From Alloascoidea africana (lineage: Eukaryota > Ascomycota > Alloascoideomycetes > Alloascoideales > Alloascoideaceae): a DNA stretch of 64,000 nucleotides. Below are positions 1 to 64,000 of the stretch, piece by piece. Position 1 is the stretch's first letter. Each line of letters opens with the position of its first letter. The position numbers were made by a program, and so were the translations under genes. A model generated the notes under the pieces. That model was given only the letters and a program-made list of their open reading frames with translations. It did not search any database and was not told the DNA's origin. The stretch lies in NCBI GenBank assembly GCA_030581615.1, contig JAKTTT010000004.1:434001-498000 (forward strand), given 5' to 3'.

Positions 1-825
1 CCGAGAAAATTGGAATTTTCTGACCTCTTGCAATTGAATTCATCGTATCTATTGCCGAAATACCGGTTGAAATCATCTCTTCTGGGTAAATTCTTGCAAA
101 AGGGTTGATTGGAGAACCATTGATATCCAAATAATCTTCTGCAAATACTTTTGGTCCGTTATCAATTGGTCTACCAGATCCATCAAATATACGTCCTAAT
201 GCATCTTCACTAACGGCAATCTTAAGACTTTGTCCTGTGAATTCAACCCGAGTTTTCTTAACATCGATACCTGAAGTTCCTTCAAAAACTTGAACAATGG
301 CACGATCTCCACGAACCTCCAATACCTGTCCAGCACGTACTGTACCATCAGGTAAAGTAAGATTCACAATCTCGTTGTATCGGGGGAACTTTACATTTTC
401 CAAAATTACCAAAGGTCCATTGACACCACCAACAGTGTTGTATCTGAAGATTGAGAAACAAAGGTTAGCCTGATCGATCGATCAATCGATGGATTGATTG
501 CGACTGGGTCGTAAAAAAGGGGGCAAAAGAGAACGCAGAGTGATAACAACTTACTCAATTCGCGGCTTGATGCTGAATCCCTTGGTAACAGCTTGCTTGT
601 TCAGATTGACTACAAACAAAAGCAAGGTGAACGTTAGATATATATCTTGGAACGTATTGGTGGTGAATGCCAGAGATAAGCGGACGACGGACGGTGCCAG
701 TGTCGGCTCCAGTGAGCGTCAATCAATTGCCAGGGATAGCAACACCAATCTTTTGGTGACATCCCAAACATTCACAATGGTCTCAAACATTACATACACA
801 ATTCTTGATCGGAGAGAGTAGCCAT
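1..825 (-). CDS. VMA2: V-type proton ATPase subunit B, 5' part (V1 sector), three exons, truncated by window edge
   Basis: Subunit B of the vacuolar H+-ATPase V1 head, which together with subunit A couples ATP hydrolysis to vacuole acidification. Exons on the minus strand: 825-798, 609-555 and 443-1 (continuing past the window edge). The donors are GTATGT and GTAAGT, and both introns have a CTAAC box before the acceptor. The joined protein starts [17 protein letters not shown] and runs into [57 protein letters not shown] and [20 protein letters not shown], all hallmarks of Vma2. About 175 of roughly 500 residues are visible. The start is the only ATG that puts a Vma2-like N-terminus in frame across both splices. 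Its promoter is the short 826-1051 interval, which contains an ACGCGT box at 938-943. Confidence 0.96.
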
Positions 826-1051
826 GATGTCCGAATTGAGATAGAGCGATTGGAGAAAGGGAAAAGGGCTCTTCTTCGGAGAAAGAGACAAAACCGCTCA
901 GTAGGAGCGAGGGGGGGATAAAGGTGTGCTCTGATATACGCGTGGGAGTCTGAAGATTACGCTGAGTTTACATATTACATGAGCACAAGCATTCCTAATA
1001 ATGAGATTCCCCCTAGTAGTACTACATTAAAAAAAAATATGGAATACAGCT

Positions 1052-2872
1052 TCATTCAAAGTTGTCCATTGCCTGGAGATACCGTTCTTCAAATGTCTGT
1101 TCGGTGGCCCTCAGTTGTGATCCCAATGATGTGGCAGACAAGGCGCTACTGGGCTTTGCAAAGCCTGTGTTTGTAAGACCACTGGAGGTCGAGAAAAATG
1201 AAGATGACGGAGCTTTGTTGATTGCTCCTGGTTTAGCACCCAGAAATGCAGAGTTTAGATTTGTGCTTGTGGTTGTGCTTGTTCCCGTGGCTGCTAGTCG
1301 AGACAGAATCTTGCTGTTCTGGAATCCCGCGGTGTAATCTCCATCATTGGTTTCCGTTTCCCCCGATGGCTCCTCTTTAACAGGTCCAAATGTGAGTCTC
1401 TTTTGTGAGCGTGTGGTAGGTTTGAAAGCCATCAATGTTGATGAAGGTTTAGGGGCAGTTATATGGTTGAAATAGTCCTGCATATCAACCATTTGTCCCG
1501 GATTTGCAGGATTTGAAACGACGAGTTTGTTGTTGACCATTTTAACTGCAACTGTTTCCGATGTGCCATTGGGCAAATTCACCGTGTATTTTTTGGGTCT
1601 GTTTAGACTATCTGCTAAAGGCGTGGTATGCGATGATGATGGTGTTCGAGAGGATGGCGAGTTTACAAGGGCCATTCCATGACCATTATACTTTGCCAAC
1701 ATGTGGCCGACTTTTTGGTCCAGAGTCGTTGCAGTATTGGAAAGTGGTGAAGACGTGTATGTGGATGAACTCAGTGTTTCATTTTCATTTTCATTTTCAT
1801 TTTCTGGTTCAAGTTCAGTTTCAATTTCATTCCGGATATCGTCAAATGCCATGAGTAACGAGGGTAGCTCGCTTGTAATGGACTTTTCAGAGGTTCTTGA
1901 AAACTCTGAGCTGGATGCTCTTGACGCTCTATGCCGATGGTTTCTGAAGCTTGCAGTGCTCGTTTGATGTCGATTAACACTGCGATTGCGACTGCGATTG
2001 CGGTTACGACTTGGTGTTGATTCTTCTTGATAGTACTCGCCATACATGGGCGCTGTGATTGGAGATCTTGTAACGCGAGGGGAAACGGGCTGTTGGTGAT
2101 CCTGCTGTTGAGGGACGTTTTCGGTTTTGAAAACGTGGAATATGCGTTCCAGGTCCTTGACTATCTGGACCATTTCCAATTGGACCTGTTCATAAGGAGT
2201 TGTTTCCATCTGTCTTAAAAGTTGGGCCACAAAGGATCTGTAAACACGGATGAGGTGGGATTTGTGGGGGTCTTGATCACCAGCATCAGCATCAGTATCA
2301 GTACTAGCACTAGCACTAGCACCAGCACCAGCACCAGTACTTTGAGGAGGGTCCACGGCGAGTTTATCGAATGCAGCAGACAGCTCATGGTTGATTCTGA
2401 TGAGGGTTGCTCTGGACTGTGCTTTTTCGAGAATCGCAATGAGCTGGTTGTACCTGGCCAAGATACGCAAGATCAGACCTGTGAGCAGGGCCGCGGAGTC
2501 CGAAGCGTGGTACTCGAGTTGTAGGACGGAAGCCTTCAGCTTGTCAATGTTCCAGGAGGTCACGTCCTGGAGGATTTGGGAGGAACGAGACGCGACCGAT
2601 TTGGCAACGTCTGCTCCAAAGGCGCGGGCCTCTGCGGCGGCGTTGAAGTCGTAGTGGTTGAGCAGACAGAAGGCCCAGGAGTCTGTTTCGTAGATATACT
2701 TGTTGAGGGCGGAGAGGATGTTGGCCGCGGCGAGACACTCGTCCTGCTCGCGGCTGGAGAAGTTGTAGGAGGCCGAGACGAGCTCGACGTCGGAGGTTGA
2801 GACCGTAGAGGCCTGGACGACCTCGAGAATGGGGTCCGAGTAAGGGGTACGGGGCAGGACCAGGTCTGACAT
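1052..2872 (-). CDS. Unrecognised 606-aa protein with helical N-terminus and Ser/Asn-rich tail
   Basis: I do not recognise this protein. Residues 1 to about 170 look like a compact helical region (alternating A/L/I with charged residues, for example GLILRILARYNQLIAILEKA). A low-complexity Gly/Ala/Ser/Asp segment follows, then another short helical stretch near residue 210-250. The remainder is Ser/Thr/Asn/Arg-rich and probably disordered. It contains a Glu-Asn repeat (near residues 360-370) encoded by a hexanucleotide repeat at about 1781-1802. A short ordered-looking segment (KYTVNLPNGTSETVAVK, then MVNNKLVVS) lies near residue 440. The layout (helical head, basic Ser-rich tail) is seen in cytoskeleton adaptors such as Kar9, but I see no diagnostic motif and do not assign it. 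The upstream region 2873-3174 contains a CTTGGA-type short repeat and otherwise nothing notable. Confidence 0.8.
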   Translation of the reverse strand: MSDLVLPRTPYSDPILEVVQASTVSTSDVELVSASYNFSSREQDECLAAANILSALNKYIYETDSWAFCLLNHYDFNAAAEARAFGADVAKSVASRSSQILQDVTSWNIDKLKASVLQLEYHASDSAALLTGLILRILARYNQLIAILEKAQSRATLIRINHELSAAFDKLAVDPPQSTGAGAGASASASTDTDADAGDQDPHKSHLIRVYRSFVAQLLRQMETTPYEQVQLEMVQIVKDLERIFHVFKTENVPQQQDHQQPVSPRVTRSPITAPMYGEYYQEESTPSRNRNRSRNRSVNRHQTSTASFRNHRHRASRASSSEFSRTSEKSITSELPSLLMAFDDIRNEIETELEPENENENENETLSSSTYTSSPLSNTATTLDQKVGHMLAKYNGHGMALVNSPSSRTPSSSHTTPLADSLNRPKKYTVNLPNGTSETVAVKMVNNKLVVSNPANPGQMVDMQDYFNHITAPKPSSTLMAFKPTTRSQKRLTFGPVKEEPSGETETNDGDYTAGFQNSKILSRLAATGTSTTTSTNLNSAFLGAKPGAINKAPSSSFFSTSSGLTNTGFAKPSSALSATSLGSQLRATEQTFEERYLQAMDNFE

Positions 2873-3174
2873 TGCAGATGGACTTGGACTTGGACTTGAC
2901 TTGGACTTGGAGGAGGGATTAGGATTAGAATTAGAATTAGGCTATGGTGGCATGGTCTGTCTGGCTCTCGCGGGACGAACGGAGCACCAGGAGCAACGGC
3001 AAAAGAGCAAAAGCACCAAAACAGGAGCAGGAGAAAAACGGAGCGGGAAAGGTGGTTTTATACCCAAGATCGAATGATGTTTTTTCGTCCGGGGCGGCTT
3101 GGGCTTCTTTAGGTCTTTAGGTCCGCATTTTCTTCAGTCACGCCAGCACAAAAGGCTGTTGATCACAATGTTGA

Positions 3175-4433
3175 TCACCGCCGCCAGGGCTGGTTGTTCT
3201 CGTTCTCGTTCTCGTTCCCGTTCCCGTTCTCGTCTCCGTCCTGGAAGCCACCGAACTTGAGCACGTCGGGGCTGCTCTGGTCGCTACCCTGGTCGCTGGG
3301 CTCGCTGCTCTGCTTTTGCGGCTGGGGCTGGGGCCGTGGCTGCTTTCTCGCGGGCCCCTGGTTCGAAAGCACTCGGTCCCGTATCGTGTCTCTCCATTCG
3401 CGCTCCGTGCGGCCTTGCAAGAGGGCCACGACCATACACGTCATGTTGTCGCAGCCGGTGCCCGAGAGCGAGGACACGGGCGCGAGGCAGCAGTCGATGA
3501 GCTGTTCGCAGATCTGCCACAGCTCCAGCCCGTCCGCAATTGCTCCGCGAACGTGCTCGACGGCCTCCTGGCTGGTCATACAGTCCCAGATGCCATCGCA
3601 GGCCAGAATCACAAACTCGTCCGCGGACCCAACCTCGTGCTCGATAACGTCCGGGATCACCGTCACGGGCTGTTCCTCGGGGGCCAGGTAAGGCTTGTTT
3701 TTGAACACGAAGTCGCCCACGGCCCGCGACAGCGCGAGCTGGCCGCGTACTCGGTCGGCCTCGATGTAGTCTCCCGCGGCCTCTATCCGGCGTCGCTCGC
3801 CCTCGTGCATCGGCTTGTGGTCGAAAGAGAGCGGTTTCGCATGGCCCATGGTGCCCAGAACGCACCGAGAGTCGCCGCAATTCGCCGCAACGATTCGCGT
3901 TCTTGTTGGAGCCTCGCGAATCACCAAACACGTAGTGGCCGTAGCACCCGATCCATCATTCTCGAGGTTCTCATTGTGCAAAATGCGTCGGTCGATGGCC
4001 AAAAAGCTCCGAGTGATGGCATTGCGGTAGTTCTGTTGCGCCAGGAGATGGCTTTGGCGGCACCACAGTTCCTGCCACAGTTCCTGGCCCAGGTGCTTTG
4101 CCGTGAAGCGAGCCACTCCGTCGCCTCCGTGGCCATCAAACACGCCGAAGAAGGACAAAGTTGGACGGTGCTGGTCTTTGTCTGTGGTGGTTCTGCCATC
4201 TTCAAGGCCGTCGTCATTGTCGTCGAGGTCCAGAATCGCAAGATGGGCGTCTTCCATGGTGGTTCGCCAGCCCTGCATCGACGAAACCGCATACTGGACT
4301 CCAAAGTCCTCGTTCCCGTCAGAAACGGTATCCTTGATCAGCTCCAAGGTTAGTGGGAATCAACAAACGCTAGGCGGGAATGGGGATCTGTTCATACCTT
4401 TTGTGTCACTGGCTGCGACAATATCTGACCCAT
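3175..4433 (-). CDS. PTC2: PP2C-type Ser/Thr phosphatase, Ptc2/Ptc3 class
   Basis: A metal-dependent protein phosphatase 2C. Exon 1 is 4433-4398 and encodes MGQILSQPVTQK, so a Gly2 N-myristoylation signal typical of the Ptc2/3 group is hidden in a 12-codon first exon. The donor is GTATGA and the branch box CTAAC sits close to the acceptor. Exon 2 begins at 4341 (acceptor GGAG) or 4332 (acceptor CAAG); both keep frame, giving about 400 or 397 aa. Catalytic landmarks are SSMQGWRTTMEDAH, VFDGHGGDGVARF (metal-binding Asp/Gly), ANCGDSRCVL, LSFDHKP, LACDGIWDCM and GTGCDNMTCMVV. The C-terminal tail is Gln/Ser/Asn-rich with a Gly-Asn/Glu-Asn repeat encoded by hexanucleotides near 3195-3235. Ptc2/3 enzymes oppose HOG MAPK and DNA-damage checkpoint kinases; which of the two paralogues this corresponds to cannot be told. 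Confidence 0.93.
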
Positions 4434-4832
4434 GCTATGCTGTTGTTGATAGTTGTGCTTTAAGGTGTGTTTGAGGTCTGGGTAGTTTGGGATGTTGGTG
4501 GTGTTTCTCTGTTGGTGGAGTGTTTAACAAGCAACAACAAGTTTTTTTTTTCTTGCTTGCAAGCAAACCTGGGCAGTTTAAAAATTTAACCATGATTCGA
4601 TTTTTTAACAGTCTAATAGGATATTCCTATAATGTATATTATTTTTTGTATTTTTCTAAATAAATTGGAGAGACTAAAATTGACTACTCTCAGGTACCGG
4701 TATCCGATTTCTAAACCAAACACAAACAAACAAATAGAAGGAAAGAAAGTAAAGAGTTTGAAAAATCCAAAAAAAAAAAAGAAAAAAAGGAGAACCTAAA
4801 CTAAATCAAATAATATATATATGTCCAAGAGA
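4434..4832. other. Intergenic: PTC2 promoter and TPS1 3' flank
   Basis: No gene is seen here. The stretch is AT-rich, has T- and A-runs near 4541 and 4770-4790, and a short TATATATA tract close to the TPS1 stop that may serve 3'-end formation. Confidence 0.6.
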
Positions 4833-6401
4833 TTATCTGGTTGTTAATAAAGACTTTGGTCCCGAATTCGTACTTTTCTCAATCTCCACATTCTCCTTTG
4901 TTTTCCCCTTTGCCTTTGCCTTTGCCTTTGCCATTGCCATTACCCTTGCATTTGATTCCGCACGTTCAAGATTCTTTTTTTTGGAATTTTTACTTATTCT
5001 GTACAACTCTTTAACAAACGATTCCCCCCAATATGCACTTGTATATTTCGAAATGTACTTGAACAACTTTTCATGATTCGCTTTACGTTTTATATCGGGT
5101 AACGTTATCGAATCATAAATTGCATTGCTCAATTCCTCAGTGTTCCATGGATTCACAATTAGACTACCGTTAAGTGATTGAGCGGCACCGGTAAACTCGC
5201 TTAAAATTAATGAACCGTGGTTCTCTTGTTGAGTTGCAATGTACTCATAAGAAACCAGATTCATTCCATCCCGTGTTGATGAAACAAGACAAACGTCACT
5301 GATTGTGTAAAGCGCAATTAACTCGTCAAATGGTAAAGACTTGTGCATAAAATGGATAGGAACAAACTCAACAGTTCCAAACTTGCCATTGATTCTCCCC
5401 ACAAGCTCATTCACAACCGCTCGTAAATTCTGATACTCTTCCACGTCTCCACGAGAAGGAACCGCAAGTTGCACCAGTACGACTTTACCAACATATTCGG
5501 GATAATCATTGAGAAATGTCTCAAAAGCATGGAGTTTCTGGGGCACACCCTTGATATAGTCCAAACGGTCAACTCCAACAACAACCTTGACACCTTGGAA
5601 CTTGCGCTTCAACAGCTCAACCCGTTTTTGGACCTGGGGTTTACGCAGGCCTTCGAGAAACTTGTCAACGTCAATTCCGATGGGATAGGCACCGACAATG
5701 ATTTCTCGACCACGGTACTCAACTCCATTGGGCAAAGTGTTGATGCCGAGAATACGGGACACACTGGACAAAAAATGCCGAGCATAGTCATAAGTATGAA
5801 ACCCAATTAGATCGCAACTGAGCACACCTTCGAGAATCTCTTTGCGCACAGGCAATATACGGTAAATTTCAGAAGATGGGAACGGCGTGTGCAAAAAAAA
5901 CCCCAATTTCACATTGGACCTTGAGACCCCCACGAGTTGGCGAAGCATGTGGGGCAGCAGCATCAGATGGTAGTCGTGGACCCAGACCATGTCGTCGGAC
6001 TCGACGGCAGCCGCGATGGCGGCGGCAAAGCTGCGGTTTGCCTCGGTGTAGGCGTCCCAGTAGGCGTCGTCAAAGTTGATTTCGCCCGGGTGGTAATGGA
6101 ACAAAGGCCATAGAATCGAGTTGCTGAAACCGTTGTAGTGCATGTCTGCGACTTCGTCGGACAGAAACACCGGGATACACGAGAACTTGGAGCTCAGGTC
6201 TGCCGAGACCTGAGCTTTTTCGTCGTCGGGGATCTCGAGCCCTGGCCAGCCGAACCACTGGAAGCTCGTCGTGCGCTTGAGACCTTGCAATGCGGTGACG
6301 AGCCCGCCCGACGACATGGCGTAGTCGTAACTGCCGTCGCTGTTGCGCTTGATCGTGACGGGCAGCCGATTGGACACAACAAGCACTTTTCCTCCGACCA
6401 T
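4833..6401 (-). CDS. TPS1: Trehalose-6-phosphate synthase (GT20 family)
   Basis: Synthesises trehalose-6-phosphate from UDP-glucose and glucose-6-phosphate in the cytosol; the product also restrains glycolytic influx through hexokinase. The 522-aa protein starts MVGGKVLVVSNRLPVTI. It contains SSGGLVTALQG, WFGWPG, WPLFHYHPGE, WVHDYHLMLLP, LGFFLHTPFPSSEIYR, VVVGVDRLDYIKGVPQKL and STRDGMNLVSYEYIA, the donor and acceptor binding motifs of the family. An in-frame ATG at 6632 was not used: it would overlap the divergent TFC1 gene and adds a low-complexity His/Leu-rich leader unlike any Tps1. The C-terminal extension carries a repeated Ala-Lys segment (AKAKAKAKG) encoded by tandem GCCTTT units near 4910-4930. 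TPS1 and TFC1 share a 197-bp bidirectional promoter. Confidence 0.96.
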   Translation of the reverse strand: MVGGKVLVVSNRLPVTIKRNSDGSYDYAMSSGGLVTALQGLKRTTSFQWFGWPGLEIPDDEKAQVSADLSSKFSCIPVFLSDEVADMHYNGFSNSILWPLFHYHPGEINFDDAYWDAYTEANRSFAAAIAAAVESDDMVWVHDYHLMLLPHMLRQLVGVSRSNVKLGFFLHTPFPSSEIYRILPVRKEILEGVLSCDLIGFHTYDYARHFLSSVSRILGINTLPNGVEYRGREIIVGAYPIGIDVDKFLEGLRKPQVQKRVELLKRKFQGVKVVVGVDRLDYIKGVPQKLHAFETFLNDYPEYVGKVVLVQLAVPSRGDVEEYQNLRAVVNELVGRINGKFGTVEFVPIHFMHKSLPFDELIALYTISDVCLVSSTRDGMNLVSYEYIATQQENHGSLILSEFTGAAQSLNGSLIVNPWNTEELSNAIYDSITLPDIKRKANHEKLFKYISKYTSAYWGESFVKELYRISKNSKKKNLERAESNARVMAMAKAKAKAKGKTKENVEIEKSTNSGPKSLLTTR

Positions 6402-6530
6402 TGCGATGCTACAAAGTGTGTGAAGCGGGTGGTAGAGCTCAATTGGACGCAGAAAGAGAAAGAGAGAAAGAAGGAAATGGAGATGGAGATGGAGATGGAG
6501 CAAAAAGCACAATGGCCCATGCAATCCCGT

Positions 6531-6543
6531 ACACCCACACACC
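6531..6543 (+). promoter_or_regulatory. Rap1-like site in the TPS1/TFC1 bidirectional promoter
   Basis: ACACCCACACACC fits the Saccharomyces Rap1 consensus ACACCCRYACAYM exactly. It lies 130 bp upstream of TPS1 and 56 bp upstream of TFC1. It is followed by CCCCT, a stress-response-element core. That a Rap1-like factor binds here is inferred. Confidence 0.45.
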
Positions 6544-6598
6544 CCTCTTCTCTTCTCCAGATTCTTTTCGAGCATTTTCGTCTTCAACATCCAGCAAA

Positions 6599-8276
6599 AT
6601 GGCCCCGGACCAGCAGAACTGCCCGCGAGCACCGGTCTTTGCCCTGGACCTGCCAGTGCTGTCCTCTGTCGAGTTCCCGTTCTCCGTCCGGGACCCCGAG
6701 CGTGCTCTCGCGCTCGTCGGTGGGCCCGAGGCTGTCGCTAAGGTACAGTAGTGTCCAGTCCATTGTGTTCTCTCTATTGTTCTAACCCATTGTGCTCTAG
6801 AGCATTCTCTCGCGAGGAAAAACGCCCTTGGAGTTGAGATTCCGACCAGCAGATCCGTTTGAGCACCCAATTGCGTCCACGGCCGTCCAGAAGCAGAACG
6901 TGCTCGTCAAGGTGTCTCTGCCGAAGCGGCTGTTACGGCGGGCTCAAGGAGATGTTCAGCGAGCTATTGCCTTGGCGAAAGCGGAACGCGAGCCAAAGGA
7001 CAAGAAGCAGAAACAGCTGTATCAGATCGAGCCCGTGGCCATCATCGAGCGCATCTTCCGTTTCAGAGAGCTCAGCGACTTTCAGTACGTGACGAAAAAC
7101 AACAGCTTTAACAAAAACTACTTTGCAGACTCGATTGCAACCGGGAACCTCGACAAGATCAAGGACTTGCGGCTGTCCACGAGCAAACGGGATCCTGAGC
7201 AACTGGATTTGCTGCCACCGCCGCGATTCACGTCGTTCACGGTGCCCTTCCCCTATAGCTATCGCCAGAACCCGATGAGCGTCGTGGCGAAGGACGCGTC
7301 CGGGGCTCTCAAACTCGTGAACCGAACCTTCAACCCAACGCTCAACTCTACATTTGCGAATCTCAAGGACCCTGTGCCCCAGGCTCCGCCGCCCGTGCTC
7401 CAATCGCGAAAACCGGGAGGCAATTTGAAAAAGTGTATTGACGAGTTGAAGCAACTGTTTGCGCGCGATCCGATCTGGCAGCGCCGGGCCATCATCAGCG
7501 AACTGGACCCGGAGCTCCAGCCCTACGCCAAGTACGCGCTGCCGTTTGTGGCCTACTGTCTTCGAGACGGGCCGTGGGGGAACACGATGGTGCCGTTTGG
7601 GCTGGATCCCAAGTCCGACCCCAAGTACCGTATCTACCAGACCGAGCGGTTCCAGGTGCTTCGTAGCCAGAGCGAGATGGAGAGCGATACGCGGCCCTAT
7701 CGCGCGGACCTCGTGTTTGATGCCCAGACTCCCACCAAGGTGCGAAGCTTCCAGATCAAAGACATTTGGGACACGGATGTGCAAGGCCTGGTTGAACGCG
7801 ACTCTGCCGTGCGACCCGAGGTGGACTCTAAGGACGGGTGGTACACCGCGGAGACCATGGCCATTGTGCGCAGACTCGTGAAGATGAAACTCGGGTGTGT
7901 CATGTCCAACCGGCCCATCGACCAGGACTTGGTGCAACGGATTCTGAACGGCGAGGCCGAGTCCAAGCTCTACAAGAGAAGCCGCCGCCGTCGCCGAAGC
8001 GGCGGGCTGTTGTCACGGCCCACGGACAGCGTGTCTGCCGCGGGCGATGAGGATGACGAGGAGGATGAGGATGAGGAAGAGGAAGAGGAAGAGGACTACG
8101 AGAACGATGAAGAGGAAGAGGAAGAGGAAGAGGAAGAAGATGAGGATTTTGCAATCGCGATGGAGCTCGAAATGCAGCAGGAGGAGGACCGGGACCGGGA
8201 ACCCGACCCGAAGAGCAGCGGCAGCGGCACCCGAGACCCGGAGATAGACCCCGAGCTGCTGATCGAGGGCGGGTAA
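6599..8276 (+). CDS. TFC1: TFIIIC subunit, tau95/Sfc1 type
   Basis: A subunit of TFIIIC, the RNA polymerase III factor that reads internal A-box elements in tRNA genes. Exon 1 is 6599-6742 (48 codons, from MAPDQQNCPRAP to GPEAVAK). The intron is 6743-6800 (GTACAG donor, TCTAACCC branch, CTAG acceptor) and exon 2 is 6801-8276, giving 539 aa. Exon 1 supplies the family's start, LSSVEFPFSVRDPERALALV, followed across the junction by LRFRPADPFEHPIAS and NVLVKV. A middle domain with PIWQRRAIISELDPEL, LPFVAYCLRDGPWGNTMVPF and GLDPKSDPKYRIYQ is diagnostic of Tfc1/GTF3C5. The C-terminus is a long acidic Asp/Glu tract, as in other Tfc1 proteins. The gene is noticeably GC-rich compared with most of the window. 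Confidence 0.93.
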
Positions 8277-8351
8277 CCCCAGCACACGCTCTTTCTGCGT
8301 GCATGCACACGCACGCCGCGACACTTATGCCCACCCCCCCCCAGTGGAAAA

Positions 8352-10604
8352 ATGGCAAAAAAAGCCCTGAAAAAAAAAAAAAAAAAGAGACTCGCAAACC
8401 AGCTCTCGCCGGCCACCATCTTCACAATTCTCCTTCACCTTCACCTTCTTCGCCTTTGCTCTCGCGCTCCCAAGCCGCCTGTATCTCCGTTCTCGCGCCA
8501 GTGCACACTTCTCGGAGGCTCCCGCTCGCACACTGCAATTGCCCCCCGCCGCTTTCCAGCAACAGCTACTACTACTACTACTCACAATACCACAGCAAAT
8601 TCAAACCGAAAACCCAATCTTCGACTTATGACTAACGACGCTGCTGCCACCACCGCACCTTTCAACCGCGAGCTGTTGGAATCCACGCTGAAACGGCGTT
8701 TTTTCTTCGCGCCTGCTTTCGAGATCTATGGCGGTGTCTCTGGTCTCTACGACTATGGTCCTCCAGGCACTGCGTTCCAGGCCAACGTTGTGGACGTTTG
8801 GCGCAAACACTTTGTTCTGGAAGAGGACATGCTGGAGGTAGACTGCACAATGCTGACCCCTTACGAAGTGCTCAAGACCTCGGGCCACGTTGACAAGTTT
8901 GCCGATTGGATGTGTCGCGATCTGAAAACCGGTGAAATCTTCCGTGCTGACCATCTTGTCGAGGAAGTTCTCGAATCCCGGCTCAAAGGTGACGCCGAAG
9001 CCCGCGGTGTCGCAGTGGATCCTACTGCTGATGCTGAAGATGGCAAGGACAAGAAGAAACGCAAAAACAAGGTCAAGACAATCAAGACTGAGAAACTCGA
9101 GGATGCCGTTGTTGAAGAGTACAAGTCCATTCTTGCACAGATTGACAATTATTCCGGTCCGCAATTGGGCGAATTGATGAACAAATACAACATTACAAAC
9201 CCAGCAACTGGTGGGAAATTGGAAGAACCCAAGGAATTCAACCTCATGTTTGAAACTGCAATTGGTCCATCCGGCCAACTCAAAGGCTTTTTGCGTCCTG
9301 AGACTGCGCAAGGTCAATTTCTCAATTTTTCAAAATTGTTGGATCATAACAATTTGAAAATGCCATTTGCTTCCGCATCAATTGGTAAATCTTTCCGTAA
9401 TGAAATCTCCCCCAGATCCGGTCTATTGCGTGTACGTGAGTTTTTGATGGCGGAAATTGAACATTTTGTGGACCCACAAAACAAGTCCCACCCCAGATTC
9501 CACGAAGTTGAGGACGTGGTTTTGCGGTTTTTACCCCGTGAGGTCCAACTCAGTGGTAAAACCGAGCCTGTGGAGACAACTGTTGGCGATGCTGTTCGTT
9601 CCGGAATGGTTGATAACGAGACCTTGGGCTATTTTTTGGCAAGAATTTATGCCTTTTTGATCAAGATTGGTGTAGACCACAATAGACTCAGGTTCCGCCA
9701 ACACATGGCCAACGAAATGGCCCATTACGCAACCGATTGTTGGGACGCGGAGCTTCACACAAGTTATGGCTGGATCGAATGTGTGGGATGTGCAGACCGA
9801 TCCGCTTACGATCTCAGTGTGCACTCTGTCCGCACGAACGAAAAACTCGTCGTGCGACAGACTCTGGACCAGCCCATCACTGTTGAGGCTCTCGAGATTG
9901 ACATTAACAAAAAGAAGTTTGGTCCCATTTTCAGAAAAGACGCAAAGAAGATCGAAACCGCTTTGGTCAACTCTACCCAATGCGAGCGCGAAAATTTCTT
10001 GCAACAGTTGAACGAATCCGGCGTCATTACGCTAACTGTTGACGGCGGTGCTAAAGTCGAGGTTTCCAAAGACCTGGTCACAATTGAAAAAAGATCCCAT
10101 ATCGAACACGTTCGTGAATATACACCGAATGTGATTGAGCCCTCTTTTGGCATTGGTAGAATCATCTACTGTGTTTTTGAACACAATTTTTGGTCTCGTC
10201 CAGGTGATGAAGCACGAACAGTTATTTCGTTCCCACCTCTGGTTGCACCCACAAAAGTGCTTCTTGTTCCCTTGTCCACAAATGAACAACTTGTGCCAAT
10301 TACGAAAAAAGTATCCGCAGTCTTGCGCAAAAACGGAATTCCTTTCAAAGTCGATGACTCTTCCGCATCCATTGGTAAACGTTACTCACGTAATGACGAA
10401 TTGGGTACTCCCTTTGGTATAACTGTGGATTTTGATTCCGTTGAAAATGAGAGTATCACACTACGTGAGCGCGATTCCACAAAACAGGTTAGAGGCCCCA
10501 TTGACCAAGTCATCGCCGCAATCAAGGAGATTTGTTATTTTGGTGCTTCTTGGAAGGAAGGTACCAAGAACCTTGAGGTTTTTGAAAGCAAGTCCGAGGA
10601 CTAG
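8352..10604 (+). CDS. GRS1: Glycyl-tRNA synthetase, cytosolic with probable mitochondrial long form
   Basis: A class II synthetase charging tRNA-Gly. Two in-frame starts are plausible. ATG 8628 (MTNDAAATTAPFNRELLEST) gives 658 aa and matches the cytosolic enzyme. ATG 8352 (context AAAAATGG) adds 92 residues with no Asp or Glu and many Lys/Arg/Ser/Thr, which fits a mitochondrial presequence. In Saccharomyces one GRS1 gene serves both compartments through alternative initiation, so nested starts are expected. Catalytic motifs: SGLYDYGPPGTAFQANVVDV, motif 2 SFRNEISPRSGLLRVREFLM, the HYATDCWDAE segment, and motif 3 PSFGIGRIIYCVFEH. The anticodon-binding domain includes APTKVLLVPL and IGKRYSRNDELGTPFGITVD. 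Which start dominates cannot be decided from sequence. Confidence 0.94.
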   Translation: MAKKALKKKKKKRLANQLSPATIFTILLHLHLLRLCSRAPKPPVSPFSRQCTLLGGSRSHTAIAPRRFPATATTTTTHNTTANSNRKPNLRLMTNDAAATTAPFNRELLESTLKRRFFFAPAFEIYGGVSGLYDYGPPGTAFQANVVDVWRKHFVLEEDMLEVDCTMLTPYEVLKTSGHVDKFADWMCRDLKTGEIFRADHLVEEVLESRLKGDAEARGVAVDPTADAEDGKDKKKRKNKVKTIKTEKLEDAVVEEYKSILAQIDNYSGPQLGELMNKYNITNPATGGKLEEPKEFNLMFETAIGPSGQLKGFLRPETAQGQFLNFSKLLDHNNLKMPFASASIGKSFRNEISPRSGLLRVREFLMAEIEHFVDPQNKSHPRFHEVEDVVLRFLPREVQLSGKTEPVETTVGDAVRSGMVDNETLGYFLARIYAFLIKIGVDHNRLRFRQHMANEMAHYATDCWDAELHTSYGWIECVGCADRSAYDLSVHSVRTNEKLVVRQTLDQPITVEALEIDINKKKFGPIFRKDAKKIETALVNSTQCERENFLQQLNESGVITLTVDGGAKVEVSKDLVTIEKRSHIEHVREYTPNVIEPSFGIGRIIYCVFEHNFWSRPGDEARTVISFPPLVAPTKVLLVPLSTNEQLVPITKKVSAVLRKNGIPFKVDDSSASIGKRYSRNDELGTPFGITVDFDSVENESITLRERDSTKQVRGPIDQVIAAIKEICYFGASWKEGTKNLEVFESKSED

Positions 10605-10771
10605 TCAGTGTCTATAGTAGCTACTATTTTATTTTGTTTTTTTAATTTATTTCTTTTGCACAAAACCTTTTCACTGTATAGTGTGTGGACTTACACACGT
10701 GTACTAACATAAAAATTATAAAAACGTATTTCAAAAATAACAAATCATGCCTTTCTTTTTTACTGCTGCTG

Positions 10772-13210
10772 CTACTGCTGCTGTTGTTCCAGTTTCTCTC
10801 TTTCTCGTCTCAAATTTCCAATAAAATTGATTGCACTACCAGCTTTGAAAAAATCCACCTGATCTTTGGACATTGTATGTTTAACCGTAATATCAAACTC
10901 CTTGCCATTCCGTTTTGTCACTCGGATTGTCAACTCACCGCCATTATCACCATTCTTGTCGAGCATATCGAGTAAATCCACAGTCTCAATCGTATCACAT
11001 GAATCAATAAGATCGTAATCAGATTCGTTTTTGAAAGTTACCGGTAACACGCCCTGTTTCTTCAAATTCGTTTCATGGATACGTGCAAAAGATTTACACA
11101 AGATCATTTCACCACCCAGGAATCGAGGTGAAAGTGCTGCGTGCTCTCGTGCGGATCCTTCACCATAGTTGTGCTCTGCGAGAACGACCCATGGTCTCTG
11201 CTCCTGCTTCCACTTGATCATGAGATCCGGGATCGAAAACCCAGCTCCATCAAAATCGTATACTTGGTTAACCTCGCCGGTCTCCTTGTTCTGTGCTCCA
11301 ATCAGCGTGTTGTTGGAAATGTTCTCCAAATGGCCCTTGTACTTTAACCAAGCGCCCGCTGCGGAAATGTGATCTGTAGTGCACTTGCCTTCCACTTTCA
11401 TCAACACGCTCAACTTGAGCTCCTCCCCATTGAATGCAGAAAAGGGTTCCAAAACCTGGAGACGGTCCGACTCGGGCGACACCGCAATCTCCACCTCGTG
11501 GTTCGGCTGGGGATTCACCTCTGGATAAAACTGCGCACGGCCCTTGTTGAAACCTTGTAAAGGCAACTCGTCTCCATACGGAGGTGTAAACATGAATTGC
11601 TCCCCGTTTTTATCCACAAGACTGTCTTTCAAAGGGTTAAAGTTCATGTCTCCAGAATAAATCATCGCAGTTACAATCTCAGGCGACGTCAAGAAATTCA
11701 TCGTGTTCCTATTACCATCGTTTCGTGCACGGAAGTTCCGGTTGAAAGAAGTCATGATTGCATTAAACTCGGTGGATTTCTTGTCGATATCCTGTCTGTC
11801 CCATTGTCCAATACATGGCCCACACGCATTTGCCAACACAGTTGCACCGGCCTTGACAAATGTATCCGTGAGTCCGTCTTTCTCAATAGTAGCCCTAATC
11901 TGTTCGGACCCAGGCGTGATGAAAAACGGTACTTTGGGTTTGAGTCCGCGCTCATCGGCCTGTCGCACTAGAGAAGCTACACGGGACATGTCCTGATACG
12001 AACTGTTTGTGCACGAACCGATCAGCCCAGCTGACACTTTGTCAGGCCAGCTCTGTTCTCTAGCAACCTGTCCAAACTTGGACACCGGGTTCGACAGATC
12101 TGGTGTGAAGGGCCCGTTGATATGAGGCTCCAGCTCCGACAAGTTGATCTCCACAATCTCATCGTACTCGGCGCCCTGGTCCGCGGACAGAAACCCAAAC
12201 TTGGCTTGCACGTCCTCGACCGCAGTCGCAATGGGTCCGCGGTTTGTTGCTTGGAGATACCTCTTCATGGACTCTGTGAACGGGAAAGTCGAGGTTGTGG
12301 CTCCAACCTCTGCTCCCATGTTACAAATCGTGGCCATTCCCGTACAACTTAGGGACTCAACTCCTTCACCAAAGTACTCAATGATGAACCCGGTTCCACC
12401 TCGCACGGTCAGCTTTCCCGCCAGATACGTTATCACGTCCTTGGGTGCCGTCCATCCACTCAGCTGGCCTGTCAATTTCACTCCCAGAATACGTGGAGCT
12501 TTCAATTCCCATGGCGTGCCCGTCAGAGCATCCACGGCATCCGCACCACCAACACCAATTGCAATTGCACCGCCGCCGCCTGCATTCGGCGTGTGGGAGT
12601 CTGTTCCCAGCATCATGAGTCCCGGGACGGAAAAGTTCTCGAGCACAATCTGGTGGATGATACCAGACCCAGGCCCCCAGAATTGGATTCCATATTTTTC
12701 AGCACACGACTGCAAAAAATCAAACACTTCCTTGTTTGTGGATACAGAAGCGGCCAAATCCTCATCCGCACCTTTGTTCCCGACAATGAGATGGTCACAA
12801 TGGATTGAAGCCGGAACCGCTGTGCTACTCATTCCACAGGTCATAAACTGGAGTAGGGCCATTTGTGCAGAGGCATCTTGCATCGCGACCCGATCTGGAC
12901 TAAGCTTCAGGTACTTTTCACCCCTAATTGCCTCGCGGCCATCGCCCAGGGACTCTTCCGGATCCACCAAGTGCGAGTACAGGATCTTCTCAGCCAAAGT
13001 CAGCGGTCGGTCCAGTATCTTCTTCGCCATCGTAAGCTTCGTAATCAGCTTTCTATAAGGCGGGGTCCTGGATTCGAACTCCTGGGGAACCTGGTACAGA
13101 TCAGTGGCAGTCGCCAGGGTCCGCACGCTAGAGATCGCAAAAGAAGATTTGGCGATTGTCCTTCGCACCCGAGACAGACATGCTGTCCTGGCCGACAGTA
13201 TTACAGCCAT
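10772..13210 (-). CDS. ACO2: Mitochondrial aconitase, Aco2 type
   Basis: A [4Fe-4S] hydro-lyase of the mitochondrial matrix, 812 aa, with a basic leader (MAVILSARTACLSRVRRTIA). Cluster cysteines appear in GLIGSCTNSSYQDM and LANACGPCIGQW. Active-site stretches are LGTDSHTPNAGGGGAIAIGV, GGTGFIIEYFGEGVESLSC and the swivel-domain EHNYGEGSAREHAAL. It resembles yeast Aco2 more than Aco1: VAMQDASAQMALLQFM, FRARNDGNRNTMNFLTSP, LIGAQNKETGEVNQVYD and HTMSKDQVDFFKAGSAINFI are Aco2 signatures, from memory of those proteins. In S. cerevisiae ACO2 has been implicated in the homocitrate branch of lysine synthesis as well as citrate isomerisation. Calling it Aco2 rather than Aco1 is moderately sure; that it is an aconitase is certain. 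A poly-Gln tail closes the protein. Confidence 0.94.
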   Translation of the reverse strand: MAVILSARTACLSRVRRTIAKSSFAISSVRTLATATDLYQVPQEFESRTPPYRKLITKLTMAKKILDRPLTLAEKILYSHLVDPEESLGDGREAIRGEKYLKLSPDRVAMQDASAQMALLQFMTCGMSSTAVPASIHCDHLIVGNKGADEDLAASVSTNKEVFDFLQSCAEKYGIQFWGPGSGIIHQIVLENFSVPGLMMLGTDSHTPNAGGGGAIAIGVGGADAVDALTGTPWELKAPRILGVKLTGQLSGWTAPKDVITYLAGKLTVRGGTGFIIEYFGEGVESLSCTGMATICNMGAEVGATTSTFPFTESMKRYLQATNRGPIATAVEDVQAKFGFLSADQGAEYDEIVEINLSELEPHINGPFTPDLSNPVSKFGQVAREQSWPDKVSAGLIGSCTNSSYQDMSRVASLVRQADERGLKPKVPFFITPGSEQIRATIEKDGLTDTFVKAGATVLANACGPCIGQWDRQDIDKKSTEFNAIMTSFNRNFRARNDGNRNTMNFLTSPEIVTAMIYSGDMNFNPLKDSLVDKNGEQFMFTPPYGDELPLQGFNKGRAQFYPEVNPQPNHEVEIAVSPESDRLQVLEPFSAFNGEELKLSVLMKVEGKCTTDHISAAGAWLKYKGHLENISNNTLIGAQNKETGEVNQVYDFDGAGFSIPDLMIKWKQEQRPWVVLAEHNYGEGSAREHAALSPRFLGGEMILCKSFARIHETNLKKQGVLPVTFKNESDYDLIDSCDTIETVDLLDMLDKNGDNGGELTIRVTKRNGKEFDITVKHTMSKDQVDFFKAGSAINFIGNLRREREKLEQQQQ

Positions 13211-13335
13211 CTCTGCTAATGTGTAGATATAGTGGGTGTGGAGAAAGAGAGCAAAAGGCTAAGCGAAATTTATCTATTTTTTTTTTTTTTGGTTGTGGAA
13301 ACCCCAATTTTTTTGATTTCGCACTGAGTCATACG

Positions 13336-13348
13336 GGTGCACGGGTGT
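13336..13348 (-). promoter_or_regulatory. Rap1-like site upstream of ACO2
   Basis: The minus strand reads ACACCCGTGCACC, one mismatch from ACACCCRYACAYM, about 126 bp upstream of the ACO2 start. A second half-site (CACCCGTAT) overlaps its 3' side. Function is inferred. Confidence 0.35.
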
Positions 13349-13504
13349 ACTATGAAGAAGGGGGGAGGGGAGTAGTCATCGCGTTCGGAAAAGCGCTGAT
13401 TGGGCAAGAAGTAGTAGAACGATAAGAATTGACATTTCCCTGTGATTACAACTTGCTGTTTTGCTATTTACAAATCCGTTTAAATGGCAGGTACTATAAA
13501 CTTC

Positions 13505-14057
13505 CTATTTTCCAAAGACGACCGTTTTCATCGCGGATAGGAATGGTGCTCGCTTTTGGTTCGGCGTCAGTTCTTTCATCAGCCGTTCGTAATATAAGGG
13601 GTTGCCCTTTGGTGCCCTCAGCTTGTCTCCTACAGAGTACTAGAGCAATAGATATGTTAGTATTCGTGTCCATATTCCTGGCTATGGATTCTGTTCTGTT
13701 CTGTTTAGGAGTGCAGCGATAAGATTGAAAAAGAAAAGTACCCACCTTGTCTCTGTATGTATTTGCCTGGATTTTCTTTATCGATTGTAATTGTCGCTGA
13801 GCCTCGTCTTCTGTAATTTTCAAAGGCACTGATCCATTGTCTATATCCAACTCTTCTTCTCCTGGTAGACTACTACCTGTCTTTTTCGCAGCCACAGATA
13901 CAGCTTTGGCAAAATCCGTTCCTTTCCCTCCTAACAGCTGTGTGTATCTGTCTATCTGCGACTGTTTGAACGATGCAAAATGGTGTATCCGATCGTCAGG
14001 AAGGCTTTTCAACACCGTCAGAATCGACCTCAGAGTTTGTGGTTTTGCAACTGACAT
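13505..14057 (-). CDS. CBP6: Cytochrome b mRNA translation/assembly factor Cbp6
   Basis: With Cbp3, Cbp6 binds the mitoribosome exit and newly made cytochrome b, promoting COB translation and bc1 assembly. Exon 1 is 14057-13746 (104 codons, starting MSVAKPQTLRSILTVLK and containing PDDRIHHFASFKQSQIDRY). The intron is 13745-13640 (GTGGGT donor, TACTAAC branch-like box read as AATACTAACAT, CTAG acceptor). Exon 2 is 13639-13505, encoding YSVGDKLRAPKGNPLYYERL and ending SAMKTVVFGK. The joined 148-aa protein matches Cbp6 at both ends: RIHHLVSF near the start and the characteristic YYQRL...FTAMRTVLFGK end in yeast. Reading through the donor without splicing gives an unrelated tail, so the intron is well supported. 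ACO2 and CBP6 lie head to tail with a 294-bp gap. Confidence 0.92.
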
Positions 14058-14130
14058 TTTTGCTTCTGTTGGTCTCTTTCCCTCTTCTCTTGTATACTAC
14101 ACCTGAAAAAAAAAAAAAAGATTTGGGTTG

Positions 14131-14143
14131 GGCGTACGGGTGT
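14131..14143 (-). promoter_or_regulatory. Rap1-like site upstream of CBP6
   Basis: The minus strand reads ACACCCGTACGCC, one mismatch from the Rap1 consensus, 74 bp upstream of the CBP6 start. It is the second such site in neighbouring promoters of two mitochondrial genes. Function is inferred. Confidence 0.35.
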
Positions 14144-14295
14144 GAACACACACCACCCTTTTGAAATGTTTACTGGATATGAATATCAATTGGAAACAGT
14201 CATATAAATGCTAACCAAAGCACAAAGATTTATATAAAACAGAGCACTAATGTTAAAAGAGCTCCAACAAAAGTAGCAAAAAAAGTCTCCAGCCA

Positions 14296-16308
14296 CTAGA
14301 TGACAGTGTTATGGTTTTTCTCTTTTAGAACCTGTTGTATCGCCAGTATATTCTCGCCCTTTTCCTCGTACAGTTTGGCCAGTGCCATGATTCTCCGACC
14401 CCGAATCACCGGTTTCTGGCTCATGCTTCTATCTCTGACCCCAATCACAGAGGCAGAGTGTCGTAGTCGTATGTCACTGATGTCTTCTTGTCTCGGATAC
14501 CTCACGCTTGCGCCAGACGTCGAACTGGCCCGTTTGAAAATGTAGGCGTCCAGCTCCTTCACTACCGCACTGTTGTTATTGTTGTTGTTGATACTAGACG
14601 AGGAAGCAAGAGCAGCCTTTTTCGGTGGAATTATTGGGGGTACCATGGCACCTGTACCTGATAATGGTGAGATCTTCCTCGCCAGTGTGGTCTCGTCATC
14701 GTGGTCGTTCATATTAATATTAATACTGTTGATGTTATTATGGATATTATTGTTACGAGTGTCGTTGCCATTCCCATACTCGTTTTCATTTTCATTTTCA
14801 TTTTCATTTTCATTTTCGTTTTCATTTTCGTTTTCATTCTCATTGTCACTGGCGCTGGTGCTGCTGCTGCCAGACAGACTCAGATCTGCTTGGGATCTAT
14901 TCTCGGGTATGCTTAGATCGGGGAGATTTGTGGGGTGTTCACTTAGCGTGATTTTTTTCAGAAACTGGCCCAAGGCATCGCCATCAATAGAGGTGTTGGT
15001 GGTGCTGATGCTGATTCTGCTGCCGTCATCTTCCTCTGTTGGAGGCGGCGGCCGTCTCCTTGGCATGTCTTGCTCCCGTGGAGGAGGTCTTCGCTCGGGC
15101 CGCCTTCCACGTGGCACGCTGGCATCGGCTCGAGCGGTTGAAGCTGTGGTGGTGGTGGTGGTGGATGTGGATAAAGAGGATGAAGATAAGAACGCCTTGG
15201 GCAGTGCGCTGTTCATTGCCATCATGGAACCCATGAGGTCGTAGATCTGAAGCGACAATACACCCCACGAATCAATAATATTCTTAACAAACCGGATCCC
15301 CAGCATGATGGTTTGAGGATCAGAGGCAGATATTCCCGTCAGGCTCGGCGTGATACAAGTGGCTAAGCTGTTACTGTCATGTTTCGTCGACTTTACATTC
15401 TTGACAATGTGGTCGAGTGTTCGAAACAGGCAACTGAGCATGTATAGAGCGGTAAAATCCAGGTCGAGGTGATTTGTAAGAACATTACCAGTGAAGGTGG
15501 CATCATCCATCAAGACCTGTGGAATCTTGTTAAGCGGGATTAAAGGTCTTGGAAGTTCTCGTAGGTACATTTTTAAAATAGAAGCGTTAACGTGAATGCC
15601 ATAGTCATGGAGATTGATGAGTTGGTTTCTATCTATCGCCTCGCGCACGATATCGACAACAGCTCGTGATCCCGGTATGCGGAATATGCCTTCTGTTGAA
15701 GGGCCTTCGTAGTAAATGATTGAAATCAATTGTTGCCAAAACAAGGGGATGTTTTCTTTATCTATCTTGCCATCCTTGAGTTCAATGTCTAGTCTGTTTC
15801 CAAAGATAGGGGTGGTGTGAACAGGAATTGTGATGCGGCTCTCCACTTTTCGATCGTGTAAATAAACCTCCTTGGAAATGTTCATCTTGCTAATGTCAAT
15901 AAACTTTGCAAGATTCGTCAAGTTTGAAATGTAGACCAGTTTATAGTTGAACTTGCTCGATATAATGCCTTTGAACATTTCAATCATGGCTCGAATCCAC
16001 CAACTTTCATGAACAATGTATACTTTACGGACCCGTTTCTTGATGTCTCTGTTTAACATCCCATATATTCTGATCACCCAAGACCAGCTTGGCTTTTGTG
16101 TTCCTCCACATGCAAATACAACCAATACATATTTCGAAGGTGGCAACTTGGCTATTATAGCGCTTAGTAACTGAGAATAGTTCAAGTCATTCTCTTTAAA
16201 CTTCTTCGCATCGGGGAAACACGTCGTGTTGAGCACGTATATTGGAAGCCTCAGATCCGGATCATATGTCTCTGTACGCGATATGATTCGCTCTGCCAGT
16301 TTATCCAT
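14296..16308 (-). CDS. ECM25: RhoGAP with N-terminal CRAL-TRIO/BCH-type domain, Ecm25-like
   Basis: A 670-aa protein. Residues 1 to about 160 form a Sec14/CRAL-TRIO-like (Cdc42GAP-homology) domain, with LPIYVLNTTCFPDAKKF, PPSKYVLVVFACGGTQKPSW, KKRVRKVYIVHESWWIRAM and FNYKLVYISNLTNLAKFID. A RhoGAP domain follows at about residues 165-360, with GPSTEGIFRIPGSRAVVD carrying the arginine finger in GIFR, then MYLRELPRPLIPLNKIP and LATCITPSLTG. This order matches Saccharomyces Ecm25, a Cdc42 GAP acting in polarised growth. The C-terminal half is disordered, rich in Ser, Pro and Asn, with an uninterrupted Glu-Asn repeat encoded by (TTTTCA)-type hexamers at about 14784-14840, and a basic helical end. 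Confidence 0.88.
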   Translation of the reverse strand: MDKLAERIISRTETYDPDLRLPIYVLNTTCFPDAKKFKENDLNYSQLLSAIIAKLPPSKYVLVVFACGGTQKPSWSWVIRIYGMLNRDIKKRVRKVYIVHESWWIRAMIEMFKGIISSKFNYKLVYISNLTNLAKFIDISKMNISKEVYLHDRKVESRITIPVHTTPIFGNRLDIELKDGKIDKENIPLFWQQLISIIYYEGPSTEGIFRIPGSRAVVDIVREAIDRNQLINLHDYGIHVNASILKMYLRELPRPLIPLNKIPQVLMDDATFTGNVLTNHLDLDFTALYMLSCLFRTLDHIVKNVKSTKHDSNSLATCITPSLTGISASDPQTIMLGIRFVKNIIDSWGVLSLQIYDLMGSMMAMNSALPKAFLSSSSLSTSTTTTTTASTARADASVPRGRRPERRPPPREQDMPRRRPPPPTEEDDGSRISISTTNTSIDGDALGQFLKKITLSEHPTNLPDLSIPENRSQADLSLSGSSSTSASDNENENENENENENENENENENEYGNGNDTRNNNIHNNINSININMNDHDDETTLARKISPLSGTGAMVPPIIPPKKAALASSSSINNNNNNSAVVKELDAYIFKRASSTSGASVRYPRQEDISDIRLRHSASVIGVRDRSMSQKPVIRGRRIMALAKLYEEKGENILAIQQVLKEKNHNTVI

Positions 16309-16993
16309 GGTTCTCTAACCACCCGTAGAGAGATAGAGAGCAAAAAAAACCAAAAAAAGTAGGTTGGTAGAAGGGGGGGAAATGTCGACAGGAAGCGCTT
16401 TGCTGGATGGTAAACAAGCCTAGATTTGTAGCGGAAGTTAAAATACTGGGACGTTACCCGGAACCACGCCAATGAGCAAGGGTATGTTTTTTTTGCAGGA
16501 AGCTAACCAGTGGATAGTCGTCTACTTGGGGTTTGATTTTGGATATTTCGATGTATGTATATGTAATCAATAATGTTGTTCAAGTTTTCGTTTTTTTTTT
16601 GGAGTAGAGATTTTCCTACTTGAAATAGCGGCATCGTACACAAGAGATCTCAGTGATGTGATAACTCTTGATTTTTACCCTTGTAAGTGGAAGACTACGC
16701 AGAAGCCTTCATCAACTAGGCTTTTACATTTGCTAAACGATCATTTTCAACGTTTCGAAGAATTGAACTAAGATTTTGTTTATTTATTCACCCTGCATTA
16801 TTATTTGAACAGATCCAGGTTAAAATTTCAAAACATGAGATTAAAAAACAAAAAAAAAAAATACACTTGTGCATGCTTCTGCTTTTGACCGCAAGTGCGG
16901 GTAACATCCGGATCTCATTTTTTTTTTTGGTGGGAGGAGAAATGCTTCACACTCGCAATTTATGTCTTCACCTCCAGCAACTGTTAACCTGTC
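16309..16993. other. Intergenic, divergent promoter of ECM25 and BRE1
   Basis: 685 bp with no supported gene. It is AT-rich, with A/T runs near 16590 and 16845-16930. I see no tRNA or conserved ncRNA motif. Confidence 0.6.
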
Positions 16994-19157
16994 ATGTCTC
17001 CCGATGATAACAAGCGAAAATCCGATCCAGATGAGCAAGACCATGCTGTGAAACGGACACGGGGGTTAAGCGATGAGAGCACGTTCCCGTTATCTCAGGA
17101 TGATGTTGCTGTAAGTTTAATTATTTTTGTTTTGTTTTTGTTTCTGATTATTAACTGTGTTTTGCAACAAGTACTTCCCAAAAGAAACAATCTTGACGCA
17201 AATGAAGATTTGTAAACGGGAGAAAGAGAATTTGGATAATCGACTTTGGAAAGCACAGAGTTCATTAGATGCTCATATCAAGGGTTTTTATCTGTTGGAA
17301 GAGTGGTGGCAGGGTATAATTAGTAAAATCGGTTTTTTTACCGATAACGGAACGATAAAAAAGCTTGCTGTTTGTTCACCAATGTTACAAATTAACGATT
17401 CAGATATAACGGCAAGATTGGATAGTAGGGAGCAAGATATATTATCGACGCTTTCAAAAATTCCGCATGAGTTGAAAGCTTGTTCTCAACAAGAGATAAA
17501 AGTCTTGATAGATTGTGCAATTTCTGAAATGGAAGCAATCAAAAAGGAAAACCTAATTTATTTAGACAAGAATCAGCTTTTCACAGAGGAGATAGAGAAC
17601 CTCTCTGCAAAGTTTAACAAACTGGTGAAGGAAGAGGAACGATCCAAGAGTAGGGCATTGGCGAGGATTAAAGAAACAGTAACTGTATCTTCCAACAATG
17701 CGAATGAGGAAAATGATAGAACAACGCGGAAACCGAGCGAAGAGGCACAATCCCAGGTATCGAGAGAAGAAAAGGAAAATATGGAGCGGGAACTACGCGA
17801 GTTACAAGAGATAAATGCGACTCAGAAGCAGCAAATTGCGAAACAGAATGAGGTATCAAGTTTAATACGAGGGGACATTGTTGATTTAAAAGTAAGAGTG
17901 CAGAATCCCTCAACAGAAGATGTAGAAAGTTCGTCAATGTTCAAAGATGTCCATTACCAATTGTCATTGGTAAATAGACAAGTGGAAGAATTAAAAGCTG
18001 CCAAAGATGTGTTACTCTCAAAGAACTCTCAGTTGGAGGCTGAACGGGAAACTTTCAAAGTGTCTTTAAAAGATGAGCTGGACTCTGAATATGAGACATT
18101 GAGCAAGAAACTGGAAGAACTGGAAGATGAGTTGAGTAAAGCAAGATCAGTTAGAGATGAGTTACTGGCTCAGATGAGCGTTTTGAAATCGGGGACTGAA
18201 ACCAAGGCAAATAGTCTTGAAGAGTTGTCTGCGTTGAACGACACGCTTACGAAAAAAGTAGATGCTCTTGAGGAGTTACTGAAGAAGCAACAACAACAAC
18301 AACAACAATCAGCTCAAGAAACACCGATTGTGATAGAAGAACAAGAAGAAGATACAATCGGTTCGGAGGAGCTGATAGAGCAGATTGAACGGTTAGAGAA
18401 ACAAAACAAGTCTTTAGCGAACGAGATACCCGTTTTGGAAGATGCTTTCACACGCGTTCAGAATCAAATACACGATAAAATTGAAATTCTAATTGATAAA
18501 GAGGCAACATTATCGCGGCTTCAAGTGGACAAGAACAAGGCGGATCAAAAGTATTTTTCCGCAATGAGATCTAGAGATGCGCTGACGAACGAGAACAAGG
18601 TGCTGAAGCAGGAACTGGGCAAGGGCACTGAGTTTATCCAAGTTTTGAAAGAGTCGGAAAAGATGAAGACGCAAAAAGTGGGGAATTTGGAACGACAGAT
18701 TGAAGAGATGAAGAATGCACATAGCATATATCAAAAAGAGGTACAGGATTCACAACGGAAGTTGGTAGAGCAGCGGAACAATCTGAATGGGATTATGAAG
18801 ACGATTGAAATGCACAAGGCGGAAATCCAAAGACAGGAGGACTTGTACAAGATGGAAAGCGCGCTTAGGAAAGAAGACGAAATACAGATTGTAACGTTTG
18901 AACGACAATTGGAAACGAAAAGTCGGTCTTCACCAACCTCCAAACAAAACACGGTGGATGAGGAACAACTCGATGCATTACGAACGATTGCACTTTGTTC
19001 CGTGTGTGGTAAGAATTGGAAAGACACGGCCTTGAAAAGTTGTGGGCATGTGTTTTGTCATGACTGTGCTCAAGAGAGGATAGTATCACGGTTGCGACGC
19101 TGTCCTGTTTGCAACTGCCAGTTTTCGCAAGTCGACCTACTGCCGATTCATCTATGA
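16994..19157 (+). CDS. BRE1: E3 ubiquitin ligase Bre1 (histone H2B)
   Basis: A RING E3 that works with Rad6 to monoubiquitinate histone H2B, a mark needed for H3K4 and H3K79 methylation. Exon 1 is 16994-17110 (39 codons, MSPDDNKRKSDPDEQDHAV to PLSQDDVA). The intron is 17111-17171 (GTAAGT donor, TTAACTG box, CAAG acceptor). Exon 2 is 17172-19157, giving 700 aa. The join yields PLSQDDVAYFPKETILTQMK, matching the Bre1 N-terminus. Residues about 60-640 are nearly continuous coiled coil with a short poly-Gln run near residue 415. The last 55 residues are a C3HC4 RING: CSVCGKNWKDTALKSCGH, VFCHDCAQERI and RCPVCNCQFSQVDLLPIHL. No second gene overlaps it. Confidence 0.94.
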
Positions 19158-19513
19158 CAATTCTGTCTACAAGTTCTATCGACAGTTGGTGTGTTAAGGA
19201 GCGCTAATGTCGTTAACGATGGTGGAGGGCAGTCAGAACCAGACCTATGTAGCCACAACCAAGATTTAATAAGGGCCTTTCACACGATGGTAGTCTATGC
19301 TTTGGTCAGCTATTGGCAACATGGACTGCGATATGAAAGCGAAAGCATTCCTAGAATTGTAAAGCCTGCGACAACGGCTGAGCCCGTTTGTTTTCTGCCA
19401 GCTTGTAAACATGCGCTGTGAGCGGCCAACAGACCCCACGCACGACCAGCTTGTCCCTTAGCCTACTGGCCATTCTCTTGACCGAGCAGACCCTTCCCTC
19501 ACGGGTCGTTGTC

Positions 19514-19534
19514 CGTGGTTCGTGGTTCGTGGTT
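19514..19534 (+). repeat. 7-bp tandem repeat, three units
   Basis: CGTGGTT occurs three times in a row (19514-19520, 19521-19527, 19528-19534) within the GC-rich island upstream of BDF1. Confidence 0.85.
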
Positions 19535-19740
19535 TCTGTGCTCGCGACCTCTGCGCGGTCGCGCTGCCGAACTCAATTCGGCGCGGTCACCTGACCGGCG
19601 CGACCCAGGAAAAATTTTCGGCCCGCCTGTTGAGTCATAAAAGCGCGAGGGCCTAGATCCCTCCCTCCACCTGTTAAGGTTGCATGCCCGGAAGGCCCTG
19701 GAATGCCGGAGAACAACCTGCCAGAGCTGGCTTCGCGAGC

Positions 19741-19800
19741 TCGTCGCTCTCGAGTTTGTCGCTCTCGAGTTCGTCGCTCGCGAGGCCGTCGCGAGGCCGC
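19741..19800 (+). repeat. 15-bp degenerate tandem repeat, four units
   Basis: Four 15-bp units, TCGTCGCTCTCGAGT-like, at 19741-19755, 19756-19770, 19771-19785 and 19786-19800. The first two units differ at one base; the fourth is the most diverged. Most units contain CGTCGC or a close variant. It may be a local binding-site cluster or simple slippage. Confidence 0.75.
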
Positions 19801-20284
19801 TGTGAGGAAACCAGGAGCAGTCCCAGCAGGACTCGCGACAGCTGTCGTGTGAGCTCTTGCGAGAGCTCTTATCGCAAAATGCAAACGTGTGGCAAATGTG
19901 AAACCGCGGGTACTTCTCAGCACGCAGAGTGCCCACACACGAGACCTGCACGGGTAATCCTCAGAACGATCGTCCTCCCATATGCGCCTGCTTCCTTGTG
20001 CAACTGTAAGTTGCCCCACCCCCTATTTTCTTCCAACATCGTCAACCTCCCGCAACCTCTCCTTGAACTCTCACTCATGTCGCGGACCGTCCAAAGTCAC
20101 GGAAACACAGTGTCTAGTCGATAGGCACCGCCGATGCCCCCCCGGCTCGGTATCCAGCAGAGCCCATGATCCAGGCGCTTAGCGCCCCGAACCTAGAGCC
20201 AGAGAGTGGCGCACGCAAGTCGACGGACCGGACCGAGATTCACGCGCGCAGTGTAATTCGCAGACCGCTCCCGACACTGCGGTC

Positions 20285-20292
20285 TATTTAAG
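20285..20292 (+). promoter_or_regulatory. TATA-like element of BDF1
   Basis: TATTTAAG lies 209 bp upstream of the chosen BDF1 start. An ATG at 20297 is in frame with BDF1 but only 5 bp past this element, so it probably precedes the transcription start. This favours ATG 20501. Confidence 0.4.
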
Positions 20293-20500
20293 TGCAATGG
20301 GGTGCCCTTTTTTTCTTTCGGAAACATCTTTTATTTCTCTTTTTGTACCTCCGTACGCCCACGTACATTACCCGGTTGTAAGACTTCGATGTGTGCTTAA
20401 GACTCCAACAAGCTGCAATAACAAAAACATCATCGACCTCGAATCTTCCAACTCTTGTATATTATATCTAACTCTTGCATCCCCTCGCCCCCCCCCTGTC

Positions 20501-22663
20501 ATGACTAATTTACTCCAGACAACAAATCTTTTGGATCCTGGTAATGGTCAAGCAATTGGAAATCCGACTCCTGTTCATACTCCCACCACAAGCATAGAAT
20601 CGTTTTCTTCAATGCCTTCAGGCCTATCTTCGAGCAACCCAGAATTCACGAAAGGAAGTTCGCTTAGTCCCGACGATGAGTTGAAACACCTTCCACCGAT
20701 TAAGGATATCCCTATCTCGCCTCCAATTCCTTCGCCTCGTCCTGATAACCAAGAGATTGCTTTGGTCGGCCAGCCTGACTCTCTAATCTCTTCTGCCTCC
20801 ACTTTTAAATACGAGAATGTCATTCCAAAATCCGAAGAATCCGCATTGAAACACAATCGTAACGATGATGATGACTCGTTGGAGTTGAAAAAGATTAAAC
20901 TCGATTCCTCAGCTTCAGCTCCCATTTCTCGTGGTCCCAATGGGAGTCGCTCTCCTGCTTCTGTCGCAGATCCAAAACAGAAACCCTACATTGTGAATTC
21001 TCATATCCCTCAAGTTCCTCAGAAATCACAAGACCACCATGCAATTGGGCCTCTCCCCAAACACCAACAGAAGTACCTGCTTCAAGTGATTAGATCTGTC
21101 AAGAGGTTAAAAGATGCTGGCCCGTTCGCAAATCCTGTTGACACGGTAGCATTGAATATCCCACACTATCATACCTTGATCAAACACCCAATGGACCTCT
21201 CCACAATCGAAAGCAAATTAAGAATGGATAAGTATCGAACTTCAGGCGAAGTGGTGGACGATTTCAATCTGATTGTGACCAACTGTATTACTTTCAACGG
21301 AGCTGCTGCTGTAATCTCACAAATGGGCCGTAATATCCAAACTTCTTTCCAAAGGCACATGATGAATTTACCTTCAAGAGATGCTGTACCCCAACCTACA
21401 AGACCCAAGAAGACAGCGACTCCAAGAGCAAAGAAAGCTGCAGCCCATTCTCCAAGTGGATCTTCTGCTCCTTCACACAACCGGGCCCGTGCCTCTTCAC
21501 AATCGTTCGCTCTCCAACCTTCTGGAATTCCAACAATAAGGAGGGAATCTGCAAACGATTCGAGACCTAAACGAGAAATTCATCCACCAAAGCCCAAAGA
21601 TATTCCTTACACAGACTTGAAACCACGACGAAAGAAGTATGCCGCACAGCTAAAGTTCTGTGGTCAAGTCCTAAAGGAATTAACCAGCAAGAAACACGAA
21701 TCTTACTCTTTCCCCTTTCTTCAGCCTGTTGATCCAGTAGCTCTAAACTGCCCCACATATTTCAAAGTTATTAAAGAGCCTATGGACTTGTCAACCATCG
21801 AGAGAAAGCTTCATTCAAATCAATATGAAAATGCTCAAGAATTCGAGGATGATATTCGTCTTATGTTTAGAAACTGTTACAAGTTTAATCCCGATGGTTC
21901 TCCTGTCAATGTAATGGGCCGCAATTTAGAAGCTGTCTTTGATAGGAAGTGGACGGAAAAGCCTGCTGCTGCACCCAGCCCACCTCCTATCCCCGAATCA
22001 GACTCCGAAGCCTCCGATTCAGATTCAGATGTGGATATTGATGAAGCTTCAATCACAAATCCTGCAATTGAGTTCCTTGAAAATCAGCTCAAGAGAATGC
22101 AACAGGACCTGGAGAAGATGAAACGGGAACAACTGGAGAAGATGAAAAGGGTTAGAAAGAAGAAGACCAAGGTGGAGAAGCGCAAATCCGTTCCAAATGG
22201 TGGCGGTCGGCGGGCTAGCAAATCTACAGAAATTCATGTGACTTACGAAATGAAGAAGGAGCTTTCTGATAAGATTAGTATCTTACCTGAAGAGAGGCTT
22301 CTACATGTTATTGACTTGATTCACGAAAGTATGCCAGAGTTGAAGAGTAATGGTGATGAGGAAATTGAATTGGATATTGATCAGCTTGATCCGAAAACGG
22401 TGGTGAAACTGTACAAGTATGTGGTGAAGAAAGATAAAGCACCTTCATCATCACGTCCGTCTCAACAAGCTAAACCGAAACCAAAACAGAGGAAAAAGAA
22501 GAGCAAACCGTTAACCGAAGCTGAGCAAAATAATAAGATTGAGCAAATTCAAAAACAGATCAAAGCTTTTGATCGTGTTCGAAATGGCGGAGCTATGAAT
22601 TCATCTGATGAATCGAGTGATGATAACGATTCAAGCGATGAGTCCAGTTCTGAAGAAGAGTAA
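20501..22663 (+). CDS. BDF1: BET-family double-bromodomain protein Bdf1/Bdf2
   Basis: A chromatin reader of acetylated histone H4 that associates with TFIID and SWR1. The 720-aa product has bromodomain 1 at about residues 190-280 (LLQVIRSVKRLKDAGPFANP, IKHPMDLSTIESKL, CITFNG with the acetyl-lysine Asn). Bromodomain 2 is at about 380-480 (FCGQVLKELTSKKHESYSFP, IKEPMDLSTIERKL, CYKFNPDGS). An ET domain lies at about 576-641 (VTYEMKKELSDKISILPEER, LDIDQLDPKTVVKLYKYV). An acidic Ser/Asp/Glu tail ends ESSSEEE. The start at 20501 follows a pyrimidine-rich leader and gives a normal BET N-terminus; the upstream in-frame extension to 20297 reads as untranslated sequence. Bdf1 and Bdf2 cannot be distinguished. 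The gene converges with ULP2, leaving 249 bp between stops. Confidence 0.93.
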   Translation: MTNLLQTTNLLDPGNGQAIGNPTPVHTPTTSIESFSSMPSGLSSSNPEFTKGSSLSPDDELKHLPPIKDIPISPPIPSPRPDNQEIALVGQPDSLISSASTFKYENVIPKSEESALKHNRNDDDDSLELKKIKLDSSASAPISRGPNGSRSPASVADPKQKPYIVNSHIPQVPQKSQDHHAIGPLPKHQQKYLLQVIRSVKRLKDAGPFANPVDTVALNIPHYHTLIKHPMDLSTIESKLRMDKYRTSGEVVDDFNLIVTNCITFNGAAAVISQMGRNIQTSFQRHMMNLPSRDAVPQPTRPKKTATPRAKKAAAHSPSGSSAPSHNRARASSQSFALQPSGIPTIRRESANDSRPKREIHPPKPKDIPYTDLKPRRKKYAAQLKFCGQVLKELTSKKHESYSFPFLQPVDPVALNCPTYFKVIKEPMDLSTIERKLHSNQYENAQEFEDDIRLMFRNCYKFNPDGSPVNVMGRNLEAVFDRKWTEKPAAAPSPPPIPESDSEASDSDSDVDIDEASITNPAIEFLENQLKRMQQDLEKMKREQLEKMKRVRKKKTKVEKRKSVPNGGGRRASKSTEIHVTYEMKKELSDKISILPEERLLHVIDLIHESMPELKSNGDEEIELDIDQLDPKTVVKLYKYVVKKDKAPSSSRPSQQAKPKPKQRKKKSKPLTEAEQNNKIEQIQKQIKAFDRVRNGGAMNSSDESSDDNDSSDESSSEEE

Positions 22664-22912
22664 TGGTTTTTTTCTTTCTTTCTTTTTTTCTATTAATTGC
22701 TCATGTTATGTAATTATGTTTCGGTTAACATGTTTTCTTTCTGACTATTTTTTGAAACCTTGTAAAATATATTTGCTTAATAAAGTAGAATACAGTAATG
22801 TTTTAGTTGTTGCATTTGTAATGGTGATGACATCTACAGGAAGATTTAACAGTGTATGGGAAGGGATGGATGTCTATGTAATGCACATAAAGTATTCTCT
22901 TTATTGATAATT

Positions 22913-25900
22913 TTACACAAGCCGTATAAATCTCTTTGAGTTTCCAGATTGGTTAAACTCATCGTTATGTTTAGCAACTAGTTTGGTGGGTTCCCCAGTG
23001 TAAGTCTCTTCAAGAATGTCGTTATTATCATCATCATCATCATCTTGTTGAGGATTGTTGTTAGCTACATTATGTGTCTCTTTGGGTGTTTGTTGTGGGG
23101 ACTGCGATCTTGACAGGTTTATGGATTGGCGTGGTGGTGGTGCTCGTCTTTGAATCATATCTAGCTTTTGTTTCCTCGTTTCGAAAAAAAATGATTCTGA
23201 AGGTCGAGGTCTTTTACGATATCGATTCCGGGATATTGATGATGTAGGTGCAAGTGATACTCTTTTCGATCCGAAAATCCCGATGGGGTTTTTGTTCTCA
23301 TGTAGTAGTAGTTGGGTTTCGGGTTCTTTGTCACTTGTTGTAGAGGTAATGCCATTATCACCGTCGCTGCTATCATCATCAATGATGTGAATCTCATTGA
23401 TTTCATCATGATTGGATGCTGATTCTGCTGTATCTGCTGATTCATCTTTATGCTTTGTTGTTTTCATTTTGCGTAACCTGCCCCCAATCTCTTTGTCATC
23501 TGTGTGTTCGAAATTCGCAACTCCTGGGTCTTCAAAAAACTTTCTAGCAAAATTGTTCAAACCTCTACTGTTTGGATGTTGAGTTTCTACATTGCTTGAT
23601 TTGGTTCTCGAATCCGAGAATGGAGATACCACATCAACATCAGGTCTCTGTATAAGTCTCCTTCTATCTCGTCTGGCTACCACCTTAAAACACTTCTTCT
23701 CAGGTGTTGTTGCATCATTAATGTCAATACAATAGATTGAATTGGTGACCTTTTTAACTGGCTCTTGCGGGACATGATCATCCGGAATCTGTTCCGGACT
23801 CGACACCAATTCTTGAGACTCCTGAGTGTGAGGGGGCTCGCTTTTTTGTGAAGATTCGAAATCTGAAACTATGTGACCTCGGTCTAGCTGCTCATCTTCT
23901 TCTTTTTCTTCTTCTTCCTCCTCCTCCTCCTCCTCCTCCTCACCGTCGGTTATGATGTGTGTTTTTGGAAAATCTTCATCAATGGTCATCATATTAATAT
24001 CATCTTTTCCATCTTGCTCACTTGGAACATCACTTTGGGTTCCCTTCATCTCGTTATCCCCATCCTCTTCCTCTGCAGAAGACATTTTGGGCTTTGGCGT
24101 AATCTCGCTTATTGAATCTGAAACACCTGCTGTAACAGTGTGATCAGAACTGTTATTATTTCCAATTGTAGAGGTCCTCGAGTTGTCAGTTTTCTTTGAA
24201 AAAAACTCTGGAAAATCCAGTAGTTTACTATTTGAACTTTTTCTTGCTGTTTCTCTTTTACGAACCGATCTTTTCCTGGTGGAGTAAGTTCTGAGAGTGG
24301 GAGATGATCGCTCTTGACGCTTTTTCGGTCTCAAACTGGTAGACGGGGTAAAAGTTGGAGAACTGGGCACATCTGACATAGAAGGACTTGAGGAAATATT
24401 GTACTCTTTAGTCGAAACATCTTCATTATCTGTAGTATTATTCGACCTTGAAATTCTTTCGGATTTGTCTTGCTCCTCTGCTTCTTTATTATCCTCTTCT
24501 CCCGAAGATGATTCAGATTGCCGCTCAATGATCTGTAAATCTTCTTCTTCATAATTCTGGGTTTGATCATTACTAGGCAACCTTTGAACTTTATCACTAT
24601 TTCTCAATTGAAGAAGTAAATTCCTTATGGCCTTGCGCTTTTTCCCAATTTGCGGAGCATCATACATTGTATCCAGCTCCTGAATGGCAGCTTTACTATA
24701 TTGCCTTGTCACAGTCCAAAGTTTGGCAAACCTTTCAGGATTTTGAAGAAATGTTTCCACAAAATATATCATGTAAATCCCACAATCACAATAGTTTGGT
24801 TGTGTAGGGACGTGGACCGACTTGCAACGAATTTTTGATTTATCCAGTTCAATCTCACGTTTTCCAAGGGCTTCCGCCGCAATATATTCTCTCAAAGGTT
24901 TTGCAATATACCGTCGGTCAACATTTAGCGAATCAAGTACAAATATTATCGGTTGAGGATCATCTGGATCTTCAAAAGATAAATAATCGTCTAGTTTCCC
25001 AGTTTTTGATTCTTTAGCCGGTTTCTCGTCGTTATCCTCGATAACCTCTATCGGATTTGCTGATATCTCCTGTTTCCCGCTTTCTGCATCTTTTGGGCTA
25101 TCGGGGTCATCTTCATCTTTGCTCAGCTTCCGTTCTAAAGCGGAAAGATTGTATATTATTGCACAATACCAATGTGCCTGCCCATGTATAGGTATTATCA
25201 CATACTTCATCTTGAAAAGATCAATCTTTGAAGTCCATCGTTTGACATTTTCATAGAAATCTTGTTTCACGCCCTTTTTCTTTTGTGTTAGTGTAGCATA
25301 GAAAAATGTGTTGAAGATGTAAGTAGAATTCGCGATTCGATCATTCATCTTAAATGCCCTGTCATATGCACTCATTAGACAAAAGTTGATAACATTGTCA
25401 TTCAAAAACTCTCCGTCAGAAAGGCTGGAAAAATCGTCAGCTGTAATTTCCATAGGTTTGCTATGCTGAAATGTAAATATAAAAGAAGGACCAAAATCAA
25501 TTTTCTCTACCGGCTTGCGAGGCTCTCTAGACTTTTCTGTATCGTGAGAAAGTGAGCTTGATCTTAATAAAGACCTGCGTTCCAATCTCTTTAAAGGCAA
25601 AGTTTTCCTCCTCCCTCGTGCATCATTCTCAAAGCTGACTTCAACATCTGAATCGTAACCTGGACTGCTCCGTGTCCTTAGATTCGAATGCTGGAAACGC
25701 ATTGTTGGAGAGGAAGGTGACGAGACAAGAGGTAGTCTCGTTGTGGTCTTCTCGGGCGTCGGGCTCAGTGTTTTCCTTACTGGAGCTTCATTGTTCAAAA
25801 TTGCAGTTATATCTGCCTTTCCCAGTTCTTTAGTCGTATATGTTCCATTTTCTTTCATTTTAGAAATCAGTCGCTTAAAAGTGCTTTCGTTTGTAATGAG

Positions 25901-26753
25901 TCGATAGGATATCTCTCTAGCGCTGGATCCAGTAGGGCTGTTCAACGCCACTGATAACTCGAGAAAGATTTGTGACAAATCAATACAATAGTATAGTTTC
26001 TTGATGCTTGACTTTCGAATGCCCAACTCTCTTCGTTCTTTATTTCTGACAAAAACTTTTATATGAAAGTTTTTAGAGTTATGGACCCCCATGTTCTCTA
26101 CAAGAATATAATCTTGTTTCGTTTTTTCAGGCTCCTCTCCTTCATACCGAAAAAAACCAGAGCAAATCTCCGAAAGTAGATACTTCTCACTCTCTTCTCT
26201 GGAAACTTTTTTCGTACTTATTAGTCGACTGATCCTAGAATATGGCGATAGCAAAGAAGGCCCAAATTGAGAAGGTTCACGAAGTCTGCTGGAGCTTTTC
26301 CCAAAAGCAGAAGAAGGCGATCGTATTCGTGAATCCATATCCAAGCTATTTATTGGCATTTGCTTTCCAAATCGATGTCTAGGGCGATATTGACTCCTTT
26401 GTTGTGCACCTTCTCTTCAGAGAGCGGTTAGGGCAACACAGTCAACCAGTATCAAAAGTTCTAACTCACTCTTTCTTCTTATTCTCCACTTCAGCCGTGC
26501 CGGAAAAAGCACCACTTTGATCTTCACGTCCTTCCGATGTAATATCCAACCTCTCGTTTTCTTGTTCTTTCCTCGTCTGCTGAGCTATAGTCGCTTTTGG
26601 ATCATCGTAGTCCATCCCCACCTAATGTTCCAGTTAGTCTTATGATTTTGTACTTGCGTGGGTGTAGGAAACAATCAATCTCACCAGTACCACATCATCG
26701 TTATCGCCCCCTTCATCAGAAGAAGAGCTATTGTTGCGCGATACAGTGTACAT
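22913..26753 (-). CDS. ULP2: SUMO-chain protease Ulp2, three exons
   Basis: A C48 cysteine protease that trims poly-SUMO chains in the nucleus. The large exon (26414-22913) carries the catalytic domain: FIFTFQHSKPMEITADDF, SDGEFLNDNVINFCL, His in GQAHWYCAIIYN (about residue 485), Asp in PIIFVLDSLNVD, Gln in PTQPN and Cys in NYCDCGIYMIYF (about 617). Two small 5' exons are inferred at 26753-26685 and 26621-26470, with introns 26684-26622 and 26469-26415. Both introns have a GTGAG donor and a CTAAC box 12-14 nt from the acceptor, and both joins keep frame, giving 1,240 aa. Exons 1-2 encode SSSSDEGGDNDDVVLVG, an acidic/Ser-flanked VVLV core typical of SUMO-interaction motifs. Further SIM-like segments (IHIIDDDSSDGD, THIITDGEEEE) lie in the disordered C-terminal half. 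Without these exons the protein would start at 26359 (MPINSLDMDSRI). Confidence 0.88.
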
Positions 26754-27283
26754 GCAATGGGGAATGTGATTGTAAAAGACCGGAGCCTCTAGTTATAGTA
26801 TGGCGTCCCGGTAAAGTTATATATATATGAAGAGCATTACAAGTGAAAATCACGTGCGGTGTTTCAACTCGTATACTCTCTACTACACACTTTGTTCTGC
26901 AAAATGCTTTTATAAATACAGTGTTGTTGATTTCTATATGTATCTTAATATTGTTCGATTTGGATATGTTGTTTCCTTCATCTGATTCCTATATGCTTTG
27001 AATTACAAGCATGAGAACAGAAACTGAACTCAGGAACACAACTAGTTGCGGTATAGTAGGACGGAAGGTCATGTTTCTAGTAAAGTAGAAAGTCTATTCT
27101 ACAGCGAGTTGGGACTTTTAAGACACATATAGAAGTACTTGTGTCCTACATGATCACTCCAAGCTTGGCTGGCGTTACTAGAAGACTATGTTCGAGCTTG
27201 GTCATACAATTAACTTGCCTACTATTCATGTAATTGTAACTCTTTGAATATCTAGTTTTATCATTATCTATTACAATATTCTT
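26754..27283. other. Intergenic between ULP2 5' end and APC1 3' end
   Basis: 530 bp with no supported gene. It contains an ATCACGTG (Cbf1-type) box at 26849-26856 and a TATATATATA tract at about 26819-26828, both plausible ULP2 promoter elements. Confidence 0.55.
26851..26856. promoter_or_regulatory. CACGTG E-box upstream of ULP2
   Basis: ATCACGTG matches the Cbf1 consensus RTCACRTG, 98 bp upstream of the inferred ULP2 start at 26753. Confidence 0.35.
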
Positions 27284-30200
27284 TTATCTGTAATAATGCT
27301 TTGTGGCCTCATAAAGAAGAAGCCTAATCTTCTCAATAAATGCAGAAGAAAGGATATAGGACTTTTTCTTTAAGGCATGGTCGAAAAATGAAAATAGCAT
27401 TTTCAAATCCCATAACTGTTCAGCTGTTTGCGGATTTTTAGCTATCGAAAGCAACCCTAGTTGTATATCTAATGGGGTTGACACGAGCGAGTTGGTAACA
27501 ATTTCATCTAGCAAAAAAAGTAGAATGTTAGTACTTCTTTTTTGTACCCCAGTAAAAATAAATCATACCATCCAGGTTCAGTGAAAGATCAACTTGTTTA
27601 AGAATTGATATATTCTCAAGAGGTTGTGGTTCCTTTTTGGGCTCTTCAGTTACACATTGAACTACAGTCTCAAACGAGTCCTTCAGTTGCTGATATGACT
27701 TTCTCTTGTATACAAATAGTGTCATGTTACTCTTAGACAATTGAGACCTCTCAGAGTCGTTGGACATGTCAAGGCTGACTTTAAAATGTTCCTTAGACTT
27801 GGTTGTTATCTGGGCAATAGTATTCAAGTCTGGGAGTAGGCATGGCGATTTTACTACTTCGACATTTCCGTTCATGTATTTAATTTCGACTGGTACCTGA
27901 CTTGGCCGCATCGTTTCAATATCCTGTACGTTCAAACAGCGAGGTTCAACGGCCAGGGCCCAAAAATAACGTAGCGCTTGTAAATGGGTATTATTATCTA
28001 CTATAGTAACTGGGAAAAGAGGGTAGCATGATATCACCAAACAAGCAAGAGCAAAATTTGATTGCGATATTGCATGCTGTCCTCCACTTAGGAATAACAA
28101 GCCAATACCCAAATTGCAAGCAATATAGTTACCATAAGTCATTGAAGACCCAGTGTTGCCATACAAAACGCGAAGACGTGAGAATACTTTCAGATCGCCA
28201 AACCCAGCTTTTGTTATTGCCAATGATAAACCTAAAGAGCTTTGAATAGTAATCATGGATGTCAATGCCAGTCTCTGATCGTGATTTGTAACTAAAGATT
28301 CGAAAGTTAGTAGAAGTTTGTTTCCGACAAAACAATAATCCGTACCTGGAAGTACGACAAGTTCAGATATTTGATCGTAATAAAATATCAGTGTATCCCG
28401 AGCCTCATTGCTATGGCTGGAAGCACTTTTCAATGCAACTGCAAAACAGAGGCCTGCCAAAATATAGAAATAAGGAAGCTGATCACTATCCAAAGCATCA
28501 ATCTTAAACCCATACTTGGCTTTTAAAATAGGAGGTATCTGGGATTCTACCCAATCTATGCTGCTTCCAATATCTTCCCAATTTATCAAATACTTGCATA
28601 AAGTTCTCAGAAGCAGTAAATCAGGTCTGATGTATTCCAACAGTTTCTCTCGCTCTGGAGGTCCGACCTGACGAGCAATAACCTCATTATGGGTCTTCAT
28701 GTAGATGAACCCAAGAGCAATTATTGCCCCCGCTCGAGATTTATCCAGATCTAATGATCTTTGTAAATCTCTCAGTGTTGTCCCAACTGAGAGAAGTTCC
28801 TCAACCATAGATATGTCACTTAGGCCTTGTAGATCATTTCCTTTGCCAAGGTTGATGAGTCCTAGAGAAATGCCAGCTGCCAGTCGGTAGGACTCATCAG
28901 CACCCATTATCTTTTCGTTTTCAGCTTCAGATTCCTCATAATGATTTTCATGATTTGTTTCTCGCTTTGCAACCTCTAATAGCATTACTTCACTCATTCT
29001 GCGGTGTTGCGTTTCCAAATAAAGTAGACCGATTCCGATGACACCCGCTGTCTGAACGGGGATTGTCACATTGAGATCACTAGACCCAATAGGTAGAAGG
29101 GCAAGGACATGGACAGAAAGCACTTTAGTCAACTTAGTATCCATAGATCCCCTTGAACTGGCTGCCATTCCTAGAAGAAGACCAACGCTTGTCATGTTGT
29201 GCTTAGGTCCAAGATAGTTATAAATGTGCCATTCTTCAAGATTCTTCAAGTGACCGTTCAAGCCTAATCCAAGCAAAAAGCCGGCATGTTGGGGAGTTAA
29301 TGAATTACTCTTGTTAAACACAATCCAGCTGCCAGAAACTTTTACAGCCCTTGAAATCATAAGCCCTGCAGAAACACCATTGTGGAACATCCCCCAGGAC
29401 ATGTCCTCTTCGTCAATTCGTTCAGAGGTAGTTCTTGACATGTCTGGTTTGAAGGTGACTTGGGTGTTTATCTTGGGTATAGGAAACTTTTCAGTCATTA
29501 TGGGAATCCTACTTGACAAGTAGAGAGCGGCTTTGCCTAAAGGAATAGAAAACGTTCGCCAAGTCACTGTGGTAGCCAGATCGATTTGCATTTCTCTTTG
29601 CTCGTGTTCATTTGAACTTGCAGGAGGAACAAATACAGCATATTGGGCTTTAGACGTTTGCAGCAACTTCGCAACTTCGTAGAACCTTCTATCCTCACAA
29701 AACAAAAGCTTTGTAACATTAATTCTGCTTGTTTCATGCTGGTCGTCCCAAGCGCCCACGGGATTTGGATCATCTAGAGACTGCAGTATCGACCGAATAT
29801 CCCTAGAAGTATCACGAGCTCTCGCGGTAGAAGGAGGAAAATGAGAAGAGCTTGAAATGAATCTTTTCAAATCTCTTCGGTCAACCAATTCTAAAGCCTT
29901 TTCGCTAGACACCAAAGGTGTGTTTTCTTGACAAAAGCTTATTATTTCTTTTAAAGGAATAGCGATCCCATCGGGAAAAAGATCCAGCTCATGGCCCATT
30001 ACACCAAACTCTACCATCATCCCCACAATATCTATAGGACTAAAGTTGGAGGAAACGATAGCTTCAAACAGTCGTAATAAATAATAAGTCTTTGGCGTTA
30101 TAACTTTGTCAACACTTGATCGCTCTTCGATAAACCTAGAAAACGTGAGATAGGGAACAATATCAACACCAAATAAACTACAAAGTGATTCCTGTAAATT

Positions 30201-32078
30201 GGGAGGCTCAGTTTGGGGTTCTGCTCGGAGCAGTCTGGTTTCTATTTAAAGGCAGAAACGTTAGTGACTCGAAAAATTGAACAGAAATAATATAAATCGC
30301 CTACCTTGGTCGTAAGTTTCATTGTCGCTAACATCATAAAAGGTTGTCCAGGACGAACTCCATCCCATCCATAAAACTAATTGCCCAATCAAGCTTCCTA
30401 TCTTGGCCACTTGGTCTGTTGCAGTTATGTCTAGCTTGAGATCTTCGCGGATTATATGAAGGGAAACAACAGCAGTGGTAGATAAATCCAGAAGAGAATA
30501 CTTTCTATTTTCAAATGAATTCTTGATATCATTTGCACTCTGAAAGTATTTAATGGCTTCGTTGTCTCTCCACATTTGTTCATTGGGCACCAAGCTCTTT
30601 AAATTCAAATCCGGCGGCAGAATGGAAGCAAGCAACGCTGTTACAAATGCGCCCCACTCATCTTTATCAGAATTTAAAGAAAGAGCATAGGACCATTGCA
30701 TAAATAAAAACTCGAAGGAATAAGGGCCCAAAAGATAACTGAAACATTCGATATATCTGGCAACATGGGTATCTTTAGGGTACAGAATAAGCTCTAAAAT
30801 TATTCTTTTGTGATCTTTTGTAAGGCCTAGTACTTGGTTTGCTGACGAGTCGCAAAGCGTAGTGAGCGGAGAAGAAATGAATCTCAGATCAATGTCTGGC
30901 GATTTTATGTCAAGAAATGGATTGAAAATAAACGCAGTATCTGGATCTTTCATAACAAAAAGCATAGATTTATTGCTTGACTCATTTCTTTTAATAGGAG
31001 TGCAATCGTGAGCAGGAATTCTGTATGAAGTTACCATTGAAGGTAAAGAGGTATATTCAGACACTGATTTGAACAAGTAAAGAAGAACTTCACCCTCTGC
31101 TTTTGCAAAAAACGCCAAAGCCTCTTGACTCCCGAAAGACAGATTAAAGTTTTTGACCTCTTTGTCAGTTGTTTTAAATGGGGCATTTGCAACCTTTGTA
31201 AGTATAATATCTTTTCTGAAGATTGAATTCTCGTAGGCATTAGTAGGTCCCTGGTTTTGATAATCTCCTTCAGCTGAAACCATTCGATCCATTGACATTA
31301 CACTTTCCATTAAAGACGTAGATCTTCTTTTATCTACTGATCCTCCGTCATTAGATGCATCTTCAAAAATTCCAGCAAATCTTGATGATATTCGTTGTTT
31401 CGATGAGCTTTTCCTTTTTGAGGAACTACCGCTGGTTTTCTTTTGAGAGAGGAGGCGACTGTGGTAGAATATCAACTGGTTTTCGCTCCAATTATAGGTA
31501 GCGCATACCGATACGTTTGGCACAGAGCCAAAAGAAACGAGACTTTCGTTTGTCGAGATCGCGGAAGTCGATGATGATGATACGATTCCAAGATCAATGA
31601 TGGGATCTATTAATGTGAATAATTGCGATGGATTGGAATTGTAAAGCGGATCACCATGTTGCAATTTTGCTCGTTCAAGAACAAAACCTCGCTCAAATGG
31701 AAACACCCTTTTCAATTGAAATGGGAAACTTATTGGATATGATTTTCCATTCTGGTCGTAAATCTGTGCGCCATCTCTGAAGAAAACACCAAGAACACGC
31801 TCAGGCTCCTTAGAGCCATTCGTTCCTTGGCAGTTTTTGCTACCCAAAGACGTGTAAGAAAATTGACTAAAGCAGGCATGTATTACTGTTCGGGAAGGGT
31901 AAACTAGTCTTTTAGCGGGAACTCCTCCTTTTGACCAGACCACTTCATGTGGTGATATGAGAAGTTCTTCGTCTGGGTTGGGGACAGTGATATTAAACTC
32001 CTCGAGATTTATGGGTTGCTTTAGAGTCGTAGTCATAGCAATGACCGCTACTCCATTATTTGATCCATATTTTTCCAT
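27284..32078 (-). CDS. APC1: Anaphase-promoting complex subunit 1 (Apc1), three or four exons
   Basis: The largest scaffold of APC/C, the ubiquitin ligase that triggers anaphase and mitotic exit. Exons: 32078-30305, 30241-27569 and 27507-27284; introns 30304-30242 and 27568-27508 have GTAGGC/GTATGA donors and CTAAC boxes. All phases close, giving 1,556 aa. The N-terminal third is the Apc1 WD40-type domain (DEELLISPHEVVWSKG, GVFFRDGAQIYDQNGKSYP). The middle and C-terminal parts carry PC repeats (SAGLMISRAVKVSG, HAGFLLGLGLNGHL, SVGLLLGMAASSRG, GVIGIGLLYLETQHRRMSE, AAGISLGLINLGKG, CNLGIGLLFLSGGQHAIS). The 3' exon encodes a helical end (LLLYEATKHYYR). A further 54-nt stop-free candidate intron at 28345-28292 (GTACGG, TACTAAC, TTTAG) would remove 18 residues in frame, leaving 1,538 aa. 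It shares a 194-bp promoter with the divergent WD40 gene. Confidence 0.93.
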
Positions 32079-32165
32079 CTTCCTTTAAAGCGCCTCCATA
32101 TGTTGTTCTTGAGGAAAGCTTGTATTGGTCTCTTGATGTGATAATTCACAGACATGAAGTGTATG

Positions 32166-32178
32166 GGTGTATGGGTGT
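32166..32178 (-). promoter_or_regulatory. Rap1-like site, APC1/Cdt2-like bidirectional promoter
   Basis: The minus strand reads ACACCCATACACC, a perfect match to ACACCCRYACAYM, with a further CACCCATACAC half-copy beside it. It lies 88 bp upstream of APC1 and 95 bp upstream of the WD40 gene. Confidence 0.5.
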
Positions 32179-32193
32179 ACTTTAGAGGTGATG

Positions 32194-32199
32194 ACGCGT
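32194..32199. promoter_or_regulatory. MCB (MluI cell-cycle box)
   Basis: ACGCGT, followed four bases later by a GCGCGT near-copy. MBF-type factors bind this element to drive G1/S transcription in yeasts. Confidence 0.5.
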
Positions 32200-32237
32200 G
32201 GGCGCGTTGCGAAATTGAATATTTCACACAGAGGAAA

Positions 32238-32244
32238 CGCGAAA
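32238..32244 (+). promoter_or_regulatory. SCB-type box (CGCGAAA)
   Basis: CGCGAAA fits the Swi4/6 cell-cycle box CRCGAAA, 29 bp upstream of the WD40 gene start. Together with the MCB it suggests G1/S control of this promoter. Confidence 0.45.
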
Positions 32245-32272
32245 TATTCATGGATCACTCGTTACAGTAGCG

Positions 32273-33979
32273 ATGCCTCTCTATCAAGCAACTTTTTCGA
32301 CAGATAATAAAAGACATGGCGAATTTTTTGAATCATTTGGCTTGAAGCGTCAAAAGCAAATAGACAAAGGGAATACTCTCAAAGATAAACCAGACACGAA
32401 GGTTAGAAGTCCTTCAAATACCTCCTCTTTGGACAGTAAATTTCCCCTTGTTATCAACAATTCATGCATTTTTTCAAGACCAGATGAAAACATTGATGTT
32501 TCAATGACCAAACTATTGCTTTTGCGGCAACTAAATCCTAGTAGCGTTAAGCCAATCCAGTCGATTTTGGGAAGTATGTCTATAGTATGATCCCAATGGC
32601 CTTTACATTTGGTTCTTTAACACTTTTTTAGTGACTAGGAAAATCGGTGATTGGGATTCAGTTCCTATGCAATATTCTGGGGACAATGAAGTGACCGCAA
32701 TGGCTGGATTTAAAAGTGAGTTGACAAAAGCTATTTGGTAGCTCGATTGATAGAAACTAATTGATTCAAGCGAACACTTCTTACATATCAGGTTACCAAG
32801 ACGGCGAAATATCTTTATGCAAACTGGATAAGCCTGATACTGGTATGGCATTTGGAACTACATTAAGAAGAAGTGTTGAAACTGAATGTTTCTGACAAAA
32901 ATTGTAGGAGAAACATTAGTATGCGATCGGTATTGCTACAATGCCGGATTGGATCGAATTGCCTTCAACATAATAATGGATATTTCCCTGTCCACTTGTG
33001 AACGCTCGATTTTGGCATGTGCAGATGTGGAAGCAACTGTAATAGACGCGAAAACTGATTCCAAGTTGTTCTACATTGGCTCAGAAAACTTCAGTATTTA
33101 CCAACAAGCAAGGTTCGCAATTGATTCATCAAGTAGGTTCTTTGAATTTTCAATTACATGCTGGTTGTCTTTAACTCTAACCATTCAGAAAGACGTGTTT
33201 GCAATATCCCTACAGACGGGAGAAATAGAGCTGTACGATTTAAGAGTTCAAGGTTCTCAAGGACCGGTACGCACAATCAGTAGTGCTCATAAAAAGCGAA
33301 AAGGAAAACATGCTCCTACCGTGACATCCCTGGAATGGTATAATTCAACGTCTTTGGTGTCTGCTTGTCATGAGACTTCGTAAGTTTTCCCTGCTTTTGC
33401 TATTTGGCTTTAATAATTAACCATGGAGAAAGGGAATTGAAAATATGGGATCTTCGAATGTGGAACAAGAGTAGTTTCAAACCCAATAATCATGTAATAA
33501 CAACACAAGAACCGGAAATGAAGCGACCTGTTGGTATCACCTCTATTCAAGTGGATCATTCCTCCGGACTGATCTGGGCATTAAGTAGAGATAACTCGCT
33601 ATATGGCTATTCAGGGGTTTCCATTGAATCCGAAAAGCCAATTGCGAAGCTATGGAATTACAATCTCCGAGTGGATCGTTCTAATCTAAAATGTTCGCTC
33701 CACAGCTCACCTTATGGTTCTTCTATGGCATGTGCCTCGGCCACGAACGACATAGTCATATTCAACCTCCCACAATCTTTGAATGACTGGAGATACCAAC
33801 ACCGAAATGACAGAGACTCAATGGGTACAATAGAATCAAAGGTCATATCTAGTCATCACTTACCTTCCAGCAAATGGATAGCTTGTCACAGCTGGCATCC
33901 TCATGGAGAAATTCTGGTATCTTACGTTATAGATGGTCATGGCCCTGATTCTCAACTAGTATCATTCTCACAGCATTAA
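32273..33979 (+). CDS. WD40-repeat protein, Cdt2/DTL-like, six exons
   Basis: Exons placed from splice signals: 32273-32573, 32632-32715, 32771-32842, 32908-33132, 33193-33379 and 33433-33979. All phases close on a 471-aa product. WD-type strands are visible: SGYQDGEISLCKLDKPDTG, SILACADVEATVIDAKTD, FAISLQTGEIELYDLRVQ, SLEWYNSTSLVSACHETS, ELKIWDLRMW, GITSIQVDHSSGLIWALS, DNSLYGYSG and MACASATNDIVIFNLP. The arrangement KIWDLR, about 25 residues, then GITS...DNSLYGYS is like that of Cdt2/DTL, the CRL4 receptor that destroys Cdt1 and Spd1-type targets in S phase; this name is a hypothesis. The upstream MCB and SCB boxes fit, since fission yeast cdt2 is MBF-driven. The fourth intron (33133-33192) is 60 nt and stop-free, so unspliced mRNA would also stay in frame. 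Introns 4 and 5 appear to skip the first AG after the branch box. Confidence 0.72.
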
Positions 33980-34184
33980 TCACGCTGGATCTAATAAAGT
34001 GTAATAATAATACTAGCATTCTAATGAGCAGAAGAAATGCATATCTTGTATTGATTGTCGTGCTGTATCTGTCTCGTAACCTAAAACGATTCTAGCTTAT
34101 CGGGAGGTATTGCTACCCGGTCACTATCATTAGAAAGGCCAAATCAATTGTAAACACGAAACTAGTATCAACACCGTTAGACAA

Positions 34185-35232
34185 ATGTCGTTTTTCAACA
34201 CCATAAGGTATGTTTCTACAGGCTGATCTTTTCTTTTCTGTCAAATTGGCTGCTTTCAGTTGAGTGCTAACCTGCTCGATCACTGAAAAGAGGGCTGACC
34301 TCCCGCTCGTCAAAGAGGAGAACTCAACGTGATACAAACCAACCACCAAATGCTTCAGGACAAGCATTCGGAGGAGCATCAGCCTTTTACTCAAATCCAA
34401 GTACATCTTCGCTTTCTCTATCAAGAGGTCAGTCGTCTCCTTCTACGACAGCGAGGTCGGCGGCGAGATCAAGGCAGCAACAAGCCGCTAGGCCCCTCTT
34501 CCTTCGCCAACCTTTTGTTCAAACTGCTCTCGTCAAAGGTAACTTCAAGACAATCGTTCAACTACCTAATTACGTTGAATATAAAGAGTGGGTATCTCTC
34601 AATGTCTTCGAATTTTTTACACAGTTGAACCAGTTCTATGGAACAATTGCGGAGTATGTAACGCCAGAGGCATACCCTACGATGAATGCTGGTCCCGGAG
34701 TGGACTATCTATGGGTCGATGTGAACAGGAAAACTGTTGTTTTGCCTGCTGGAATTTACATCGACTATGCCTTGACTTGGGTCAATAACAAATTCAACGA
34801 TGAAACGTTATTTCCAACAAAAGGAAGTAAGTACTCTGTTGCTATTCTTTCCCCTTGAGTCGAAGCTGACTGACAAAATTGTCACAAGACGTTCCATTTC
34901 CCATCAATTTTCTTAATGATGTGAAAAATATATGCCGACAACTATTTCGGATTTTTGCTCATATTTTCCACAATCACTATGAAAAGATTCTTCATTTATC
35001 ATTAGAAGCATATTGGAACTCTCTTTTTGCCCATTTCATCTCGTTTATAAAGGTAAGATTTGGCTCTTGAATGACTCTCTTAAAAAACGTGAAAACTGAC
35101 TGCTCATCTTTGGTAAATGAAAAGCAATTCGACCTAATTGAAAGAAGAGAACTTGAGCCGTTATTACCTCTGATCAAGATACTAGAAGAAAACGGTAAAA
35201 TTATAAACGACCAGCCCACAACTTCATCTTAA
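34185..35232 (+). CDS. MOB1: Mob1, activator of NDR/LATS kinase in mitotic exit, four exons
   Basis: Co-activator of Dbf2-type kinase in the mitotic exit network. Exons: 34185-34207 (7 codons plus two bases), 34291-34826, 34889-35052 and 35125-35232; product 276 aa. A Ser/Arg/Gln-rich N-terminal arm of about 95 residues precedes the Mob domain: GNFKTIVQLPNYVEYKEWVS, LNVFEFFTQLNQFYGTIAEY, VTPEAYPTMNAGPGVDYLWV, ALTWVNNKFNDETLFPT, FRIFAHIFHNHYEKILHLSL and EAYWNSLFAHFISFIK. The two zinc-ligand cysteines of human MOB1 are replaced here (YPTMNAGP), as in S. cerevisiae Mob1, while the histidine pair is kept. This favours Mob1 over Mob2. It follows the WD40 gene on the same strand with a gap of about 200 bp. 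Confidence 0.94.
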
Positions 35233-35478
35233 ACACAAATACAACTGTAAACTACACTTTTACTTCACATTTGAGATGTAGATTTTCATATATGTTTATA
35301 TATTTATGATATTTATAAGATTTAATGGATTTCGAGTCAATGGAACGGCGCCTAGGACGAGAAAAATCAGTTGATCTGTCCTTAATCCGTGTAATCACAT
35401 CAGAAACCACAATCCGTACTAACTGACCGAGTAACTATATAAGGAGAGAAAGAAAACAATAAAACAAGCAAAATGCAA

Positions 35479-36621
35479 TTAGCTGACCATCACCCAGAGC
35501 AAAAAGAATATAATAAGAACCCCAAATATCTTTGCGAATAGCCAACGATTACTAGAAATCGTGGCGTAATATTTTAAGAGCTCTCTTTGAGCCCCTGTCA
35601 CATTAATAGAAACATCCTCGACATTGGCATCAATTCGTTGCACCACCTCCCTTTGTTCCGCGACCATGGTTGCAAGTTGGGCGAATATCCCTCCAAGTTC
35701 TTGCATCGTGCTCTCGATAGCTGCAATCGCCGAACTGCGCTCGCTCATATAAGACTGCTGCTGTTCTTCCAAAAGCAGCATTTGCTGAGATTGGTCTGGG
35801 AGCGATAAAAAGTCCTGGCTACTACTATCTAGTGGTGTTCCGGTTCTTGAGCCTTCCATGGCATAAGGATTCTCTGCACGAGATGGGGCTCTGAGTAAAT
35901 TCGTATTACTCCCAGAAAGGTTTGGAGAATTGTACAGTTGGGATGTTGCTCCACTCATCTGAGGTGTTGCAGCCCTTTGACTAGCGCCAGCTGCAGATGC
36001 TGCTGTTGTTGATGAGAGAAACTGCTGGGTCCTATTCTTAGACGCTTCCATATTCTTCGTTCTGAGTTCCAAAACTTCCTGGAAGTTTTCTGTCGCATCG
36101 GTTAATTTGCTCTGTAACAGATTTACAACATTCTTTGAGTGTTCAGATATCTGCGTCTCTGCTTTCCCTCCCCAGTTACTCTGTTGGCTATTCTTCACAA
36201 ATCCTTGTAAATCAGTTAAGTTTTGTTTAATCCTCAAAATGTCCTGTTTGATAATGAATGTCAGCTCCGAAATCTCAACTGGTCTATCGTCAAAGAGGGC
36301 TTTCCTTTTAGCCACTAAAACAATCAAGATGTTAGCACTGTGGCAAGTAAAACGTGTGAGAGGTTATGAAACCTGGGGAAACTTACAGATAGCCAGTTGG
36401 GATAGACGCTCAGTAGTCTTTTTAATGTCCTTTGCAATGTCGCCTGCTCGATACTGAAACTCGCTTTTCTGGCTTTTTGGAGCTACCTGCTTGCGATTGT
36501 TCATGCCCGCTCTTGTGGACGCCACGGTTGTTCGGTTTAGTTTGGTGATAGAGGATACACAAGATTGAAACTCATTAGTCCTATCCCTCACGCTAGGAGG
36601 AAGGGAAAAAGCAGTCGACAT
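35479..36621 (-). CDS. SED5: cis-Golgi syntaxin Sed5 (Qa-SNARE)
   Basis: A t-SNARE for ER-to-Golgi and intra-Golgi fusion. Exon 1 is 36621-36387, intron 36386-36315 (GTAAGT donor, TGCTAACAT box, TTTTAG acceptor), exon 2 is 36314-35479, product 356 aa. The N-terminal DRTNEFQ matches the Sly1-binding peptide of Sed5. The Habc region includes LSQLAILAKRKALFDDRPVE, completed across the splice, and FIIKQDILRIKQNLTDLQ. The SNARE motif is at about 265-330 (AAIESTMQELGGIFAQLATM, VAEQREVVQRIDANVED). A C-terminal anchor (WLFAKIFGVLIIFFLLWVMV) has essentially no lumenal tail. An in-frame ATG 27 bp further upstream exists but adds a hydrophobic stretch before the Sly1 peptide and is less likely. Confidence 0.94.
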
Positions 36622-37062
36622 GTTTATTAATACAAAAAGACGAGACACAAGGTATAGTACAGTATTTAAAGAGAGCTTAGATGATACAAAGATGGCCTGA
36701 ACCTGCTAGTTGGCAAATGTTGGCCTGTTGGAGGCAGGATTGGGTCTGTGCTCAGTAATTCCCCGTGCTGATATATACCGCAAATGCTGATTATAACTGA
36801 CTATCTTTTGTTAGACAAGTTTGGAACAGATGTAGGGAACCGACTAGAGTTATAACGAAGATAGACTACATGTGATGCGTCCCCTGTCCAATATGGAAGC
36901 TCTACTTCTTTAAATAGCTTTTGATATGTTTCCCAAAATCCCAACCTGAGCCTTCTCAGTAATACATTCACAAATTATGCAAATCTAACAAATCAGTAAA
37001 CTTATTAAGCCGATATCTTTGATCTTCTCTGTTAAGAGAATTGGCAATCTAAGGGTTCCCTT
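36622..37062. other. Intergenic, SED5 promoter and PQ-loop gene 3' flank
   Basis: 441 bp. I see no gene, tRNA or notable repeat. Confidence 0.55.
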
Positions 37063-37884
37063 TTATGAAAGTAGTGCGGTTCTTTCATTGGATTCAGAAT
37101 CGATCTCCGCCGCAGGAGTCGGTGGATTGCTTGATCGTTTTATATACTCAAAGTAAATGCACATCAGCAACACAATACCTTGTAGACAAGCAGCTGTTAG
37201 ATAAGGTAGCCAGGAGCTCCATTTCGTGCCCTCTCTAGCGGCTAAACTGGCTGTCCAGGCAAACCCACCTGGAGTCTGCATACACATCATGGGAATGCTA
37301 AGCGAGCCAGCATGCTTTAATTTTGCTGTCGTGTATATCTGAGGAAAGTACTGAATCACTGCTAGAAGCGTGCCGAGGAGACCAAAGAGATTTGCAGTGA
37401 AGGCAATGTATTCTCGCTCATAGAAGAAGATATAAATAGAGATTATAACAGAGATTATGCAGTGGGCCAGACATACTTTCCCTACCATTACAATCTTTAA
37501 GTATTCATCATGGGGCTCTAATAGTTGATTTCGTGTGAATACCAGTGCAAAAACCAATATGAGAGCAGCGCATGTGGTTTGAAGTCCAATTTGTAGAATG
37601 CCAAGCGTAGCAGCGAAACAATCCGGGCCTCTAATCGACTTACAGCATTCAAATATGCTCCCAGAAAGCATCAAAATGTTTGCAAACGCACATGTGCCCG
37701 AGGTGACACCAAGGAGTAGAAACCATGGACTTATACCTTCTGATGTTTTCCTTTTGATGATCCGAAGATGTTGAGGAATATACGAAACCACAATTCCGAG
37801 GGCCAGAATTATCGCCACTGCGGAGGCAAAAGCCGAGGGGTCTTCAAATGGTTTGCATTTTTCAGGTATAGGAGGGGAAATCAT
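37063..37884 (-). CDS. PQ-loop repeat membrane protein
   Basis: A 273-aa integral membrane protein with about seven hydrophobic segments and two PQ-loop motifs: VVSYIPQHLRIIKRKTSEGI (about residues 33-52) and AVIQYFPQIYTTAKLKHAGS (about 170-190), each followed by an S-P/I-P helix start (ISPWFLLLG, LSIPMM). The family includes lysosomal/vacuolar cystine and basic amino-acid exporters and the MPDU1-like group. The tail ESNERTALLS holds an acidic dileucine-type ERTALL signal that would suit vacuolar sorting. It does not look like Ypq1-3 closely enough for me to assign a symbol; the substrate is unknown. Confidence 0.85.
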   Translation of the reverse strand: MISPPIPEKCKPFEDPSAFASAVAIILALGIVVSYIPQHLRIIKRKTSEGISPWFLLLGVTSGTCAFANILMLSGSIFECCKSIRGPDCFAATLGILQIGLQTTCAALILVFALVFTRNQLLEPHDEYLKIVMVGKVCLAHCIISVIISIYIFFYEREYIAFTANLFGLLGTLLAVIQYFPQIYTTAKLKHAGSLSIPMMCMQTPGGFAWTASLAAREGTKWSSWLPYLTAACLQGIVLLMCIYFEYIKRSSNPPTPAAEIDSESNERTALLS

Positions 37885-38278
37885 ACTGGCGGCGTTTTAC
37901 CACACTATGGTATAACTGAGATAAGAATGGAGCTTGGTTAATTGAGTTGGAGCATCCGCGATGATATGTTGTGCTGAACTATACTCACAAAAACCAAAAC
38001 TACTCACAGATATAGACCCCAACTGGAATTGGACGGAAACGATTTTGGTCCACAAGTTTATCCTAACAGTACCATTTATTTCTAACTAGTAAAAGCTTCC
38101 TCTTCCCTCTTACTTTAACATGAATAGGAAATAGCCGGGTAGAGAAATAATGAGCATCTCTAGAATGAGCTTTAGATCTTCCTTTTAACTCATTCATCTT
38201 ACTGTTTACAGATGAATTGTGAAACTTCACTTTAATCAAAATGCTTCGTACCTTACAGTCTACCTATTATATAAACAA
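37885..38278. other. Intergenic, PQ-loop gene promoter and RIC1 3' flank
   Basis: 394 bp, AT-rich, with nothing recognisable beyond short pyrimidine tracts near 38095-38115. Confidence 0.55.
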
Positions 38279-41200
38279 TCACGATTCAATTGTTTTCAGA
38301 GCTCGTTCTATCAACTTGCCAGATGTGTCGAGTGCCTTTAGGAATCGTGCCAGCTCCTCACAAATATCCCACTCGCCTTCCTCAACAGCTTTTTTGAAAA
38401 CTTTCATCGTGTCATCTTCCGGGTCATGTAATTGATCCAGTGTATTGAGAATAAGTAAAAAGTTGACTGCTGTCTTCAACTGACCTTCGGCTAAACACTT
38501 TTCGAATAGAGTACGTGGGCTCTCTGGAACAACTGCGAATAAATCTTTCCAGTAACGAACCTCAATCTTTCTTGTAAAGCTTGCAAGGACATCTAAGAAG
38601 TATGGCGTCGACTGCAGCAAGCTAATAACAAGAGGTAAAATTCTCTTCTTTTTGATAGAATCCTCTTCTTCGATAACGATACTGAAGAGCAAGAGCTCTA
38701 AGATATGAGAAAAGTATTGCAGTCTCTTAAATTCATTCGCCACCATATACGCTGACTCAACATCCTCCTCAGATAAAAAGTTGATTAGAACACTGTGTAA
38801 GAAAACAGTACTTCTTGTTCTCTGCTTCCAAAACGAAATGGATACGTTTCGTCTCTGAATTAACTCATTCTCAATGCCCATCACAATGCCTTTATCGCTC
38901 AAAACGGACAAAGGGTAAAAGTCAACTGGTGGCGTTAGATTAATAGGAACCTGTACTTTCAAATCATCGTGGTTCAAATCGTTAAACACCCACATTAACG
39001 TCTGTGAACCGGTAAAAGCAATTAAGAAAGTCCCAAATGTGCCATTCGTGGTGAGGTCGTAATATTCAATACTGCTATGAAGCACGGTTTTGTCATATTT
39101 TATCGTTCGTTTCGTAGGAATAGATCCTACTGATGGAAGCGAGCTGTTGGAACTGTTGATGCTGCTGTTTACATTGTTGTGGTTTGAACTGGGCGTTAAT
39201 AAATTTAAAATGCCATCAAGTAATAGTATTATATGTGTTTTGGATAAATCTTGCACGCCTTCTCTCCCAACTTTCCGATTCTTCTCATCTGGGAAACAAT
39301 TGAAAGCACGTACACGGGCCGGAGAATGGATGACGGTGCTCAGCGAAATTTCTTGGACGAGGTCTACTGATAGTGGGCTTTGTCCCAGTCCCAGGTTCTG
39401 CATACGAATTTTGGAGGCGGATATGGCAAATTGGTATAGTTCGTTGTTGAGGGTATAGGCATAGAGACAGCGACCTTCAATTGAAATATGAATGATAGGG
39501 GAGTTGAACTGTCGGACCCAGTGTTCATTTCCTGATTTTAATTCCAATTCTGGGGAGTAAATATGAATTCCGTAGGTCTTGTCATATGCCACCGACACAA
39601 CCAGCATTTCATTAAACCAAAGCATTGATCCTCGTACTGTAAAGTCTTCGCCAGCAAGATCACTACCGTACATGCTCCATTTGCCAGTTGGAAAGCAATA
39701 ACATGCTAATCCTTTTGTGCCCGCTACAGCAACATATTTGCCTTTTTTTGAGCAGCTTACCACTCTCAGCGGCCAAAACCTAGAAATATAATCTGCAGGA
39801 ACCATGATTTGTTGATACAAAAGGGCGTCCTGTGAAATAGTCATGAGATCAGACTGTTCATGCCCTTTGTAGACCCAAATCTCGTTGTTTGAATACAGAC
39901 ACGGCCGTGCAATGTTGTCATTGGTGAAATTGCCAACAAGACTCCATCGAATAGTATTCAGCAGGAATATCTTATCGCTTGTCTTAGAAACCATTGCTAT
40001 GCAGTTGCCTGAATGTGACCAATCAACATGTTGTACATCTTGAAGCCACAACTCCTGGGCTATCCTGTTCTGATCCGCACTGAACGAGGAGCTGTTCAAG
40101 TTCCCAAAGACGGAATATATCGACCATCCCTTTTCGTAAGAAACAAACAGAGCGTTCCCATCGTTTGACCACTTCAAACCTGTTACGCGCCCAGCGCTTG
40201 CCTCTACAGGGTTGAGAATATTCAATAAAACAATATTTCCAGCATAATCCCGTACGTTATAATGATAAACTTGACCTGAATTTGTCCCCACTGTTAAAAG
40301 GCTATATCTTGCATTTGCAGCAACACATACAGCTGGCTTCAAACTCAGCTGCTGGGCTATTGTGCGAGAATATCTTGAAGTCCCGGCCTTGTGGAACGAA
40401 TGCCCGTTGAACAGATGGGGAGATGACGGAGAGTTAGGCCCTGAAGCGCCGGATGGTAAAGGCTGAGCCTCATTCCTTGTAATAGCCCACGCTTCACCTG
40501 AGCTTGTGACCCACGTCAGTAGGCCCATAGAACGATTCCAATCCACGTGTATAATGTCGTCGTTGGGTTTCGAATTAAACCAGCCCATCTTAGAAAGGAG
40601 TTCGGTCCTGGCTTTAGGATTCTTGTCCTTTGGAGAGTCAGAAGTAAAAGGAATTATCTGTACAGCTTTAGGTTCCTCCGTAACGACGAGAAACTCGTTA
40701 ACCATTGGGATCAAATGCTTAATACCTGACTCTATCTTGGCTGTCATCTTGTAGCGAACGCTAACCTGCTTGAAAGAGGTCATTTCGTCATGCCCAAAAA
40801 CATCGTTTGCATGTTCGTTATCAACTCCATCATCATTTGAAGAATTTCGATTCACATTGGTTGCACCCATTGAACCAAGCCAGTTTGGGAAATAGAACTG
40901 AAGAATATCCTGGGAATCCTCATTGACATTTGAAAACGTAAAAGTAAGAATATCCGATGTGTCTGTGAGTATGAAAATTATATTCGTGTCTGGGGAAGTG
41001 TATAAGCTCTTGTTTCTGCCGTTGGTATTTAAAGAGTTTGAGGACCTTACATATGTCGCTATGGGTGCGATGGACTGTGTCAAGAAGCTGTGGTGTTAGT
41101 CTTTAATCTAATGCTGGAAGGAAAATACGTTGCAACAACACCTTAAAGTACTTACAGTGGCCTGAAACAGATAGATTGACCTCCAGGTTATCGCCACAAA

Positions 41201-41530
41201 GTAAAGACCCAGCTTCACATATTTCAAGCCCAGTATCACTTGATCGGGGTCTTGGTTAGTGGTGCCGTCTGCAGAGGGAAACGAACTATTAGCTTGTTGT
41301 TGTGTTCCCGGTGAGGGATCACTAGAGAATTGAATAGAGAGACGAGATGAGCCTCCCTCTTTTATCGGAGGCAGGGTGGGAAGGGTGAGAACCTGGGGAG
41401 TAAGAGAGGGCCAGATCATTTGGTAAGGATCGGTAGGAGACGCTGGAAAGAGTGGTCTTCTTGCAAATGAACTGTTCAGTGGAAATGGAAATTGGAGAGG
41501 TGAGCTATTCTGGTTTCTGATGTTTCGCAT
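38279..41530 (-). CDS. RIC1: Ric1, subunit of the Ypt6/Rab6 exchange factor
   Basis: With Rgp1 it activates Ypt6 at the Golgi. Exon 1 is 41530-41156, intron 41155-41075 (GTAAGT donor, GACTAACAC box, CACAG acceptor), exon 2 is 41074-38279. The product is 1,056 aa from 41530, or 1,019 aa from an in-frame ATG at 41419 (MIWPSLTPQVLTLP) that matches the usual Ric1 start better. An N-terminal double beta-propeller region carries WD-like strands (FILTDTSDILTFTF, VDWNRSMGLLTWVTSSGEAW, GLKWSNDGNALFVSYEKGWS, QDVQHVDWSHSGNCIAMVS). A helical Ric1 C-terminus follows: FLSEEDVESAYMVANEFK, HILELLLFSIVIEEE, VISLLQSTPYFLDVLASFTR and KIEVRYWKDLFAVVPESPRT, then EKCLAEGQLKTAVNFLLILN. Confidence 0.93.
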
Positions 41531-41689
41531 GTTGTATGTTGTGCATGTTAAGGATCTCGCCTGGAGCCAGGGGGTTTACCCGGAGTCCGCACTTAGATTG
41601 CCTCAAACGTCAGACGGAGGTGTTCTTTTCCATCTGCTGATTCCCCCAAGAACTCGCGTCTTTCTATCTTACATCAACTTCTGCTAAAA

Positions 41690-42647
41690 ATGGTATGCTA
41701 ACACTTTGATATTCTTTTTTCTAAGATCCATAACTCCCTGTCTGTCCACTGATTGATGGATATGTCCGGAATTTGTCGCCCATTGGATCGTCTCCTTTCT
41801 GGCTGATCCTGATGTTGTTTATTCTTAAACCCGACCCTAAATCTCAATGAATTGAACTGTTGAAGAGAAACCCCCAAAATGTGTTAAGATTAATCTAACT
41901 TTTACCCCTCAATAGTCTCGATCCGGGTATGCTTTTTTTTGTATAGCGGGTTCCAAGGTGGACGAAGTGGTGTGCTTCATTGGTGTCCAGAGGGCACGCC
42001 CATAACCATACCTTACATGTTCCGAGCAATGTTTTTTTTTCTCTTGATTTAGCCTGACTAATTCAGTTACTACTTTGTTCCAGTGTCACTGTTAACGACG
42101 AGGTTTTCACTGCTTTCAATGATCTAAAATTGGGCAAGAAGCACAAGTACATCATTATTAAATTGAACGACAGGAAGACTGAGATCGTCATCGATAAAGT
42201 CTCCAGCGACTCTGCCTATGATGCCTTTTTGGAAGATTTGCCTGAAAATGACGGCAGATATGCCATTTATGACTTTGAATATGAGCTGGATAGTGGTGAG
42301 GGAAAACGGTATGCTTTGCGTGAAACAATGATGTAACAAAATTGTTATGGATAACTAATCATTCCTTTGCGACTTTTCCCACAGCTCCAAGATCGTATTT
42401 TTCAGCTGGTCCCCCGACTCTGCCCCTATTAGAGTATGATCTGCTAAAACCCACATTATTCAAGTGATTTACGGGACAAAGATTCTAACTTTTTTTTTGT
42501 ACTATGATCTAGAGCAAGATGGTCTACGCTTCTTCCAAAGAGGGTCTTCGCCGCTCCCTAAACGGTGTTGCCTCTGATATCCAGGGAACTGATTACAGTG
42601 AGGTTGCATACGAGGCGGTTTTTGAGAAGGTCAGCAGCCGTATCTAA
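41690..42647 (+). CDS. COF1: Cofilin, five exons, first exon is the start codon alone
   Basis: An actin-depolymerising factor that severs ADP-actin filaments at cortical patches. Exons: 41690-41692 (ATG only), 41916-41926 (11 nt), 42084-42308, 42385-42433 and 42513-42647; product 140 aa. Introns are 223, 157, 76 and 79 nt, with GTATG-type donors; three of them have a CTAAC or CTAAT box upstream of the acceptor. The joined N-terminus [20 protein letters not shown] and the later [69 protein letters not shown] and [20 protein letters not shown] match yeast Cof1 position by position. Ser in MSRSG is the conserved regulatory N-terminus. S. cerevisiae COF1 has one intron near the same place; here the region is split twice. 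The end VSSRI is slightly different from the yeast tail. Confidence 0.94.
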
Positions 42648-43334
42648 GTTTCCCTTTTTTTTTTACTTGGTACCTTAGCTTTATACTCGCAAGTGATCCC
42701 AAACTTTTGATTAGGGTTATAAGAAGATTGTGTAGTGCCGAATTGAAAAGGTAAAGAAATAGACAATTTTCATCGTTCTATATCTTTTTTTGTGTGGCGT
42801 AAACTGTTTGAAATTTTATTTATAGGGCGCAAATCTTAGCTTCTATTGTAATGTTTTCAGGGAGCAGATCATTGATGAAGCACAATGGGAATCTAGTCAC
42901 TCGAGGATAGTAAATTGAGGTTTTCAAATTCGGGACAACAGAAGTTGATGATCCAACAATCACTATTCAAAATATTAAGTTCTAGTTTATAAAAAGTGAT
43001 CTTCTATCACTTGCATAACATTCCCTATTTCTCTTCATGGTGCTTAACCACTTGGATCAAAAGGGGTAGTATCAATACTAAGAGTCTATTTAGCAAGCTC
43101 AATTGCAAAGCATATAGTCACAAGATTACTGGATATATGAGTTCAACCTGACACACGACCAAGAACGTTCATTTCTTAACAGTTCCCTCCTTTTAGAAAC
43201 AAGTTCGTTGATCTTCTTCTTGGCCCCTTAAGCCAACCAGTGCGCGTGCTTCTGCCACACTTATGCAGCGATGAGGGAAACCAGTACCCATAGGCATATG
43301 CACACAGGACTATATATATGACTGACACTCATTG
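42648..43334. other. Intergenic, COF1 3' flank and ArgRS-1 promoter
   Basis: 687 bp, AT-rich, no supported gene. A TATATATATG at 43311-43320 lies close to the ArgRS-1 start. Confidence 0.55.
43311..43320 (+). promoter_or_regulatory. TATA box of ArgRS-1
   Basis: TATATATATG starts 24 bp before ATG 43335 and 87 bp before the in-frame ATG 43398. At normal yeast spacing it would mainly start transcripts that include only the second ATG. Confidence 0.4.
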
Positions 43335-45203
43335 ATGCTACTGCGTAGATTCTTTTCTACTACTTCTACCGCTGCTTTTTCATTATCTTCGAGATTAATG
43401 TCCTCGGTGAAGAATGTTGGTGGCATTGAGTACGTACCATATCCAGGCGCTAACCCAGAGCTGAACACAGTCGATCTATTCAGGTGCAAAATTTCACAAC
43501 AGCTCTCTGAAATATCTGGGGTTGATAGAAGTCTGATCTATCCTGCTCTCTCATGGACTACTCAAGCCGAACGGGGAGATCTAGTGATCCCAATTCCCAG
43601 GTTGCGAGTTAAGGGTGCTAAACCACAGGAACTAGCCGAGAAGTGGGCAAAAGCTTTCGACACAGGAGACTATTTAGAAAAAGTAAGCAGCAAGGGACAT
43701 TTCATTCAATTCCACTTCAACCCTAATCTGCTATCGAAGCTGATCATCCCCACGATTTTCCAGAAGGGCGAGGACTACGGTGCCTCTAGCATTGACAAGG
43801 GCAAGAAGGTTGTGGTGGAGTTCAGCTCGCCCAACATTGCCAAACCGTTCCACGCAGGCCACCTCCGTAGCACCATCATCGGGGGGTTCTTGTCGAACCT
43901 GTACTCCAAGGTCGGGTGGGAGGTCGTCCGGATGAACTACCTCGGCGACTGGGGGAAGCAGTTCGGCGTGCTGGCGGTCGGCTACGAGAAGTACGGCTCG
44001 GAGGAGAAGCTGGCGACTGATCCCATCGGGCACCTGTTCGAGGTGTATGTGAAGATCAACAAGGACATTGAGGCCGAGACGGCGGCCGCGGGTGAGGGTT
44101 CCGCTGGCGCCATCAACAACAGGGCCCGCGAGTTCTTCAAGAAGATGGAGGACGGCGATGCGGAGGCTCTGGCGGTGTGGAAACGGTTCCGCGAGCTGTC
44201 CATTGGCAAGTACAAGGACACGTACTCGCGGCTGAACATCCAGTACGACATCTACGACGGCGAGAGCCAGGTGTCGAAGGAGCTGATGCTGGAGGCCACG
44301 GCGAAGCTCACGGAGATGGGGCTCGTCAAGGAGGACAAGGGCGCCAAGATCATCGACCTGACCCCTTACAACAAGAAGCTGAACAAGGTGGTGGTCCAGA
44401 AGAGCGACGGCACGACGCTCTACATCACTCGGGACATTGGGGCCGCGATCCAGAGGTACGAGAAGCACCGCTTTGACAAGATGATCTACGTGGTGGCGTC
44501 GCAGCAGGACCTCCACATGGCGCAGTTCTTCAAGATCCTCCAGCTGATGGGCTACGAGTGGGCGGCGAACCTCCAGCACATCAACTTCGGGATGGTCCAG
44601 GGCATGTCGACCCGGAAGGGCACCGTGGTGTTCCTCAACGACATTCTGGAGGACACCAAGGACGCGATGCACGAGGTGATGAAGAAGAACGAGGCCAAGT
44701 ACGCCCAGATCGACGACCCCGAGAAGATCGCGGCGCTCGTAGGCGTCACCGCGGTGTGCATCCAGGACCAGTCGGCGAAGCGGATCAACAACTACGAGTT
44801 CAACTGGGCGCGGATGCTGTCGTTCGAAGGCGACACGGGCCCGTATTTGCAGTACGCGCACTCGCGGCTGCGAAGCGTGGAGCGCAACGCCAACATCGAC
44901 GAGTCGAGGCTGCTGGAGGCCGACCTCTCGCTGCTGACGGAGCCCATCGCGTCCACGCTGGTCCGGATCCTGGCCCAGTATCCGGACGTGGTGCTGAACG
45001 CCTACAAGACCCACGAGCCGTCGACGATCGTCACGTACCTGTTCAAACTGACCCACGTCGTGTCGTCGTGCTACGACGTGCTCTGGGTCGCTGGACAGAC
45101 CGAGGAACTGGCGGCCGCCAGATTGGCATTGTACTCAGCTGCTCGACAGGTTCTCTACAACGGTATGACCCTTTTGTGTCTAACTCCAGTTGACAGAATG
45201 TAG
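43335..45203 (+). CDS. Arginyl-tRNA synthetase, copy 1, with mitochondrial-type leader
   Basis: A class I synthetase charging tRNA-Arg, 622 aa. The leader MLLRRFFSTTSTAAFSLSSR is Arg/Ser/Thr-rich without acidic residues, typical of a matrix-targeting presequence. An in-frame ATG at 43398 (MSSVKNVGGIEYVPYPGANP) would give a cytosolic form of 601 aa. The catalytic signature is FSSPNIAKPFHAGHLRSTII (HxGH as HAGH) followed by GDWGKQFG. The class signature replacing KMSKS lies in GMVQGMSTRKGTVVFL, and the DALR-type anticodon-binding end includes GPYLQYAHSRLRSVERNA and YNGMTLLCLTPVDRM. From 43884 to 45112 I read it as identical to copy 2. Its 5' 400 bases and 3' flank have diverged. The conserved core is markedly GC-rich compared with its own 5' end. 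It may serve mitochondria (Msr1-like role) or both compartments. Confidence 0.94.
   Translation: MLLRRFFSTTSTAAFSLSSRLMSSVKNVGGIEYVPYPGANPELNTVDLFRCKISQQLSEISGVDRSLIYPALSWTTQAERGDLVIPIPRLRVKGAKPQELAEKWAKAFDTGDYLEKVSSKGHFIQFHFNPNLLSKLIIPTIFQKGEDYGASSIDKGKKVVVEFSSPNIAKPFHAGHLRSTIIGGFLSNLYSKVGWEVVRMNYLGDWGKQFGVLAVGYEKYGSEEKLATDPIGHLFEVYVKINKDIEAETAAAGEGSAGAINNRAREFFKKMEDGDAEALAVWKRFRELSIGKYKDTYSRLNIQYDIYDGESQVSKELMLEATAKLTEMGLVKEDKGAKIIDLTPYNKKLNKVVVQKSDGTTLYITRDIGAAIQRYEKHRFDKMIYVVASQQDLHMAQFFKILQLMGYEWAANLQHINFGMVQGMSTRKGTVVFLNDILEDTKDAMHEVMKKNEAKYAQIDDPEKIAALVGVTAVCIQDQSAKRINNYEFNWARMLSFEGDTGPYLQYAHSRLRSVERNANIDESRLLEADLSLLTEPIASTLVRILAQYPDVVLNAYKTHEPSTIVTYLFKLTHVVSSCYDVLWVAGQTEELAAARLALYSAARQVLYNGMTLLCLTPVDRM
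43737..45203 (+). repeat. Paralogous block, ArgRS copy 1 (partner 56349-57815)
   Basis: Direct-orientation partner of the block at 56349-57815, at a constant offset of 12,612 bp with no gaps. By eye the differences are a 12-bp patch at about 43790-43801, single differences at 43883, 45113 and 45116, and one near 45186. The interval 43884-45112 (1,229 bp) shows none. Confidence 0.9.
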
Positions 45204-45764
45204 AAAAAATGTATATAGTCTTTTCTGTTTCAACTCCTCCTTAATTTAGATCAATGCATTTATGAGTAAATATAAGGCCAGCGTGCTTTTACGAAATAGT
45301 GCTTGTCCTTGTAATTTTGGTATCTTTTTGTTGATGTCATAAGCTATGATCTTTTTGTCAATTGAAACCAAAGGAATAGGGAATTGTTGGTCTTGAATCA
45401 GAGAAACCAAGACCATGTCATATACTACAGATATTCAACACATTAAATAGCCTCAATCTCAACTGATCACTTTTTTTACCTTTCCAATTGCAACTTTCTA
45501 GTTCTACGCTTCATAAATGACTAGCTTAAGAAGACTCAAAGTTTGGCTTTACTTACCAATCATAGCCAAAGTTGTAAATGGGGAAGCGGAAGAAAAATCA
45601 TCTCCTCTTCCTTCTCTTTTTCTGAGATTTTTAGGGTTCGTGGAAAATCAAAAACTCATCAGTTCACAGAAATAGCCATTGAGCTACTATTTACAGTCTT
45701 TTAAAACCAAATGTGGGTCTAATTATACTTGTCTATCCTGAAAGTTCATCACAATTCCATTATT
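45204..45764. other. Intergenic, ArgRS-1 3' flank
   Basis: 561 bp. No gene is seen, and nothing here resembles the 3' flank of ArgRS copy 2, so the duplication does not extend past the stop codon. Confidence 0.55.
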
Positions 45765-46214
45765 TTACTCAGATTTACTTTTTACTGGACTAAGAATGTA
45801 GCGATATTGGCGGATCCAGCTGATGAGCTCTTCCCATTCCGATAAATTAGGCAGGTTCTCCTCGGCATATCCCTCGGGGAACTTGTGAGCCAAGTTGGGC
45901 GGCGGCACAACGTCACTGATTGAGTACTTAGTCTTGCAAAAGTTGTCTCTGTTCGCGGCATCCAGGGAAATCCCCTCTATGCTCATCTTATACTCTTCCC
46001 GCATTTCGCCCGTGCCCAGGTACACATTGATCGGGGACGAAAACCTATCGTTGAATAGCGAATTCGGCACAAGCCCACACGGATAGTAAATCTTGCCCTC
46101 CACAGACGTCTTCAAAGGATTGCAATCATCACTCAACTCGTCCTCCAAAGCCATCTCGCCCTTGATCTGGCACGAATAGTAACTCATGACATACTTGTGG
46201 TGATTCTGGTAAAA
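45765..46214 (-). pseudogene. CDC50/LEM3-family fragment, truncated at both ends
   Basis: The minus strand encodes the middle of the ectodomain of a Cdc50/Lem3 protein, the beta subunit of lipid-flippase P4-ATPases. Homology begins with FYQNHHKYVMSYYSCQIKGE, continues through CNPLKTSVEGKIYYPCGLVP, NSLFNDRFSSP and HKFPEGYAEENLPNLSEWEE, and stops after LISWIRQ. The family's first transmembrane segment, the rest of the ectodomain and the C-terminal transmembrane segment are absent. The homologous frame meets a stop codon just upstream of FYQN, and downstream the expected WMRTAALPTFRKLY-type sequence is replaced by an unrelated short tail. I found no exon for the missing parts in either flank. 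The remaining 130 codons are still open. It is best read as a decayed duplicate; a short secreted or regulatory product cannot be excluded. Confidence 0.75.
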
Positions 46215-47945
46215 CCGGTGGTTTCATGTCTCCAGGGATCAAAAACTGAACTCGACAACTTATCTGGCTCCCGTTCAACTCGAGCCGCCATCGCGGAAAT
46301 GCGAAAAAAAAACGTACCTGATGGGAATCTCACCAAACTGCTGTGTCGAGGCCTCGCAAAACAGTCATCTATATTTGTGGCTGGTCTCAACAAATTCCAA
46401 TTGTTCCTGAAAGCCCTCCACTAACCGCTATTTCTACACCCCGCGGTCTCATCCTGTTTTGCTCCCTCACAAGGCTATACCAACTCCCCGCACTGCTTTC
46501 AAGCGATCCTGGCCTTAATTCTTGCAAATTTCATTCCCAAATACCTCTTCATATTTTTCGACGATGGCGTAGTTTACTCCCCGTCTTCGTCAGCCTCTTG
46601 CTCCGAGCTAGTTGATATGCTCCATCAGGGTTTGTGTAACATGTGCGTGCGAGGAGACGAATTGTGGGAAAGGCCATATTAATTGATCGAGGAGGATTCA
46701 AACTTGTTCATCTGCTATCTAGCGAATACATGCTCTATTTAAGTGAAGTTATGTTTTGGGGTGGTACGAGGTCGCATATGCGAGATTGCGTAAAACTACG
46801 AAGGAAAGAGTGTATCGGTTGTTCTGGGGGTTTGCGTAGTTTAGAATTGAACCGTTAATACGTTATCAGTCAGAGACTACATCAGATATACTTGAAATTG
46901 ACAATTAAAGCATCTTCGAAAAGGCCATTAAGCATGTCAGCTTTTTCCGTGCTTAAGATAATTTAAGACATTTGATGTCACTTAGAGTAGATCGTAAACT
47001 CGTGGTAAATGTCTTTGATTAGATCTAATATCTTAGGTACTGATAAAGCTGCTACATTATCTGACCACTGGCTTGCAGGCTTTCCAACAGACTTTTTCCC
47101 GCTTTGCACAGAGTCTGGGCGGCTTTTCCATAAAATCCGGGCGTTTTTCTCTCATTCTTTGACAACCGCTTCCTTCGCCCGCGGATCATTTGTAAACATT
47201 ACCATTGCATGATTTCCCGTAATCAACAATTCGAAACTGTTGAAGGAACCTGCAGCCTAATACATAGGTATCTCGTACCCATTCCTCCACACTCTGGGTT
47301 GGGGATGTCCCAGCTGCTCTTCTTTCTTATGTTCTAGCTGATGGTTAAAGGCAAATTTGAAAAAATTGTCACACTCTTTAAAACTTAGAGTTGGCTTGGA
47401 CTCACAGTTGAATGCTTTCAACCGTATTGGGTCGTGGGTTCTTAAAGGATTCTCTTTCTCTGTGTGAAACTTGACATCTCGAATGCAACGGTTAACCCTC
47501 GTAAAGCAACCCTGGGTGCCCTTCGTCTCTCCTTGAAAAATCGGATACTTACTAAGGTTTCAAGTTTGTCTATCGCAGAAACCAAATTGCTTCCAACATG
47601 TTCATGGGGTTTCTGCATTCCACATCAGACCTGTCCATCATGAAGTCTGATAAGCCATTCAATTGTTCACCCATCACTGTAGCCGAACACTGAGACATTC
47701 AGTTTTGCAAAACAATGTTACAATCTTTCGATTGAATGAAAAGGAGTTGCGTTGAATGACTTAGGAAGGAACTTCTCCTTAAATGGGAGAGAAGGTGCCA
47801 TATCTAAGATGTGACTGAACTTCCTCCTGAATGGTTTCCACCCACCCCGAGTTTGACCATGGTCAGGTGTTTCCGTAGCTTCTTGAGCGCTCGGATTCGA
47901 GCAAGCTCCGACACGAAGTCAGCTTCTTGAGTGTGAGACCGATTT
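46215..47945. other. Long non-coding or decayed region
   Basis: 1.7 kb with only short open frames whose translations resemble nothing I know. 47080-47170 has a promoter-like look (CCATAAAATCC, CGG-type motifs) but no gene follows. This and the next 3.8 kb form the one gene-poor part of the window. Confidence 0.5.
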
Positions 47946-48070
47946 AGCAAATTATATTATTCTCATCAATCATAATGTCGTGACTTTAATCAGAGCTTTA
48001 CCCTTACACTGGCCGAAAAAGCTTTTTACAGTCTTATATGATTCTTTATTTAGAGTAAATAAGAGATCTA
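47946..48070. repeat. Dispersed direct repeat, copy A (about 125 bp)
   Basis: Runs from AAATTATATTATTCTCATCA through TCGTGACTTTAATCAGAGCT to AAGAGATCTA. It matches 50043-50165 in the same orientation at roughly four-fifths identity by eye. It could be a terminal-repeat remnant or a duplicated promoter piece. Confidence 0.7.
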
Positions 48071-48796
48071 AACTCAGGGTTTCGAGTTTCGAGTTTAGAT
48101 CTTTAGTGCTTACGCTTACAATAATTACTGTTTTCTCGTTTAACAATATTCCAGATTGCCGGACACATTCTTGGGAATCTCAACCAGTGGAGGACAGTCA
48201 TGATCTACTTCCAGAATATTTGCTTGACTACTCGCTTGCAAGAAAGCATTCGTCTGCTTGAGCTGAGTTGAATTGTATCCCAGATTATCCTCTTAACCGG
48301 TACACCAAGGATCCGTCACCCGTTTGCGCTTTTCAGTCATACACCCCCCGCCTCCCTTCTCGAACCCTTACAGTTGGCATATTAATTTGTTTTCATGTGC
48401 CCACATTCGAAGACTGAGATGCAACCACATCAATACTAGACTCCACCCAAAGGCTCAAAAAGTTTGAGGATGAGGAGTATGGGTGTTTACATAGTAAATA
48501 CTTCCATAGTAGAAATAGTCCCAGCATGAAACAAAGAGCCAAAATCTGTCAACGTGCCACCAATAGAAGATTCAGTGGGTTTCAACCACGAAATCCGTAG
48601 CACTATCGACAGCTGCGTATGCCTTTGTTTTAGAACACAATATACTCCCCTCACCCTCACCCTGCCCCCGTCAGCACTTGTAGACACCTCGCAAGATTCT
48701 GAGGACGTCAGAAGGGTTCACCGGCTTCCTCTCACGAGTATCCAAATCCATCACCACTGACTTGTACGAAGATCCCCTCTAATCTAGACTTGGGGA

Positions 48797-49270
48797 AATC
48801 AACGCCGGAAGTGAGCGAATGTGGAAACGACTCAACAGAACCTGCAAGACAGGCTATAAGCAGCGCATTTCCAGCAGACCAACGACTAAGGACAACAGGG
48901 TCGGACTTCTCCTCATGGGATCAGACACTTCTACATTTTCTTCAAAGAAAGGGACGGGATTTATTAATCGTGGCTACGATGCCCATCTCATTCCCTGACG
49001 AGAACTTCTCCCGAGAGACATGTGGGACTACTGTTGATATTTTTGTTCTTTTTCCAACCCGGATTCCTCCATGATCGATTATTGGGAGGAATTGGGTTAC
49101 AGTGCAAAGTTTATCCTGATGGAATTCGTCGAATTTGGAGAAACACTCGAAATCACCCAAGCAGACTGGCCCACAACCGCCTATACACTATATGGCGCGA
49201 TCTGTCAGATCGGGTCACCAGGTGATTACAGATATCCTTGCATTACGAAACCAACATTTTTCCAAACTTA
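48797..49270 (+). mobile_element. Fossil fragment, possible LTR-retrotransposon Gag-like, left arm of inverted pair
   Basis: A broken copy of the sequence found on the other strand at 49271-49830, starting at AAATCAACGCCGGAAGTGAG. It is clearly more decayed than its partner, with several breaks. The family assignment is weak and rests on the partner's protein pattern. The two arms meet tail to tail with almost no spacer. Confidence 0.45.
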
Positions 49271-49990
49271 ACAATGTCTTTAAAAGAAACTATCTTTGTT
49301 TCCAAGTTGTGAAACGATATGTTGTAAGACATCAGAAGTTCTTTAATGTTGTTGGAATATTGCTGATTTCGGAGTGCCAAAATATCTGTTATAACCTGGT
49401 GACCCACATTTCCGATCTGACAGATCGCGCCGTAGAGTTCATATGCGGTGGACCATTCCGCCTGGGTGACTTCCAGGGTTTCTCCAAATTCGACTGAGTC
49501 CATTAAAATGAACTTTGCACTATAATCAAGTTCTTCCCAGTAGTCAATCATGACTAAGTCCGAATTGGAGAACCGAACAAACTCATCAGCTTCATTCCCG
49601 TATTTGTCGCGTGAAAAACTGGTATCAAGAAATGGGACGGGCATCGTAGCTACGATGAGCAAATCCCGACCCATTCTTTGTAAAAATTGTCGAAGAAACT
49701 GATCCCACGAGGGGAAATCCGACCCTGCTGCCTTTAGACGTTGGTCTGCAGGGAAGGTACTACTGGTTGCAGCCTTGCAGGTTCGGTTCAGTCGTTTCCA
49801 CATTCTCTCACTTCCGGCGTTGATTTCAAGAGTAGCGTCTCTCTCAAGAATAGACGGTCCAGTAGCATAGGAGACATCGGCTGAAGATGAACCAGGACCC
49901 GTGGGAACAATAGGAACAGTAGTGACAGAAGGACCCGTAGTACATGAAGGAAGTGGACCGTGACTACTAGAGCTACCGCCTTTTAAGAAA
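49243..49990 (-). mobile_element. Fossil fragment, possible LTR-retrotransposon Gag-like, right arm of inverted pair
   Basis: A minus-strand frame of roughly 240 codons with a Ser/Thr/Pro/Gly-rich N-terminal part and a helical part containing DQRLKAAGSDFPSWDQFLRQ, IDYWEELDYSAKFILMD and STAYELYGAICQIG. The pattern (small hydrophobic, FPSWDQFLRQFL, later W/Y-helix repeats) recalls Gag capsids of copia-like elements, but I recognise no specific family and no protease, integrase or reverse-transcriptase sequence nearby. It appears incomplete as an element. The 125-bp direct repeat at 50043-50165 lies just upstream of it. A host-gene origin remains possible. Confidence 0.4.
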
Positions 49991-50042
49991 AAGTACTCAT
50001 AACAGAAAATTAAACGTCAGTCCCTGTTTTCATTAAAAGTTA

Positions 50043-50165
50043 TACAAATTATATTATCATCAATCATGATGTCGTGACTTTTATTCAGGGCTTTACCCTT
50101 AAACTGGTCCAAATAAATTTTGCCAGTCTTTTATAGTTCTTTACTTAGAATATATAAGAGATCTA
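50043..50165. repeat. Dispersed direct repeat, copy B (about 123 bp)
   Basis: Partner of 47946-48070, in the same orientation, 2.1 kb away. On the minus strand it contains a TATA-like CTATAAAAGAC and lies immediately upstream of the minus-strand fossil frame, so it could be that fossil's promoter or terminal repeat. Confidence 0.7.
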
Positions 50166-50589
50166 CGAACTCCATATTCGTCATCCTCACCTTCATCTCC
50201 TACATCCATCATGTTTGGGTGTTCCTCGTCGATCCCTGAAACTGACTCAATTTTGTCACATTCAAAAGTGCAATCATCATAGTTAGAGAAGGTTTAGTGT
50301 TTCGTAGATGGAAAGTAACTGCACATGATCTAATCTAGACACATGCAGAGCGAAGCGAAGAAAAGAAAAACAGAACCGGAAAACTCCTCTGGGGAACCTT
50401 GAAATCTCAGAGAACCAGGAGCTTTTATATTCGACTAAAAATAAAAGCTACTATGTTTGAGATTACTGACGCTCCTGTAATCGCGGACATATCCAGAACA
50501 GACAAAGCAATCACGTCGCCGTGTCACACTATACTAACGGACTAGGACCGAATCGGAAAAGATCGGCAAGTCCACAGAAGAAAAAACAG

Positions 50590-51660
50590 AGCGTTAGAAT
50601 CCGATACTCCACAACTTCTGCAAGGAGGTTGTTGACATTGGTCTCAGGATCCGATCAAGCAAGTTCCCATCATCATCAGTAGTAAAGGCTGGGTAAAGCA
50701 TGCTGAAGTTCAACGATCCTGCACGCCTAACCGCCGTAATGACTGGCTTCCGTAAGCGCGTCTCTGTCCTTCCACGACATTCTCGGAAAAACATACTCTC
50801 AAGGGATACTGAGGATAGGTATCGCTTAGACTTTGTGAGGAAGGAAGACTGGACCGTTTTTACCAGTTTTTGGAGCGGGAAACTTTGTTGTGAAAATTGA
50901 CTTGTAAGCTCGCTTCTTGTTTTGTCTCCTTCTGGGATGTTTTAAGCGCTCTCTTTATTTTCCAGTGCGTAATCAGGAGGTATGAGATTTTTAGACTTGT
51001 CACCATTGGTGTGGCCAAGAGTAATAAGGTGATCTTGGTGGTGGTGATGCTGATCATGGTAACCAGTCAGACTTTGTGGGAGAGCCAGTGGGCCATCATT
51101 TCACCCGCAGAGGTTGTGAGGAAGACACATGGGATCAGAATGCCATGAGGTATGAGTACATTAAGCCAGGTAACTTTTGAAAGGGCAGAAGATGAGATAG
51201 GTCCATTGTCGGCACTAGCCAACGGTAAGCTGAAGCTATGGCTGCTTTCCAACGAGGTGACGACAAGAGAAATCGAAATTGCCGAGATGGCTGAGGAATC
51301 CACCAACAGCTTCAAGCGCTTGATCCTCAATAGTAGAATTTGACAAACGTATGGACGAGAGTATAATGAAGAGGCAGAAACCAAAAAGAAGAGTCAAGTT
51401 CAGCTCGGTCCCATGTATGATGGATTCCCTTGGAATAAAGTTGACGAAGAGGAGTACATTGGTAGGAAGTTGAATATTAGCTCTGTTTTAGTCTGGTTTT
51501 CTATATATTACAGGAGGTATAGCGTTTCTATGATCAGTAGGATGTCATCCAAGGAGGTACTACTTTGGAGAATGGGAGTATGAGAGTAAGATCGAGCTCC
51601 TCTGTCAGCACTTGGGCCTGTTCATATGTGCCTAAAGTGAGGGTAACCCCAACTTCTTGA
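50590..51660 (+). other. Possible decayed spliced gene, unidentified
   Basis: No long frame exists here, but short plus-strand segments have coding character. These include DWTVFTSFWSGKLCCEN near 50850, GGGDADHGNQSDFVGEPVGH and CEEDTWDQNAMRYEYIKPGN (51030-51180), and KKKSQVQLGPMYDGFPWNKV (51390-51440). Intron-like joins are visible, for example GTAAGCTCG to TTTCCAG at about 50906-50966. I could not assemble a consistent reading and do not recognise the segments. It may be a pseudogene or a gene with many short exons. Confidence 0.3.
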
Positions 51661-51753
51661 TAGACCGCACCTGAGTTTAGTAGTGATTCGAAAAGTTAAA
51701 CTTGAATCCGTTTTGGCCATACCAGTTGTTGATTTAAACCAAATCAAGTGTTT

Positions 51754-53809
51754 ATGCTCGGTGGCAAAGCAGGCTTGACAAAGTTGATCATTTCTCCAGT
51801 ACTTTTCTCCCGGATTCTAACCCTATCGCCACATCAACAACCATCATTTGCATTTTTAAAGGGTGTTCGCTGTATTCACAGATCTAAAGCGGGACGAGGA
51901 GTTGAGTACACTGGCAATACAATATCAAGTAGAAGCTTGTCAAGCCATAACATCGCATTGGATACCAACAACGCTAGCTTGGATCAGCCTGTTTTCAAAA
52001 GACAGCGACGATTTTCTTCTTCAATTGACACTCGGAAAGAAAGTTTCAACGCTTTTCCATTGAGCTTGGAAAATTTAAACCCAAGCCCTAAGCCAAAGAT
52101 GATAGACCAAAACATCAAGCTTAATGCACAGGAATCGCAAATTCAATCTCTTCTTGTTGAGTTTGCGGCTTATACGGACGCCCAAAATCCAAATCGAAAA
52201 GAAGATCTGATACTTCGAATCACAGGCGGCTGGGTCCGCGATAAACTGCTGGGTCTGGAGAGCAATGACCTGGATATCGGAATTAACAGCATGACTGGGG
52301 CAGAGTTTGGTGAAAAATTGAATACATTTCTCGAATTGAAAAACCAGGAAGAAAATAAGAGTAACGAAAGCGCATACGTAAAGCATGGCATTCACAAGAT
52401 CGAAAAAAATCCTGAAAAGTCAAAACATTTAGAAACGGCAACAACTAAGCTATTTGGTCTTGATGTGGACTTTGTTAACCTGCGTAGTGAGGAATACACT
52501 GATCAAACATCCCGGATTCCAGCTTCAGTTGAATTTGGTACCCCTGAGCAAGACGCACTGAGAAGAGATGCCACCCTAAATGCACTTTTCTATAATTTGC
52601 ACACAAGAAAGGTGGAGGATTACACAGGGCAGGGATTGAAGGATTTAGAATTGGGCGTTTTAAGGACACCATTACCAGCATTTGAAACTTTTAGAGATGA
52701 TCCTTTAAGAGTTTTGCGTTTAATTCGATTTTCAAGCAGATTTGGCTTCAGGATTGCTGAAGAAGCAATCTCCGCTATTTTGGAGCATAATGCAGAAATA
52801 AACGAAGCTCTTGAGCTGAAAATAAGCAGAGAGAGAATAGGAATTGAAATAAAAAAGACTCTGGCCTCCCCTCAGCCTTCTTTGGGACTATCTTGGATTG
52901 CTGATTTAGGACTTTGGGACTCAATCTTTACACTCCTTGAGCAATTTCATCCAACAGGTAACAAGCCGACTCCATCAGGAAAGGCCAATGCACAGTCTTC
53001 GAACTTATCTTCTTCTGATAAGTCAAGCATTGAGCAACAAAGCACAATTGCAAATGTGTTTGACAAATCCAAATTCAAGGAAACTATTTCAAAATGTGGT
53101 GAACTTTTAGACAATAAGACACTTCCTTTAGAACTCTCTGAACTTACTAAGAAAGGAAAAGAAAATGAATTAACATGGCTTTCTGTTGCTCTAAGTCCCT
53201 GGGGGACAACGGAGGCCCTCAACGAAAAGAAAAAGAAATGTCTGGCTGTTTCAATGGTTGTAACATTTGGCCTAAAACTTCCCAGACAAGAAGGTGATTT
53301 GGTAGCGAAGATTTTCCAACACTGTGAGCAAACTGCCTCTCTTACCGAAAGGAACTTCACGAGTAATGAAAATGAATATGTTGCACAAAATCGATTAGAT
53401 GTTGGAATATGGCTTCGTGAGTGTGGAGAATCATGGAAACTTTTCGTTTTTTATGCGATGATCCACGAGGCAGTTTATCAATCTCCACAATCCAAAGGTA
53501 CGGGTCAAATAATCATTTTTTCCACTAATTTTTGTCAATATTTTCTAACAATCGAATTTTCTAGTTGAAGAGGTTATTGGGAAGTTTAAACCTCTGCTTG
53601 ACTTTATATCTCTCCAGAAACTTGAGCACGCTTACAATCTGAAGCCCATTATTGATGGGAGATTAATGTCAAAAGAACTCCAACGAAAGCCAGGACCTTG
53701 GATGGCTAAGGCACTAAAGAGGGTTATTGAATGGCAATTAGCTCATCCACAGGGAACTAAAGGGGAATGTTTAAATTATGTCAAGAATTTAGATATTGAC
53801 AAGTTATGA
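51754..53809 (+). CDS. CCA1: CCA-adding tRNA nucleotidyltransferase, two exons
   Basis: Adds or repairs the 3' CCA of tRNAs in nucleus/cytosol and mitochondria. Exon 1 is 51754-53497, intron 53498-53564 (GTACGG donor, TTCTAACAA box, CTAG acceptor), exon 2 is 53565-53809; product 662 aa. The first 115 residues are a basic, Ser-rich leader likely to target mitochondria. An in-frame ATG at 52099 (MIDQNIKLNAQESQIQSLLV) gives 547 aa, close to Saccharomyces Cca1, so nested starts may supply both compartments. Catalytic landmarks: RITGGWVRDKLLG, NDLDIGIN (metal Asp pair), FGTPEQDALRRDATLNALFY, VEDYTGQGLKDLELGVLRTP and FRDDPLRVLRLIRFSSRFGF. The 3' exon encodes GPWMAKALKRVIEWQLAHPQ, the usual C-terminal helix of the eukaryotic enzyme. 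Confidence 0.95.
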
Positions 53810-53887
53810 GGTACTTTATGACATCTCAAGAAAACAGCATCTATGTTTCTTTATGCACTAGTTCCCTAGACTGCAGAAGCGGCCTTT

Positions 53888-55186
53888 CTATCTCTTATAT
53901 CCCAGCTCGCCTAGACTCTCTTTAATCGCATTAAAAACCTTGTCAATATCATTTCTTCCCTCCTCAACGACAGAGACACCCATATGTCCAATGCGGAAGT
54001 ATTTATCTGCAATTCCTTTATATAGTCCGCCTGCTAGAACAACTCCTTTCTCAGCTATCAAGGGTAAAAGATCAGCGTTGCTTATATTTTCTGGAAGATA
54101 GACGGCTGTCAAACCATGAGCTCCCACCCCTGGGTTAGAAACGAGTCGAAGATTCAGTTCTTCTTGTAATTGCTGTTTAAACTTATCGGAAACTGTTGCA
54201 TGCTTTGCAAACCTCGATTCGATCCCTCCATTGAGCACCTCATCCAAAGATACATTCAATGCAGTAACAGATTGTACCGCGGGAGTAGCGAAGTAGGCGC
54301 CTTTTCCCGATTCATAGGCCTTCATTATAGGAGTCCATCTCTTCAAGCTGGCAAAATATGTTGAATCTTCAGTCCGTTCAAGTGCTTTTTTCAATGCCCT
54401 TTCGCTAGAATACAAAACAGAAAGACCAGCGGGTGCACTGAGAGCTTTTTGTGAAGCCGTTAGGACAAAGTCCAGTCCCCATTCGTCAAATCGAATCTCT
54501 TCCACACCTACGGAGCAAACTCCGTCCACGACAATCAAAGTCTCCGGTGAAACATTTTTCACTATCTTGGCAACCTTTTCGATATCGGTCAGAACAGCGC
54601 TTGACGTGTCTACGTGGGTGATGGTAATAATCGCATATTTTTCCTTTTTCAAGGTCTCTTCAACTACTGCCACATCAACAGCATTTCCAACGTTCGCGCT
54701 CAAAAGAGTCACATCAGAACCATAGACTCTCAAACAGTCAGCAAATGCATCTCCAAAATACCCAGAAGACAAAACCAACGCTTTTTCTTTTTTCTGAACT
54801 AAATTCGAGGCTACAACATCCCAACCCAGAGTGCCGGAGCCAGACAAGATGTATGGCTGGGCACTCCCAGCACTTGACAAAAAAACTTGTCGAAGCTTCC
54901 CTAATGCCGATTGAAAAGTGGAAATGAACTGCTTCGAGGTATGAGCCTGTGATGGTGTCGCCATTGCAGCGAGGACTTTATCCGAGAACTCTATCGGGCC
55001 GGGGATCATGGTAAGCGGATGGTCGGGCTGTTTGTACTCGAAAGAAGAAACATATGAGCTGGAAAGAAACCTGATTGATGATGGATAAGAGACCTGTCCT
55101 GAAATTGAAGGCTTCATTAGAGGGCCATTGGCCATTTCCCGAGACCTTTGTAGGACTCTTCGAACAGCGTTGGCTCTGAAGTTCAT
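53888..55186 (-). CDS. AGX1: Alanine:glyoxylate aminotransferase
   Basis: A PLP enzyme making glycine from glyoxylate and alanine. The 432-aa product begins with a basic leader (MNFRANAVRRVLQRSREMAN), so mitochondrial location is likely, as in yeast. Landmarks: TMIPGPIEFSDKVLAAMATP, LSGSGTLGWDVVASNLV, VLSSGYFGDAFADCLRVYG, ITHVDTSSAVLTDIEKVAK, VVDGVCSVGVEEIRFDEWGL, the PLP lysine in LTASQKALSAPAGLSV, and KGAYFATPAVQSVTALNVSL. It converges with CCA1, with 78 bp between stops, and has no visible intron. Confidence 0.94.
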   Translation of the reverse strand: MNFRANAVRRVLQRSREMANGPLMKPSISGQVSYPSSIRFLSSSYVSSFEYKQPDHPLTMIPGPIEFSDKVLAAMATPSQAHTSKQFISTFQSALGKLRQVFLSSAGSAQPYILSGSGTLGWDVVASNLVQKKEKALVLSSGYFGDAFADCLRVYGSDVTLLSANVGNAVDVAVVEETLKKEKYAIITITHVDTSSAVLTDIEKVAKIVKNVSPETLIVVDGVCSVGVEEIRFDEWGLDFVLTASQKALSAPAGLSVLYSSERALKKALERTEDSTYFASLKRWTPIMKAYESGKGAYFATPAVQSVTALNVSLDEVLNGGIESRFAKHATVSDKFKQQLQEELNLRLVSNPGVGAHGLTAVYLPENISNADLLPLIAEKGVVLAGGLYKGIADKYFRIGHMGVSVVEEGRNDIDKVFNAIKESLGELGYKR

Positions 55187-56009
55187 TTGAGTGGCTGTTA
55201 TGTGGGGAAGATCTTCACACTGTGATTTGTTGTCTAATCTATCGCGTTTTAACTACAGATGGAATCAGCACAACGAGCATTGAACCTTTCTAGCCCTACC
55301 ACAAATCTGTTTATCATATTTTCATGGAACAAACTTCCAGTTGATCAATTTTTAACTTTAATTGTTTACATAAGTGTCCTTTTCAACGTAGTTTGTTAAG
55401 TATGATCAGCCATAAAGATACTCAGAAAACAATTAATATCAATATGAGCACCACGCGAACATCAATCAGCTTCGTATACTGATAGAAGATAAAACCAAGG
55501 ATAGTCGAACCTCTCTGATGAAAAGTGATTTCAACTTGACCTTTGCTGGATAATTGATTTACAGATCAATATCTCATACTCCATTCTACAGATTCTCTTT
55601 ACAAACCATGAAAAGGATTATGAAGATTTAGACCTAAACCCAAGTTTGACATACACATTTCAGACCAGATTGAGTATTGCTCATATCTTCTGCAATTGAA
55701 AATAGATGATGGTAAGAAAAAGTTTGACAATACTTTACACTCCATCATTATAGTAAGCTAAGCTAGAGAGTGACTCACAAATCAAAATTGTTAACTAAAT
55801 CAATGTTCAACAAAGAAAATCTCAAGCACCAACTATGAGTAACATGTTTAACCATTTCCTCTTTTCATTCTCACAGTCTGGTAAAAATTTGAAAAATTTG
55901 ACTGGTTCGATTTATGACTCTGAGATACATCACGTGACACCACTGTAAAGAATAAAAAAGTCTTCAATTCCAATCCAGCTTTTCATCACATTTTCATCAA
56001 TACTAGATA
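55187..56009. other. Intergenic, divergent promoters of AGX1 and ArgRS-2
   Basis: 823 bp, AT-rich, with no gene. It shows no resemblance to the upstream region of ArgRS copy 1, so the two synthetase copies have independent promoters. It contains an ATCACGTGAC E-box. Confidence 0.55.
55931..55936. promoter_or_regulatory. CACGTG E-box upstream of ArgRS-2
   Basis: ATCACGTGAC is a full match to the Cbf1 consensus, 74 bp before the start codon. ArgRS copy 1 has no such box in its upstream region. Confidence 0.4.
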
Positions 56010-57815
56010 ATGTCCGAAGTAAAGACCATCGGTGGCATTGAGTACGTTCCTTACCCTGGCTCCAACCCAGAGTTGAACACTTTTGACCTATTCAGATGCA
56101 AAATTTCACAACAGCTCTCTGAAATTTCCGGGGTTGATAGAAGTCTGATCTATCCTGCCCTTGAATGGACTACTCAAGCCGAACGTGGAGATCTAGTGAT
56201 CCCAATTCCTAGGTTGCGAGTTAAAGGTGCTAAACCACAGGAACTAGCCGAGAAATGGGCCAATGCTTTCGAAACTGGTGACTATTTGGAGAAGGTGAAT
56301 AGCAAAGGTCCTTTCATCCAGTTCTACTTCAACCCAAAGTTTCTTTCCAAGCTGATCATCCCCACGATTTTCCAGAAGGGCGAGGACTACGGTGCCTCTA
56401 AAGTGGGAGAGGGCAAGAAGGTTGTGGTGGAGTTCAGCTCGCCCAACATTGCCAAACCGTTCCACGCAGGCCACCTCCGTAGCACCATCATCGGAGGGTT
56501 CTTGTCGAACCTGTACTCCAAGGTCGGGTGGGAGGTCGTCCGGATGAACTACCTCGGCGACTGGGGGAAGCAGTTCGGCGTGCTGGCGGTCGGCTACGAG
56601 AAGTACGGCTCGGAGGAGAAGCTGGCGACTGATCCCATCGGGCACCTGTTCGAGGTGTATGTGAAGATCAACAAGGACATTGAGGCCGAGACGGCGGCCG
56701 CGGGTGAGGGTTCCGCTGGCGCCATCAACAACAGGGCCCGCGAGTTCTTCAAGAAGATGGAGGACGGCGATGCGGAGGCTCTGGCGGTGTGGAAACGGTT
56801 CCGCGAGCTGTCCATTGGCAAGTACAAGGACACGTACTCGCGGCTGAACATCCAGTACGACATCTACGACGGCGAGAGCCAGGTGTCGAAGGAGCTGATG
56901 CTGGAGGCCACGGCGAAGCTCACGGAGATGGGGCTCGTCAAGGAGGACAAGGGCGCCAAGATCATCGACCTGACCCCTTACAACAAGAAGCTGAACAAGG
57001 TGGTGGTCCAGAAGAGCGACGGCACGACGCTCTACATCACTCGGGACATTGGGGCCGCGATCCAGAGGTACGAGAAGCACCGCTTTGACAAGATGATCTA
57101 CGTGGTGGCGTCGCAGCAGGACCTCCACATGGCGCAGTTCTTCAAGATCCTCCAGCTGATGGGCTACGAGTGGGCGGCGAACCTCCAGCACATCAACTTC
57201 GGGATGGTCCAGGGCATGTCGACCCGGAAGGGCACCGTGGTGTTCCTCAACGACATTCTGGAGGACACCAAGGACGCGATGCACGAGGTGATGAAGAAGA
57301 ACGAGGCCAAGTACGCCCAGATCGACGACCCCGAGAAGATCGCGGCGCTCGTAGGCGTCACCGCGGTGTGCATCCAGGACCAGTCGGCGAAGCGGATCAA
57401 CAACTACGAGTTCAACTGGGCGCGGATGCTGTCGTTCGAAGGCGACACGGGCCCGTATTTGCAGTACGCGCACTCGCGGCTGCGAAGCGTGGAGCGCAAC
57501 GCCAACATCGACGAGTCGAGGCTGCTGGAGGCCGACCTCTCGCTGCTGACGGAGCCCATCGCGTCCACGCTGGTCCGGATCCTGGCCCAGTATCCGGACG
57601 TGGTGCTGAACGCCTACAAGACCCACGAGCCGTCGACGATCGTCACGTACCTGTTCAAACTGACCCACGTCGTGTCGTCGTGCTACGACGTGCTCTGGGT
57701 CGCTGGACAGACCGAGGAACTGGCAGCAGCCAGATTGGCATTGTACTCAGCTGCTCGACAGGTTCTCTACAACGGTATGACCCTTTTGTGTCTAACCCCA
57801 GTTGACAGAATGTAG
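56010..57815 (+). CDS. Arginyl-tRNA synthetase, copy 2, cytosolic
   Basis: 601 aa, starting MSEVKTIGGIEYVPYPGSNP with no targeting leader, hence the likely cytosolic enzyme. It carries the same core as copy 1: HAGH in PNIAKPFHAGHLRSTIIGG, GDWGKQFGVLAVGYEKYGS, GMVQGMSTRKGTVVFL and an intact DALR-type end YNGMTLLCLTPVDRM. Residue differences from copy 1 are confined to the N-terminal 130 residues (for example TFDLFRC against TVDLFRC, LEWTT against LSWTT, KVGEGKK against SIDKGKK). The rest of the two proteins looks identical. Because an aminoacyl-tRNA synthetase is essential and both frames are whole, both genes are probably active. Confidence 0.96.
   Translation: MSEVKTIGGIEYVPYPGSNPELNTFDLFRCKISQQLSEISGVDRSLIYPALEWTTQAERGDLVIPIPRLRVKGAKPQELAEKWANAFETGDYLEKVNSKGPFIQFYFNPKFLSKLIIPTIFQKGEDYGASKVGEGKKVVVEFSSPNIAKPFHAGHLRSTIIGGFLSNLYSKVGWEVVRMNYLGDWGKQFGVLAVGYEKYGSEEKLATDPIGHLFEVYVKINKDIEAETAAAGEGSAGAINNRAREFFKKMEDGDAEALAVWKRFRELSIGKYKDTYSRLNIQYDIYDGESQVSKELMLEATAKLTEMGLVKEDKGAKIIDLTPYNKKLNKVVVQKSDGTTLYITRDIGAAIQRYEKHRFDKMIYVVASQQDLHMAQFFKILQLMGYEWAANLQHINFGMVQGMSTRKGTVVFLNDILEDTKDAMHEVMKKNEAKYAQIDDPEKIAALVGVTAVCIQDQSAKRINNYEFNWARMLSFEGDTGPYLQYAHSRLRSVERNANIDESRLLEADLSLLTEPIASTLVRILAQYPDVVLNAYKTHEPSTIVTYLFKLTHVVSSCYDVLWVAGQTEELAAARLALYSAARQVLYNGMTLLCLTPVDRM
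56349..57815 (+). repeat. Paralogous block, ArgRS copy 2 (partner 43737-45203)
   Basis: See partner. The longest run without differences is 56496-57724. Confidence 0.9.
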
Positions 57816-58206
57816 AGATGTCCCGTGGTCGCATCTTAGTGTTAGTACTTTTATAGGAACTTAAAGAAGATATGTTAATACAAGTTGAAGCTTAAAGTGT
57901 TAAGGATGTACTTGTCTTTTTCCATCAATTATTATAGATACAGCGGTTGTGGTGGAGTCTAAGAAACCAATTACTTTTCTATGGTCAATAGAGCTGAGGA
58001 ACTACTTTATAAACTGAAGATTTGGAATGTAGATTCTGACTTTGGAGTACATGCTCATCTTCATAATAGATCTCTTTAATAGTGACAATTATGAGGTTTT
58101 TTGTTCAATATATGAAACAAAACAAAAAAAAAAAATGCGAATACTAACAAGAAAAAAATGTAACCAGATCAATCAGGAATTGCTTTCAGGTATTGCTTCC
58201 ATGAGT
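57816..58206. other. Intergenic between convergent ArgRS-2 and EFR3
   Basis: 391 bp, AT-rich, including an A-run near 58122. Nothing else is seen. Confidence 0.55.
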
Positions 58207-61200
58207 TTATTTGAAAATAAGCTTTCCTCTCTCGCTGGCAGTATCATCTACATTAATAGAAGACAAAATTGATGCAATATCCACATCGCTTGAGGCAACA
58301 CTACACTGGGATGCTGGAGACCCGGGTGCAACGGGAGCTGGAGGGAACAAAAAGTCGCCAATAGGACTACCAAGAGACGAGCTTCCCAGACTCCCGCTTG
58401 TGTCTTCGTTATTACCTCTGGAAGCATCGTTTCCAGCCTTCCCTCCACCAATACCAGAAGCAGAGCGCTGGTTGGAGTTTGATGTAGAAAAGATATTTGA
58501 ATTGCTACCGGTAGAGGGAAACCTGAAATTAGCTCTCGCTGGGGATCCTAGTGGGGTTGTCAAAGAGGAGGACGGAATTCTAGAAGTATTTAAACTAGAG
58601 GAAGAAATGACTTTCTTCAGTTCCATCACTTTTGGAGAGGCAGGTCTATTTTTTGATGAAGAAGTCGACCGGAATGTGTTTATAGACGAAGTGTATAGTG
58701 AATCTCCCAGTCCGATTCCAGTCAACTGATGACGTCTTTGTGTATCAAGAAGCATATTCAATGATCTGGTCGATTGTAAAACCTCGCTTTCCAAGCCAGA
58801 CGAGGACGTAGTTGTGCTACTGTTTGTTGAATCATCTGGATCATTCAATATAGTGCTAATCAACTCCTTTGGAAGGTTGCTCTGATTAAGCTCTTCTCTC
58901 ACAATTCTTGCATCAAAAGGATGGATTTTTGAAAGGTTGTCAAAATTCATAGTCTGGGAATAGCGCATTGTTCCATTTTTAGTGGGCACTGGGACCCCAT
59001 TATGCCAAATCTGTTGGTATTCAATCTGATCCAAAATGACTATGATGAAATTTGACAGCTTGAGGAAAACAGCACAATCAAATAGAAACAACGAGGATAG
59101 CGAAAAGAGAGCAACTGAATGTGATATTGCTCCTGTTTGGGAGCTAGAGATTGATGAAACAGATGTCGATTTAGGTCTTAGCTGGTCCGCAATTCCTTGC
59201 ATTTTATAAAAATACGGTAATCCCGTAATCACTGCATTCCCCCCGTAATTGTTTATGAGGCTTGTTGCCAGTTGCGAAATCACAAAGAAATCGCGATCTC
59301 CACTCGTTGTAGAAACTGCAAGCTTTAGCAATTCAGCAAAAAGGTTTTTTAAAGAATTAGATCTTGTAGAATGCCCCTTTCCAACATAACGACTAAAATT
59401 CAGCTTGATCTCGGATTTTAATACTTCGTCTTTTAGGAAGATAAGCAAAAGTTGTGCAAAGCTCTGTCTGACAATAGGCTCATCGTGATTAAGAAAGGCA
59501 AATGCAACATCCCACACTTCTAGTGGAACCTTTGCTCTTTGAACATCGCTTTTTTGCTGGGTACAAATCTCTAGAATAGCTTCGATATCATTAAAGTATT
59601 GCAAAAGGATGTTTGTTACTGTGACCTTACTGTTTATAGACGTTGCATCAAAACTCTCTTTGCTCGTGCTTGACGAAATTAAATTGGTACGATTGTGAAG
59701 CGTGCTTTGGCATTTGAATAAAATATGAGAAATCATGTCTCCAATCTGGTCGTAGTAATAAATATGAATACCAAGACTGCTAATGCATCCACATGTTTGG
59801 TCGAGAAGTTCATTCTTCATATCTTCAGCTTCAAGTGGAGAGAGTAACAGCATTTCTTGTCTATTGAGTAGTTGCCGCAGGATATCAATCACAGAAAGCC
59901 CAATCATGTTCACAGATGAAGAAAGAAGGGACGTAGTCAGGTTGACGATACGAAGCTGCCCAGTTAAGTCGCCCTCTTCATCGCCATTTGTATCTGAAAT
60001 CAAAGTGGTGACTATTGTGAAGCGTAGCTGAACAGGAACCCATCTTGTAATGATCTCAATGAGGTCTTGGCTCCATTCATCGCGAGTTTTGTGCTTTAAA
60101 ATGTACCACTTCAGCACTTCTGTGCACTGAATTATCTGGGTAGTATTTGTAGTACTAAAGAGTGTGTATAATGATTGCATCGCTTCGACGCCAAGATCTG
60201 GTATTTTGCTAGAGTCATCTGGCCTGCTGTCAGATTCGGCTACTGAGGCCATTCTAACCGAAGAAGTTGAAGCTAAATCTCCATCAGGGCTTGATTTTTC
60301 TTTCTGTTTATTTGGTTTACTTGGTGATCCGTCCAAAGACAACCTATTACCAGGAGTTGTTACCACATTAGATTTTAGAGCGTGTAGCTGTTCAGTTGTA
60401 GCATTTGATGGGATTCTCGACAAAACAAGGTTTATGATTTTTGGAGTCAGTTCCTTGGAAACCATAGCAGAAAGCTGAGTGCAGATGCTGATGCTCCTTG
60501 TAGCGGTCAATCCGATAGTGATCCATCTATATGTGTAAAAAAGCATGGCGATTAATAAACTCTGCCATTGTGACTTGGGTGGTACGAGAGATCTTAGGAC
60601 TTACAACGCAGTATTTGGACCCATAGGCGGTTTCATCGCCAACTGAATATATGCATTGCTCAGGTTATTGAAACTTGTTACAAAGCTTCTATCTCCACTA
60701 AAAAGAGCACCATCAAGCGTATTGCAAAGCGTGGAAAACTATCCAAGACGAGTTAGCAAAAAAACGGGTTGTCCCTACCGATTAGGTTTCTTCGAAACAT
60801 GTAAACTTGTGGTACATACAACTCCCAATCCCTGCTGACACAGCGCCAGATCGTGGTAATCAGTGATGGCAGTTAAAATGCGGACGATATTATGGGCGAA
60901 CACGTTCAAATTCTCTCGGCACGACTGAATTAAAGCATCGAATATGTCCAGTGTAACTTGAACATTTCTGTAAAGTTTTCACTCCTGTGGTTAGCATAGC
61001 AATTCAGAGGACAAAATCCGAACTGGACCGAATGAATGCCACATGCATGCTTACCCAGAATGTCCTCTGTTTTTATCATGAAGACCCTTCTTCTCCAAGA
61101 AGGACCCTACCTTTTCCAGTTTGGTTCTCCGCGAGGAGGCATAGTATAAAAGGTAGGAAAGCTCTGAAGAGTTTGGCTTCTTCTCCACTCCCCGACCAGG

Positions 61201-61251
61201 AGGATAGCACTGGAGAATAAGCTTTTGATGTTTCGGGATAAATGGTCTCAT
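58207..61251 (-). CDS. EFR3: Efr3, plasma-membrane anchor of the Stt4 PI4-kinase complex, four exons
   Basis: Efr3 with Ypp1 holds the PI4-kinase Stt4 at plasma-membrane patches. Exons: 61251-61055, 60967-60820, 60738-60605 and 60526-58207; product 932 aa, all phases closing. Exon 1 encodes MRPFIPKHQKLILQCYPPG and ELSYLLYYASSRRTKLEKVG, matching the Efr3 N-terminus. Exon 2 gives GNVQVTLDIFDALIQSCREN then LNVFAHNIVRILTAITDYHD, as in yeast. The middle is an alpha-helical armadillo-like region (WVPVQLRFTIVTTLISDTNG, CGCISSLGIHIYYYDQIGDM, VWDVAFAFLNHDEPIVRQSF). The C-terminal 250 residues are Ser/Thr/Asn-rich and probably disordered. Exons 1-3 are short and would be missed if only the long 3' exon (starting near WITIGLTATRSISICTQL) were considered. 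Confidence 0.92.
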
Positions 61252-61397
61252 AAAAAATACTAGTTGTATTTGAATTGGTCCAACCCCTGAATCTTTGTCC
61301 GAAAGCAAAGGGAAAGGGAACTAGCCAGAATTCAGAATCCAAAACAGCCAGGTGCTTCACTTTTCATTTCGTCTACATATCGCTTGGTGTGTGATCG

Positions 61398-61410
61398 GGT
61401 GTATGGGTGT
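61398..61410 (-). promoter_or_regulatory. Rap1-like site, EFR3/CEF1 bidirectional promoter
   Basis: The minus strand reads ACACCCATACACC, a perfect consensus match. CACGTG follows directly at 61411-61416. It lies 147 bp upstream of EFR3 and 84 bp upstream of CEF1. Confidence 0.5.
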
Positions 61411-61493
61411 CACGTGGTGTTTATAGCAGATAAAATTGTATCCTCCACTTCAGTGTGAGCGCGAGGACTTGCTTCGTCATCTACATCAACAAT

Positions 61494-63740
61494 ATGGCAC
61501 CCGTTTATATAAAGGGAGGTGTTTGGTCCAATGCCGAGGATCAGTGTCTTTGTGCTGCTGTCTCAAAGTATGGGTTAAACCAGTGGTCAAGAGTATCTAC
61601 GCTCTTGAACGGGAAAACGGCAAAACAGGCAAAAGCACGATGGTTTGAGTGGCTTGATCCTTCCATAAAAAAGATTGAATGGTCAAGGGAAGAAGACGAA
61701 AAACTACTACATTTGGCAAAAGTTATGCCTACCCAGTGGAGAACTATTGCCGCGTTTGTTGGAAGGACGGCATCACAATGCTTAGAGAGATACCAAACCT
61801 TACTAGATGATGCAGAGAAAAGAGATAACGACGAGCTTCTGCTATCAGGTGTTGGCCCCGAAGCTCTCCCTGCTACTGGCGGTTCTGGCGGTACGTTATC
61901 AGGGTTTCGAATTGGTGATATCAACCCAAATCCAGAAAGTAGACCGGCAAAGCCAGATGCTATAGACATGGACGATGATGAAAAGGAAATGTTGAGTGAA
62001 GCACGCGCTAGGCTTGCAAACACCCAGGGTAAAAAGGCGAAAAGGAAGGCAAGGGAGAAGCATTTGGAGGAAACACGGAGGATAACGACTCTGATGGCAC
62101 GTAGACAGCTGAAAGCTGCTGGAGAACATGTCAGACTGAAGAAGAAAAAGAATACTAAGGAGATGGATTACAACGCTGGGATCCCTTTTCAACAGAGACC
62201 AGCTACTGGATTCTACGATACAAGTGAGGAAACTGATGAGGGAGAACGTCTAAAAAGACTGTATGAGAACAAAACTCAACGTAAGGGGATTGTGAATAAA
62301 GACTCTAAAAAGGGCCCGCCAAAGAATAAAAAGAGGGATCAAGATAAGGAGAAAGATAGTCTTACTAAACAGCTACAAAATGCCGAAAAGTTGAAGAGAT
62401 TACAAGAACAGGATCAAATTTCAAAAAGAAGAAAACTCAACCTACCTGCTCCTCAGGTCAGCGCAAGCGAGATTGAAGATATCGTGAAGATGGGTAACAT
62501 GGGCGAACATTTAAAATCCCAATACGGGGAGGGCGGAGAAGCAACTACCAATTTAATGGGCAACTATAGTAACTCTGTAAGTGTTCGAGATCTCAGGACA
62601 CCCCAAGTACCTAGTTCAGAGGATAAGGTGCTTTTGGCAACGAGGGAATTGAAGGCCATGACAGCAGCCCAATCGTCTCTACTTGGAGAGGAGAACACGC
62701 CTTTATATTCTGGTACCCAGAGTTTGAAAACCGCGATGCCACCTCCGGGGATGGTTTCGGCTACTCCTAACCCACTAGCTACCCCGCTACGAGGAAGTAA
62801 TAATGGTGGCATTCAGCAAACACCAAGGCGTGACGAACTGGGGGTAAGCAGGGTTGACGTGAATGCAACACCGAGGAACATTTTACGGCAAAAGCTGTTG
62901 AACTTACCAAAACCCAAAAACGACTTTGAGATTGTGGTTCCAGAAGAAGAGGATGAGACAGAAGGAAGTGATCCAATGGAATTGGATGCAGCTGAAGAGG
63001 ACGAGGGTGAAAAGAAAAGGAAGCTGGAAAAATTGAAAGAGCAGGAAAAAGCAAGGGCATTGTTGCGGAGATCGCAGGCTGTTCAAAGGAATCTCCCATT
63101 ACCTAACGGAACTCCCAAGAGGCTACCACGACTACCAAACACGAATGAAGAGTCGTTGAACCAGGTACAAAGTCTAGTTGATGACGAACTAGTTCGACTA
63201 ATCCAAAGTGATCAACTGAAATATGGAAATGCGACTTCTAAAAGTAAGGGAAGAGAATTGTTACTGGAAGATATCGGAGATGAATTGAAATCAACAATTA
63301 ATGCTGAAATTGAACATGAAGTCAAAGAACTAGGGACCCTGGAACAATTTCAAAAAGCATTTATCAAAGCCTCAGAAAACGTCCCATATGTGCTACCTGG
63401 CGTAGACGATGGAGAAGCTAATACATCTGAGATTTCTAAAGAAATAGTGGAGGCTCTCTCAAAGCATGTTCAAAAGGCCAACAAGGCCGAAAAGAAGATG
63501 AGTTTAATATTTGGTGGATACTTGAAACGACAGCAGCAGCTTGGGAAGAAGCTCAATGAGGCGCATGATATGCTCCAGAGGCACTACGTTGAAGAAAAGA
63601 CTTTTGAAGCGATCGAGGAGATGGAGAAAGTGGCTATTGGGATCAGAGCGGATACTCTACAGGAGGAAGTAGATGGCATTATGGCTGCTGAACGCATTGG
63701 ACAGGCAAGATTTGTGGAGCTGAATGGTCATCTCAGGTAG
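61494..63740 (+). CDS. CEF1: Cef1/Cdc5, Myb-type pre-mRNA splicing factor
   Basis: Core subunit of the Prp19-associated (NTC) complex, needed for spliceosome activation. The 748-aa product opens MAPVYIKGGVWSNAEDQ. Two Myb-type repeats follow at about residues 7-105 (GVWSNAEDQCLCAAVSKYGL, NQWSRVSTLLNGKTAKQAK, IEWSREEDEKLLHLAKVMPT, QWRTIAAFVGRTASQCLERY). A basic linker typical of Cdc5 (KKAKRKAREKHLEETRRITT, GIPFQQRPATGFYDTSEE) comes next, then a charged coiled-coil C-terminal half. The start at 61494 was chosen over an in-frame upstream extension because Cef1 proteins begin right at this Myb repeat. In an intron-rich genome such as this one, a complete Cef1 is expected. Confidence 0.94.
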   Translation: MAPVYIKGGVWSNAEDQCLCAAVSKYGLNQWSRVSTLLNGKTAKQAKARWFEWLDPSIKKIEWSREEDEKLLHLAKVMPTQWRTIAAFVGRTASQCLERYQTLLDDAEKRDNDELLLSGVGPEALPATGGSGGTLSGFRIGDINPNPESRPAKPDAIDMDDDEKEMLSEARARLANTQGKKAKRKAREKHLEETRRITTLMARRQLKAAGEHVRLKKKKNTKEMDYNAGIPFQQRPATGFYDTSEETDEGERLKRLYENKTQRKGIVNKDSKKGPPKNKKRDQDKEKDSLTKQLQNAEKLKRLQEQDQISKRRKLNLPAPQVSASEIEDIVKMGNMGEHLKSQYGEGGEATTNLMGNYSNSVSVRDLRTPQVPSSEDKVLLATRELKAMTAAQSSLLGEENTPLYSGTQSLKTAMPPPGMVSATPNPLATPLRGSNNGGIQQTPRRDELGVSRVDVNATPRNILRQKLLNLPKPKNDFEIVVPEEEDETEGSDPMELDAAEEDEGEKKRKLEKLKEQEKARALLRRSQAVQRNLPLPNGTPKRLPRLPNTNEESLNQVQSLVDDELVRLIQSDQLKYGNATSKSKGRELLLEDIGDELKSTINAEIEHEVKELGTLEQFQKAFIKASENVPYVLPGVDDGEANTSEISKEIVEALSKHVQKANKAEKKMSLIFGGYLKRQQQLGKKLNEAHDMLQRHYVEEKTFEAIEEMEKVAIGIRADTLQEEVDGIMAAERIGQARFVELNGHLR

Positions 63741-63816
63741 GGTAGGGTAATCTTGTATAATGGTGTTTACTTAAGACTTCAGTAGGAAAAAGGAAGTGAA
63801 CACTACCGTCAAGAAC

Positions 63817-64000
63817 ATGGCGACGAATCTGCTTTCCATACCCCAGCGTCTATCTGAACCGGTTGATCTCAAATCTTCTATAGAATCAATAATTAAAGAA
63901 GAGTACTACCAGTCTTTGGATTTGTTCAGAAATGACATCTCGGCGATTTCACAATTAAGGGAGGAGGTTGTACCTTTGTCCCGTAATAGTACATCATCTT
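63817..64000 (+). CDS. RIM20: BRO1-domain protein, Rim20/PalA-like, 5' end only
   Basis: Only the first 61 codons are in the window. MATNLLSIPQRLSEPVDLKS, ESIIKEEYYQSLDLFRNDI and SAISQLREEVVPL match the start of the BRO1 domain (consensus LSIPxKxTxxVDL then Y...P..F..D...I..LR). The short N-terminus before the LSIP motif and the DLFRNDISAISQLR pattern are closer to PalA/Rim20, the pH-signalling partner of Rim101 processing that binds Snf7, than to Bro1, but Bro1 cannot be excluded. It starts only 76 bp after the CEF1 stop. Confidence 0.7.
   Translation, partial: MATNLLSIPQRLSEPVDLKSSIESIIKEEYYQSLDLFRNDISAISQLREEVVPLSRNSTSS

Follow-up and report, generated by a model that had tools for sequence, protein, structure and literature searches.

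How can two genes of one genome agree base for base over most of their coding sequence and have nothing recognisable in common on either side of it? The question is raised by the window analysed here, a stretch of 64,000 nucleotides from Alloascoidea africana. Copy A (43335..45203, plus strand) encodes an ArgRS of 622 aa and copy B (56010..57815, plus strand) an ArgRS of 601 aa, and both carry the complete domain set of this enzyme, namely Arg_tRNA_synt_N, tRNA-synt_1d and DALR_1. Searches of the assembly found no third ArgRS locus, so that the count stands at two. Between the copies lie a minus-strand ORF with a CDC50/LEM3 profile match (45765..46187) covering the middle of the profile (positions 75-199 of 286), a plus-strand ORF with a PolyA_pol head domain match (51754..53568) and a minus-strand ORF of a class-V aminotransferase with an Aminotran_5 match (53888..55186). 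The last two we take to be CCA1-like and AGX1-like, respectively, following the gene names of an earlier, sequence-only reading of this DNA; its suggestion that the essential role of CCA1 may keep the two copies in this arrangement would be compatible with such a gene content.

That reading described copies in direct orientation at a fixed offset of 12,612 bp, a long stretch free of mismatches, dozens of differences in the 5' 400 bases and unrelated flanks, all of which our comparison bears out. The offset is constant, and the exact run measures 1,229 bp, from 43884 to 45112 in copy A and from 56496 to 57724 in copy B (plus strand in both). Along 43398-45203, copy A differs from copy B at 64 of 1,806 bases; 60 of these sites fall in 43398-43797, where 17 codons carry an amino-acid change, and the remaining 1,406 bases hold four differences, all silent. 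Divergence is concentrated in the part coding for the N-terminal tRNA-binding domain, and the Arg_tRNA_synt_N match of copy A (about 43485-43718, plus strand) lies inside it. Similarity starts and stops near the start and stop codons, and flanks of about 1.5 kb gave no plus-strand blastn match at E<0.1 with a word size of 7. When 64 differences were placed at random in 100,000 trials, the longest gap was 362 bp. Silent divergence is high in the 5' part (pS 0.43, dS 0.63), zero in the identical tract and low in the last 30 codons (pS 0.13, dS 0.14); had the tract diverged as fast as the 5' part, it should carry about 119 silent changes. In short, the two genes are homologues that sit at separate loci between flanks lacking homology, and silent divergence along them switches abruptly between substantial and almost none, as in gene-converted pairs. 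Ectopic gene conversion between the ArgRS copies is thus well supported.

A feature that the earlier reading did not contain is an island of GC-ending codons over the tract. Such codons make up 384 of the 409 in the tract (94%), 66 of 133 and 67 of 133 in the 5' parts of A and B, and 15 of 30 and 14 of 30 at their 3' ends (Fisher p 6e-28 for the tract against the 5' part of copy A). Maximum likelihood placed the island at 43734..45089 in copy A (GC3 0.931 inside, 0.429 outside) and at 56346..57701 in copy B (0.927 and 0.463), both on the plus strand. The limits, fitted separately, fell on the same codons, although only the island edges are independent between A and B, since A and B do not differ along most of its length. 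Both ends lie inside the coding sequence, near the rise of divergence, and the left edge is graded. In eleven other window genes, a background from which the GC-richer ORFs in the first 13 kb were excluded, GC3 is 0.396; in 85 sampled ORFs, with those of the first 13 kb and of other loci included, its mean is 0.46. The best 400-codon block in ArgRS reaches 0.945 and the next, among 72 mechanical ORFs, 0.83. Both ORF sets were drawn up mechanically; certain of their ORFs are spurious or antisense, and a few of the loci overlap. Nor is the sampling random, for most of the ORFs lie in loci that had been retrieved for another purpose, and the others in six chosen 10-kb stretches. The GC of 600-bp bins is 0.357 (42601-43200) and 0.408 (45001-45600, part coding) beside copy A, and 0.337 (55201-55800) and 0.403 (57601-58200, part coding) beside copy B. 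Third-position divergence and GC3 are inversely correlated along the genes (-0.73, 30 windows of 20 codons), a relation that fails inside the 5' part, where the windows at 43518 and 43578 have three and two third-position differences at a GC3 of 0.33 and 0.35. The last 90 bp of the copies, too, are 97% identical, yet their GC3 is ordinary.

Translational selection is unlikely to have built the island, because the tract favours GCG, CTG, TCG, ACG and GTG, and its G-ending codons are hardly used by either EF-1alpha gene. At 4-fold sites, the tract has G 0.57, C 0.38, T 0.04 and A 0.02, and the share of G in the two EF-1alpha genes is 0.03 and 0.01. Codon adaptation to EF-1alpha, a reference of two genes, is 0.33 in the tract, 0.43 in the 5' part of B and 0.30 in that of A. 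Silent-site GC in the tract therefore exceeds both the local background and the codon optimum, as expected of GC-biased conversion. An overlapping antisense gene was considered and rejected: the lack of TTA, CTA and TCA leaves the antisense frame open throughout the 409 tract codons, and the lack of CAT leaves it without an ATG.

The earlier reading had taken recent ectopic gene conversion as the simplest account. Conversion itself stands on the identity run, the distribution of differences and the flanks; a single recent event as the whole account does not, since bringing a tract to 94% GC-ending codons, against about 50% elsewhere in the same genes, takes many substitutions and hence a long action of conversion or of some other GC-driving process. 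Rather than one recent copying event, we favour concerted evolution over a long time, with repair biased towards G and C. The exchanged part would be the coding sequence for nearly all of the catalytic domain and for the anticodon-binding domain; mismatch repair during the exchanges would favour G/C and, over many rounds, would have raised third positions to 94% GC, and the latest exchange between the copies would be recent. The 5' end may have dropped out of exchange either because it is too divergent for efficient pairing or because the difference between the tRNA-binding domains is maintained by selection. At equilibrium, such a composition would need a population-scaled bias B of about 3.2-3.5 against the 11-gene background, or about 2.9 (hand calculation) against the 0.46 mean of the 85 ORFs. 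The age and direction of conversion are what we infer rather than observe, and codon usage gave no clear sign of which copy was the donor.

Copy A is probably the mitochondrial form and copy B the cytosolic one, a prediction that draws on the presequence of A, on a stop codon in frame ahead of the ATG of B and on the better codons of B. At 25 of the 31 silent codon differences in the 5' part, copy B has the EF-1alpha-preferred codon (p 0.0009). The presequence (43335..43397, plus strand) comprises 21 codons without counterpart in B, with three arginines and no acidic residue; directly after it, an in-frame ATG stands at the site matching the start of B. Its helical moment, 0.41 against 0.32 in B, is weak evidence for a presequence. 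Copy B lacks such an extension and has an in-frame TAG two codons upstream of its ATG. Taken together, we lean, with some reserve, towards linked compartment-specific ArgRS paralogs in concerted evolution by recurrent ectopic conversion with GC-favouring repair. The fuller version, in which conversion is strongly GC-biased and long-running and selection for compartment-specific tRNA recognition shields the N-terminal domain from exchange, we put forward only tentatively, as a possibility more doubtful than not.

Conversion might also have equalised the copies while the island arose otherwise, at an allelic recombination hotspot or as a prior GC patch in one ArgRS gene that was copied once, recently. 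We hold this to be unlikely but the most serious of the alternatives, for the genome is patchy: several other sampled ORFs have 100-codon blocks with GC3 of 0.80-0.93, and GC rises to 0.6 in places within the window's first 9 kb. Regions rich and poor in GC3 are described for several yeasts in passages of PMC9246145. For the one GC3-rich ORF searched genome-wide (L037, 0.93), no near-identical partner was found, so paralog conversion is not required for GC enrichment. Against such an origin, at least one window patch (6601-7200, GC 0.57) takes in intergenic DNA, whereas the ArgRS island ends within coding sequence on both sides and is the most extreme among the sampled ORFs. Cross-comparison of 52 loci (308 kb) at 88% identity or more yielded, besides overlapping loci, only the ArgRS, EF-1alpha and eEF2 pairs. 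The EF-1alpha pair is 95% identical with a GC3 of 0.59-0.61 per 40 codons, and the eEF2 pair 97% identical with 0.47-0.72; GC enrichment is thus not seen in these other near-identical paralogs, a weak test in that codon choice may mask the effect. The eight HSP70 loci compared, of 12 found, are at most 84% identical. A gene pair closest to PDB chains named NUCM (complex I 49-kDa protein), which we take to be from Yarrowia, has saturated silent sites (pS 0.72) and five differences in the last 400 residues. COX1 was not found in the assembly search.

It is improbable, in our view, that the copies really differ in the tract and that the assembler wrote one repeat sequence twice. In the eEF2 pair, four contig ends all lie exactly 115 bases beyond the last difference, as in a k-mer graph, and a repeat-loop-repeat like that of ArgRS could be unrolled without a read spanning the repeat. 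Exact identity is therefore to be read as identity as assembled, since isolated differences within a longer repeat could be smoothed away. However, identical runs of 275 bp (eEF2) and 145 bp (EF-1alpha) were crossed without a break, so that longer repeats were resolved at least sometimes; differences as dense as those at the 5' end would presumably survive smoothing, and collapse should not make near-identity out of a pair in which 43% of silent sites differ. The searches turned up no ArgRS sequence left over beyond the two, and the GC3 island is real in at least one copy regardless of the assembler.

Still less probable is a foreign tract, in which an ArgRS segment from a GC-rich organism took the place of the native sequence in one gene and later passed to the other by copying. 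The abrupt change of composition and a codon usage unlike that of the background genes and EF-1alpha would suit it; the graded left edge of the island and the closeness of the tract protein to the ArgRS of S. cerevisiae (62 of 77 residues in the first part of the tract; 965 bits for the whole of B) speak against it, the latter to a limited degree, since a conserved core taken from another fungus would also give a high score. We know of no yeast donor with 94% GC3. A precedent is a GC3-rich region of Lachancea kluyveri, ascribed to introgression in passages of PMC9246145. Finally, recent copying of the coding sequence alone, as a retrocopy or a segment, followed by fast 5' divergence, would explain why similarity starts and stops near the start and stop codons, but a dS of 0.63 over 400 bp adjoining zero over 1,229 bp demands a mosaic history rather than a single age and makes this scarcely credible.

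Concerted evolution by recurrent, GC-favouring conversion, the reading we prefer, has several partial parallels. Mammalian histone genes are a case of converted duplicates whose GC has increased. That paralogs undergoing conversion have a higher GC is also what the title of Benovoy et al. 2005 conveys; measured against that title, the ArgRS pair is set apart by how large the effect is (94% against about 50% within a single gene) and by how nearly it coincides with the tract. Whether conversion favours G/C in yeasts is unsettled, with work on both sides cited in passages of PMC11540330, including the tetrad work of Liu 2018, cited there as suggesting little effect of biased conversion on S. cerevisiae GC. 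In S. cerevisiae duplicates, as excerpted from PMC3924837, concerted evolution is likewise limited to the coding region and the flanks are unrecognisable; here, homogeneity also breaks off within the coding sequence, close to where the N-terminal domain ends, and is accompanied by a GC3 island. The same excerpt describes human red/green opsin genes, in which functional sites stay divergent while conversion continues elsewhere, whereas selection on the ArgRS N-terminal domain is a proposal of ours. The ArgRS genes RRS1/YDR341C and MSR1/YHR091C of S. cerevisiae stem, according to an extract of PMC7049704, from the whole-genome duplication, and they too are an ArgRS pair from one duplication; one of them is essential and inferred to be cytosolic, and the other has a mitochondrial localisation sequence, as copy A may have. 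Set against that description, the present pair differs in lying 12.6 kb apart and in being homogenised over most of the coding sequence. A whole-genome duplication is not favoured as its origin because of this short distance.

With 94% GC3 in the tract and about 50% at the ends, at the same two loci and in the same cell, the ArgRS pair offers an internal control that genome-wide correlations lack, and is a good place to ask how biased ectopic copying is. If our scenario is true, the compartment-specific enzymes share one evolving core while their address and tRNA-binding module diverge: DNA repair would keep the core common to two compartments, leaving the tRNA-binding module and the address tag as the sole parts free to differ.

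Both ArgRS genes of the window, which forms part of contig C4 in the 23.2-Mb, 138-contig assembly, encode the complete ArgRS domain set; the alignment of S. cerevisiae ArgRS with copy B covers residues 4-601 (965 bits). No third ArgRS locus was found in the assembly, as a catalytic-domain search and a DNA search with copy A each returned the same two places. Copies A (43335-45203) and B (56010-57815) share, as the sequence-only reading had claimed, a tract of 1,229 bp that is identical as assembled (43884-45112 in A, 56496-57724 in B, offset 12,612). The claimed dozens of 5' differences are there as well: 60 of the 64 differences fall within the first 400 of 1,806 shared bases (43398-43797 in A), while the remaining 1,406 bases hold four, all silent. 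When the differences were placed at random 100,000 times, the longest gap was 362 bp, against the observed 1,229. Silent divergence (dS) drops from 0.63 in the 5' part to 0 in the tract and is 0.14 over the last 30 codons; applied to the tract, the 5' rate predicts about 119 silent changes there. The final 90 bp are 97% identical with ordinary GC3 (GC at third codon positions), and the flanks, described earlier as unrelated, have no detectable similarity over ~1.5 kb. Since the 5' part has diverged silently, the copies separated well before their last exchange, presumably a recent one.

The two eEF2 genes help to read this identity. They are spread over four contigs (C5, C51, C90 and C121; loci L016, L017, L058 and L059), each ending exactly 115 bases beyond the last difference, as a k-mer graph with k of ~115 would do on meeting a long identical repeat. 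Because the contigs end there, the middle of eEF2 (~520 bp, estimated from the protein length) is absent at both loci. Even so, the assembly passed through identical stretches of 145 bp in EF-1alpha and 275 bp in eEF2 without breaking. The ArgRS repeat-loop-repeat makes one consistent path and could therefore be written without spanning reads. Scattered differences inside the tract may have been smoothed by the assembler, so that identical means identical as assembled; the near-identity of the copies and their GC3 island stand despite this caveat.

Third positions are GC in 384 of the 409 tract codons, compared with 66/133 (A) and 67/133 (B) in the 5' parts and 15/30 (A) and 14/30 (B) at the end. 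The fitted island spans the same codons in both genes (43734-45089 and 56346-57701), only its edges being independent, since most of its length is the same sequence in A and B. GC3 correlates with third-position divergence at -0.73 (30 windows of 20 codons), but the correlation fails inside the 5' part, two windows of which combine few differences with low GC3. Pooled GC3 is 0.396 in 11 other window genes, picked from outside the GC-richer first 13 kb, and averages 0.46 over 85 sampled ORFs. Both ArgRS genes hold the top 400-codon block (0.945; 72 mechanical ORFs with 400 codons or more) and the top 100-codon block (0.98, the next being 0.93; 87 ORFs with 200 codons or more).

Translational selection does not explain this composition, since G occupies 0.57 of the tract's 4-fold sites (A 0.02, T 0.04, C 0.38) and only 0.03 and 0.01 of those in two EF-1alpha genes. 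Recent ectopic conversion had been proposed from the sequence, and identity, mosaic divergence and unrelated flanks make a gene-conversion pair well supported. One recent event does not suffice as the whole account: a single conversion homogenises sequences and leaves composition unchanged, yet third positions are 94% GC in the exchanged stretch and ~50% in unexchanged ones. The simplest reading is repeated exchange between A and B with repair favouring GC, which would have built up the GC3-rich tract. We infer both this bias and the time over which it would have acted. If composition is at equilibrium, a two-state formula, which we assumed, would require a bias B of ~3.2-3.5 against the 11-gene background, or ~2.9 by hand against 0.46. 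An excerpt of PMC11540330 states that GC is usually raised by GC-biased conversion (citing Lesecque 2013) and that the effect is possibly unimportant in S. cerevisiae (citing Liu 2018); one of PMC9246145 describes regional GC3 variation in several yeasts, with one GC-rich region being an introgression. Among the open-licence literature matches listed, we recognised no report in which a mitochondrial and a cytosolic ArgRS gene had undergone conversion with each other.

Other sampled ORFs also contain GC-rich patches. In the first 9 kb of the window, patches at 1055-2872, 3178-4278, 4836-6590 and 7275-8273 have GC up to 0.6 and 40-codon GC3 up to 0.9; at least one patch there extends over intergenic DNA, and much of the later window has GC of ~0.40. 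Among the sampled ORFs, next after ArgRS in 400-codon GC3 comes L037:2261-3973 (0.83), elsewhere in the assembly, with a Pfam KilA-N match; L042:865-2868 (0.81) and L045:673-2085 (0.75) are 51% and 55% identical to the L037 protein over part of the length. Two further gene pairs are nearly identical, namely EF-1alpha on C20 and C1 (95.2% over 1,376 bp, with one more gene on C19 at 79-80%) and eEF2 (97.2% in 668 bp, 97.5% in 1,343 bp). GC3 is raised in neither pair; biased conversion is therefore not general here, or is hidden by codon selection. HSP70 paralogs reach at most 84% identity (8 of 12 loci compared). The complex I 49-kDa (NUCM) genes on C18 and C34 (L008 and L009) differ at 5 of the last 400 residues, with silent sites saturated and N-termini dissimilar, and show the picture of old duplicates without recent exchange.

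Between the ArgRS copies lies a near-palindrome (48795-49827) with two ~500-bp arms, 74% alike. It holds an inverted copy of a gene of unassigned family, with an open frame at 49243-50016 on the minus strand; the plus-strand copy is seemingly broken across several frames, resembling a decaying pseudogene. No Pfam match was obtained for 49243-49803. A direct repeat of ~120 bp (47948-48070 and 50045-50165; 83%, ~2.1 kb apart) lies either side, which gives the whole the look of an element that was inserted or duplicated.

Copy A starts with 21 extra residues, including three arginines and no acidic residue, and its next ATG sits at B's start position. With the helical moment of A's start (0.41) barely above B's (0.32), mitochondrial targeting of A is no more than likely. 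A short upstream ORF, ATG ACT GAC ACT CAT TGA, overlaps A's start codon (TGATG) at 43335; it may be outside the transcript, since a TATATATA stretch lies immediately 5' of it. An in-frame TAG two codons upstream of B's ATG leaves B without an N-terminal extension unless spliced. The copies use different synonymous codons at 31 positions, and at 25 of them the one preferred in EF-1alpha is in B (p 0.0009), which would be expected if B were the cytosolic form and more highly expressed. For S. cerevisiae, PMC7049704 describes two ArgRS genes derived from the whole-genome duplication: RRS1 (YDR341C), essential and inferred to be cytosolic, and MSR1 (YHR091C), whose product has a sequence for mitochondrial localisation.

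In copy A, the Pfam match to the N-terminal domain covers residues 51-128 and lies inside the diverged part; the catalytic match begins at residue 141, divergence is low from about residue 155 onwards, and the exact tract opens at residue 184. At 16 amino-acid differences alignable to S. cerevisiae ArgRS, the S. cerevisiae residue is found in B six times, in A once and in neither nine times. One A-specific change puts histidine in place of proline at S. cerevisiae position 108, adjoining N106, F109 and Q111, which reportedly read A20 of tRNA-Arg (Delagoutte 2000). Both copies keep F109 and Q111, and both have lysine for N106. It is possible that selection spares the N-terminal domain from conversion.
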